Below, one piece after another: positions 1 through 33,820 of a stretch of DNA of 33,820 nucleotides. Under the pieces are notes generated by a model. The model saw only the letters and a list, made by a program, of their open reading frames with translations, had not been told where the DNA came from and searched no databases. How positions within the stretch are numbered: the first letter of the stretch is position 1; each line of letters begins with the position of its first letter. A program made the position numbers and the translations under genes. Source of the DNA: a virus. The stretch spans positions 1 to 33,820 of the IMG/VR virus record IMGVR_UViG_3300032397_000043, one strand, 5' to 3'.

Positions 1-26
1 TAGTTTTAGCGAATAGTAAATAAAAA

Positions 27-41
27 GTGCAATGTAGGCAC
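27..41. promoter_or_regulatory. Palindrome GTGC-N7-GCAC upstream of the left operon
   Basis: GTGC at 27-30 and GCAC at 38-41 flank AATGTA, about 32 bases before the first start codon of the left operon. A similar palindrome around the same AATGTA hexamer lies at 30759-30778, where it covers a predicted -10 box. It could be a repressor site. This is inference from two copies; no convincing -35/-10 pair for the plus strand was found here. Confidence 0.3.
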
Positions 42-72
42 AAAACGTGTCATAGTTGGCATAGGAGGATTG

Positions 73-396
73 ATGTCGGACTATTTCGAAACGAAAAAAG
101 ATCACGGTAAATTACGATACTCGCTCTTGTACTGGCCGTTCGTACGAGGCATAGTGCAAATTTTGGAGTTTGGAGCGAAGAAGTACTCGTTAGGTAGTTG
201 GAAAACGGTACCGGACGCCGAGATCCGGTACCGAGACGCCGCGATCCGGCACATAATGGACGCAACTCACGACCTAGACCCAGAAAGCGGCCTAGACCCA
301 CTGTTGCACGCGGCGTGCAATTTAATGTTCTTGTATTTTTTCAAGTGTGAAAAGAGGAAAACGATTCCCGATTCGATCGACGAAGTGCCCAGATAG
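73..396 (+). CDS. DUF5664-type dATP/dGTP diphosphohydrolase-like protein
   Basis: A 107-residue protein that matches the pattern of the phage DUF5664 family (dATP/dGTP diphosphohydrolase N-terminal-like). Seen: FGAKKY at residues 33-38, an AAIRH segment at 56-60, and the hallmark DPESGL followed by LLHAACNLMFL at 69-87. Members are cytoplasmic and are thought to act on deoxypurine triphosphates; some take part in phage nucleotide remodelling, but I see no PurZ or modified-base gene here. The ATG at 73 is chosen over the TTG at 70 because AGGAGG at 63-68 is then four bases away. It opens a plus-strand operon that also has a MazG-like gene. After its TAG stop the same frame stays open for 25 codons (see findings). 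Family call good, substrate uncertain. Confidence 0.8.
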   Translation: MSDYFETKKDHGKLRYSLLYWPFVRGIVQILEFGAKKYSLGSWKTVPDAEIRYRDAAIRHIMDATHDLDPESGLDPLLHAACNLMFLYFFKCEKRKTIPDSIDEVPR

Positions 397-485
397 TGGC
401 ACGACGATTACAACTACAACGGGCATATGGTATGCGAAAAGTGTTGGGGTGCGGTGGCACAGTGCTTGCAATAGATAGGTGTACC

Positions 486-998
486 ATGAAAAAACTAACA
501 CTAACCCTGGCCCTGCTCTTAAACGCGTGTGCTGTCGAAATTGCTCCAGATTCGGAAGAACCGATCGCCGAAGTTCAAGGCGATCGGTCGACTCTAGACA
601 TACGCGCGGCGGTAGTGGCTGCTTACGAGGCCTCCACGGGACACTTAGTCGACATGGAAGCTTGGAACGATCTAGCCTCGATGCAAGTACGCTTGGTCGA
701 TTACGCGGGGTATTTAGTGGATTGGAAGCACGCAAATTATGGCGAATACGGTCGCTGGATCGAAGACGGGGGTATTTGGGTGCGTTCGGACATATCGGAG
801 GTAGACCAAAAAGCGGTATTTGTACACGAGATGCTACATGAGCTCGCCCACGTAGTAGGAGGTAGCGGCAATAGTTGCCATGACGATAAACAGATCTTTT
901 CCTGCCCCGAAAGCGCCGAGTATTTGGCTCGCGGGTATTTAGATCTGGACGGCGCGTTCGTGGCCGAATATAAGTGCGGAATCTCAACCTGTAAATAA
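486..998 (+). CDS. Secreted zincin-like metalloprotease lipoprotein
   Basis: 170 residues from the ATG at 486. The N-terminus has two lysines, a hydrophobic stretch and a lipobox LNAC with Cys15, so it is predicted to be exported and lipidated. HEMLH at 114-118 is an HExxH zinc motif, with His122 four residues on (HExxHxxxH spacing, not the metzincin spacing). Cysteines 131, 140, 164 and 169 may form disulphides in the periplasm. The frame is open upstream to a GTG at 396, but that would bury the signal peptide behind about 30 unlikely residues. The RBS is weak (AGG at 476-478). The next gene follows after 14 bases. I cannot name a family. Lipoprotein and metalloprotease-like fold are well supported; substrate (peptidoglycan-linked or surface protein) is unknown. 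Confidence 0.7.
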   Translation: MKKLTLTLALLLNACAVEIAPDSEEPIAEVQGDRSTLDIRAAVVAAYEASTGHLVDMEAWNDLASMQVRLVDYAGYLVDWKHANYGEYGRWIEDGGIWVRSDISEVDQKAVFVHEMLHELAHVVGGSGNSCHDDKQIFSCPESAEYLARGYLDLDGAFVAEYKCGISTCK

Positions 999-1012
999 CT
1001 AAGGAGGATTTT

Positions 1013-1222
1013 ATGGAAAAAAAGCTAACGATTCGAGAAAACGAAACCGTATTTATTTGTTTACTGCCCAGCGAGTACAGAGGGCGCCGCGTTCGACATC
1101 TCGCTACGATCGGTAGCCAATGGCACCGCTGTTTGATTGGTGATTCGATGGGCTACGACGGCGACGGCCTTACGGCCGGCGAGGCGTACGATAACGCAGT
1201 GTCGGAGGTGCGTCGTGGATAA
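1013..1222 (+). CDS. Hypothetical small protein
   Basis: 69 residues starting at an ATG behind a strong AAGGAGG, the AGGAGGATTT-type RBS used repeatedly in this genome. The protein begins with MEKKLTIRENE and has an acidic, glycine-rich middle (GYDGDGLTAGEAYDNA). No signal peptide, membrane segment or catalytic motif is visible. It overlaps the next gene by eight bases, so the two are probably translationally coupled. I do not recognise a family. Confidence 0.65.
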   Translation: MEKKLTIRENETVFICLLPSEYRGRRVRHLATIGSQWHRCLIGDSMGYDGDGLTAGEAYDNAVSEVRRG

Positions 1223-1418
1223 TCACATTACCTCTCTAGTACCCCCTCCGATGCCAGTATCGAACGCGTCGCCCGCGAGCGCATTTGTCGAAGAGCTGGC
1301 AGCTCTACTTGAAACTGAAGCCGAGCAGCGCACTATCGTTATCGCCCTAAAAAACCTAATCGACACAAAGACAGCGTACGCCCGTGCCCTAGCCCGCGCG
1401 TTGAAGGAGACACTATGA
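1215..1418 (+). CDS. Hypothetical small helical protein
   Basis: 67 residues. The GTG at 1215 is preferred over upstream starts because GGAGG at 1204-1208 lies six bases before it and the eight-base overlap with the preceding gene is typical of this operon. The N-terminal 25 residues are Pro/Ser-rich; the rest (FVEELAALLETEAEQRT onward) is predicted to be alpha-helical and ends in an Ala/Arg-rich helix. The stop overlaps the MazG-like start as ATGA. Function unknown. Confidence 0.6.
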   Translation: MDNHITSLVPPPMPVSNASPASAFVEELAALLETEAEQRTIVIALKNLIDTKTAYARALARALKETL

Positions 1419-1747
1419 CAATTAAAGAGATGCAAAACCTTGTTTATCGCACAGCGCAAAGCAAAGGATGGTATGCTTCTCCATCGGACGCCGACAAAAT
1501 CGGGGCACAACTTGCACTAATTCACTCTGAAGTAAGCGAGGCGCTAGAGTGCTTGCGCGAACTTCGAATGTCCACCTACTGCGGCCCCGATGGAAAACCT
1601 GAAGGCTTTGCGATCGAGCTAGCGGACGCTGCTATACGCATTATGAATACTATGTCTTGGCTCGGCTACGATCTTGAGACTGCTATCGAAAAGAAAAACA
1701 AATACAATGCTAAACGAGAGCGTTTACATGGAAACAAAGCGCTGTAG
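1415..1747 (+). CDS. MazG-like nucleotide pyrophosphohydrolase
   Basis: 110 residues with the all-alpha NTP pyrophosphatase signature ExxE-(25 residues)-ExxD: Glu39/Glu42 in EVSE and Glu68/Asp71 in ELAD. These bind magnesium and hydrolyse (d)NTPs to monophosphates and pyrophosphate. The tail LETAIEKKNKYNAKRE followed by HGNK is typical of small phage and bacterial MazG-like proteins. The gene begins in an ATGA overlap behind GAAGGAGA. It shares an operon with the DUF5664 gene, so the phage carries two dNTP-hydrolase candidates. Possible roles are clearing unwanted nucleotides during replication or interfering with host nucleotide signalling. The family call is firm; the substrate is not. Confidence 0.88.
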   Translation: MTIKEMQNLVYRTAQSKGWYASPSDADKIGAQLALIHSEVSEALECLRELRMSTYCGPDGKPEGFAIELADAAIRIMNTMSWLGYDLETAIEKKNKYNAKRERLHGNKAL

Positions 1748-1910
1748 TACGTGTGTTCACTATGTTCTGTTTTTTACCACTTACCCCGACGCCGGTAAAT
1801 GCTCAATGCACGACATAACCATAGTAAAAAACGGGCACACGCGCGCCGATCGTTGCTGGTGGTTTCCGGCAGAGCTAACGAGTTGTAGGAGCTGGCAATG
1901 CAAACACTGA
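1728..1910 (+). CDS. Cys-rich, probable zinc-binding small protein
   Basis: 60 residues from the ATG at 1728 (GAGAG about eight bases upstream); an in-frame ATG at 1707 is an alternative. Cysteines 6 and 9 (CSTC), Cys25 with His28 (CSMH), then Cys43, Cys53 and Cys58 suggest a small zinc-binding fold. The aromatic DRCWWF segment resembles other short phage Cys-rich proteins. It overlaps both neighbours by 13-20 bases. No enzymatic motif is seen; role unknown. Confidence 0.6.
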   Translation: METKRCSTCVHYVLFFTTYPDAGKCSMHDITIVKNGHTRADRCWWFPAELTSCRSWQCKH

Positions 1911-2248
1911 TCGTGATTTCCTTAGCTTATCAGCTACTTACCGTCTATCACGGATCTGAACGCGTTGAGTACACGATTTCGTCGGGGTCGGTCGAGCATC
2001 CGACCCCGACCGGGGAGTTTGTTGTCACGGCGCGCGATCGTGATCACGTGAGTAATCGCTGGCCTAAACCGCACGGTGGCGCGAAAATGCCGTACGCCCT
2101 TTTGCTGCGCGACGGGCTAGCGCTGCACGCCGGCGATGTGTCGAAGCCGCGAGCAAGTCACGGCTGCATCCGGCTATCACCTATCGCGGCGCGCCACCTT
2201 TATTCGATCGTTACTGTCGGTACACGCGTATTAATTACCACCAATTAG
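1898..2248 (+). CDS. Minimal L,D-transpeptidase (YkuD domain)
   Basis: 116 residues that are almost exactly one YkuD catalytic domain. The N-terminus (LIVISLAYQLLTVYHG) matches the first strand of the fold, followed by PTPTGEF at 35-41. The catalytic motif has His77 in LHAGD and SHGCIRL at 87-93 with nucleophile Cys90. YkuD enzymes form 3-3 crosslinks in peptidoglycan or attach proteins to it. There is no clear cleavable signal peptide, so how it would reach the periplasm is unclear. AGGAG lies seven bases before the ATG. The 3' end overlaps the 3' end of the convergent endolysin gene by 18 bases. Presence in a phage is unusual. Active-site residues are intact. Confidence 0.88.
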   Translation: MQTLIVISLAYQLLTVYHGSERVEYTISSGSVEHPTPTGEFVVTARDRDHVSNRWPKPHGGAKMPYALLLRDGLALHAGDVSKPRASHGCIRLSPIAARHLYSIVTVGTRVLITTN

Positions 2249-2770
2249 GTAATCCATCGGAAAGCCAGGGCCTGGGTCTGTGTGGCCGCCCTTGATTTTA
2301 TAGGCGATCGTAACTTGCGCATGCGTAGTTACGCCTTTTTTGCCGCTGCGAATTTCTGCGGCGCTTACATATTGTGCCGGTAGGTGATAGTTTCTGCACG
2401 TAGCGAATACGAGTTCGCGGGCTAAATCTAGCATCTTTCGCCCGTAATCGTCTAACCATTCTTCTCGAGTTTGCGCTGCACGACCGGCAAGTTCAACGCC
2501 GATCGCGCGATCGTTCACCCCTCGAGCGTGCCACGCGACCATTTTCTCTGGTACGCATTCCACGATCGAGTCGCAATCGACGGCGTAGTGCGCGCTCGCC
2601 TTGATCCATTTTTTTCCGTCCCACGGTTTAGCAAACCAGGCGGCGATATTTTCGGCGCTGCTCGGCCGCTCGCTGGTTTCGGCCGAGTGGATTACGACTA
2701 GATCTGTGATGAGGCGAAGATCGCCATGAAATTTAGCTGGTACGATTTTCACGGTTTTACCCACAAGCAC
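2231..2770 (-). CDS. N-acetylmuramoyl-L-alanine amidase (Amidase_2), endolysin
   Basis: 179 residues from the GTG at 2770, chosen because AAAGAGG lies seven bases upstream; a longer frame to 2809 overlaps the preceding gene further. Zinc-binding/active-site residues of the Amidase_2/PGRP fold are visible: His28 (VVIHSAE), Glu93 (GVELAG), His150 (TTHAQV) and Asp165 in HTDPGPGF, with His163 at the place of the catalytic lysine in AmpD. It cleaves the lactyl-amide bond between MurNAc and the stem peptide. There is no signal peptide, so export would depend on a holin. It is the last gene of the long minus-strand operon and converges on the L,D-transpeptidase. Confidence 0.9.
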   Translation of the reverse strand: MLVGKTVKIVPAKFHGDLRLITDLVVIHSAETSERPSSAENIAAWFAKPWDGKKWIKASAHYAVDCDSIVECVPEKMVAWHARGVNDRAIGVELAGRAAQTREEWLDDYGRKMLDLARELVFATCRNYHLPAQYVSAAEIRSGKKGVTTHAQVTIAYKIKGGHTDPGPGFPMDYLIGGN

Positions 2771-2952
2771 GGCAAGCCCTCTTTCGGGTCGTTGATAATG
2801 ACCTCCCACACGACGAGCATGTTGTGTACGTACTCGTGTAGAAGTAGGATTTTTTCAGGCGAAGCTTTTTCCCAACCTCCGACCTCTAGATAGGTCTGAT
2901 AGAGATCGTGAATGTTTAGCGCTAGAATTTCACTCCGCTCTTTATTGTCCAA
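2749..2952 (-). CDS. Hypothetical small protein before the endolysin
   Basis: 67 residues from a TTG start, with AGGAGG four bases upstream. Its 3' end overlaps the endolysin start by 22 bases. The protein is helical, with a hydrophobic C-terminal half. It contains HEYVH at about residues 39-43, which fits HExxH, but the protein is too short for a known zincin and I do not call it an enzyme. No signal peptide or membrane segment. Family not recognised. Confidence 0.6.
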   Translation of the reverse strand: MDNKERSEILALNIHDLYQTYLEVGGWEKASPEKILLLHEYVHNMLVVWEVIINDPKEGLPCLWVKP

Positions 2953-2960
2953 AATTCCTC

Positions 2961-3275
2961 CTAGAACGGACAGGTTTTAATCTGGCAATTGCAATCGCCT
3001 AGCAGCTGATTTAGTCGATCTCTTATTTCTTGAAGGTCTTTTATAGGTACCGTATAGAGCCCTTCTGCTCGGTCGTACGCCCGCGAGGCCGCGCGTAGCG
3101 TAGATGTGTTGGGCTCTACTTCGTAGGCCATCCTGTACCAGCCTGCGGCTTCGCTGTACTTGCCCTTTAGGAAAAGTTCAGTGGCCTTATCGAAAGTCTT
3201 TTCGGCGCTAGGCGTGTCGGCCGCTACAAGAACACCCGCGGCTAGTACCACTAGAAGTACAGCGATTTTTTTCAT
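2961..3275 (-). CDS. Secreted TPR-like protein
   Basis: 104 residues from the ATG at 3275; the frame is open to 3320 but that would hide a clear signal peptide (MKKIAVLLVVLAAGVLVAA, predicted cut near residue 19). The mature part holds a TPR-like helical pair at about residues 27-68 (ATELFLKGKYSEAAGWYRMA with the Gly/Tyr/Ala spacing of a TPR). The C-terminus has three cysteines (95, 97, 102), suited to disulphides in the periplasm. The gene lies directly downstream of the caspase gene (44 bases between stop and start). TPRs bind other proteins, so a role as partner of a neighbouring envelope protein is possible. Family not otherwise recognised. Confidence 0.65.
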   Translation of the reverse strand: MKKIAVLLVVLAAGVLVAADTPSAEKTFDKATELFLKGKYSEAAGWYRMAYEVEPNTSTLRAASRAYDRAEGLYTVPIKDLQEIRDRLNQLLGDCNCQIKTCPF

Positions 3276-3319
3276 AGTCCCCGCGCGCCGATCAGCGAGC
3301 GCACGCGCGGGGTATACCA

Positions 3320-4150
3320 CTAGAGGTATTTAGGAAACGGGCGATCCAAAATATTTTGATCGCCGCTAGTTTGAGGCTTTTGCTCGAACCCGTAAACACA
3401 TAGAGTGCTACGACATTTCTCCACGATGTTACCCAGAGGCAGATCGGGATACTGAGCGAGCATTTTCAACAGTATCCATGTAAACGCCCCGTTAGGTCGC
3501 CCCGAAAATTCGGCGTCGGACGACGTTCCGCTCGACTCGCAACCAGATAAAAGACACACGCCTGGCATATCGTTTACTAGTGTTCGAAGGGACCGTTTAG
3601 GGGCACCCTCCGGTAGAGAACGTTTCCGCCAAGCCAGATCGGGGGGAGCCTGTAGACGGCGCGCCGAGCCTATTTTCACGCCTCGTGCCCACGATCCGGG
3701 ATTAGGCGAGTCTCGAAGTAAGCCGTCCGAGTGACAGCTATCGGAAATAATTATTACGGTCGACCCCGCTTTTTTTAGATCCAATATCCAACCGATTTTA
3801 TTATCGAGTAACCAGGTGTTCTCGTCGGCCCAGTCGAAACCGTACGGGCAAATCAGCTCATCTAATCTGTCTACCTCTCCACTACCAGAGCGATACGCGT
3901 ACTGTGCACCGTGCGAGGAGTTTGATATAACTACCGTATCGCCGCTATTTGCTTTTACAATGGCCGAGGTGATACGCTCGATCATCCCTTTGGCCGTTGC
4001 TCGTTCGTCAACGCACAGGCGCACGGTACCCATTGGCCAGGTGTATTGATAATGCAACGCACTGGCGATATCGACAGCGTCGTTTACGCACCCGCGAAGC
4101 GGGGAATTTTCGTACTTGTTAATTCCGAAACAAACGGCACTACTCGACAC
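3320..4150 (-). CDS. Caspase-family (peptidase C14) metacaspase-like protease
   Basis: 276 residues starting at a GTG with GCGAGGG five bases upstream. The caspase p20 fold is recognisable: the opening SSSAVCFGINKYEN strand, RGCVNDAVDIAS at about 19-30, catalytic His80 in SNSSHG, RLDELICPYGFDW at 95-107, and catalytic Cys139 in SDSCHS. The p10-like part includes LLSGCESSGTSSDAEF and PNGAFTWILL. Both dyad residues are present, so it should be active; metacaspases normally cut after Arg or Lys. Residues 146-189, between the two halves, contain eleven Arg/Lys, a plausible self-processing linker. No signal peptide or membrane helix, so it should act in the cytoplasm. It overlaps the upstream lipoprotein gene by 11 bases and precedes the secreted TPR gene. 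Target unknown; host-killing, counter-defence or virion processing are all possible. Confidence 0.9.
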   Translation of the reverse strand: MSSSAVCFGINKYENSPLRGCVNDAVDIASALHYQYTWPMGTVRLCVDERATAKGMIERITSAIVKANSGDTVVISNSSHGAQYAYRSGSGEVDRLDELICPYGFDWADENTWLLDNKIGWILDLKKAGSTVIIISDSCHSDGLLRDSPNPGSWARGVKIGSARRLQAPPDLAWRKRSLPEGAPKRSLRTLVNDMPGVCLLSGCESSGTSSDAEFSGRPNGAFTWILLKMLAQYPDLPLGNIVEKCRSTLCVYGFEQKPQTSGDQNILDRPFPKYL

Positions 4151-4568
4151 GATAGCCCTCGCTACGAAGCACTTTTTTCGTGAGCTCGGACGAGGCCTGA
4201 TAGTTTTTTACAGCGTCTCGCGCTGCACCCAAATCTTTGCCCCCGGCTAACAGGCTCCCGTATTCTAGATCTACCATATCGTAAGCGTCCGCTGTGTCGT
4301 CGCAACCGGTCACGATTACGCGCTGCGTATCTAGATCTAGGCTTCTGTCGCGATACGCGGCGTTACAAGTCTCAACAACTTTGGCGTAATCAGGGTTAAT
4401 TACTTGCTCGATATACGCCAAAATCTGCGCCACTGTCTCAAGTCCCGTGACCACGGCCGGGATCGCGGCCGGTATCGCGGCACACGAATAGTTGCCGCCG
4501 GCCATGCACGCAGTAATAATTCCTGTCCAAACCAATCGCGATTTCAAATACTGTAGAATTGTTTCCAA
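4140..4568 (-). CDS. Probable lipoprotein, outer-spanin-like by position
   Basis: 142 residues from a TTG start with GAAGGA four to five bases upstream. The N-terminus has Lys9 and Arg11, a short hydrophobic stretch (LVWTGI) and a lipobox ITAC with Cys21, so a type II signal peptide is likely although its core is short. A Pro/Ala-rich segment (AAIPAAIPAVV) follows, then a mostly helical domain with Cys68 and Cys89. It sits just after a membrane-anchored coiled-coil gene, as in inner/outer spanin pairs, but it is longer than many outer spanins and has no diagnostic family match that I recognise. It overlaps the caspase gene by 11 bases. Confidence 0.55.
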   Translation of the reverse strand: METILQYLKSRLVWTGIITACMAGGNYSCAAIPAAIPAVVTGLETVAQILAYIEQVINPDYAKVVETCNAAYRDRSLDLDTQRVIVTGCDDTADAYDMVDLEYGSLLAGGKDLGAARDAVKNYQASSELTKKVLRSEGYRVE

Positions 4569-4586
4569 TTTTCCTTCTACTTTTGA

Positions 4587-4838
4587 CTACTTTTTGAGTA
4601 ACTGAATTATGAGATCTAACTTCTTATCTATATCATTGACACGTTCCGTGGTTCGTGTCAAGTCGGTACGAATTTTAGCATGCTCGTCGGTATTCGAAGT
4701 CAAACCCGAAACTTGCGTCGCGCCGTACAGGGCTATCGCTATCGCAAGCCCCATACCTACGATCCAGGTCACCGGCCCGCGCGCGCGAACGCCTTGACCG
4801 TCTACTTGCAATTCATTGTGGGGCTCTAAGTGCGTCAC
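4587..4838 (-). CDS. Membrane-anchored coiled-coil protein (spanin- or holin-accessory-like)
   Basis: 83 residues. The GTG at 4838 is chosen because it overlaps the TGA of the preceding small gene as GTGA; an in-frame ATG at 4886 would lie inside that gene and has no RBS. Residues 22-40 (VTWIVGMGLAIAIALYG) form one transmembrane helix with arginines on its N-terminal side, predicting N-in, C-out. Residues 50-83 are charged and heptad-like, a coiled coil in the periplasm. This is inner-spanin topology; an XhlA-like accessory protein is an alternative, though XhlA has the helix at its C-terminus. Confidence 0.6.
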   Translation of the reverse strand: MTHLEPHNELQVDGQGVRARGPVTWIVGMGLAIAIALYGATQVSGLTSNTDEHAKIRTDLTRTTERVNDIDKKLDLIIQLLKK

Positions 4839-4996
4839 TGCGTACCTACATTTCTTGAAAATAGCCGAGTTAAATATTGCCAACATTCATCACAAATTTG
4901 AGCTTTAAATGCGCGCTGCTCACCGCGAACGATATAGGTAATGGCGCCTTTTATTTCGCAATCACACCAGTAGCATTTTTTGTCGTTGTTATGCAA
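4835..4996 (-). CDS. Small zinc-finger-like protein (unannotated)
   Basis: 53 residues, TTG start at 4996 with GAGG four to five bases upstream inside the 3' end of the collagen fibre gene. Cys8, Cys11 and Cys13 (CYWCDC) and Cys35/Cys38 (CDEC) make a four-to-five cysteine zinc-ribbon pattern, as in short CxxC-CxxC phage proteins. Its TGA overlaps the GTG of the next gene. Starts and stops interlock with both neighbours (eight-base overlap upstream, GTGA downstream), which is good evidence that it is translated. Function unknown. Confidence 0.65.
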   Translation of the reverse strand: MHNNDKKCYWCDCEIKGAITYIVRGEQRAFKAQICDECWQYLTRLFSRNVGTQ

Positions 4997-6836
4997 ATAG
5001 CCTCACGAATACCGCGGGAATTGGTACCGCCGTTATCATTGTAGGAGGTGTTCCAAATGTAGCAGGTAATGCTCCGTATGTCAATGCTCTATATATACCT
5101 AATTGCGGTGCTGTACCTAACGTATTCCCATAGCCCAGTATAGGAATCATACTCGCCACAGCAAACGTACGAATAGTAGGAGTCCCCGCACATACGAGTA
5201 CTAGCCATTTAAGCCCCGACGTGAGCGCGAGATTAATTGTAATAGATTTCATTCCGGTCGACGCGATGCTAATCTCGCCAGCATCTAACAGCCGCGATCC
5301 TGGATATACTCCACTATCGGCGTAGATCCCGAGTCTCGCGTTTCCGGTTCCGGCCGTGGTAACACTAATTGCTATTCGATCGAGCGTGCATGCGCGAGGC
5401 GCGACGAACGGTATCGCGTACATGCGTCCCGCCGAAATTGCCCCAGTGGTCAGCGCCGTACCTGTTGTCGGCGCAGTGTACCATGCCTCGTAATTCGTTG
5501 TGCCGATGTGTCGGTAGTCGACGCCTATGCCAGTCGCGCCATCCGGTCCAGGATTGCCCACTGGCCCCTGATCACCCGTTGGTCCCTGTGGGCCGACAGG
5601 TCCCTGATCACCCGTAAGCCCTTTATCACCGGCTGGCCCTTTATCACCGGCTGGCCCTTTATCGCCCGCAATTCCGGGTATGCCTTGAACTCCCGGAGAG
5701 CCTTGAATGCCGGGAGGCCCTTGATCCCCTATCAAACCTTGATCACCTGTCGGTCCCTTGTCTCCAATAGGCCCCTTGTCTCCGATCAACCCTTTGTCGC
5801 CAGCGATACCGGGCGCTCCCTGGTCACCAGCCGGACCTTTATCTCCGACGACTCCCGGGCTACCCTGCACACCGGGAATCCCCTGCACACCCGGGATTCC
5901 CTGATCACCGATCGGACCTTTATCCCCCGGTGCGCCCTGCACTCCCGGTGCTCCATCTGGCCCGGGAAGGCCTGTCGGCCCCTGCGGGCCAACTGGCCCT
6001 TGCAACAGCCCCTCTCCTTCAACCGCCATAACACACGTTTCGTCCGTGGGGAATGCCACACATAATCGGCGTTTACCCGTGATATCCGTGTCAACAAATA
6101 TCCTAGCCCCATCCAGTGGAGAAGATGGTTCCGCAATCTCGCCTAGATCTATGCAATTGTGGATTCTGACCGCTCCGTCGTGCTTAATCGCTACACGTTC
6201 TACGGCATGAGTCCATAATTTAACTTCTGTTAATCCCAATGTAATTCGTTGTTCGTTATTTCCAGAATTGCACAATCCGTGATTATCGTCGTTGGGTAAC
6301 GATACCCAACCCCCAAACATCGCGCTACCTATCTGATCTATAGATCCGTGATTGCGTATCCCGTAATTTGTAGCGCCCGTCGCGGACGCTTGAATTTCTA
6401 AAGCGATTGTTTCATCCCACGTTATATTAGGATCTCGCACAAAATCTTCGATGAGAAACGCGATAGCTTGATGCACTCGACGCGGGACTCCGTCCGCGAC
6501 ACTTCGCAAACGCAATACCATTCCGCAGTGAGACGTAGTGGTGTCACCTCCTAATTGTTGTATTACCGGCTGTATCCCGATCAACGCAACGGAGTCCGCT
6601 CCCGGTCCCGGACATATTATATCCGGCGTATCCTCTACTGGACCAGTTCCAATGCAAATTTGTGTTTCGCCAGGAACAAAACTGCGATGTGATATGAAAA
6701 TGTGCTCTCCGGTTGCGTTGGGGGCCGCGCGTAAATTCATGTGTACTTTAGCGATAGCCGCTGCCGGAGGTGACGCCTCGGTCCCTATTTTTAGTGATCC
6801 CGATATGATGGCGTTTTCTGCAACAACATCTTTCAT
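4989..6836 (-). CDS. Collagen-like tail fibre / adhesin
   Basis: 615 residues from the ATG at 6836 (GGAGGAG eight bases upstream); the frame is open to 6887 inside the preceding gene. Residues 1-279 form a beta-rich N-terminal region with no family I can name. Residues 280-438 (DNA 5523-5999) are 53 uninterrupted Gly-X-Y triplets, rich in GDK, GDQ and GPx. These should form a collagen-like triple helix, with Lys-Gly-Asp/Pro pairs giving stability in place of hydroxyproline. A C-terminal domain of about 175 residues follows, with a YPGSRLLDAGEISIA segment of the type seen in phage fibre tip beta-sandwiches. Probable role: trimeric rod carrying a receptor-binding tip. It is the last of the fibre genes. 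Confidence 0.85.
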   Translation of the reverse strand: MKDVVAENAIISGSLKIGTEASPPAAAIAKVHMNLRAAPNATGEHIFISHRSFVPGETQICIGTGPVEDTPDIICPGPGADSVALIGIQPVIQQLGGDTTTSHCGMVLRLRSVADGVPRRVHQAIAFLIEDFVRDPNITWDETIALEIQASATGATNYGIRNHGSIDQIGSAMFGGWVSLPNDDNHGLCNSGNNEQRITLGLTEVKLWTHAVERVAIKHDGAVRIHNCIDLGEIAEPSSPLDGARIFVDTDITGKRRLCVAFPTDETCVMAVEGEGLLQGPVGPQGPTGLPGPDGAPGVQGAPGDKGPIGDQGIPGVQGIPGVQGSPGVVGDKGPAGDQGAPGIAGDKGLIGDKGPIGDKGPTGDQGLIGDQGPPGIQGSPGVQGIPGIAGDKGPAGDKGPAGDKGLTGDQGPVGPQGPTGDQGPVGNPGPDGATGIGVDYRHIGTTNYEAWYTAPTTGTALTTGAISAGRMYAIPFVAPRACTLDRIAISVTTAGTGNARLGIYADSGVYPGSRLLDAGEISIASTGMKSITINLALTSGLKWLVLVCAGTPTIRTFAVASMIPILGYGNTLGTAPQLGIYRALTYGALPATFGTPPTMITAVPIPAVFVRLFA

Positions 6837-6856
6837 GCTATATTCTCCTCCGGTGA

Positions 6857-8014
6857 TCAAAAAGGGGAGCATATCTCCAGTTCGCATATGGCACCGTCGA
6901 ACTGTTGATTCATCGTTGCCAAATCGCCCGTATCATACGCTCCTAATATTAAATGCCCATCAGATCGCGCGGGAGGAGTGCCGGAAACCGTCCCGTTACC
7001 CGCAGTGAACAAGCTGGCAATTAGGGTTCCTGAAATTCTCCGCCATTCCCATCTGCATCGCTGATGCGCAGACCATGTCAATGCGTCGGTGGCCGCGATA
7101 TCGGTCCCATCAACTTCAACGTGTAGTTTTAAATCATCCGAGTATAAATAGAATCCTACCGAGTTTGCTCCGCTATCGCAAAAACGCGCGATATATTTTT
7201 TCGTGTGGGCGGCGCATGTCGCGAGTTCGGCGCTAGAATACCCTGGATATATATCTCCGCCGCAACTATCGCGGAGATCTGTCGGCACTATTGCCGCAGG
7301 GTAATGCGCCTTATCCTTGTTTGTTGTGATGGTCGTCCCGAAAGTGTGGATCGGACGCCCGGCGTAGTAGCTATTTTCTTCTACCTGGCAACACCAATAT
7401 AGAAAATTATCGCCAGCTGCGCCTAGTAAATAGTTGAAATTGGCAGCGTTATAAACGCCCTCATAAATCGTAGTTCCAGAAATGTTTCGTGACGTTGTAT
7501 ACCTATTCCACACGGCTGTAGGAGATATATTTTGATAATTGGGAGAGCCCGCCTTGTAGTAGGATACAACCGATCCCGCCGTACCTAATTTACAAAAAAA
7601 CGATACCGCTATACGTTCGGCGGAGGGTCTACCAGCGAAAGTGCGAAATCGTTGTGATCCGGTACTGGTAGCCGGGTCCGTGGTAGTCATACGGATACAG
7701 TCTGTACTAATCGGACTACCACCCGCTACGGTACTTAGCACTCCAGCTTCACCCCACGTTGCTAACGTAGTTCCGTCGGGCTCTAGATTCGTGAGAGACC
7801 GCCAAACACTCAAACACCGTTTACCATTAACCGTGACAATAGCCGGTACGCCCGATCCGAATGGTCCGGTTACAGATCCCGTTACGGGATTTATTACATA
7901 ACGGGGAGAGGTGTTGGTGAAGGTCAACAAATTAAACGACAAGTAACTATAGATCCCTGACGCTATAGGCAAACGCTTTGCCAGCACTAAATCTAGTAGT
8001 ATGCCAGATTTCAT
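6857..8014 (-). CDS. Tail-associated adhesin with carbohydrate-binding-like domains
   Basis: 385 residues, ATG preceded by AGAGGAG at five bases. The N-terminal region includes NLEPDGTTLATWGEAG and a beta-sandwich pattern (ERIAVSFFCKLGTAGSVVSYY, WNRYTTSRNISG) of the kind found in carbohydrate-binding modules. The C-terminal 180 residues (CGGDIYPGYSSAELATC, LHVEVDGTD, DGHLILGAYDTGD) look like a concanavalin/laminin-G-like sandwich that is common in phage tail proteins. Eight or more cysteines is high for a phage protein. Placed between two fibre genes, it is probably a receptor-binding or decoration component. Domain assignment is from pattern only. Confidence 0.6.
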   Translation of the reverse strand: MKSGILLDLVLAKRLPIASGIYSYLSFNLLTFTNTSPRYVINPVTGSVTGPFGSGVPAIVTVNGKRCLSVWRSLTNLEPDGTTLATWGEAGVLSTVAGGSPISTDCIRMTTTDPATSTGSQRFRTFAGRPSAERIAVSFFCKLGTAGSVVSYYKAGSPNYQNISPTAVWNRYTTSRNISGTTIYEGVYNAANFNYLLGAAGDNFLYWCCQVEENSYYAGRPIHTFGTTITTNKDKAHYPAAIVPTDLRDSCGGDIYPGYSSAELATCAAHTKKYIARFCDSGANSVGFYLYSDDLKLHVEVDGTDIAATDALTWSAHQRCRWEWRRISGTLIASLFTAGNGTVSGTPPARSDGHLILGAYDTGDLATMNQQFDGAICELEICSPF

Positions 8015-8023
8015 ATATCTCCT

Positions 8024-8431
8024 CTATGACGGACGACAAACTGCAATTACTGTTAGCCAAAATCTACCTGTTAAGCACTTGAAACACAATTCAACGAAGT
8101 TACAATTTACGTTACCTATATTGATCAGTTTCTCAAACGGCGCTGTAGTTACATCCGGTAAATCTGCCGCGTATATGCCAGGCAATTCTGGTAGATGCTC
8201 GCTACCTACGTAAGTCGTCGGCGTCGCGGCGACTTCACTTCCGCGCTGATGTCGAATACGGTTACCGCCGCGCGGTATGAACGATCCTGTACCGCCGCCT
8301 TTTAACCACACTTCGTAGCTCACTCCGGACATGTTGCTGGGCAATTCCAGTTGTTGAGAAAACCAAGACTTACCCGCGGCAACTTCTACGTTGTCCGCAA
8401 GTAAAATACCATTTGATCGCGCTAATTCCAT
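8024..8431 (-). CDS. Hypothetical fibre-associated protein
   Basis: 135 residues from the ATG at 8431, which lies just past the stop of the propeller gene and has TAGGGA and GGAG upstream. It starts MELARSNGILLADNVEVAAG, then a Gly-rich section (LKGGGTGSFIPRGGNRIRH), and ends in a hydrophobic Cys-containing segment with four cysteines. No membrane or signal features are convincing. Its position among fibre genes suggests a small virion or assembly protein. Family not recognised. Confidence 0.5.
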   Translation of the reverse strand: MELARSNGILLADNVEVAAGKSWFSQQLELPSNMSGVSYEVWLKGGGTGSFIPRGGNRIRHQRGSEVAATPTTYVGSEHLPELPGIYAADLPDVTTAPFEKLINIGNVNCNFVELCFKCLTGRFWLTVIAVCRPS

Positions 8432-8435
8432 ATCC

Positions 8436-9530
8436 CTAACTCCAATCTTCTTCAACACTAAATGATGTATGAATTTCTCCGGCGTCGCCGGCGACTATAA
8501 ATTTCCCATTTAAAAATACACAACCGCACAAATCTTGTCCGACGGCGGCGTAGCGCTCAATAAATGTGATGCCGTCGTGTGTTGATTGTATTCCGCAATA
8601 CCCAGCGGTTGATAATTTACCGATTGCTATAGCGACTCCATTACCAATCGCGACATCGAAAAGATCTGCAACGTGTGCCGGAGTGCGTAGATGCCATGTG
8701 CTATTTGGTGCCCCAGTAGTAACCCATATTTTCCCGCTGTTTCCTACCGCAATCCATGTAGCGGTCGTCCCGACTAGCCCGGCGGTTACTGAATACAAAT
8801 CTCCGCTCTTTGTGGTTTCAGTCCACGCCCCAGTCGAATTAGTCGTATACCACACCGCGCCGCTAGCTCCAACTGCTACCCAGTACGTATTGTAGTAGTG
8901 TACACCGTAAAGCGTGCCGCTACCTTGCGGATTTGAGGTCCAAGCGCCCGCCGGGTTTGCGCTGCGGTATCGAAGCGTTCCCGTAACTCCGACCGCGACC
9001 CAATATCCGTTACCGTAACCGACATCGTAAAAATGAGCCGCCCCTTGCGTGTTTGAGGTCCATGATCCGGTTGGGTCGGTAGCGTAATAGAGCGCGCCTG
9101 AGTCTCCCACCGCTACCCAGTATCCCGAACCGTACGCGATCGAATGGAGCGTCCCTCCTAGCGATACGCTCGTGTAGGTAATTCCGTCGTAGGTATATTG
9201 GATCGTACCTGTAGAGCTTACGACACATACGATTGTTCCGTCCGTAGCGGCCTTTTTGAAATTAACGGAGGCTGCGGCCGTACGCTTAGTCCAATTGTTC
9301 AACTGTAGGCGCGTAAGAGTCTTCCAAAGCGACTGTTGGATTTGATTGTTCGTCCCTTTCGCTAGCGTGCCAGTCGCCTCGACGACGTTACAGATTTCCT
9401 CTTGCACCGCATTTAGCCAATCGTCTGTGTTGCGTGTCGCCGCTGTTATTCCAGGGCTGCCTTCCGTAAAGCCGTCTTTACCAGCGCCGTTCCCGTCTAC
9501 CAGTTTAGTCGTACTATCTATTCGGTGCAT
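8436..9530 (-). CDS. Tail fibre with seven-bladed beta-propeller
   Basis: 364 residues. The N-terminus (DDWLNAVQEEICNVVEATG followed by L-x-KGTNNQI) is a typical fibre attachment segment in Mu- and P2-like phages. From about residue 90 to the end there are seven repeats of roughly 35-40 residues; the best conserved read GYWVAVGDSGALYYAT, GYWVAVGVTGTLRYRS and TYWVAVGASGAVWYTT, each followed by GxWT. Seven copies of a four-stranded motif predict a closed propeller, probably the host-binding head. It overlaps the gp48-like gene by 13 bases, and GGAG sits ten bases before the ATG. Confidence 0.8.
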   Translation of the reverse strand: MHRIDSTTKLVDGNGAGKDGFTEGSPGITAATRNTDDWLNAVQEEICNVVEATGTLAKGTNNQIQQSLWKTLTRLQLNNWTKRTAAASVNFKKAATDGTIVCVVSSTGTIQYTYDGITYTSVSLGGTLHSIAYGSGYWVAVGDSGALYYATDPTGSWTSNTQGAAHFYDVGYGNGYWVAVGVTGTLRYRSANPAGAWTSNPQGSGTLYGVHYYNTYWVAVGASGAVWYTTNSTGAWTETTKSGDLYSVTAGLVGTTATWIAVGNSGKIWVTTGAPNSTWHLRTPAHVADLFDVAIGNGVAIAIGKLSTAGYCGIQSTHDGITFIERYAAVGQDLCGCVFLNGKFIVAGDAGEIHTSFSVEEDWS

Positions 9531-10915
9531 TGCGTAAATTCTCCGTAAGAGTGAAAACTCGGGATCGTGTGCAGAGGTACGCCCGCACCGACTCGCCCTT
9601 CTAGCTGCGAATCAATTTCGCTCGCGCGCACGTGCCCTACATACAGGACAGTGCCACTGTCCACTACAAAATACAAAGCTGGGCTAGAGCTACCTACTGT
9701 TCCGTTATCTACTTCGATCTCGTACTTCTGCCAGTCGTCAGTGAGCAGTAAAACGTCAGTGTTAATCAAATCACCGTGCAGATTGTGCGCAGTTATGCTT
9801 ATCATATAGTCGCTACCTGCTACGCGTAGCCACATAGAGCATCGAACGTAGCGCTTCTTCGCCGTCGGCAGTATGCCTATTCCGTACGCGCCCGTGGGGG
9901 TTAGAGAGTAGGCTAACTGCTGGCGACTAACGGGCTCAGTTACTACGTTGTTGGCGACGGTGAGATTGTAAGTAGCCCAGGCTACTTTACCAGCACTGCG
10001 GTTAGTAATATCAACGCCGTATTCTACCCCGAAAACGTGCGCCCAACTCTCACCTGGCGAATCCCCGACTACAGATCCAGCAGAGTCAATCGCGTAATAC
10101 CGTTCGCGCCAACCGCCGTAAGCGTTCGCTATAAGCACGGTGGCGTTAGTGCCACCTACTAGCCAAAGCTGCACTAACGGATCGTACGAGCCTGTGCCCA
10201 CATCCAGTACGATCGCCGTGTAACGACGCCACGTGTTCGTAATCGTTATAGTCTCTGTTAGTTTCAATACGCCGTCTCTACCCGCTACTTTTAGATAAAA
10301 CTGATCGCTCGCGCCTCCCACCAATTTCAGGTCTAGTTCGATAAATACGGCCTCAAAGTTTGCTATTCGCAACAGAGTAAGTGTTGCTACTGCGGCCGTA
10401 GTAGGAAGTAAAACTCGCTCTGCCGTCAACGCCCCGTCGCGATCTGTCTCGCAATTATAGGTCACCGATGCGCCCGCACTACCTACTACTGCTGCTCCTC
10501 CCGATGCTTGTTGGAACGAATCGACTAGTCGGTATCCGTCGAACGTCGCGTTACTAGCATTGAGGGCGTCCACTAGATTTTCGAATTTTGCTAGCGTAGG
10601 CGAGCCAGGTCCGCGTAGTTTCGCAATTAATGCCTGTACTCGCTCTTCGTCGGTTTGAGTCTCAGGCGTGAACTCGTCCGGAAGTCCCGCGACCCGTTCC
10701 CATGATTCCAAAAGCTCGGCCGGATAGGCGTAACTATCCGCATCCGGTATCGCCTCGTTGATCAGCTCAAGCGCCTGCTCGTCTACGCGCGCTAGCTCAT
10801 AGGTAGCCGCACGCGCGAGGCTATCCCAATTGTCGGCTTCACCCACTTGCTCAGGCCAAAGTGGCCCTTTAGGGAGCAGCGTGTAAAAGATCTTCGCGTA
10901 ATCAGAGGACAGCAT
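9518..10915 (-). CDS. Mu gp48-like (DUF2313/YmfQ) tail protein with large insertion
   Basis: 465 residues, more than twice the usual size of about 190. Residues 1-130 match DUF2313: SSDYAKIFYTLLPKGPLWP, a SWERVAGLPDE segment and DALNASNATFDGYR. The family-like C-terminus (LHTIPSFHSYGEF) reappears at the very end. Between them, residues 135-445 hold two similar jelly-roll-type sections, each ending in a W-x-x-Y strand (TWRRYTAIVLDV; DWQKYEIEVDN), like carbohydrate-binding modules. The start is a TAATG overlap with the gp47 stop. In Mu this protein joins baseplate and fibre; here it may also touch surface glycans. Confidence 0.8.
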   Translation of the reverse strand: MLSSDYAKIFYTLLPKGPLWPEQVGEADNWDSLARAATYELARVDEQALELINEAIPDADSYAYPAELLESWERVAGLPDEFTPETQTDEERVQALIAKLRGPGSPTLAKFENLVDALNASNATFDGYRLVDSFQQASGGAAVVGSAGASVTYNCETDRDGALTAERVLLPTTAAVATLTLLRIANFEAVFIELDLKLVGGASDQFYLKVAGRDGVLKLTETITITNTWRRYTAIVLDVGTGSYDPLVQLWLVGGTNATVLIANAYGGWRERYYAIDSAGSVVGDSPGESWAHVFGVEYGVDITNRSAGKVAWATYNLTVANNVVTEPVSRQQLAYSLTPTGAYGIGILPTAKKRYVRCSMWLRVAGSDYMISITAHNLHGDLINTDVLLLTDDWQKYEIEVDNGTVGSSSPALYFVVDSGTVLYVGHVRASEIDSQLEGRVGAGVPLHTIPSFHSYGEFTQCTE

Positions 10916-11973
10916 TAAGGGAAAGTCACCGTTCCTAGAACCAGAATTTCGTCGATGTCACTAACCACGTTAGCGGCCGGAATCGACATAATGTGATCTT
11001 CCTCATCCGTGGCCGAGGAAATGGCCTCGTTTATTTTGCTGAGCGTCAGTGTGCTATCGGGTTCCGCTTCACGTAACAGCAAATCTTCGAGCGCTGTCTC
11101 GATAGCTGCCTGTACCGCTGTCGTGTTTGGCGTAAGGCTAGTCAGCGTAACATTAAGAGTTTTTTCGGTTAGCTCAATGATCGATACGTCGGCGGTAACG
11201 GGGCGATAGAGCTCAATATAATCCAACACCTCGGTACGTTCCGCGCCATCTGGTACGATCGTGCCCACGTCGTTATCTCGAACGAACGCTACCGACACGG
11301 TGCCAGGGCCGCTTTGCAGCGGGAATTCCCAAGCGCGCGTTACGCCGGAAACTTCCATAGCCCAGCGCGCATAGTCACCAGGGCCGCCGCCGCTCGGCGG
11401 TTCACGAATTTGTTGCAGCAAGCGCTCTAGTCCGTCGTCTTTCGTCTCTAGATCTACCCCGGTCTGGGTAGTGGCTTGCACCGTACCGTCACCGTCAATG
11501 CCTGTGATCGGGCTCACTAGAGATAAGATCTGGCCGTCGTCGCAATTCCAATCCGCGCCTGGGGAGCTGGCCGTAATCTCGACATCGATGTAGGTACCAC
11601 TTATCGCGGTCAGCGCATCGGTCGTGTAGGTATATCCATCCGAACGTTGTAGCTCGGTAGCGAGCGGGATAGAGGTGGTATCAGTACCGGTGAATCGGTA
11701 CGTACCTTTCCAGTACTCAGCTGCTTTTCGTTCCATACCGAACACGGCCGCCCAACGCCAAAAATGCGCCTCGTCGGCGGTATCGGGAAAAATCTGGCGC
11801 ATTATGTAACCGAACAAATAGCCATACATCCCGTGTGCTAACCCGGCTATCACGCGCGCTAGAACGTACTCTACCGTGCGCCGCAAGTGCGCATCAGCGC
11901 CCGCGAACTCTGCCTCAAAATCGTTTTTTACTCGCTCGATTAGAGCTTTCAAAGTCGGTCGATCAAGTGCCAA
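10915..11973 (-). CDS. Baseplate wedge protein, Mu gp47 / baseplate J-like
   Basis: 352 residues, TTG start with GGGAGGG five bases upstream. The opening PTLKALIERVKNDFEAEF, the DEAHFWRWAAVFGM segment and the GGGPGDYARWAMEVSGV section at about 205-222 are diagnostic of baseplate J-like/gp47 proteins. It forms the wedge ring around the hub. Length is normal. It overlaps gp46-like by 11 bases and is followed by gp48-like, which is the Mu order. Confidence 0.93.
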   Translation of the reverse strand: MALDRPTLKALIERVKNDFEAEFAGADAHLRRTVEYVLARVIAGLAHGMYGYLFGYIMRQIFPDTADEAHFWRWAAVFGMERKAAEYWKGTYRFTGTDTTSIPLATELQRSDGYTYTTDALTAISGTYIDVEITASSPGADWNCDDGQILSLVSPITGIDGDGTVQATTQTGVDLETKDDGLERLLQQIREPPSGGGPGDYARWAMEVSGVTRAWEFPLQSGPGTVSVAFVRDNDVGTIVPDGAERTEVLDYIELYRPVTADVSIIELTEKTLNVTLTSLTPNTTAVQAAIETALEDLLLREAEPDSTLTLSKINEAISSATDEEDHIMSIPAANVVSDIDEILVLGTVTFP

Positions 11974-12406
11974 TTTCGCCCTCCCACACCGCTACATAGC
12001 GCGGCGCTAGGTCCGTAGGTCGTTTCACCCAAACGCCAACTTGGAGTTGATCGTCGTCACCGCGCGATGCCGTAGGCTCGACAGATTCGGCCACGCCATC
12101 ATCAAGCAACCACTTGAGCGCTTCGTTCATCAAATCTACCGCCAGCGCTAAATTTTCATCGTTGATTTTCTTACCTGATAGCAACCAAAGCCTAGAACCG
12201 ATCAAGTCGCGGGCGACGTCGGGGTACGTATCCCCCCAAAAGCCAGCCAAGTTCGATTTGTCGGGAGCTTCGTCATCAGGCGAGGCGCGGCGCCAGGTAA
12301 GGAGCGAAATCGCGATCGCGGTCTCAAGTTCGTTGCCTTGCTGAATACCGCCATCAACGAACAAGTCGCCCTGGCCAAGCTCGTTATCGAAAGTCAGGGA
12401 AATCAT
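11963..12406 (-). CDS. Phage GP46-family baseplate protein
   Basis: 147 residues with the GP46 signature: an N-terminal DLFVDGGIQQGNELETAI, a TWRRASPDDEAPD section and GFWGDTYPD. In Mu-like phages this protein joins baseplate wedge and tube-sheath start (P2 gpW / T4 gp25 role). The start is an ATGA overlap with the spike gene. Length and position are normal. Confidence 0.9.
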   Translation of the reverse strand: MISLTFDNELGQGDLFVDGGIQQGNELETAIAISLLTWRRASPDDEAPDKSNLAGFWGDTYPDVARDLIGSRLWLLSGKKINDENLALAVDLMNEALKWLLDDGVAESVEPTASRGDDDQLQVGVWVKRPTDLAPRYVAVWEGEIGT

Positions 12407-12987
12407 GTGGCTTTCACTTTCGTCGCGGCCGGCGAGGTCGGCGAATAGGTGAGCACAAGGGGCGGCACAGGATGGTCGCTAGGCGAGCCAGGCGCGGCAC
12501 ACACGTGCGTGTGCCCGGAAGCGCCCGCCCATAATTTCACCGCGTCTAGATCGCTTTTAATCCCGTCCAACTCGCTCTTTACTTTCGCCGCGAGCGCCAC
12601 GAAATCAGAGCCGCTTTTCGCGCCTAGGTGTACTTTTCCAGTAGAATCCAAAAACACCCCAAACGTACCGGCGTAATACAGACCGCCTTCTCCCTCGCCG
12701 ATACCGTCGCCGCCCGGTGTATCGTCGCGTTTCTGGGCGTCCACTAGCACCGCAGCTGCCCGATCCCCGGCCGCCGCTAGGAAGAGCCCTTCCGCACCGA
12801 CTTTCGGCCGGAAGTAGAGGCCTTGCGGCTGCATATATTCGACTTCGTCGCTAGTGCGATCGGCCGTCCACTCGACCTGTACTAGAGGTAGCGAAGTCGC
12901 ATCTTTCGATCGCCCAACAAGTCCGCGCAAAATAGCCGAATTGATCCGGCTCCATGTTTTGCGCATCCATGATCGATCGGGGGTCAC
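12403..12987 (-). CDS. Baseplate spike, Mu gp45 / gpV-like
   Basis: 194 residues from a GTG that overlaps the hub gene stop as GTGA. The N-terminal OB-like region runs to about residue 90. The section after it is a beta-helical stem, and the tip has a His-x-His pair (His159, His161 in GHTHV), the iron-binding apex motif of gpV/gp45 membrane-piercing spikes. It acts as a trimer at the tube tip and punctures the outer membrane. The tip also has a short coiled section (VKSELDGIKSDLDAVKLW), unusual directly before the HxH. Confidence 0.9.
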   Translation of the reverse strand: MTPDRSWMRKTWSRINSAILRGLVGRSKDATSLPLVQVEWTADRTSDEVEYMQPQGLYFRPKVGAEGLFLAAAGDRAAAVLVDAQKRDDTPGGDGIGEGEGGLYYAGTFGVFLDSTGKVHLGAKSGSDFVALAAKVKSELDGIKSDLDAVKLWAGASGHTHVCAAPGSPSDHPVPPLVLTYSPTSPAATKVKAT

Positions 12988-14129
12988 TTTACTTTCACCG
13001 ATTTCGGGGTAAAAGATTTTTTACCGCTCGCGTTCCAGGCCTGGTTTCTATCTGGTAACTCTAGCATAGAATAGGCCTCGGGGCTAGTGAATTCTAACTC
13101 CGTGCGCAGCCCCTCAATTCCGAGCAAAAACCTGGCCGAAGTAACGAGTAAAGATGCGTCCACTTTGAGCAGATCGTCTTGAATACGTACTTGCTGCCCG
13201 GGCTCCCATAAAATACCGCCAGGTCCGACCAACCCGTCGACCGTGTAGGCCAGTTTATCCGATCGCGCCGCGCGTACCGAACGCTCCCATTGCGCGCGCT
13301 CGTCCATGTCTTTTTTCGCGCCCGCGATTTCGGCCATGATTATGATCGGCCGATAGCGTAAAATCGATGCGTCTTCGGCCTCCCCTTTTACAGTAACCGT
13401 ACTCGATCCAAAATATTCGTCGGTCGATGAAAGTTGCCCTTTAAAAATATACTTGCTGTAGCGATCTTGCTCTGCATGGGTGAGGCGACGACTAGTGATC
13501 GTATTGGGGTCTAGCACGCCCGCAGCAAGTCCCGCGATCAAGCCCGTAATACTGCCAAGGCTCGAAGCGGTACTAGCCGAATCTGAGCGCACGATCGCGA
13601 CGCCGCCGTCCGGAGTGGTAATCGGAAGACACGCCCGAATGCGGCACGCCCGATCGATAGCGTCGTGTGCCGTCTCGCCCTCGTCCAACTCGAAACGCTT
13701 GAACTTGCGCGAAATATTCGAGCGGTCTTCTACGTCAATACCAAAAGGCTCGCAAAGATCCTTAACTAGCGTCTCAAGGGTGACATTTTTCCACTGCCCC
13801 GTTTTGTGTATCGCCGAACAATCAACAAGGTCCGCTGTTCTCGATCGCCCAGAGGCGCTAAGTTCGTAGGTGCTACCGGTAATCTCGTGATCAGATTGCG
13901 TAATATACCCAGTAATAAGCGTCTGTTCACCCCACGAAAGGGTACATTTAGCGCCAGGCCAGATCTGCCAAGGTTCACCTTCCAACGTCCACTTATCGCA
14001 GTACCGCAACACGAACGAATGTGCGAACTCGTCAAGGCTTTTATTTACCTCAACTTCCAACCAACCGATAAATTTTATACCGTCGATCTTGAGCGTAAAC
14101 TCAGGAGCGGAGTCCGTTAGGTTAAACAT
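12984..14129 (-). CDS. Baseplate hub protein, Mu gp44-like
   Basis: 381 residues with the gp44/gpD hub pattern: KFIGWLEVEVNKSLDEFAHSF at about 20-40, WTLEGEPWQIWPGAKC, ITGYITQSDH and SASGRSRTADLVDCSA at about 107-122. It forms the trimeric hub that carries the spike. No lysozyme-like insert is seen. It overlaps the upstream N-like gene by eight bases. Length is normal for the family. Confidence 0.9.
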   Translation of the reverse strand: MFNLTDSAPEFTLKIDGIKFIGWLEVEVNKSLDEFAHSFVLRYCDKWTLEGEPWQIWPGAKCTLSWGEQTLITGYITQSDHEITGSTYELSASGRSRTADLVDCSAIHKTGQWKNVTLETLVKDLCEPFGIDVEDRSNISRKFKRFELDEGETAHDAIDRACRIRACLPITTPDGGVAIVRSDSASTASSLGSITGLIAGLAAGVLDPNTITSRRLTHAEQDRYSKYIFKGQLSSTDEYFGSSTVTVKGEAEDASILRYRPIIIMAEIAGAKKDMDERAQWERSVRAARSDKLAYTVDGLVGPGGILWEPGQQVRIQDDLLKVDASLLVTSARFLLGIEGLRTELEFTSPEAYSMLELPDRNQAWNASGKKSFTPKSVKVK

Positions 14130-15462
14130 TCGAAATCACCTCAATCGCAAGTCCCCCCGGAACAAACGACGGATGATTAATTTCGTCTAAGTTACGCGCT
14201 TCAATATCGAGATCGCTATCTGCACGTTGGTACAGGCGATACGCGATTACGATCGCGGGTTCGGTCTCTTGCGGAATGTACGAGGTAACGGTAGGCAATT
14301 CTCCGGCGACGTTAGTTAAGTGCTGAACCAGAGCCACACGTAACGCGCGCATACGCTCATGAACCAATTCTAGTTGAGGACCGTCACCCGAAACCAAACT
14401 CGTCGGGGACACACTGTCGTCGATCGCACTTTGGCTGTCCATCTCGTCGCTTTCGGCGAACGTATTAAACTGAGTAACTAAAAGATCTCGTAACGCAAGC
14501 GCACGCTGAGCGCTGGTTTGAACTATCGTAGGTTGCGCGGTCTGCACGGTCTGGGCGTTGGTTTGCGCCAGCGTCGCAGAAACTTTAGCAACACCCACTA
14601 GCATACTGCCTTTTACCGCCCGTATAAGCGCGTTCTGATTCACACGCTGCTTGTCTCGCGCCGGCGTCGCGATCGCTGGTACAGACTCGATAGTAGATCC
14701 TAAAGTGCTGGCCTTTTTAGATACCGGGAAAAGAGCACCGATAGAATCCATAACCCGATCGATCGAACTCAACACGTCGGCTACGAACTCCTGTATCGTG
14801 TTGATTAGTTTTTGGGGCGTGTTAATTAGATCCGCTAGCGCTTTACTAAACTCGTCCAAATCGCTGGCGATATTACCGGGAACGCTGAGTAGTTTATCTA
14901 TGTCTTTGTTTATGCTCTGTATACCGTCGGTGAGATTTTCCAACGCATCTAGGTTCGCGGAACGAACAAAACCCTGAACGCCATCAACCGAAAACGAGCC
15001 AACGAAATCGCTATTCAACGCCTCGTTCGCGTCGTCCACTGCGTTCAGCACGCTAGATAGCGTATCGAGGCCGGCACTCGGCGTACTCAGATCTAGGTAT
15101 TTTCGAAACGTAAACTCGATATGGGCAACGCCGCCCTCCGCGGTAGTCTCGCGCACGCGCGCAGGCCCGTCAATTACGACCTGCAATTTGCCGTAGTACG
15201 GATGCACTAACTCGCCAGGGCCAGGCTTTTCTAGCGCAGCTATTAGCGCGTCGCGCGCCTTGTCGTAATTATCCCCGACGAGTATCGCCGAAACCGACGG
15301 GCGCCGCGGAAGCCTGCCCATATCGCGCGCAACGCTCGCCCCAGATTCATCAAGAGGCAAATCATAAAACACCACGCGGCGACCGACCTCATAGTCCGAC
15401 GACTCGGTATAGAATTTTACACCGCGAAACGATGCTTTTTTGTATCGATTTTTCCAGCTCAT
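14122..15462 (-). CDS. Mu gpN/gp43-like tail protein with DNA circularisation N-terminal domain
   Basis: 446 residues. The first 120 residues (SWKNRYKKASFRGVKFYTE, GDNYDKARDALIAALEKPGPGELVHPYYG) match the DNA_circ_N domain of Mu gpN, a tail/baseplate component. The middle is helical and low in complexity (residues about 170-260). The start overlaps the tape measure stop as ATGA. The old link to DNA circularisation is historical; a structural role at the baseplate is more likely. Confidence 0.88.
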   Translation of the reverse strand: MSWKNRYKKASFRGVKFYTESSDYEVGRRVVFYDLPLDESGASVARDMGRLPRRPSVSAILVGDNYDKARDALIAALEKPGPGELVHPYYGKLQVVIDGPARVRETTAEGGVAHIEFTFRKYLDLSTPSAGLDTLSSVLNAVDDANEALNSDFVGSFSVDGVQGFVRSANLDALENLTDGIQSINKDIDKLLSVPGNIASDLDEFSKALADLINTPQKLINTIQEFVADVLSSIDRVMDSIGALFPVSKKASTLGSTIESVPAIATPARDKQRVNQNALIRAVKGSMLVGVAKVSATLAQTNAQTVQTAQPTIVQTSAQRALALRDLLVTQFNTFAESDEMDSQSAIDDSVSPTSLVSGDGPQLELVHERMRALRVALVQHLTNVAGELPTVTSYIPQETEPAIVIAYRLYQRADSDLDIEARNLDEINHPSFVPGGLAIEVISNV

Positions 15463-17495
15463 GGTGTTTGGGAATTCTGCCCCGTGGCGAAATCAGGGCC
15501 GTTACGGGACTTGGACATCTTCTTTACTCGCACGCGATCGTCACTAACCGCTATCTCGATCGTACCCCCGACTTGAACCGGGGTTTGCTGGCCTTGACTA
15601 AACAGCGGGACGGTGCTCAATTCCGGAGTTGTGCCTTCGCCCCACACAGAGGGAACCATCGATGTCGTATTACGTAGATTCTCGGTAGTTTTTCGATATC
15701 TTTGTCCCGCGCCGGCGAGGCCTTCCGAGTACGCCTCGCGCTCTTGCGCGTTACGCCGTTTATTACCTACTGCCACGTCGACTATGCTCTGTATGCCGAA
15801 AGTTTTCCCGATCGTACTAACGAAATTGTTGAATGAGTCGGACTCGCCCATCTTCAGCGCGGCCTCGGTGCTCAACAATTCGCCGCGCAATTTAAACGCT
15901 TTGCCGATCCAGCTATCCAACAAATTACCGATCGCGTAACCGCCAACGGCCGCCCCCATGACACCTAGCGCCGTTGTCACGCCCACCATCGCCGGCCCTA
16001 AATTCATCAAACCGGCGCCTACCGTGCTAGCCAAAGCCCAAGCACCGCGCGCTAGACCAATACCCGCTTTCAATAGCGTCATGGCACTCGCCAGACCAGA
16101 TAGCGCCAATGTCAGTGGCCCCATTACGGCCGCAAACCCCGCTACGTAAATAAGCATCTTGCCGGTATTCTGTACCGCCTCGGGATTAGCTTTCGCAAAA
16201 TCCGCGATTTTACCTATCAGACTTTGCATGTCCTTGGTCAGTGGTTGCAAAGCTGGCGCAAATTTCTCGGCGAGATCTATATAAAGAGTTTGCAGGCTAT
16301 TGTGGAGCTTTTTTACTCCGGCCGTTTGGGTAGTGCCCATGCTTTTAGTTACACGATCTAGCACGCCCTCACCGTTCACGGCCGCGCCCGCGATTTTATC
16401 GAACGCCGAAACCCCGTCATCCCCGACACGAGTAAGCGAGTTCAGTAGTGTCGGTAAAGACTTCATAAGACGCGGACCGAACACGGTACTAAGAACCTTA
16501 AAGCGCATCGCAGGATCGAGGCCCTTCTTATTCATCGCCTCGTTTATCATTTTGAGCAACGTAGCAGGCTCGTTCAAACTCCGCGCCATTTGCTTACCGG
16601 AAATACCGATCTTACCTAGCATAAGCGCGGCCTGCTTACTCGGTTTTCCAAGGGCCATAAGCATAGAGTTCATGGCCATTGCTGCGGTACCGCCTTTGAT
16701 GCCGGCGTCACCTAACAGGCCGATGAGCGTAGTAACTTGCTCCAACGAAACCCCGGCCGCCAAGGCCGCAGGCGCGCCCGTTCTAAGCGCGTCGTAAAGT
16801 TGGCCTACCGAGGTACCGCTCGCAATAGAGGTAGCACCTAACATACCAGCTACGCGCGAGGCATCGCCCGTTTTCATATTGAACGTGTTTAGCAGATCCG
16901 TAACCGCGTCCGTGGCCATCCCAAAGTCAAGACCCGAAAATTTAGCCAGCTTCAAAACGGTCGGCAACGTAGACAGCTGCTCGGCCGCGGAGAAACCCTC
17001 TTGCGCTAACTGCTCGAGCCCTTGCGCCGCTTGCACCGCGCTATACCCGGTCGCCGCCCCTATGCGTTTCGCGCCCGCTTCGAGCTCTTTAAACTGATTA
17101 TCGGTCAGCCCTTGCGTAATGCCTTTCACTCGCGCCATAGCGACATCAAAATCCATCGCCGGCGCAAGCACGGCAGTAAGCGCGTTACGCGCCTGACTAC
17201 CGAGCTGAGTAATCCCTTGTCCCGCCAGCGCCAGGTTACCAGCAAAGTCGAAACCCCCCAATAGCCCGCCGCGCCCGGTACGCCCGCCGCGACCAATAGC
17301 GGCCAACGGAGCCGGCACACCCGCAATCTGGCCGGCCGCCACTATCTGTCCACCGATATTGAAACCTCGGCTAGATTTCCGCAAACCGTCGCTCGCGCGC
17401 GCCACGCTAGAAAAGGCTTTTTGAATAGTGGCGGCGGGTCCGGAAACTAAATCCCGCAGCTTGATAGTGAGCGAAGCTGTAGCGTTAGCTGCCAC
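15459..17495 (-). CDS. Tail tape measure protein (Mu gp42-like)
   Basis: 678 residues, GTG start with GGGAG nine bases upstream. Residues about 110-330 form the TP901-type tape-measure core (DVAMARVKGITQGLT, GAATGYSAVQAAQGLEQLAQ). Hydrophobic segments (about 445-540) could serve as membrane-interacting parts. The overall composition is Ala/Gly-rich and helical. At about 0.15 nm per residue the tail would be near 100 nm. It follows the gp41 frameshift gene with an 11-base overlap, as tape measures do. Confidence 0.92.
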   Translation of the reverse strand: MAANATASLTIKLRDLVSGPAATIQKAFSSVARASDGLRKSSRGFNIGGQIVAAGQIAGVPAPLAAIGRGGRTGRGGLLGGFDFAGNLALAGQGITQLGSQARNALTAVLAPAMDFDVAMARVKGITQGLTDNQFKELEAGAKRIGAATGYSAVQAAQGLEQLAQEGFSAAEQLSTLPTVLKLAKFSGLDFGMATDAVTDLLNTFNMKTGDASRVAGMLGATSIASGTSVGQLYDALRTGAPAALAAGVSLEQVTTLIGLLGDAGIKGGTAAMAMNSMLMALGKPSKQAALMLGKIGISGKQMARSLNEPATLLKMINEAMNKKGLDPAMRFKVLSTVFGPRLMKSLPTLLNSLTRVGDDGVSAFDKIAGAAVNGEGVLDRVTKSMGTTQTAGVKKLHNSLQTLYIDLAEKFAPALQPLTKDMQSLIGKIADFAKANPEAVQNTGKMLIYVAGFAAVMGPLTLALSGLASAMTLLKAGIGLARGAWALASTVGAGLMNLGPAMVGVTTALGVMGAAVGGYAIGNLLDSWIGKAFKLRGELLSTEAALKMGESDSFNNFVSTIGKTFGIQSIVDVAVGNKRRNAQEREAYSEGLAGAGQRYRKTTENLRNTTSMVPSVWGEGTTPELSTVPLFSQGQQTPVQVGGTIEIAVSDDRVRVKKMSKSRNGPDFATGQNSQTP

Positions 17496-17873
17496 GTTTG
17501 TTTACTCCCATCAAGATCGCCGTCGCCGTTTCGTACCACCAATCAAGATCCTCTAAGTCTAGGGCGTAAAGCTCGCTAGGTTGCCAGTGAAAAACATAAG
17601 CTAACAAAGCAGCGCGAGCTTTCCACCCAACTACACACTCCGTTTTTTTGTGATAATCTCGCTCAACGCCTCGATGTCCGAAGCGTCAAGTTGCTCAACT
17701 TCAAACGAAGAGATCTGGCACATGCGCGCCACTAGTTTTAGTGTCTTGGCCACGTCGCCGACGGCCTCGTCCAAAACTAGCAGATCGGCGCCCTTGACCC
17801 TATCCTTGATCGTAAGCGCCGATCTCTCTTTTCCTTCATCCGACTTGATCGCAAATTTCAGTTTGTATTCCAC
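17485..17873 (-). CDS. gp41 minus-1 frameshift product (tail assembly chaperone, long form)
   Basis: Reading gp41 from 17873 and slipping back one base on the seven-A run at 17643-17649 opens a 52-codon extension to the TAA at 17485-17487, giving 129 residues. The extension contains LLAYVFHWQPSELYALDLED, the core pattern of the P2 GpE/E' family of small tail assembly proteins. No start codon with an RBS opens this frame on its own. P2, Mu and lambda relatives make a short and a long chaperone this way to load the tape measure. Confidence 0.85.
17606..17649 (-). other. Programmed minus-1 frameshift site A-AAA-AAA
   Basis: On the minus strand the gp41 codons ACA AAA AAA CGG form the heptamer A AAA AAA at 17649-17643, a canonical minus-1 slippery sequence in the right phase. 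The zero-frame TAG is 10 bases later. About 20 bases downstream AAAGC-N7-GCTTT (17622-17606) can form a small hairpin. The new frame encodes a GpE-like domain, which is strong independent support for slippage. Confidence 0.85.
17631..17873 (-). CDS. Tail assembly chaperone, Mu gp41-like (short form)
   Basis: 80 residues. The sequence begins MEYKLKFAIKSDEGKERSAL and contains VKGADLLVLDEAVGD and a helical Asp/Glu-rich section (LDASDIEALSEII), typical of gp41/tail assembly chaperones. The gene lies between tube and tape measure, where chaperones of contractile tails sit. It ends at TAG 10 bases after a slippery heptamer, so it is also the first part of a fusion protein. AGGAGGA lies close upstream of the ATG. 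Confidence 0.85.
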   Translation of the reverse strand: MEYKLKFAIKSDEGKERSALTIKDRVKGADLLVLDEAVGDVAKTLKLVARMCQISSFEVEQLDASDIEALSEIITKKRSV

Positions 17874-17891
17874 ATATCCTCCTACCGCAGT

Positions 17892-18245
17892 CTAGAGTTG
17901 TTTAGCTGGATCACCCTCGTAGGAGATCTTGAGATCTCCTTTACCGGACAAAGCCGGGGGATCGATCGCGCACGCGTTGGCTACTAGGTATTTTACGCCT
18001 GTGTCCAACTCAAGCACAATCGACACGTTAGCGTGGTCGGCCAGCGCTTGCAGATCGGTGTCCGACGTGTGGATCAGAGTGCCTTGCACGGTCGCTGCAA
18101 TAGGCTCTTCCGAGTACCCGATCCTGCGGTTATCGGCGTATTTAGATTCGCGCTTAAGGCCGCCGAACGAAAAATCCACTTCGCCATTTTTCGCGAGAAT
18201 GGTATCGCCGTCAACTTTGATTGTGATTTGTCCTGAAACTTTCAT
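17892..18245 (-). CDS. Tail tube protein (Mu gpM-like)
   Basis: 117 residues from the ATG at 18245, with AAGGAG six bases upstream; the open frame continues into the sheath gene but that is out of place. The opening KVSGQITIKVDGDTILAKNG and the SEEPIAATVQGTLIHTSDTD section are typical of the Mu-type tail tube family. It polymerises into the inner tube under the sheath. Normal size and place directly after the sheath gene. Confidence 0.92.
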   Translation of the reverse strand: MKVSGQITIKVDGDTILAKNGEVDFSFGGLKRESKYADNRRIGYSEEPIAATVQGTLIHTSDTDLQALADHANVSIVLELDTGVKYLVANACAIDPPALSGKGDLKISYEGDPAKQL

Positions 18246-18255
18246 GTTACTCTCC

Positions 18256-19731
18256 TTATCGGATAAACGAGATCTGACCAGCAAATACTAGGAAGCTGTT
18301 TATGATGTCCGGAGGAACGATCGCATTTACGCGATTCGGATCGCTAGAGTCACGTTCGACCAAAAGATCGGCCATATACTGATCGGGATTCTCTACCCAG
18401 CCACTAAAGAACCACTCCCAAAACAGCGCCACAAGCTCGGCGCGAACGACGCTAGGAGTCGCAACTTTCGGTCGCGGGATACCGTCGTCGTCGGCCAACT
18501 TGAAATTCGCGAACTTGCTCGCTATGCGCGCCCGGATCGTGTATCGGATCGCGTGCAGCGTCCGCACGGTCGGGGACAAATCGAACAGAGCGAGATCCGA
18601 AAGCCCGGACGTAGTAATCTTGGTCGTTACCAAGCGCTCTACACACATACCGCCAGAGTCATTAGCCTTCAAGGTACTAACCCCAAGACCTAGAAGCGTA
18701 TCGCGTTGCGCCCTGGTAAATCGAGTGCCGCGCGCGGCCGCGTACGCGTTCGAAAGAGAAGTGCCGCACTGATGACGAGCTGGGTCGACTTGCACGCTAG
18801 CTGCGTTGATCGCCGCAATCTGCGCCGCAACCTCCCACGGGGTTAGACACAGAGCGCTCGTCTCGTAACCGGACATGCACAACACGGAGCTATTGAAACT
18901 CCCCGCGTAGGTGGCCAGATTAGCGGTAGTATCACAGACCGCGCCGAAAAGAACACCTTCGATACAACGCATAGCAGATTCACGCGATTCCATCTCAGTC
19001 ACTAGCTTCGCAATCTCGGTCGTGGTGTAGCAACCACAAACCACGGTGTTGTACTGGTCCTCGCCCATGCCAGTTACGGCCGTTGCGTGATCCGAGTCGC
19101 CCGATCCAGCGGTAGTGCCTTGCGTAATCGTAACGGTGATACCCGCAGGCATCGACTCGTTCACCATCAGGTTCACGCCTAACTTGATCTGGTTTCCAAA
19201 TACGCCCTTGTGTACGGCCGTGCACTCGACAATGTCCCCATTGCCGTCAATACAAACCACGGGCAGATCCGTAAGTGCCGCAGCGGCCGCGACAGCCGCG
19301 GTAACCAAAGCGCTAGCCGTATCACTGACCGCGACACTGATCGTAAACCGGCGGCCGGCAATGTAAAACGCGATCGATCCGGAGGCTGTAGCCGTTCCCA
19401 CAATCGTGAATTTATGCACGGCCTTAGCGCCGCCCACAAGATCGGTCAGCGGTATAGCCCACACTGGCGTCAAACGATCGACCGCTTTATAGGCTTTGAC
19501 CATTTCGTAAAGCTGTGAGTGAGCACCGAAAAGGGCGAGCGCTGAAGCCTCACTAGGAATCGGATAAACCGACCCAGCCGTAGCGACGCTACCGGACGTG
19601 AGCTGATTGCCAACCAGTAACACGTTGTGGGGTTGAAGTTGTAACCCCCGCACGGCGCGACTCGAATCAAATTCGATGTACGAGCCCGGGGTGTTGATAA
19701 CTAGAGGTATTGTGTTGAACGCAATCGACAT
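18256..19731 (-). CDS. Tail sheath protein (Mu gpL-like)
   Basis: 491 residues, ATG with AGGAG seven to eight bases upstream. The N-terminus (FNTIPLVINTPGSYIEFDSSRA) and the GLQLQPHNVLLVGN segment are diagnostic of Mu-type sheath proteins; the SVQVDPARHQCGTSLSN region and C-terminal domain (about 350-491) complete the family length. It forms the contractile outer tail and makes this phage a myovirus. Confidence 0.95.
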   Translation of the reverse strand: MSIAFNTIPLVINTPGSYIEFDSSRAVRGLQLQPHNVLLVGNQLTSGSVATAGSVYPIPSEASALALFGAHSQLYEMVKAYKAVDRLTPVWAIPLTDLVGGAKAVHKFTIVGTATASGSIAFYIAGRRFTISVAVSDTASALVTAAVAAAAALTDLPVVCIDGNGDIVECTAVHKGVFGNQIKLGVNLMVNESMPAGITVTITQGTTAGSGDSDHATAVTGMGEDQYNTVVCGCYTTTEIAKLVTEMESRESAMRCIEGVLFGAVCDTTANLATYAGSFNSSVLCMSGYETSALCLTPWEVAAQIAAINAASVQVDPARHQCGTSLSNAYAAARGTRFTRAQRDTLLGLGVSTLKANDSGGMCVERLVTTKITTSGLSDLALFDLSPTVRTLHAIRYTIRARIASKFANFKLADDDGIPRPKVATPSVVRAELVALFWEWFFSGWVENPDQYMADLLVERDSSDPNRVNAIVPPDIINSFLVFAGQISFIR

Positions 19732-19741
19732 GTCTTTTCTC

Positions 19742-19945
19742 CTACTGTAATCGAACTTTCACTTGAGTGCCGCCAGGTTTGCGATAGACCAAATACGTAT
19801 TTCCGTTGGGCGTCGGAACTATCCAAATTCCTATAGCGCCGTCGAACGGCAATGTTGGCATTTCCTCACAAACGTACGGCTCCATAATCAGTTTTTCGTT
19901 ACCTACGGTCGCATCTTCGATGTATTTCGAAACTATTTTTACCAC
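19742..19945 (-). CDS. Small hypothetical protein at the gp38 position
   Basis: 67 residues, GTG start with AGGAGA six bases upstream. The sequence includes MEPYVCEEMPTLPFDGAIG and ends in a beta-rich segment (NGNTYLVYRKPGG). In Mu-like phages a short protein (gp38, DUF2635) sits here before the sheath gene, but I do not see a clear DUF2635 pattern. Role unknown. Confidence 0.6.
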   Translation of the reverse strand: MVKIVSKYIEDATVGNEKLIMEPYVCEEMPTLPFDGAIGIWIVPTPNGNTYLVYRKPGGTQVKVRLQ

Positions 19946-19954
19946 GCCTATCTC

Positions 19955-20467
19955 CTACGAGTGGTAGTCTATAATCAATATATCATCGGCGATAATGTCC
20001 CCGCTTAGACCCGAGGCGCCGCCACTATTATTTATGTGAATTTGATTAGTGGAGAACACGTCAAAATCTGGAATCGCCCCCGTCGTACCGACCACTTGTT
20101 TATTTATCTGCCGTATACCGGCGACTACCGAAACGCTCACACTTTGGGCGTTCACCTGATTATGGAGCAAAGTAAAATAGCCCGCGGTCACCTCGCCTGC
20201 GGTGACTTTGTGCATCTCTTGCCGAATTTCCTCGGAGATACGCACAAACTGCCCGGTAGTACCCAGCGCGATATAGAAACCCGGCGTTGCGCCCGCAGTT
20301 TGCTCTATTACTCGTCCGCGATCTGTAGCTACCTGTACGATAGCGTTGCGCGCGGCCTCGTCGACGACCGCGTTGAGCCCTTGAATCACGTGATTGCCGC
20401 GCCCAACAACGTCCGTCGGATCTATATCCGCTGGAGTCATTGTGCCATGTTGAATCGGGTTAGACAC
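19955..20467 (-). CDS. Hypothetical virion protein between gp37 and sheath
   Basis: 170 residues. The GTG at 20467 is preferred to the TTG at 20479 because GGAGG lies five bases before it; it overlaps the gp37 stop by eight bases. The N-terminus has an acidic TPADIDPTDVVGRG motif, then a helix (NAVVDEAARNAIVQVATDRG). The C-terminal half has alternating beta-strand character (SVSVSVVAGIRQINKQVVG; GDIIADDILIIDYHS). It reads like a small fibre-type or tail-terminator accessory protein. No family recognised. Confidence 0.55.
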   Translation of the reverse strand: MSNPIQHGTMTPADIDPTDVVGRGNHVIQGLNAVVDEAARNAIVQVATDRGRVIEQTAGATPGFYIALGTTGQFVRISEEIRQEMHKVTAGEVTAGYFTLLHNQVNAQSVSVSVVAGIRQINKQVVGTTGAIPDFDVFSTNQIHINNSGGASGLSGDIIADDILIIDYHS

Positions 20468-21080
20468 TGGCGCCTCCAACTACCAGGGCGCGACCGCCCA
20501 AAAGTAAGGAAAATCGACCGTAAACCGGCCGTGGTAAATTGAAATAGACGTCGTCTTCCGCCTCTACGTTACCGTCCGGTACGGGACCGAGATTGTAGTC
20601 TACGTGCAAGTGATCGAAATCGTCAAGTTCGGCCTCGTCGTCATTCGTAAGATCCACTAATTGTCCCCACGAAACGGCCCAGAGCGCCACACCTACGCCA
20701 TCTAAATCAGGGGTATATAGGTTACGAGCCCGGATGTCTTGCGGCGCGCTCAAACAACCGTCGAGCCCCCAAAACTGGCCAGGCGTAGCTAGCACGCGTA
20801 GTAGTAAAGTAACAAGATTCAACGCACTATCCCCGCGCGGGCTATTCGCGTGCGAGCGATCAAAAACAAACGCCGACATACGGGCGAGGCCAGCAAACGT
20901 AACGAGCGGCGACTTGTCAGTATCGCAGCCAAGAACCGAAATTACAACCGAAGGCGCCTTCGAAGCGTAGCGCTTGATCGCATCGAGAGAATACTCGCCG
21001 CCGTGCGTCGACACGGTTACGTCAGTCATAGCCGCGGCAATCGTATTCTTCGCGCCCGTGCGTAGCTCAAGGAGGTTCAT
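20460..21080 (-). CDS. Mu gp37-like protein (DUF1834), tail terminator candidate
   Basis: 206 residues from the ATG at 21080, which overlaps the gpG stop as ATGA. The pattern TFAGLARMSAFVFDRSHAN, RVLATPGQFWGLDG and DLDGVGVALWAVSWGQ fits DUF1834. The protein lies in the neck/tail-terminator position of Mu. It ends in a Gly/Val-rich section. Family call good, precise role inferred from position. Confidence 0.82.
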   Translation of the reverse strand: MNLLELRTGAKNTIAAAMTDVTVSTHGGEYSLDAIKRYASKAPSVVISVLGCDTDKSPLVTFAGLARMSAFVFDRSHANSPRGDSALNLVTLLLRVLATPGQFWGLDGCLSAPQDIRARNLYTPDLDGVGVALWAVSWGQLVDLTNDDEAELDDFDHLHVDYNLGPVPDGNVEAEDDVYFNLPRPVYGRFSLLLGGRALVVGGASV

Positions 21081-21520
21081 AGCGTCTCTTGTAGCCAATC
21101 CGAAACCGCGTTTTCGATCTCGTTTACGTTGTCTTTACTTACACCTAAGAACGGCCGCGCCTCAATATTACGATCTTCATCCCCAAATTGATGAGTAGGC
21201 CCGTAAATCATCGAAGTAAAAGCGCTCGCCGATTTGGTATCAGCCTCGCTCGCAATATCGTCCAAAAGAGATCCGCTACTGACCAATATGCTCTGATTCC
21301 CGTGCCTCGTCCGACGATATTTCTCGCTCCACTCAACCCAGCGCTCGCCCACAGGTTCAGTTTTCTCTTTATCGATCCGGCGCCGGGTTTGGCTTTCTAA
21401 AATAGCGGCCGCCACCTCCATAACATCGCCGGTCTTGGTGACGCTCTTGAGCCAACCGTTTAAGCGCGCGCCTAATCGGTCAAGCTCTTGACTACTGACT
21501 TCTAGTGTAGCACCGGGCAC
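21077..21520 (-). CDS. Virion morphogenesis protein, Mu gpG-like
   Basis: 147 residues, GTG start in a TAGTG overlap with the gp36 stop. The sequence (LARLNGWLK-like helix, AAAILESQTRRRIDKEKTEP, GERWVEWSEKYRR, YGPTHQFGDE, ARPFLGVS) is diagnostic of the P2 gpS/Mu gpG family, tail completion or head-tail joining proteins. In Mu gpG lies after gpF; here it is moved to between gp36 and gp37. Confidence 0.9.
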   Translation of the reverse strand: MPGATLEVSSQELDRLGARLNGWLKSVTKTGDVMEVAAAILESQTRRRIDKEKTEPVGERWVEWSEKYRRTRHGNQSILVSSGSLLDDIASEADTKSASAFTSMIYGPTHQFGDEDRNIEARPFLGVSKDNVNEIENAVSDWLQETL

Positions 21521-21948
21521 TAGAATAACCTCGATAGACTAGAACGAGTAAACGTGCGCTCCGAGCTAATTATTTCGGCCGTCGAGTTTGCCTCGATAGT
21601 GTTCAACCCAGACTCAACAGTAAGGCGAATTTTCTGTTGCGCTACCGCAAGCAAGTATTTGAGCGCGTCGTCATAGCGCTTGCGTTGCTCTTCGGTGACC
21701 GTGTTTGCGGTAAACGACGCATTATACAGCGCCATATCACAACAGAGTTTCTCGAAACCGTCCGGGACCGACACAAACGGAAAACCGGGGAGACCACATA
21801 CGTAACTGTTTATCGTCGAAGTCGCGTCGTCTAGCGCAGCCTGCAACACAGACGTATCGATCGCGCCGTTATTGTCGTGATCCGTGGCCACGATAACAAT
21901 ATCGGAACCGTACCGATCGATACAATTCTGTTGCGTAGCATACGCCAC
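21520..21948 (-). CDS. Head-tail connector protein, Mu gp36-like (DUF1320)
   Basis: 142 residues, GTG start overlapping the preceding stop by one base. The N-terminus (AYATQQNCIDRYG) and the ALDDATSTINSYVCG helix are the DUF1320 signature, followed by KYLLAVAQQKIRL. DUF1320 proteins form the neck adaptor ring in Mu-like phages. Two vicinal cysteines (KLCCDMA) are unusual. Length normal. Confidence 0.9.
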   Translation of the reverse strand: MAYATQQNCIDRYGSDIVIVATDHDNNGAIDTSVLQAALDDATSTINSYVCGLPGFPFVSVPDGFEKLCCDMALYNASFTANTVTEEQRKRYDDALKYLLAVAQQKIRLTVESGLNTIEANSTAEIISSERTFTRSSLSRLF

Positions 21949-22334
21949 TAATCGACCTCAATTTTCACAGAAAAAGCAGGGTCGGCGCGAAGCGTGTCTA
22001 ACAGCTCTTGTTGACACTTGCTCGAGGGTAATCGGTGCTTGCCGCACGCCCAAAAACGGCCAGCGCGCCGGCGCCCGCCAGGGGCTTTACACGAAATAAG
22101 AACGGTCGGGTCTTTATCTCCCCCCGGGAGGATTACAGGGGTTTCCGCACTAATGGCTTCATCAGACCCGACCGAAGATCCCGAATACGCGTCATACATC
22201 AAATCAAGGAGTTTCTCTTTACCTATACTCTTCGGGATCTTAAGTTTTAGCTCTTTTTCCGCGATAGAGCGCAGCTCGGACAAGTCGTCTTGCCCAAACT
22301 GTGCTCTAAATTCCTCGCGTGTGTTTTTCTCCAC
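21948..22334 (-). CDS. Mu gp35-like protein
   Basis: 128 residues, GTG start with AGGAGG six bases upstream. The N-terminal 60 residues are a helical SAP/HeH-like section (DLSELRSIAEKELKLKI, LDLMYDAYSG). The C-terminus has GGRRRAGRFWACGKHRL followed by LLDTLRADPAFSVKIEVD, the FluMu/gp35 pattern of a short domain between capsid and connector genes. It may be a head completion or chaperone protein. Direct evidence on its role in Mu is thin. Confidence 0.75.
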   Translation of the reverse strand: MEKNTREEFRAQFGQDDLSELRSIAEKELKLKIPKSIGKEKLLDLMYDAYSGSSVGSDEAISAETPVILPGGDKDPTVLISCKAPGGRRRAGRFWACGKHRLPSSKCQQELLDTLRADPAFSVKIEVD

Positions 22335-22354
22335 CTTATCCTCCTAAGATGTGA

Positions 22355-23260
22355 TTACGGAAGTTCAGGAACCACAACCACTTGCAGCCTGTTACGCAGC
22401 TCGTTCGGAGTATTCGAGCTGTCAAGCAACTCAGCGTGAATCAACTTGCCAGCTGTCCACTGATGATAAGGTCCTACCATCAAAATATTCGGATTGATGC
22501 CGAGTTTTTTGCCTTCGTCGTTCGCGAACGCTTGCATTGCCGAGACCGCAGTTTCAAGATTCGCCGTGGTCAGCGCGCCTTCAGCACGAAGCGCAGTCTG
22601 CCAAAGCCCAAAGCCCGCGTTACCGCGAGCCTTGACGCCGAACCTAAACTCGTCCAACTCAAACACGTTCGCGGCGGTAAGGTCGGTCTGGGCGGTCATC
22701 TGCGGCGCTTGCCTTAACTGCCAGAGCATCGGTTTCACGATCTTGGTAGTATCGAGCAGGTACCACGGATGCGCAGCGTTAGCGCCGCCGTTGTTCAACA
22801 GATTCGAAACGCTCGCGGGCGCGTCGCGGCCTACCGGGTGATCGGTATCGAAGAAGTACTGGCCGTCGTAACACACGGTCGAATCGCCCAGCAAAAACAG
22901 AGCGTAGACGATCTCGTGAGGCCACATACCCAACGAAGCGCCAGCTGCCTCGGAATAAGTCGAGTACGCACCGACCGAATCGTCCTCGATATCATCGATC
23001 GGAACGGCCCAGGTCAGTTCGAACTTTTTGTTCGTGATCGTGTAATCGTACGCGGCAAAACGTTGAATTTGCCGCGGGCCGATCCACTCGCGAAGAGACG
23101 GCAGTTGACCGAGCCAACCGTACCGCTCGGCGCGCGTCGCGGACGAAACACGCATCGCGATCGTATCAACCTGCGACTGTTGTTTGCTGTCCAAACCGCG
23201 CTTGAACGCAGCTTGCCAGCCAACGAATAGATCCTGTAAGTTTGTGCTGTTTACAATCAT
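22355..23260 (-). CDS. Major capsid protein (Mu gpT-like)
   Basis: 301 residues, typical for gpT. Diagnostic patterns are LQDLFVGWQAAFKRGLD, ERYGWLGQLPSLREWIG and ELTWAVPIDDIEDDSVG in the first third, and DGQYFFDTDHPV near the middle. It has the HK97-type capsid fold of this family and forms the icosahedral head. Its message would come from the promoter near 25150. Confidence 0.95.
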   Translation of the reverse strand: MIVNSTNLQDLFVGWQAAFKRGLDSKQQSQVDTIAMRVSSATRAERYGWLGQLPSLREWIGPRQIQRFAAYDYTITNKKFELTWAVPIDDIEDDSVGAYSTYSEAAGASLGMWPHEIVYALFLLGDSTVCYDGQYFFDTDHPVGRDAPASVSNLLNNGGANAAHPWYLLDTTKIVKPMLWQLRQAPQMTAQTDLTAANVFELDEFRFGVKARGNAGFGLWQTALRAEGALTTANLETAVSAMQAFANDEGKKLGINPNILMVGPYHQWTAGKLIHAELLDSSNTPNELRNRLQVVVVPELP

Positions 23261-23275
23261 GGTGTCCTATTTCCT

Positions 23276-24121
23276 CTATGTTAGAATCAGAAGGCTGATA
23301 TCCGCGTATTTGTCAGCGGCTTGAGAGTTTGCAGCTACGGCACACGAAATGATCTGTCCCGCAGTTACGGTGTTGGCAGCACTCGGCGCGCAGCTGTCAA
23401 TGTCGCCAGCGGCCGAACCGGAATAGGCTACAGTGATGACGCCCGTGGTTATCGGAGTGCCTGCGATCGAAAATGTAAGAGTCGGATCGCCGGTCGTACA
23501 AGTGCCGTCAATCACGGACCAAATCTTCGAGATCGTACCGGTTACGGGGCTCACAATGCGCAGTGTATCCGATGAGTCATCTAGCGAAGCGCGCTTCGTG
23601 AACTGTAAACAGACTTTGTTCGCGCCGATGTTGCTACGCGCGGTAGCGGCCGTCGCTACATCAGAAAGGTTATTCGCAGCCACTAGATCGCCGTCAACGT
23701 TAGTAACGTAACCGACCTCGACATGAACCAAACCGGTTACAGTGTCAAGCCAGCGAACCTTGCCGGCCACTGAACGCGTGTTAACGCCGCTCGTCTTCGC
23801 CACAGTCTCGTCGTCAACGATGTAACAAACCTCGTCGACCTGAGCGTCCGTAATCTCGTCGGCCGCCGCAGAGTTTTTCATCGCGAAAACGCCCTTACGG
23901 TACCGAACGGTCTTAGCGCCAGCGCCGCCAAGCACGTTGTCGACTTGCTCCATAGCAATACCGAGCGCGCGAATCGTAGTGCTCACAGAGCCAGGGGCGG
24001 CGTCGCCGCTTGTGTCCTGAGCAATGAGCGCGCCCGCGTAAATCATCGCGGCCGCCTTGACGGACGCTACATAATCGCCGTCACAATCCTGGACAATGTA
24101 TCTATCCTGTGTAAGTGCCAT
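23276..24121 (-). CDS. Probable capsid cement protein with extra surface domain
   Basis: 281 residues. Residues 1-130 look like DUF2190-type capsid cement proteins (AGALIAQDTSGDAAPG, ALGIAMEQVDNV, DAQVDEVCYIVDDETV). A linker NNLSDVATAATARSNIGA at about 150-168, of a type usually seen in fibre proteins, leads to a C-terminal beta-sandwich (SKIWSVIDGTCTTGDPTLTFS). The gene lies between scaffold and capsid genes, as cement genes do. The second domain probably projects from the head. RBS is AGGAAG at about ten bases. Confidence 0.7.
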   Translation of the reverse strand: MALTQDRYIVQDCDGDYVASVKAAAMIYAGALIAQDTSGDAAPGSVSTTIRALGIAMEQVDNVLGGAGAKTVRYRKGVFAMKNSAAADEITDAQVDEVCYIVDDETVAKTSGVNTRSVAGKVRWLDTVTGLVHVEVGYVTNVDGDLVAANNLSDVATAATARSNIGANKVCLQFTKRASLDDSSDTLRIVSPVTGTISKIWSVIDGTCTTGDPTLTFSIAGTPITTGVITVAYSGSAAGDIDSCAPSAANTVTAGQIISCAVAANSQAADKYADISLLILT

Positions 24122-24122
24122 T

Positions 24123-24623
24123 TTAATTTTCTTCCTTATCTAGTACCGGCCGCGAAGCCAGTGATTTCTTGTACTCTTCTTCCGAAACCTGCAACATTGC
24201 GCAGATTTTGAGTTGATTTGCAGTCAATTCCGAGCCTTTTTGAGGAGCTAGACCGGGTAACTGTGCGTTAGTAGATACCAAAACGGGCATTGAATCGAGC
24301 TGTTTTTGCACGATCGCAAGCTGCTCGTCCGTCTCGCCGCACGCATTAAGCCAGAACTTTTTCGAGTCCTCGGTCGGTTGGATCTTGCCCATGGCCACGT
24401 ACCGGTCAATCACGGTGCTGTGCGCCAACTCACGAGCTTTTTTTACTTGCTCTTGAAGCGGCTGCACGGCCGCTTGAACGGCAGTTTCAACCAGCGACTT
24501 CACTTGCTCAGAAGCCAACTCCGGCTTCGTAGCAGCATCTTCTAACTCAGCTATTTTAGCCGCTGCTTGTGCAACAGTAGCATCTTCCGCGAGGCCTAGA
24601 GCCTTTGCGAGTTCTTTATCCAT
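24123..24623 (-). CDS. Nested in-frame scaffold protein (Mu gpZ-like)
   Basis: 166 residues made from Met172 of the protease frame. AGGAG seven bases before this internal ATG is a stronger RBS than the one for the full gene, the arrangement seen in Mu (I/Z) and lambda (C/Nu3). The protein is helical, acidic and Gln/Glu/Lys-rich (ELAKALGLAEDATVAQAA, LVETAVQAAVQPLQEQVKKA), as scaffolds are. It should fill the prohead and then be degraded. Confidence 0.82.
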   Translation of the reverse strand: MDKELAKALGLAEDATVAQAAAKIAELEDAATKPELASEQVKSLVETAVQAAVQPLQEQVKKARELAHSTVIDRYVAMGKIQPTEDSKKFWLNACGETDEQLAIVQKQLDSMPVLVSTNAQLPGLAPQKGSELTANQLKICAMLQVSEEEYKKSLASRPVLDKEEN

Positions 24624-25136
24624 GCTATTCTCCTGTTCAGATTCCTTTTTCTCTTCGGCGTTCAACGCCATTAGATCAAAATTAGGTTTATTTACAATAC
24701 CTATGCTCGTAAGTTCTGTAATGTCCCCGAGCGTCCCGAGCTTTTTATTTGCTAGTTTCGCGTCCACATAAAACGCGGGACTGATGAATTTATAACGCCC
24801 TGCGCGAAGCTCGCTCTTACCGAACTCAGTCCAGTCGGCGCGTCCCCAGATAGAGCCGTCCGGACGAGCCTGTAAATCACGGATAAAACCAACGGCCGGG
24901 CTCGGTTCGCCCTTCGGTGCACTAATCTCCGACGAGTGGTTGATATCGATCGGCAACTCGATACCGCGCCGCACCCAGGCAGCCATAGTAGCCAGCGGGT
25001 TACTGTGCGTATAGGCGCGCCCGTCTCGCCCGCGTATTGCCCCGTCGATGGGTGCGGAAATTAGTTCAATCCACTCCGGAAGATCGCCGGTAGCGGATAA
25101 AGGCAGCTCTGAGCAAAAAGCTCTATACACTGTCAT
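24123..25136 (-). CDS. Head maturation protease, Mu gpI-like (with scaffold C-terminus)
   Basis: 337 residues. Residues 1-155 match the Mu I protease family: FCSELPLSATGDLPEWIELI, LPIDINHSSE (conserved His67), PAVGFIRDLQARPDGSIWGRADWTEFG and RYKFISPAFYV. Residues 172-337 form the scaffold part, also made on its own (see nested entry). The protease cleaves scaffold and itself during head assembly. There is no RBS before the ATG, but a near-consensus promoter places the transcript start at or next to it, so translation may be leaderless. Confidence 0.92.
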   Translation of the reverse strand: MTVYRAFCSELPLSATGDLPEWIELISAPIDGAIRGRDGRAYTHSNPLATMAAWVRRGIELPIDINHSSEISAPKGEPSPAVGFIRDLQARPDGSIWGRADWTEFGKSELRAGRYKFISPAFYVDAKLANKKLGTLGDITELTSIGIVNKPNFDLMALNAEEKKESEQENSMDKELAKALGLAEDATVAQAAAKIAELEDAATKPELASEQVKSLVETAVQAAVQPLQEQVKKARELAHSTVIDRYVAMGKIQPTEDSKKFWLNACGETDEQLAIVQKQLDSMPVLVSTNAQLPGLAPQKGSELTANQLKICAMLQVSEEEYKKSLASRPVLDKEEN

Positions 25137-25142
25137 GCTGTG

Positions 25143-25171
25143 ACTATACGCCTAACGTATGGTCAAGTCAA
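25143..25171 (-). promoter_or_regulatory. Sigma-70-like promoter for protease/scaffold/capsid genes
   Basis: On the minus strand TTGACT (25171-25166), a 17-base spacer, and TATAGT (25148-25143) match five of six bases in each consensus box. The ATG of the protease begins six bases after the -10 box, so transcription should start at or within a base of the A of the ATG. The -35 box overlaps the stop codon of the preceding gene. Confidence 0.7.
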
Positions 25172-25476
25172 GTAGAAATTTTTTCCAGTAATGCAGAAAT
25201 TTCCTGAACACGCTCTAGAGCGCGGCCAACCTTGCGTAATAACGCGTCTTTTTCCGCCTGCAATGCGCCCCGATCTAAACTAGTGGCCTGTTTTTTTAGT
25301 TTGTTCAAACAGCTCAAACACGTAATTTTCGACGGGTCTCTCGTAAATCCAGGGGCGCCGAGAATATCAAAATCACGACAGTACGGTAATTTTACAGGTT
25401 TACACAACGCAGGACGAACGCTAGAATCGACCTCGCCCTCGACCAAGGGCAAAGGAGCGTGGTAGATCGTTTTCAT
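25168..25476 (-). CDS. Small zinc-finger / coiled-coil protein
   Basis: 102 residues. The N-terminal half has Cys25, Cys33 and a CLSC pair (Cys53/Cys56) that may bind zinc, with a basic, Pro-rich context. Residues 60-102 are a predicted coiled coil (LDRGALQAEKDALLRKVGRA and so on). It begins in an ATGA overlap with the small membrane gene upstream. Its place in the lysis-like insert between gpF and protease does not reveal its function. Family not recognised. Confidence 0.6.
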   Translation of the reverse strand: MKTIYHAPLPLVEGEVDSSVRPALCKPVKLPYCRDFDILGAPGFTRDPSKITCLSCLNKLKKQATSLDRGALQAEKDALLRKVGRALERVQEISALLEKIST

Positions 25477-25589
25477 CGTAGCGCTCCAGACAAGCGCTCA
25501 ATCAGCGATTCCGCGTCGCCGAGGCCTCGGCGATACCCTAGGTAGTATGCGATACCTACAGCCACCACAAGGGAGATCGCAATAATCAC
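25473..25589 (-). CDS. Single-pass small membrane protein (unannotated)
   Basis: 38 residues, GTG start with GAGG five bases upstream, in a GTGA overlap with the preceding gene and an ATGA overlap with the following one. The first 18 residues (MIIAISLVVAVGIAYYLG) form a membrane helix, followed by a basic YRRG turn and a short amphipathic helix, predicting N-out or N-anchored with cytoplasmic tail. It may be a spanin fragment, antiholin or other lysis accessory. Interlocked overlaps support translation. Confidence 0.6.
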   Translation of the reverse strand: MIIAISLVVAVGIAYYLGYRRGLGDAESLIERLSGALR

Positions 25590-25756
25590 GGGCGCCTCGT
25601 AATTGATTTGCGGTTATTGCTATGCCTAGAAGTCTCAACCAACACACAAATCCCCGCTAAAACCCAGATATTCATACACCCAGAACACACATAGAAAATC
25701 CCCGCTAGCAAAAACTGTACGCACAAACTCCCAAAAATACCTACTCGTTTCTGCAT
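25586..25756 (-). CDS. Two-helix small membrane protein, holin candidate (unannotated)
   Basis: 56 residues with ATG four bases after a strong AGGAGG. Two hydrophobic helices (IFGSLCVQFLLAGIFYVC, residues 7-24; MNIWVLAGICVLV, 28-40) are followed by a basic tail (SRHSNNRKSITRRP). Small size, two helices and a charged C-terminus match class II-like holins. It is followed by another tiny membrane protein. The endolysin is 23 kb away, so the holin role is inferred, but no better candidate with multiple helices is seen. Confidence 0.6.
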   Translation of the reverse strand: MQKRVGIFGSLCVQFLLAGIFYVCSGCMNIWVLAGICVLVETSRHSNNRKSITRRP

Positions 25757-25793
25757 AAAATCCTCCTGTCTAAAACGTAGCAGATCGCCCGCC

Positions 25794-26522
25794 CTATTTC
25801 AACCCCCCAAATCGCTCTATGCCTGGATTATAGTCAAAGCCCGGATCTACCCCATATGGCACTTGCAACTCCTCGCCCGTGCGCGGATTACGCCAACCAA
25901 CGGGAGGCATATCCGGTACTTGCATAGGCCCCCCTTTGCTATCGGCCTCGCGCTTGGACAGCTGGCGAACGCCGCACCGGCAACCAAAAGCATTCGGCGG
26001 GAAGTGTGTTTTCCAAAAAGGGTGTTCAACAGGCAAGATCAAGCCGTCAAAAGCCTCATGCTCAGGCCTATGCACGCGCGAGGGACCGAGGCGATACTCA
26101 AGATAGGGCATTGCCTTCGCTACGCGGGTCACACGCGCCCACTGCCCGGCCGCCCGCGCCGTCCTCAAGTTCGTATCGAAGATGACAGCTAAGCGCCTCG
26201 GATCGCCTAGATCGACCTCTTTTTCTTCGGATGTGATAGGATCGACAACGGTCTTGCGCCCCAGCCAACCCCGGTCGGCGAGGATGGGCGTGATCTTTTT
26301 GCGAAACACCTCGAAAGGCAGCCCTTCACGCAAACACTCGTCGACGGCCCCGTGCATATCAGCCAACAGGTCTTCTTCCATTACGCCCGCGACCGTAAAC
26401 GCCACGGCGTGCTCTTCTTTCCACACATCGGCCCACGAAAACGCTGGTTTCAGATCTCTATCTTCGAAAAAATCCAAAACCTCGGCCGGTGGTAGCCGAG
26501 TAGTATCGTAACGCGCACTCAC
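25794..26522 (-). CDS. Minor head protein, Mu gpF-like (SPP1 gp7 family)
   Basis: 242 residues. The N-terminus has EVLDFFEDRDLKPAFSWADVW; the core has VIFDTNLRTARAAGQWARV and YLEYRLGPSRVHRPEHEAFD, and near the C-terminus HFPPNAFGCRCGVRQLS holds the CxC metal-binding motif of the family. It is probably ejected or helps head assembly next to the portal. It is shorter than Mu gpF (about 430), missing the C-terminal part. Confidence 0.9.
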   Translation of the reverse strand: MSARYDTTRLPPAEVLDFFEDRDLKPAFSWADVWKEEHAVAFTVAGVMEEDLLADMHGAVDECLREGLPFEVFRKKITPILADRGWLGRKTVVDPITSEEKEVDLGDPRRLAVIFDTNLRTARAAGQWARVTRVAKAMPYLEYRLGPSRVHRPEHEAFDGLILPVEHPFWKTHFPPNAFGCRCGVRQLSKREADSKGGPMQVPDMPPVGWRNPRTGEELQVPYGVDPGFDYNPGIERFGGLK

Positions 26523-26839
26523 GCGCTACCCCCGACCCTGACCAGGTTAGCTGAATCGATTACCGCTCGCGCCGCCAGTGTAGCAACCCGATCCAGCAAC
26601 GAACCGTCCAACGTGCCACCGGCCCGCAACGTGTCCAACATGCAACACAATTCGCTGTCAGCATCTACCAATTGTTCAAACGCATCAATACACAACTCCC
26701 CAAAACCCTGTATGCCGAGTTTTTTTATCGAGAGTTGAATAGCCGCGGTAGAGGCCGAGTGCAGCGCCAACCCGATAATAAACAGGCCCATCGTATACGC
26801 GGCTAAACGGCCCATACTGGTATCGTTATCTGGACACAT
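26519..26839 (-). CDS. Hypothetical membrane-associated protein
   Basis: 106 residues from the ATG at 26839 (TAGGAG five bases upstream). It begins with MCPDNDTSMGRLAAYTMG and residues about 12-34 form a hydrophobic helix (LFIIGLALHSASTAAIQ). A helical region rich in Leu/Asp/Ala follows with Cys pairs (Cys63-64 in ELCCML). It overlaps gpF by four bases. Family not recognised. Confidence 0.55.
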   Translation of the reverse strand: MCPDNDTSMGRLAAYTMGLFIIGLALHSASTAAIQLSIKKLGIQGFGELCIDAFEQLVDADSELCCMLDTLRAGGTLDGSLLDRVATLAARAVIDSANLVRVGGSA

Positions 26840-26969
26840 CGCCGCTCCTATCTTCGTACAGAGCATCGATTAGCGCCAACAATTCGTACAAAAACTTAAG
26901 ATCCCCATACGCAGTAGCCAAAAGTGCATCGATCTTCGCATATACCTGCTCTTTCGTCGGCCTGTCCAT
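26826..26969 (-). CDS. Small helical protein (unannotated)
   Basis: 47 residues, ATG with AGGAGG six bases upstream. The protein is one long amphipathic helix (KEQVYAKIDALLATAYGDLK, then LYELLALIDALYEDRSG). Its TAA lies 13 bases inside the next gene and it begins ten bases after the portal gene's stop. Good RBS and tight packing support a real gene. Function unknown. Confidence 0.6.
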   Translation of the reverse strand: MDRPTKEQVYAKIDALLATAYGDLKFLYELLALIDALYEDRSGDVSR

Positions 26970-26978
26970 GCTATCCTC

Positions 26979-28523
26979 CTATTCCGTGTCGCCTACCCCG
27001 CGCGCCTTACACATCTGAGCCGCAAGAAGCGCAACGAACGGATTTGAATCGAACTTTTGCAACAGTCCCTGTAGCTTAGTTTTGAACTCCTCGTAAGTAT
27101 GGCACGAGTCCGCAAGCGCCGCAAGTTCTTTTCGGTACGGGGACATGACGCGCTCCCATTGTCCAGTCGCGTCCGTGGCCAATTTCTCGGTCTCGACAAT
27201 CTGGGGTAATCGCACCGCAGGCAATTGCGCGGCCGTCTCTGGTACCGGAAGGCGCGGCAGACCTACCGGTTCCGGTTTGCCGCCGAGTATCTCTTCTTCG
27301 CCATCTTCGACAGGGTCGGGTATTCCGAATTTATCCCGTATATACCCAGCGCCAACCTTTAGCCCGCCCTTCTCAATCCACGGAATGACCGCCGTAGTGA
27401 ACAGCTGCAAATCCTCGGGCGGGTCAACGCTGATCACGAACTTGCACACGGGCGCGTCCTCACCGAAATTTAACTGCACCCACGGTCTAATAACGCCCCG
27501 TTGCACGGTCGCCATGAGCCCCATAGCGTCCGCCTTACGAATGTCCTGTCGCACGTCGTCATGCACATTGGCCTGAGCGCGACTTGAGCCGTCGTCCGTG
27601 GTCATGGTTTGCCCAAGCACGCCCTTGCTCACCTGTTTATCTAGATATTCCGCAAGGCCAGAAAACAATGGCCCAGCGCTTCCTCGATTCACGTCGATAA
27701 TTTGAATGTCCATGCCTTCAGGAATCATCGCCGCAGCGTCATGGCCCAAATTCGCTAGCGCGCTGCGAAGCGTCATCCGTTCCGGTTCTTTAATACGCTC
27801 AGCGTCGTACTTACCCAAACGCAAAGGCATGCCGAAAACTTCCATGTACGCGAGCCAGTCCTTCAGCGTGTAGGTAGAAGCCATGAACGCAATCGCGGCC
27901 GCGCGCGCGAGCCCTACTCGAATCGGCAGACCCGACTTGATTTTCGGAACGTGACAAACGAACGACCCGCCCGGAAGCAAATCCCCGTCGGCGTTCATAG
28001 GGTTCTTTAATCGCAACTCTCTCTGCGCAACACGATCGAAATGAAACCAGCGCTGGTCCCGCCACTCGAATGCCCTATAAGTCCAAGGGGTCGTTTTAGT
28101 GTTCCAAATCAGCTCTATCACCGAAAAAGATTTGCCTAGCGCATCAAGCAAATCGAACAGCATGTCCCGAAACTCGGACGTACCTACCACAAATTCCTGA
28201 CACATATCGGCAATCTCTTGCGCGCGCGGGGACTCGTCGGCGGGCTCTACCGATAACGCAGCGCCACTTACGGCCAGTTTGCGGGTCGAGAGCACGCTAC
28301 GATAATGAAGATAGCGCTCTTCCATGTCCTCGGCCAGGGTGAGGTACGCGTCGATGTCCCCTTGTCCCGCTGAGCGCAGTATCCATGCGAGGCGCTCAGG
28401 TGTAATGCCGTTGCTCACCGAATCAAAAAGCGCGGGGCGTACGCCCGATGTAGTCGCGCGCGCAACTTCCTTGTCAAGGGATTTCTTTTCGATTGGGCGC
28501 CCAAATTGATCCAGTATTGCCAT
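26979..28523 (-). CDS. Portal protein, Mu gp29-like (DUF935)
   Basis: 514 residues of the DUF935 portal family. Seen: AILDQFGRPIEKKSL at the start, LAWILRSAGQGDIDAYLTLA, MEERYLHYRSVLSTRKLAV, a FHFDRVAQRELRL segment, and VLGQTMTTDDGSSRAQANVH at about 300-320, which is highly conserved. It forms the dodecameric DNA gate at the head vertex. Normal length, and the order terminase, portal, gpF is as in Mu. Confidence 0.95.
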   Translation of the reverse strand: MAILDQFGRPIEKKSLDKEVARATTSGVRPALFDSVSNGITPERLAWILRSAGQGDIDAYLTLAEDMEERYLHYRSVLSTRKLAVSGAALSVEPADESPRAQEIADMCQEFVVGTSEFRDMLFDLLDALGKSFSVIELIWNTKTTPWTYRAFEWRDQRWFHFDRVAQRELRLKNPMNADGDLLPGGSFVCHVPKIKSGLPIRVGLARAAAIAFMASTYTLKDWLAYMEVFGMPLRLGKYDAERIKEPERMTLRSALANLGHDAAAMIPEGMDIQIIDVNRGSAGPLFSGLAEYLDKQVSKGVLGQTMTTDDGSSRAQANVHDDVRQDIRKADAMGLMATVQRGVIRPWVQLNFGEDAPVCKFVISVDPPEDLQLFTTAVIPWIEKGGLKVGAGYIRDKFGIPDPVEDGEEEILGGKPEPVGLPRLPVPETAAQLPAVRLPQIVETEKLATDATGQWERVMSPYRKELAALADSCHTYEEFKTKLQGLLQKFDSNPFVALLAAQMCKARGVGDTE

Positions 28524-28544
28524 TTACTCGTCCTATTCCGGCTT

Positions 28545-28802
28545 CTAGTAGTGTTTCCTCTTGCAGATATCATCGACAAGCGCTTGAATTTGTTTACGCG
28601 CGCCCGTGCGCACAGCCTGCAACGTACCAGGGTTAAACTCAATGTTCAAAAAACTCTGTACTTGGGACAGCGCGGATAGCATATCATCGCGCTCAATCGA
28701 GGCCTCGCGCAACTTCGCGCGCAGCAAAACAACCCTCTCTTGGCACTCGATTAATTCTCTACCGGCCGCCGCCAGCTCTTGTTTTATTTGCACTAATTCC
28801 AT
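28545..28802 (-). CDS. Coiled-coil hypothetical protein between terminase and portal
   Basis: 85 residues, starting in a TAATG overlap with the large terminase stop. Residues 1-50 form a heptad-like coiled coil (LVQIKQELAAAGRELIECQE, then VVLLRAKLREASIERDD). The C-terminal part has a KQIQALVDDICKRKHY helix. No signal or metal motif. It may be a packaging or assembly accessory. Family not recognised. Confidence 0.6.
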   Translation of the reverse strand: MELVQIKQELAAAGRELIECQERVVLLRAKLREASIERDDMLSALSQVQSFLNIEFNPGTLQAVRTGARKQIQALVDDICKRKHY

Positions 28803-30361
28803 TACAACAATCCTCCGCGCCTAAACCCAACGTTAGCCCTAATACGGTCCTCGCTAATAGGATCTTCACAATCCCATTGCCCAGTTTCGCGATCGTACGC
28901 CTCGTTTCGAAAAAAATCTTTCACGGCCTCGTAATCATACACCATAGGCAACGTGTCCGCAAGGCGAAAGCAATCAGCAAAAGCGTCAACTGCATCATCA
29001 TGTTGCGAGGACTCTTGAGGAGGAAAAACCTCGATTTCGTTGAAAAAATCGTTCGTCCACTCCCCGCGCAAGTACCAGATTCTCCTATTATAAGCGTAAA
29101 CCGCGGCCGGCCTCGCATAAAACTCTTTATCTCGTGAGCGAAGCTGCCCGATCACGCGACCGAGCCCTTTCAAGTCCCGCTTTTTTCGATCGAGCTGATC
29201 AATACCCGCTTGCCCTGGATCTTGAGGTAGGCCAATAATGCAACCCGGCCCGTCGCTAATCGCCGTAGCGCGAATTAGTGCGTCCACGGCGCCAGGCGTG
29301 TCTCGACACGAAACCATATCTAGAACTACCATATCCCGATTCCGGAACACGCCCAGCTTTATCCCACGCGACCAGTCCCCGTCCTTCGTAGTCGCCACAA
29401 AATCAGGAGGCCTAGATACCCCCGGTACCAGACAACCCTTGACCGGGGTCGCGGCCAAATCCCAACATCGCACGCACTTCACTAAATCTCTACCTAGATC
29501 TGGTTGCCTCTTCAACCGGCGCGTGATCGAATCGGGAGCCAGCTCTCGAAACCAACCCCGCTGAAAGAAGTCACCCTGCGAAGGCCTCGCCGACCAGTCA
29601 CCTTTGCCTAGGCGCGCGTACTCGTGAGGTAACAACGTTTGCAAGCGCGCCTTATAGCCCGGATCTTTTTGCAACAAAATCTTATTATCCGATAGTCTAG
29701 ATCGAATAAACGTCAACGACCGGGGGGGCGCATCGGGGCTATGAGGCAGTTGATCAGGCCTGTCCGACCAAACCAACTCATCGCCCACACGCACAAACCA
29801 GCGCAACACCCCGTCGCGCTCTGGTATCGGGTATTTACCTTCGCTATCTAACCACCAGGCAATGAGTTTTTTCACAAAACTATCAGGGTCGGGATTTACC
29901 GTCAATATCGTAAAAGGCTCTAAGCCAGCTGGCGCATTACGATTACGAGATTGCAAATACCAAAACTGCGACTCGGTAAAATGGGTCGCTTCATCAAACG
30001 CTATACCGGCGTATTGTTTGCCCTGATGTGCATACTTATCTTGCTCATAATGCAAGTGCCGAAACTCGATAAGGGACCGATCTAGCCTCCACTCCCTAAC
30101 GGGCGACTCGCGCGCCGTAAAACCCGGTATCGCGCGAAAAACCTCTTGTGCCTCTTCCCACAACGAGCCCGCCCCGTGCAACTCTGGACTTGTGCGACGA
30201 AAAATAACCGCCTGAAACCCCTCATACAGCAAAGCTAAATTAGCAAAATGTTGAACAATAAACCGTGACTTGCCGCCGCCCGCCTCGCCCCCAAACACGA
30301 TTATATTCGCCCTAGACTCGGCCGCGCGCCGTTGAGGGCCAGGCTGAAACGCTAGGGTCAC
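28802..30361 (-). CDS. Terminase large subunit
   Basis: 519 residues, GTG start overlapping the small subunit stop as GTGA. Walker A is GGEAGGGKS at 24-32; Walker B is in YAGIAFDEATHF at about 118-128; the QSRNRNAP and TVNPDPDSF segments are the coupling motif region. The C-terminal RNase H-like nuclease has CVRCWDLAATP at about 295-305 and HDDAVDAFADCF at about 460-470. It is of the TIGR01630/Terminase_6C type, a powerful ATP-driven packaging motor. It is not the classic Mu gp28 sequence type, so the packaging gene may have a separate origin from the Mu-like head genes. Confidence 0.93.
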   Translation of the reverse strand: MTLAFQPGPQRRAAESRANIIVFGGEAGGGKSRFIVQHFANLALLYEGFQAVIFRRTSPELHGAGSLWEEAQEVFRAIPGFTARESPVREWRLDRSLIEFRHLHYEQDKYAHQGKQYAGIAFDEATHFTESQFWYLQSRNRNAPAGLEPFTILTVNPDPDSFVKKLIAWWLDSEGKYPIPERDGVLRWFVRVGDELVWSDRPDQLPHSPDAPPRSLTFIRSRLSDNKILLQKDPGYKARLQTLLPHEYARLGKGDWSARPSQGDFFQRGWFRELAPDSITRRLKRQPDLGRDLVKCVRCWDLAATPVKGCLVPGVSRPPDFVATTKDGDWSRGIKLGVFRNRDMVVLDMVSCRDTPGAVDALIRATAISDGPGCIIGLPQDPGQAGIDQLDRKKRDLKGLGRVIGQLRSRDKEFYARPAAVYAYNRRIWYLRGEWTNDFFNEIEVFPPQESSQHDDAVDAFADCFRLADTLPMVYDYEAVKDFFRNEAYDRETGQWDCEDPISEDRIRANVGFRRGGLL

Positions 30362-30756
30362 GCGGGCTCTTCCCCGGGGCCGAGAACCTTTGCCCCTTTC
30401 AAAATCGCACGATCCATCTCTTCAGGCGTGCGCACGTACAGCACGAGACCCTTTGGCGCATCTGGATTACTGTCACTAACCGCAACGGGAGCCTCGACAG
30501 GAGGCCGACCGAACGCGCTAATCACCATGAACTCGACGGCCTTCATGTCCCCGGCCTGCGCCAGCGATGCCATTTGTCGGAGTATGGCCATGAGCCGGGT
30601 TTGTTTATCCCCGGCCACGTCCACTTTCTCGCGCAGCACCTCTTGCGCGGCCACGCGCAAAAACGTGAAGCTGCCTACCCCCGCACCACGATTGTTGCGA
30701 TTCGGATCGTACCCTTTTTGAAATCCAGGTTTTCGCTTGACAACGGAATTTTCCAT
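30358..30756 (-). CDS. Candidate terminase small subunit (DUF5681-like N-terminus)
   Basis: 132 residues. The N-terminal GFQKGYDPNRNNRGAG matches the DUF5681 start that many phage small-terminase-like proteins have; the middle is helical (LRVAAQEVLREKVDVAGDK, LRQMASLAQAGDMKAVEFM), and the C-terminus has PKGLVLYVRTPEEMD. It lies directly before the large subunit and overlaps it. There is no SD; an extended -10 promoter ends 11 bases before its ATG, so its leader is very short. Confidence 0.7.
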   Translation of the reverse strand: MENSVVKRKPGFQKGYDPNRNNRGAGVGSFTFLRVAAQEVLREKVDVAGDKQTRLMAILRQMASLAQAGDMKAVEFMVISAFGRPPVEAPVAVSDSNPDAPKGLVLYVRTPEEMDRAILKGAKVLGPGEEPA

Positions 30757-30758
30757 AG

Positions 30759-30778
30759 TGTGCTGTTAATGTAGCACA
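30759..30778. promoter_or_regulatory. Palindrome TGTGCT-N8-AGCACA over the packaging promoter
   Basis: A six-base perfect inverted repeat with an eight-base centre covers the predicted -10 box (AATGTA on the plus strand, 30768-30773) and lies three bases upstream of the small terminase start. It is well placed for a repressor or activator site. A related palindrome with the same centre lies at 27-41. Confidence 0.4.
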
Positions 30779-30796
30779 AAAAAGACACGAAAGCAA
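30768..30796 (-). promoter_or_regulatory. Extended -10 promoter for the packaging genes
   Basis: Minus strand TTGCTT (30796-30791), 17 bases, then TGC-TACATT (-10 at 30773-30768). The TGn extension compensates for a poor -35. The ATG of the small terminase is 11 bases downstream, so the leader would be about four to five bases. Plausible, not certain. Confidence 0.45.
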
Positions 30797-30800
30797 GTGC

Positions 30801-30974
30801 TTACCAAACTTGACTGACTTTTCGAGGGCGAGGCGTGCGCACGGGCTGGGTCTGGGGCGCGTAAAAGAGCTGCACAAGGCGCACGGCCTGGCCGTGCTCA
30901 CGATAAGCGGCCTCGATCTCGCGCTTGGTCGTGTTACCGGTCTCAGTCAACACTCGAATAAGTTTTTGTTCCAT
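30801..30974 (-). CDS. Small HTH-like protein (unannotated)
   Basis: 57 residues from the ATG at 30974, with no obvious RBS. The first 34 residues read as a helix-turn-helix-like domain (LIRVLTETGNTTKREIEAAY, then REHGQAVRLVQLF), followed by a Pro/Arg-rich tail (APQTQPVRTPRPRKVSQVW). It could be a DNA-binding regulator or a packaging accessory; it lies next to the palindrome and the iteron region. Confidence is limited by size and missing RBS, but the codon pattern and composition look coding. Confidence 0.5.
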   Translation of the reverse strand: MEQKLIRVLTETGNTTKREIEAAYREHGQAVRLVQLFYAPQTQPVRTPRPRKVSQVW

Positions 30975-31051
30975 ACTAAGTTAATCGGGTGCTCACACGA
31001 AAACCTTTAGTAGTAAAATTTCTTTATTTTAGGAAAATTACAGTAGAAATA

Positions 31052-31113
31052 GGTTGCCTACCAAAAAACGTAACAATTTCAACCAAATAGGCAACTAGGC
31101 AACCTAGGCAACC
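31052..31113. repeat. Left iteron cluster
   Basis: One inverted copy GGTTGCCTA at 31052-31060, then TAGGCAAC at 31088-31095 (one base short) and TAGGCAACC at 31096-31104 and 31105-31113. The inverted and direct copies are separated by 27 bases. Confidence 0.85.
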
Positions 31114-31158
31114 AATTCCCTATTAAACCCTGTGAAATTTAAAATTTTGCCATGACCA

Positions 31159-31205
31159 GCTACGATACACATTAGATCACATTATACTACAATGTAAGTC
31201 GTAGC
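31159..31205. repeat. Long hairpin between iteron clusters
   Basis: 31159-31173 pairs with 31191-31205: GCTACGA with TCGTAGC perfectly, then ACATT with AATGT after one wobble and two mismatches; the loop is 17 bases. Neither strand has a following T-run, so a terminator is unlikely. Confidence 0.6.
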
Positions 31206-31249
31206 GGGTCGTTCGGAATTTCTCTGCTTAATACAAACTCTTGGGAAAA

Positions 31250-31331
31250 GGTCGCCTAGGTCGCCTAGGTCGCCTACTTGGTTGTAATTATTATGTTTTT
31301 TAGGTAGGCAACCTAGGCAACCTAGGCAACC
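31250..31331. repeat. Right iteron cluster (two opposed triplets)
   Basis: Three tandem GGTCGCCTA (31250-31276) face three tandem TAGGCAACC (31305-31331). The two arrays are complementary with one mismatch per unit, so they can also fold into a stem of about 28 bases. The unit change (GTCGC versus GTTGC) is fixed in all three copies of the first array. Confidence 0.85.
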
Positions 31332-31500
31332 TGTAATTTTCCTGAAATAAGGAATTTTATAGGTTCTAGTTTTCAAGGCGTCGGTTGTGCCACGAAATAG
31401 GAAAAACGTAGCATAACTTTTTGTGATGACTGTCCCTGAACTAAGACACTCTTGCCCTAGTAGCCGGTCGGCGCCTTTCCCGAAAGACCGCGTACGTTGT

Positions 31501-33582
31501 CTATAGCGGTTGCGTAGCTTTGGGGTTTTTATAGGCGCGAATTTGCGTGCCTGCTATGGATCGTTTACCGATTTTACGCCAATTCAGCGCCCGTAGTGCG
31601 GCCGATACGCGCATTTGCAGCCCGCGATCTTGCACAGGCATGCCTAAAAGATAGACAATTTGGCTAGGAGAGGCCCATTGCAAGACTCCGTCTACGATTT
31701 GGCTACTCTCTATGCCTGCTATTGCGTTGGGGGATACGGGCTGCGCTAGGCGCCTTGCGAGCATCTCTTCTATGGTATCCGACTCTCTATGATCTTCTTG
31801 GATTTCTCGCGCAATGACCTCTTCCTCGTCAGTTAGGTACCACATCTCCCCGCGGCGATAACGTGCTACGGCCTCGGACCACCATTGCGCCCGCACCTGT
31901 TCGCATTCCTCTATTACCTCGGCCGAGATCCGGGTATGGATTTCGATCGGCCAAAAGCGCCGCCCTCCCGTGGCGTCGTGTAAGAATTCCTGTTCGTTGC
32001 TAGATCCTGCGAACACGCATTTACGGGGGTGTTGTTCGTCGATGCGCGCGTAGGGAGCTCTGTACGAGTCGCTGCGTACGGTGATGTAGGCTTTGATGGC
32101 GCTGATTTCGCGCGCGCCAAACCACGACATGTCCGGATCTTCGACGATAACCGGCCCTTGCAGCGCGATCAGTGAATCTTTATCCCCGCTTTTAGGTAAG
32201 CCTTCACGGTGGTAGATCGGGTCCGGAACGATCGCACTTAAAAATTTACTTTTACGCAAACCTTGGTCACCGATCAACACCAGCATGTAGTCGGCCTGGC
32301 AGCCAGGCTCGTAGGTGCGGGCTACTGCGGATATTAGCCATTTACGAAAAAACACCCTATTTAGGGGAGTTTCGTTGGCACCGCACAGATCGATCATTAC
32401 TCGATCTAGCCTCTCAACGCCGTCCCATACTAGGGCGCTTAACCAACGCTCGAACGAGTCGAAGCTGTTTTTAGCACCTTGAGCCGCGACCTCGTGATAA
32501 ACTTGATCTGGCGACGCTGCGATTTGCGGTGCGAGCCTTGAGAGCCAATCTACCACGTCGTTATTGTCGTGTTCATGCCACGTGCGCGGGTAGGTCGGGT
32601 CTTCTTCGCGTTCCCATGGGGGCGGCGCATTGAGTTTTATTTCGCGGCGGCGCTCATCTAGCGCAAATAGATTTTGCGTTTCGGGGTGGTGGCGGATCGC
32701 TGCTTGAACGTTGGCGTAGCACGTTTTTACGCCGGTGCCCGTTTCGTTCCATATTAGGTATCGATGCCAATCTTGTTCTTGATGCAGCGGATTTTCTTGG
32801 CCTTGCTCTAGCGCTCGATCCACGGTGCGCTCAGCTTCGGTGCTAGGTAGAATCGAATCGGCCTCGACACAAGCTTTGAGCAAGGCCTTCCGGCAACGCT
32901 CAAGGCCGAGGATATGCGCGCGGCGGCCAATTGCCCATGCTTCCTTATTCAATGTGGCGTTGCGCTCGCCCAACTCCGCTTTTTTGATGCGTTTACAGGC
33001 CAATTCTAGGCGTTTTTCGGCGCTTTCTTGGCGTTTAGAGTTTAGGTCGGTTTCGGGCTTAGTTTGGGTGGCGCGCCAGTCGAACGGTTTTCCATGTGCG
33101 GCGTGACCCGTGCTTGCTACGGGCGCGAACGGTTGATAGTAGAATCGTGACGGATTTCTACATTTGGCGTCGGGCGCGCCGGCAGGCTTCAACAGATCGG
33201 CTAGGTGTTGCCAAACCCTGGCCCAATCGTCGCGTGGTACCGGTTCGGATAGTTGGATAGCGACGCGCAGCTTTAGTTTTTCCGGCGTACTAGAATAGGT
33301 ATCGGCACAACACCAAGCGTACCCTTGCAGTATTTCCCCTAGTTTTATAGGGTCTGGATTTTCATCGAAATCGAAGACCGCGATCGTTATCGCTTCGACG
33401 CTCTGGTCGTTACGTTCCGGTTTCGTGAACGTGGCCGGTATCCAACCAGGGAGTTGATCCTTTAATAGAGGAGTGGCCTGAACGTGCGTAAACCACGCTG
33501 CGAACTCGGACCAGCTCGGAAAGTGGGCCGAGGTGGGGTTTTTATCTTTTTGATTAGTGACGAGGGTGATATTTATGGGCAA
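31501..33582 (-). CDS. Primase-polymerase / VapE-type SF3-like helicase
   Basis: 693 residues from a TTG at 33582, four bases after AGGAGG; the frame is open to 33663 but has no RBS there. The N-terminal primase-polymerase region has AVFDFDE (Asp71, Asp73, catalytic metal ligands), STPEKLKLRVAIQL at about 98-111 and NPSRFYYQP at about 143-151. The C-terminal virulence-associated E domain has FERWLSALVWDGVERLD, a P-loop GDQGLRKSK near residues 437-445, and RYRRGEMWYLTDEEE near the end. It should open the origin, unwind DNA and prime synthesis. It lies next to the iteron region. Confidence 0.9.
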   Translation of the reverse strand: MPINITLVTNQKDKNPTSAHFPSWSEFAAWFTHVQATPLLKDQLPGWIPATFTKPERNDQSVEAITIAVFDFDENPDPIKLGEILQGYAWCCADTYSSTPEKLKLRVAIQLSEPVPRDDWARVWQHLADLLKPAGAPDAKCRNPSRFYYQPFAPVASTGHAAHGKPFDWRATQTKPETDLNSKRQESAEKRLELACKRIKKAELGERNATLNKEAWAIGRRAHILGLERCRKALLKACVEADSILPSTEAERTVDRALEQGQENPLHQEQDWHRYLIWNETGTGVKTCYANVQAAIRHHPETQNLFALDERRREIKLNAPPPWEREEDPTYPRTWHEHDNNDVVDWLSRLAPQIAASPDQVYHEVAAQGAKNSFDSFERWLSALVWDGVERLDRVMIDLCGANETPLNRVFFRKWLISAVARTYEPGCQADYMLVLIGDQGLRKSKFLSAIVPDPIYHREGLPKSGDKDSLIALQGPVIVEDPDMSWFGAREISAIKAYITVRSDSYRAPYARIDEQHPRKCVFAGSSNEQEFLHDATGGRRFWPIEIHTRISAEVIEECEQVRAQWWSEAVARYRRGEMWYLTDEEEVIAREIQEDHRESDTIEEMLARRLAQPVSPNAIAGIESSQIVDGVLQWASPSQIVYLLGMPVQDRGLQMRVSAALRALNWRKIGKRSIAGTQIRAYKNPKATQPL

Positions 33583-33602
33583 AAATCCTCCTGCGCAGAT
33601 TA

Positions 33603-33631
33603 AAAATAGCACTAATAATTTTTTTAGCAAA
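33603..33631 (-). promoter_or_regulatory. Promoter candidate for the replication gene
   Basis: Minus strand TTTGCT (33631-33626), 17 bases, TGC-TATTTT (-10 at 33608-33603). It shares the GTGC just before the -10 with the packaging promoter. The predicted start is about 14 bases before the TTG codon and just upstream of the AGGAGG. Confidence 0.45.
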
Positions 33632-33682
33632 TAAAACTTGCACTGGGTATTTAATAGGTACATGTTTAGGAGAGGAGGATTT

Positions 33683-33820
33683 ATGAAACTACTAGAATTA
33701 TATATTAGGCAGATTAGTCGTTGTGGAAGTAGCGCCGGGGAGTTTTTGTGTTTAGTGAGGGCGAATCTCCGGGGGGCGAAGCGCCGGGGGGCGAATCTCC
33801 GGGGGGCGGATATCCGCGGT
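33683..33820 (+). CDS. Pentapeptide-repeat protein, 3' end beyond window
   Basis: The first 46 codons of an open frame, ATG after GAGGAGG. After a helical start (KLLELYIRQISRCG) the sequence turns into the A(N/D)LxG pentapeptide repeat: RANLRG, AKRRG, ANLRG, ADIRG. The DNA shows 15-bp tandem units (33761-33820). Pentapeptide proteins form right-handed beta-helices; some mimic DNA and protect or inhibit gyrase. It diverges from the primase gene and continues past the window, so full length and function are unknown. Confidence 0.75.
   Translation, partial: MKLLELYIRQISRCGSSAGEFLCLVRANLRGAKRRGANLRGADIRG

Follow-up and report, generated by a model that had tools for sequence, protein, structure and literature searches.

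A metacaspase gene (Peptidase C14) is located in the late operon of a contractile-tailed phage, between the tail fibre and endolysin genes, and we hold with middling confidence that its product assists the phage lysis module as an accessory protease, acting at or after opening of the membrane. This reading is drawn from the fold, the catalytic dyad and Arg/Lys pocket, and the position of the gene in the late operon, together with recurrent endolysin or holin-like neighbours of related genes in unrelated phages and the exchange of the gene for a papain-like one in a closely related phage. The source is the 33,820-base linear virus record IMGVR_UViG_3300032397_000043, which was analysed over its whole length and is called the window below; the locus under study, 2961–4568, comprises three genes.

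The window carries terminase, portal, head protease, major head protein, sheath, tape measure, baseplate and fibre genes, and is therefore a contractile-tailed phage. The minus strand encodes every gene from about 30,756 down to 2231, with mostly short gaps or overlaps, forming an unbroken late operon of about 28 kb with the following features.

4989..30756, minus strand: late-operon genes for packaging, head, contractile tail and fibres, with no strand switch before the lysis region
24123-25136: head maturation protease (phrog_328, E 6.3e-59)
4989..6887, minus strand: collagen-like tail fibre, at the upstream edge of the lysis region
4587..4886, minus strand: 99-aa protein with one membrane segment followed by a tail that resembles a coiled coil, similar in shape to a holin or spanin
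4140..4568, minus strand: probable lipoprotein of 142 aa, TTG start, lipobox judged by eye, no family
3320..4150, minus strand: metacaspase, Peptidase C14, compact p20+p10, 276 aa, GTG start after GAGG
2961..3275, minus strand: secreted 104-aa protein downstream of the caspase, with a Sec-type signal and one sub-threshold TPR match
2749..2952, minus strand: 67-aa gene between the secreted protein and the endolysin
2231..2809, minus strand: endolysin, N-acetylmuramoyl-L-alanine amidase (Amidase_2), start uncertain (2770 or 2809)

The 3′ end of the operon thus reads collagen-like fibre, 99-aa protein, probable lipoprotein, caspase, secreted 104-aa protein, 67-aa protein and Amidase_2 endolysin, which bears out the placement between fibres and endolysin given in an earlier note on this DNA; the endolysin is matched by Amidase_2 (E 1.5e-20) and by a phrog endolysin family (1.7e-31). 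The caspase gene is co-directional with the endolysin gene and a holin-like gene within the late operon, as in a lysis module, the holin candidate (4587-4886) being assigned by shape.

The upstream neighbour of the caspase gene, 4140-4568 on the minus strand, overlaps it by 11 nt, as the earlier note had described. Its TTG start is preceded by AGAAGGAAAA, and its hydrophobic N-terminus with a lipobox-like ITAC makes the product a probable lipoprotein, with no convincing family in Pfam or PHROGs. Downstream, the product of 2961-3275 has a clear Sec-type signal (MKKIAVLLVVLAAGVLVA), so that the secretion claimed for it stands; its TPR character is less secure, because one repeat is matched at E 0.03 and about 14 bits against a Pfam cut-off of 27.

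The plus strand carries three further genes of note. The gene at 1898-2248 encodes a YkuD L,D-transpeptidase (PF03734, E 3.6e-19) and is convergent with the endolysin gene. That at 486-998, bordering the lysis region, encodes a probable secreted lipoprotein with a HEMLHELAH (HExxH) motif, possibly a second, metal-dependent protease, and that at 73-396 encodes the N-terminal domain of a dATP/dGTP diphosphohydrolase (PF18909, E 3.4e-21).

Identification of the caspase is supported by sequence and structure searches. Residues 5-262 match Pfam Peptidase_C14 at E 4.5e-18 (66.2 bits; cut-off 21.4), and the PADLOC 'caspase' model is matched at E 1.1e-11. A sequence search of the PDB returns Arabidopsis metacaspase 4 (AtMC4) first (E 1.1e-15), covering both the p20 and p10 parts, with the p10 segment aligned at residues 199-262; further matches are metacaspases from yeast and trypanosomes, and Geobacter GSU0716. 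The AlphaFold2 model, made with a 63-sequence alignment, has a pLDDT of 90.6 and a pTM of 0.89, with low confidence at 143-148, where the basic linker begins. This predicted structure has the caspase-haemoglobinase fold, p20 followed by p10, and matches metacaspase 4 best (Z 28.6), then GSU0716 (Z 25.7) and yeast Yca1 (Z 21.2). The metacaspase-like protease proposed at first sight is thus confirmed, as are its intact dyad, His80 and Cys139, and the exactly 11 Arg/Lys residues in the linker (146-189). The S1 pocket for Arg/Lys is likewise intact (Cys21, Asp24 and Asp137, equivalent to Cys92, Asp95 and Asp211 of TbMCA2 by alignment with PDB metacaspases). The absence of a signal peptide suggests a cytoplasmic location. 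The GC content of the gene, 0.52 compared with 0.53 for the window, fits the phage and gives no sign of very recent import.

The calcium site appears to be incomplete. Calcium is bound in the Candida enzyme CgMCA-I by Asp198, Asp214 and Asp245 (PMC9622860). In a manual alignment, Asp97 and Asp116 of the window caspase correspond to the first two of these and the third is replaced by Arg146, at a position where 51 of the 60 viral relatives have Arg or Lys (Arg in 48 of 60 viral and 20 of 23 bacterial ones). A simple calcium trigger is therefore doubtful, and calcium influx, the first mechanism considered, was weakened by the missing ligand and dropped. Orthocaspases without p10 are reported to be calcium-independent (PMC5756287).

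Relatives of the caspase were found with searches of increasing breadth. A scan of IMG/VR with the single protein gave no relative, a two-row alignment retrieved a 485-kb phage alone, and wider profile-like scans of IMG/VR yielded at least 96 contigs with caspase relatives. Caspases are rare among sequenced phages: one of 50,697 INPHARED records, a 485-kb uncultured phage, has a relative, and PHROGs holds no caspase family matching the window caspase. Among predicted viral structures, the caspase-annotated matches at E <=0.001 come from viruses of eukaryotes, in nearly every case giant viruses, and include no phage protein. All 63 aligned viral members keep the His, Gly, Asp137, Cys and Ser141 positions, Asp137 thus being invariant, and Cys21 and Asp24 are at least 90% conserved. 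Bacterial genomes contain 257 candidate relatives under stricter patterns, the closest reaching 39% identity (L186); those inspected are chromosomal orphans without lysis genes or defence context. In the caspase tree, 11 changes between virus and bacterium occur as drawn, at least three of them forced by starred branches, and this mixing indicates repeated transfer of the gene between bacteria and phages. Viral proteins alone make up one set of 27 rows. The branch of the window caspase is long and belongs to a set of 17 rows that also contains Bacteroidota and five further phage proteins.

Some of the viral caspases have unusual features. In the window caspase, Ser takes the place of the Gly that precedes the catalytic His (Ser-Ser-His-Gly, residues 77-81, listed 3395-3401), a motif shared by seven viral caspases (the window, L033, L055, L066, L069, L092 and L096). 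In the gene at L108:4660-6624, and also in that at L023:4801-6795, about 373 aa are inserted in frame immediately after the catalytic Ser-Gly-His-Gly motif, and the ends of this insert resemble those of an intein (Cys-Phe-Ala-Gly-Asp-Thr ... Val-His-Asn-Ser). The caspases of L036, L038, L056, L057, L068, L072, L073, L075, L077, L086 and L106 have a C-terminal, tail-anchor-like membrane segment, and several such genes adjoin Hsp20- and ClpS-like genes.

The genes around the relatives were called by a codon-based script and named with Pfam, NCBIfam and PHROGs. The following arrangements were found, each handle denoting one viral contig.

L058: Amidase_3 endolysin, overlapping the caspase gene by 4 nt
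L095: NlpC/P60 and PG_binding_1 endolysin, overlapping by 4 nt
L086: GH25 endolysin, overlapping by 1 nt
L083: GH25 endolysin, 24 nt from the caspase gene
L100: N-acetylmuramidase, immediately downstream of the caspase gene
L066: TIGR02594 protein of endolysin type, overlapping by 4 nt
L085: SLT enzyme, lipoprotein, caspase and small one-TM protein, the SLT gene being two genes from the caspase gene
L033: tail protein, 85-aa holin-like protein (4-nt overlap), caspase and integrase
L092:4923-5990 and L098:2880-4013: patatin-like phospholipase (PF01734) that begins like a lipoprotein, its gene immediately upstream of the caspase gene

Terminase or sheath genes identify L058, L067, L098, L100 and L108 as phages, and the phospholipase of L092 and L098 could act on the outer membrane. 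Genes of the staphylococcal nuclease type occur near two caspases (L108:6636-6986 and L092:9307-9711). No homology was found between the one-TM protein of the window and that of L066.

The association was examined quantitatively by searching 50 whole records for nine peptidoglycan-hydrolase families, of which eight were used for the distance test, CHAP having been searched later. No hydrolase exceeded the Pfam cut-off in 32 of the 50 records, and the test, from which the window was left out, comprised 17. The caspase lies within 1 kb of a detected hydrolase in six of these 17, with 1.25 expected (P 0.0006), in a small set and at a threshold picked post hoc; P is 0.007 at 2 kb, 0.03 at 3 kb, 0.015 at 5 kb and 0.005 at 7 kb, and rises to 0.08 at 3 kb when weaker hydrolase matches are added. 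The proximity is carried by records below 100 kb; in phages above 100 kb (jumbo), the caspase is mostly far from any detected endolysin, and in L062, L064 and L065 it lies among glycosyltransferase-like genes. Small membrane proteins are enriched within two genes of viral caspases (16.5% vs 8.1%, P 0.00016), and their frequency near bacterial caspases does not differ significantly (5.3% vs 3.3%, P 0.17). Association of the caspase with lysis genes therefore recurs across unrelated phages, mainly in records below 100 kb. The search of phage genomes proposed in the earlier note thus recovered the conserved dyad and lysis neighbours, but not a TPR gene beside the caspase. Neither of the two outcomes that the note named as refuting its proposal was observed.

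The closest phages found, L190 and L191, are collinear with the window over the stretch covered, and their baseplate J and sheath proteins are 75% and 76% identical to those of the window. The lysis region of L190 encodes a fibre, a small membrane protein, a small lipoprotein-like protein, two proteins of 262 and 88 aa, a secreted TPR-like homologue and an endolysin of the CHAP/TIGR02594 type; a search of the record revealed no caspase. The caspase slot is occupied by the 262-aa protein, which matches the papain-family protease 3ois (E 3.6e-8), retains the cysteine and histidine motifs and has glycine in place of asparagine; from its sequence it is predicted to be a papain-like cysteine protease. 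Pfam does not recognise the gene, and a single-sequence structure prediction gave a pLDDT of 31. A Peptidase_C1 gene is also present in L034, two genes upstream of its caspase. The occurrence of two unrelated cysteine-protease folds in one place suggests selection for proteolysis as such, and the slot seems to select a protease rather than a caspase specifically. However, papain-like folds in lysis cassettes can be peptidoglycan peptidases, as in Gordonia phage BetterKatz (PMC4982276), so the L190 gene need not encode an enzyme that cuts proteins.

The same comparison does not support the set of caspase, lipoprotein and TPR protein suggested from the window. The lipoproteins of the window and L190 show no sequence similarity, and the sole relative of the secreted 104-aa protein among viral contigs, a 49% homologue in L190, lies beside the papain-like gene. 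Because that relative accompanies a papain-like protease where the caspase is absent, a partnership of caspase and TPR protein is not upheld. In addition, 72 contigs that carry related baseplate J genes showed no caspase in the flanks covered, many of which end before the lysis region; this suggests that the caspase is an accessory of some lysis modules and not a core component.

On the accessory-lysis reading, the caspase would be synthesised late, alongside the structural and lysis proteins, stored in the cytoplasm and perhaps matured by cuts in its basic linker. When the holin-like protein opens the membrane, or thereafter, the caspase would cleave host proteins behind Lys/Arg, which might weaken the cell envelope, lower the viscosity of the cell contents or prevent progeny from adhering to debris. 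The late-operon position favours action at the end of infection; cutting of host defence proteins or exclusion of rivals is possible but found no specific support here. Weighing against this reading are the non-core status of the gene, its distance from the endolysin in phages above 100 kb, the post hoc threshold and the incomplete calcium site. A broader proposal is speculative and in our judgement rather unlikely: many phages would keep an interchangeable protease, either a metacaspase or a papain-like enzyme, inactive in the cytoplasm until membrane opening frees it to digest host proteins for the release of progeny. If this is true, phage lysis would gain a further enzymatic layer beyond opening of the membrane, cell wall and outer membrane.

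Lysis regions are a common site for cargo genes, and it is possible, if a good deal short of probable, that the caspase is such cargo (a moron) at a permissive insertion site, cutting some protein of the host or of a competitor that has no part in lysis, such as a defence protein or a receptor that rival phages use. Its accessory distribution among the related-baseplate contigs, its variable position, especially in large phages, its mobility between viruses and bacteria in the tree and the exchange of its slot in L190 are all consistent with cargo, but the substitute in L190 is again a cysteine protease, the repeated neighbours are endolysins of many families, and a place in the late operon is poor for early anti-defence. 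A protease carried in the virion, or one that cuts structural proteins during assembly, is improbable: the caspase gene adjoins fibre and tail genes in the window and tail sheath genes in L100 and L108, but the window already encodes a head maturation protease, and the relatives adjoin endolysins or holin-like genes rather than one conserved structural gene. We likewise give little credence to a host-death executioner acquired from bacteria, which would shut down the host in infection or trigger lysis on sensed superinfection or stress, because, despite the close bacterial relatives and the action of bacterial caspases in defence (the subject of the PADLOC model), the protein is a catalytic domain alone in which no sensor or regulator domain was found, the window lacks a defence-type partner gene and the bacterial relatives inspected lie outside defence contexts.

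Caspase-type proteases are familiar as eukaryotic cell-death enzymes, bacterial defence proteins and giant-virus genes. Their recurrence next to tailed-phage endolysins would imply that phages, too, finish the cell with this enzyme class; some phages may break down proteins in the dying cell as a step of lysis, and protein digestion in phage lysis becomes a testable question. A metacaspase is not described as a gene of a phage lysis cassette in the literature searched, which covered few subscription journals.

The window caspase resembles the plant type II metacaspases, represented by Arabidopsis metacaspase 4 (PDB 6w8s), in fold (Z 28.6 over 250 residues), dyad numbering (Cys139), acidic S1 pocket and the order of p20 before p10, but it is phage-encoded, has 276 rather than about 420 aa and a short linker, and carries Arg as the third calcium ligand. 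It shares with GSU0716 of Geobacter sulfurreducens (PDB 3bij; Z 25.7) a compact p20+p10 body with no extra domains, whereas GSU0716 is annotated as bacterial. An operon with a metacaspase and an N-acetylmuramoyl-L-alanine amidase in G. sulfurreducens is reported in a 2012 survey, which does not state whether it is the GSU0716 operon (PMC3501461). The same survey reports phage-related metacaspase operons in clostridial genomes (PMC3501461), an earlier hint of prokaryotic metacaspase genes in prophage-like operons, and in the text consulted describes them just as phage-related, without lysis context or mechanism. Anti-phage caspases (the PADLOC caspase, TPR-CHAT/Craspase and gasdermin-activating proteases) have the same C14/CD-clan protease fold; by contrast, the window caspase is the sole PADLOC match among five genes of the region, no NTPase, gasdermin, CRISPR effector or fused-TPR partner was found by Pfam and PHROGs in the surrounding ORFs, and the gene lies in a phage late operon. 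Metacaspases of giant viruses were already known (PMC10327091), and those of Fadolivirus and Clandestinovirus are likewise virus-encoded C14 proteases with the same fold, but they share 15-25% identity with the window caspase, belong to viruses of eukaryotic hosts and have no adjoining lysis genes of phage type.

Follow-up and report, generated by a model that had tools for sequence, protein, structure and literature searches.

Known and probable origins situated downstream of helicase genes

Origins of PICIs are located immediately 3' of the initiator gene and always possess two iteron sets, with rep-ori driving plasmid replication (PMC6092414). Recognition of the iterons by SaPI Rep involves the C-terminal domain of the protein, which apparently acts as two hexamers, while the binding site of SCCmec Cch2 is situated downstream of the gene encoding it (PMC7581432). 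In P4, alpha is directly followed by crr, a region annotated as required in cis that contains ten type 1 iterons. Streptococcus thermophilus phage Sfi21 has an annotated 302-bp origin (phage inhibitory sequence) that directly follows a D5-type helicase gene and contains AGTAACT units mirrored on either side of an AT-rich tract; the element is described as able to block phages and as an independent origin of replication (PMC6356513). The origin of pRN1 is a stem-loop 3' of its PrimPol-helicase gene (PMC4234260).

The DNA examined here (the window) is the 33,820 bases of IMG/VR record IMGVR_UViG_3300032397_000043, a single record that is a fragment. Judging from sequence comparison, the region 31016..31358 of the window is very probably the replication origin of a tailed phage (probability approximately 0.88), of the kind in which an initiator gene is followed by its own iteron origin. 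Its array is an ordinary, well-formed example of an origin type that is already known.

Genomic setting and the proposed initiator

The window was identified as tailed-phage DNA in which the head module is Mu-like (with genes for a large terminase, a portal, a Mu F-like protein and a protease) and baseplate, tail-fibre, endolysin and lysis genes are also present; PICIs, in contrast, are satellites lacking full virion genes. Nearly all of its genes run leftward, and a phage DNA similarity search with the window gave no match. The proposed initiator gene (31501..33582, - strand) probably encodes a PrimPol, a VapE (PriRep1-type) helicase and a winged helix. Its likely start is a TTG at position 33582 after AGGAGG, with the longest ORF reaching 33663 (up to 720 codons). 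Approximately 525 bp of noncoding DNA, within which the array lies, extends from the stop of this gene to a 57-aa ORF (30801..30974, - strand) near position 30974. This ORF sits between the array and the small-terminase-like gene (30358-30756), itself followed by the large terminase gene (28802-30361), and is not clearly part of the origin. No gene separates the end of the VapE gene (31501) from the end of the inverted repeat described below (31358). The first-pass annotation had placed a PrimPol/VapE gene immediately upstream of the array; the gene does adjoin it, but is encoded on the - strand, with its end at 31501, which places the array on its downstream (3') side.

The window protein was found to match the Pfam VapE family (5.7e-67), and a profile search identified PDB 7pds ('The structure of PriRep1 with dsDNA', molecule title 'Similar to D. 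nodosus vapE') with an E-value of 3e-110. An AlphaFold model of the protein (mean pLDDT 76) matched 7pds with a Z-score of 33.3 over 401 residues (model residues 271-692), with the next matches being the C-terminal region of NrS-1 (Z 15.2), the SaPI5 primase-helicase (13.6; structures 7om0/7ola, Z about 13.5) and other viral superfamily 3 helicases. The last 70 residues are predicted to be arranged as strand-helix-helix-helix-strand-strand, the order of a winged helix, at a pLDDT of about 80. The N-terminal region possesses a D-x-D motif (FDFDEN), a weak match to a primase family and moderate model confidence, and is likely to be a PrimPol domain. No close relatives of this protein were found in viral_contigs by single-sequence search.

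An iteron array within a region-wide inverted repeat

Two iteron clusters were identified in the noncoding region (31052-31113 and 31250-31331). The left cluster consists of a single outer GGTTGCCTA (31052..31060, + strand) and three inner TAGGCAAC(C) units (31088..31113, - strand; starts at 31088 (8 bp), 31096 and 31105), and the right cluster of three inner GGTCGCCTA units with a C at the fourth base (31250..31276, + strand; starts at 31250, 31259 and 31268) and three outer TAGGCAACC units (31305..31331, - strand; starts at 31305, 31314 and 31323). Read on the primase strand, the order of the units is <<<...>>>......<<<...>, so that outer and inner clusters are mirrored about the centre, although with unequal copy number between the arms (outer clusters 1 vs 3). 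Ten 9-bp units had been described previously, and all ten are in place and beyond chance expectation, although nine are exact and one is of 8 bp. Six copies of one word were observed, whereas no 9-mer exceeded three copies when 30976-31500 was dinucleotide-shuffled 1000 times, and the nine exact units have no further occurrence within the 33.8-kb record.

These units lie between the copies of a perfect 13-bp inverted repeat, AGGAAAATTACAG (left copy 31031..31043, + strand; right copy 31331..31343, - strand), with a further perfect 13-bp inverted pair at 31050-31062/31303-31315; 2 of 1000 shuffles of the same interval contained a perfect inverted repeat of this length or longer. The 13-bp pair reported by the first-pass annotation is thus present, but the true inverted repeat is the whole of 31016-31358, and the 13-bp repeat is not a terminus, since similarity between the arms continues past both of its sides. 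This imperfect region-wide inverted repeat of 343 bases matches its own reverse complement at 67% over its full length (E 1.9e-26), with the arms aligning in the spacers (AAAAAACGTAACAATTTCAACCAA vs AAAAAACATAATAATTACAACCAA) as well as in the repeats. It can fold as a single giant hairpin, and its single-strand fold is one long hairpin of -81 kcal/mol (z -12.4).

At the centre of the dyad, an imperfect hairpin (31154..31210) is 80% complementary with a 17-nt loop. The hairpin previously noted between the clusters is therefore real, though modest (fold z -3.5), and could serve as a melting or priming site. An AT-rich stretch had also been placed between the clusters. The gap there is mildly AT-rich (GC 0.44 vs 0.53 in the record), but the 40-mers richest in AT lie outside the left cluster, in the most AT-rich intergenic stretch (31000..31055, 82.5% AT in 40-mers), which is a possible unwinding element. 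No Rfam match was found for the region. The GC skew of the record turns near 31.5-32.5 kb, while gene-wise skew and GC3 skew across the record gave no informative origin signal.

Comparison with described systems

The closest resemblance is to the pri-rep-ori arrangement of SaPIs and PICIs. As in these elements, the origin candidate lies immediately 3' of the primase-helicase gene and has two iteron sets around a central region, and the modelled helicase appears to be of the same fold (PriRep1 7pds, Z 33), with a C-terminal winged helix predicted from the order of strands and helices as in their initiators. Origins of this type have an AT-rich region between the iteron sets, whereas the centre of the window region is only mildly AT-rich; the arms of the latter, moreover, form one region-wide inverted repeat. 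In P4, as in the window, iterons of both orientations directly follow the primase-helicase gene on its 3' side, those of P4 being 8-bp units. However, P4 carries an ori separate from crr, which is itself a direct duplication of 120 bp. Domain matches of the window protein were VapE-like only, whereas those of alpha were Toprim, D5_N, DUF5906 and Pox_D5; alpha thus joins a Toprim primase to a helicase of the D5 type, and the window protein, a probable PrimPol-VapE, is not of the P4 type.

With Sfi21 the window shares a noncoding array of mirrored units immediately 3' of the helicase gene, although Sfi21 differs in its D5-type helicase, separate primase gene, strong AT-rich core and different word. 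ORF904 of pRN1 combines PrimPol, helicase and winged-helix domains, and replication of pRN1 requires a stem-loop located 3' of the ORF904 gene (PMC4234260). That stem-loop is of 100 bp and has no iterons, whereas the window has iterons and a 343-bp dyad; stem-loop potential and position are found in both, and a PrimPol N-terminus in the window protein is moderately supported. Cch2 of SCCmec also has repeats just downstream of its own helicase gene, to which it binds via its C-terminal domain (PMC7581432), but these are three short AAGTG direct repeats and its primase is a separate protein of the polymerase type.

Iteron arrays 3' of VapE genes in distant relatives

Seven distant phage relatives were examined first and aligned, and the alignment brought in a further 160 loci, which were selected by protein similarity alone. 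The set of seven suggested that iterons are frequent in the gap 3' of VapE. Words identified at this position include TTACAACCGA in Dulem virus 37, GGTCACCCC in Marinobacter phage PS3, GTATCCA in Enterococcus phiFL4A, GTCAACA in Paenibacillus Pd_22F and TAGGCAACC in Streptococcus Javan405.

For each locus, copies of the commonest 8-mer within 450 nt 3' of VapE were counted blind, and four or more were scored as an array. An array was found in 104 of 162 distant relatives, viruses and prophages (helicases 28-41% identical), with units in both orientations in 98, and the commonest 8-mer had a mean of 5.3 copies vs 1.9 in shuffles. Flanking control segments rarely contained an array (1/155, 4/141, 1/148 and 0/140), as was the case for the last 450 nt of the VapE gene itself (7/166). 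As the loci are not all independent, they were clustered by helicase, with arrays present in 88 of 135 clusters at 90% identity and 18 of 28 at 60%. This linkage between array and VapE, with controls near zero, supports the proposal of the first-pass annotation that the region is a probable origin, as do P4 crr, the Sfi21 ori, the PICI/SaPI oris and the SCCmec Cch2 site, all of them annotated or tested anchors that occupy the same position.

Relatives that keep the primase without repeats, which according to the same annotation would refute an origin here, were looked for. Under a relaxed test 121 of 162 loci were positive and 41 were not, with 38 of the latter also lacking four exact copies. 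Approximately 14 of these 38 nevertheless have an array that overlaps the stop codon or lies elsewhere in the locus, in many cases 0.6-3.4 kb further downstream, while in approximately 24 no clear array was found anywhere in the locus. In L023, L028, L031, L033, L038, L156 and L173, which are mostly alphaproteobacterial VapE loci, an array with words of the same theme is situated 1.7-3.4 kb downstream of the helicase gene.

It might be argued that such repeats are an operator or silencing site, at which a repressor or helicase controls the flanking genes instead of starting replication. Iteron binding by initiators frequently has a regulatory role too, and weak promoter-like sites occur on the + strand of the window, but these matches are at the shuffled (chance) level. 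Furthermore, the array tracks the product of a gene that it follows on the 3' side, replication of P4 is annotated as depending on crr in cis, and the element of Sfi21 functions as an origin. This explanation is considered very unlikely.

The same survey bears on whether the small terminase encoded nearby instead binds the repeats as a cos or pac site, at which packaging would start. The small-terminase-like and large terminase genes do come next, and cos/pac sites frequently adjoin terS. However, neither a VapE match nor a tandem copy of the unit was found across the records (43 and 30 kb) of the closest terminase relatives, L003 and L004 (large terminase 69% identical), while arrays follow VapE in L009, L010 and L013, loci without an adjacent terminase. 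We regard a packaging role as highly improbable.

Records L003 (IMGVR_UViG_3300027740_000046) and L004 were also found to carry a phage-borne compact type V CRISPR locus. In L003, this consists of a gene (2848-4344) whose 498-aa product resembles Cas12f/Cas12u1 (PADLOC E 8e-41) and an array (4317-4569) in which three spacers separate four identical repeats of 36 nt, and the same is present in L004. Gene and array are directly upstream of the small terminase gene, the slot held by the iteron array in the window.

Recurrence of the mirrored layout

Self-complementarity across the region exceeded that of shuffles in 90 of 105 array-bearing loci. As the iterons themselves add to this measure, they were masked, after which 39 of 105 loci were still beyond all shuffles, the window among them. 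The window scored 122 against a shuffle maximum of 21, ranking third among the 105. A mirror test on the orientation of units alone was not significant per locus (3 of 103 loci at p<=0.05; mean 0.55 vs 0.47), and the dyad claim thus relies on sequence self-complementarity.

This recurrence is difficult to reconcile with a MITE-like mobile element or with the remnant of an insertion bounded by terminal inverted repeats, of which the long imperfect inverted repeat with its perfect 13-bp stretches is reminiscent. The mirror layout recurs at the same site in unrelated phages with different sequence, the arms are similar beyond the 13-bp repeat on both sides, and the element is single-copy in the record, with no further copies with target duplications found, rendering this origin for the repeats extremely improbable. 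A protelomerase hairpin-telomere site (N15-like), which needs a perfect palindrome at its centre, was rejected on the 80% complementarity and 17-nt loop observed there.

Iteron words and the one-base difference

Words across loci were found to share a theme (information 4.46 bits vs 1.6 in the null), strongest at the final A-C-A/C, and distance between words correlated with distance between helicases (r 0.30, p 0.001). No covariation of the C-terminal domain with the words was detected beyond that of the helicase core (partial r -0.004). The word of P4, GGTGAACA, fits the family motif (p about 0.02), with the window's own word being a weak fit (p about 0.12).

The right inner cluster has the GGTCGCCTA form in all three copies, whereas its left mirror partner has the GGTTGCCTA form. 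The first-pass annotation had offered two explanations for this systematic one-base difference, neither of which was borne out. Regarding two binding specificities (for the TAGGCAACC and TAGGCGACC forms), the changed base is neutral under the family motif: a PWM built from other loci scores the two forms at 3.28 vs 3.20, and the C-for-T change sits at a position of low constraint. Regarding a stem with regular mismatches, the C/T difference gives G.T wobbles on the - (primase) strand and the 29-bp stem stays unbroken, with an energy of -28.2 kcal/mol vs -21.8 kcal/mol on the + strand. One change common to three tandem copies is as would be expected from amplification of a single changed unit.

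A search of viral_contigs for tandem GGTTGCCTA returned two unrelated, chance-like loci. On one unrelated viral contig (L007:1370-1465), tandem TTAGGTTGCCTAGG-like repeats occur in a long noncoding stretch rich in TAGTTA/CTAGC, in a record without a VapE match.

Proposed mechanism and wider occurrence

If the region 31016-31358 is the origin, the C-terminal winged helix of the adjacent helicase would bind the TAGGCRACC units, and the mirrored sub-clusters, two on each side of the centre, would seat two assemblies facing in opposite directions. These may load as helicase hexamers and open the central or flanking AT-rich DNA, possibly aided by extrusion of the hairpin, with the primase domain then starting two divergent forks.

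The initiator-iteron layout, once called unique to PICIs, is suggested by these sequence comparisons to be common in VapE phages. It is tentatively proposed that VapE tailed phages and prophages share one origin design, comprising a common 8-bp theme (roughly nKKnnACM) and a region-wide mirror that could be extruded as a giant hairpin, in which the mirror may be under selection while the letters drift with the helicase. If true, a single mechanism would unite the iteron origins (P4, PICI) with the stem-loop origins (pRN1), and the statement that no other known replicon has the PICI layout would be contradicted. No description of VapE-phage origins as a class was found in the literature searched, which mostly excluded subscription journals; the linkage of array and VapE across phages and the recurrent giant dyad thus appear to be undescribed as a class, with priority unproven.

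The approximately 100 helicase-array pairs, in which words differ while position and layout are the same, provide a data set for origin recognition by self-loading phage helicases, as well as a simple rule for locating origins in uncultured phages, namely to search the DNA 3' of VapE. Phage blocking by high-copy origin fragments is already known, for example with that of Sfi21, and predicted origins could likewise be tried as phage blockers in dairy strains and laboratory strains.

Upstream of the primase gene, imperfect tandem repeats of approximately 15 bp (GGGGGGCGAATCTCC-like) were identified at the end of the record (33756-33820), and these are probably the reason that the assembly stops there.
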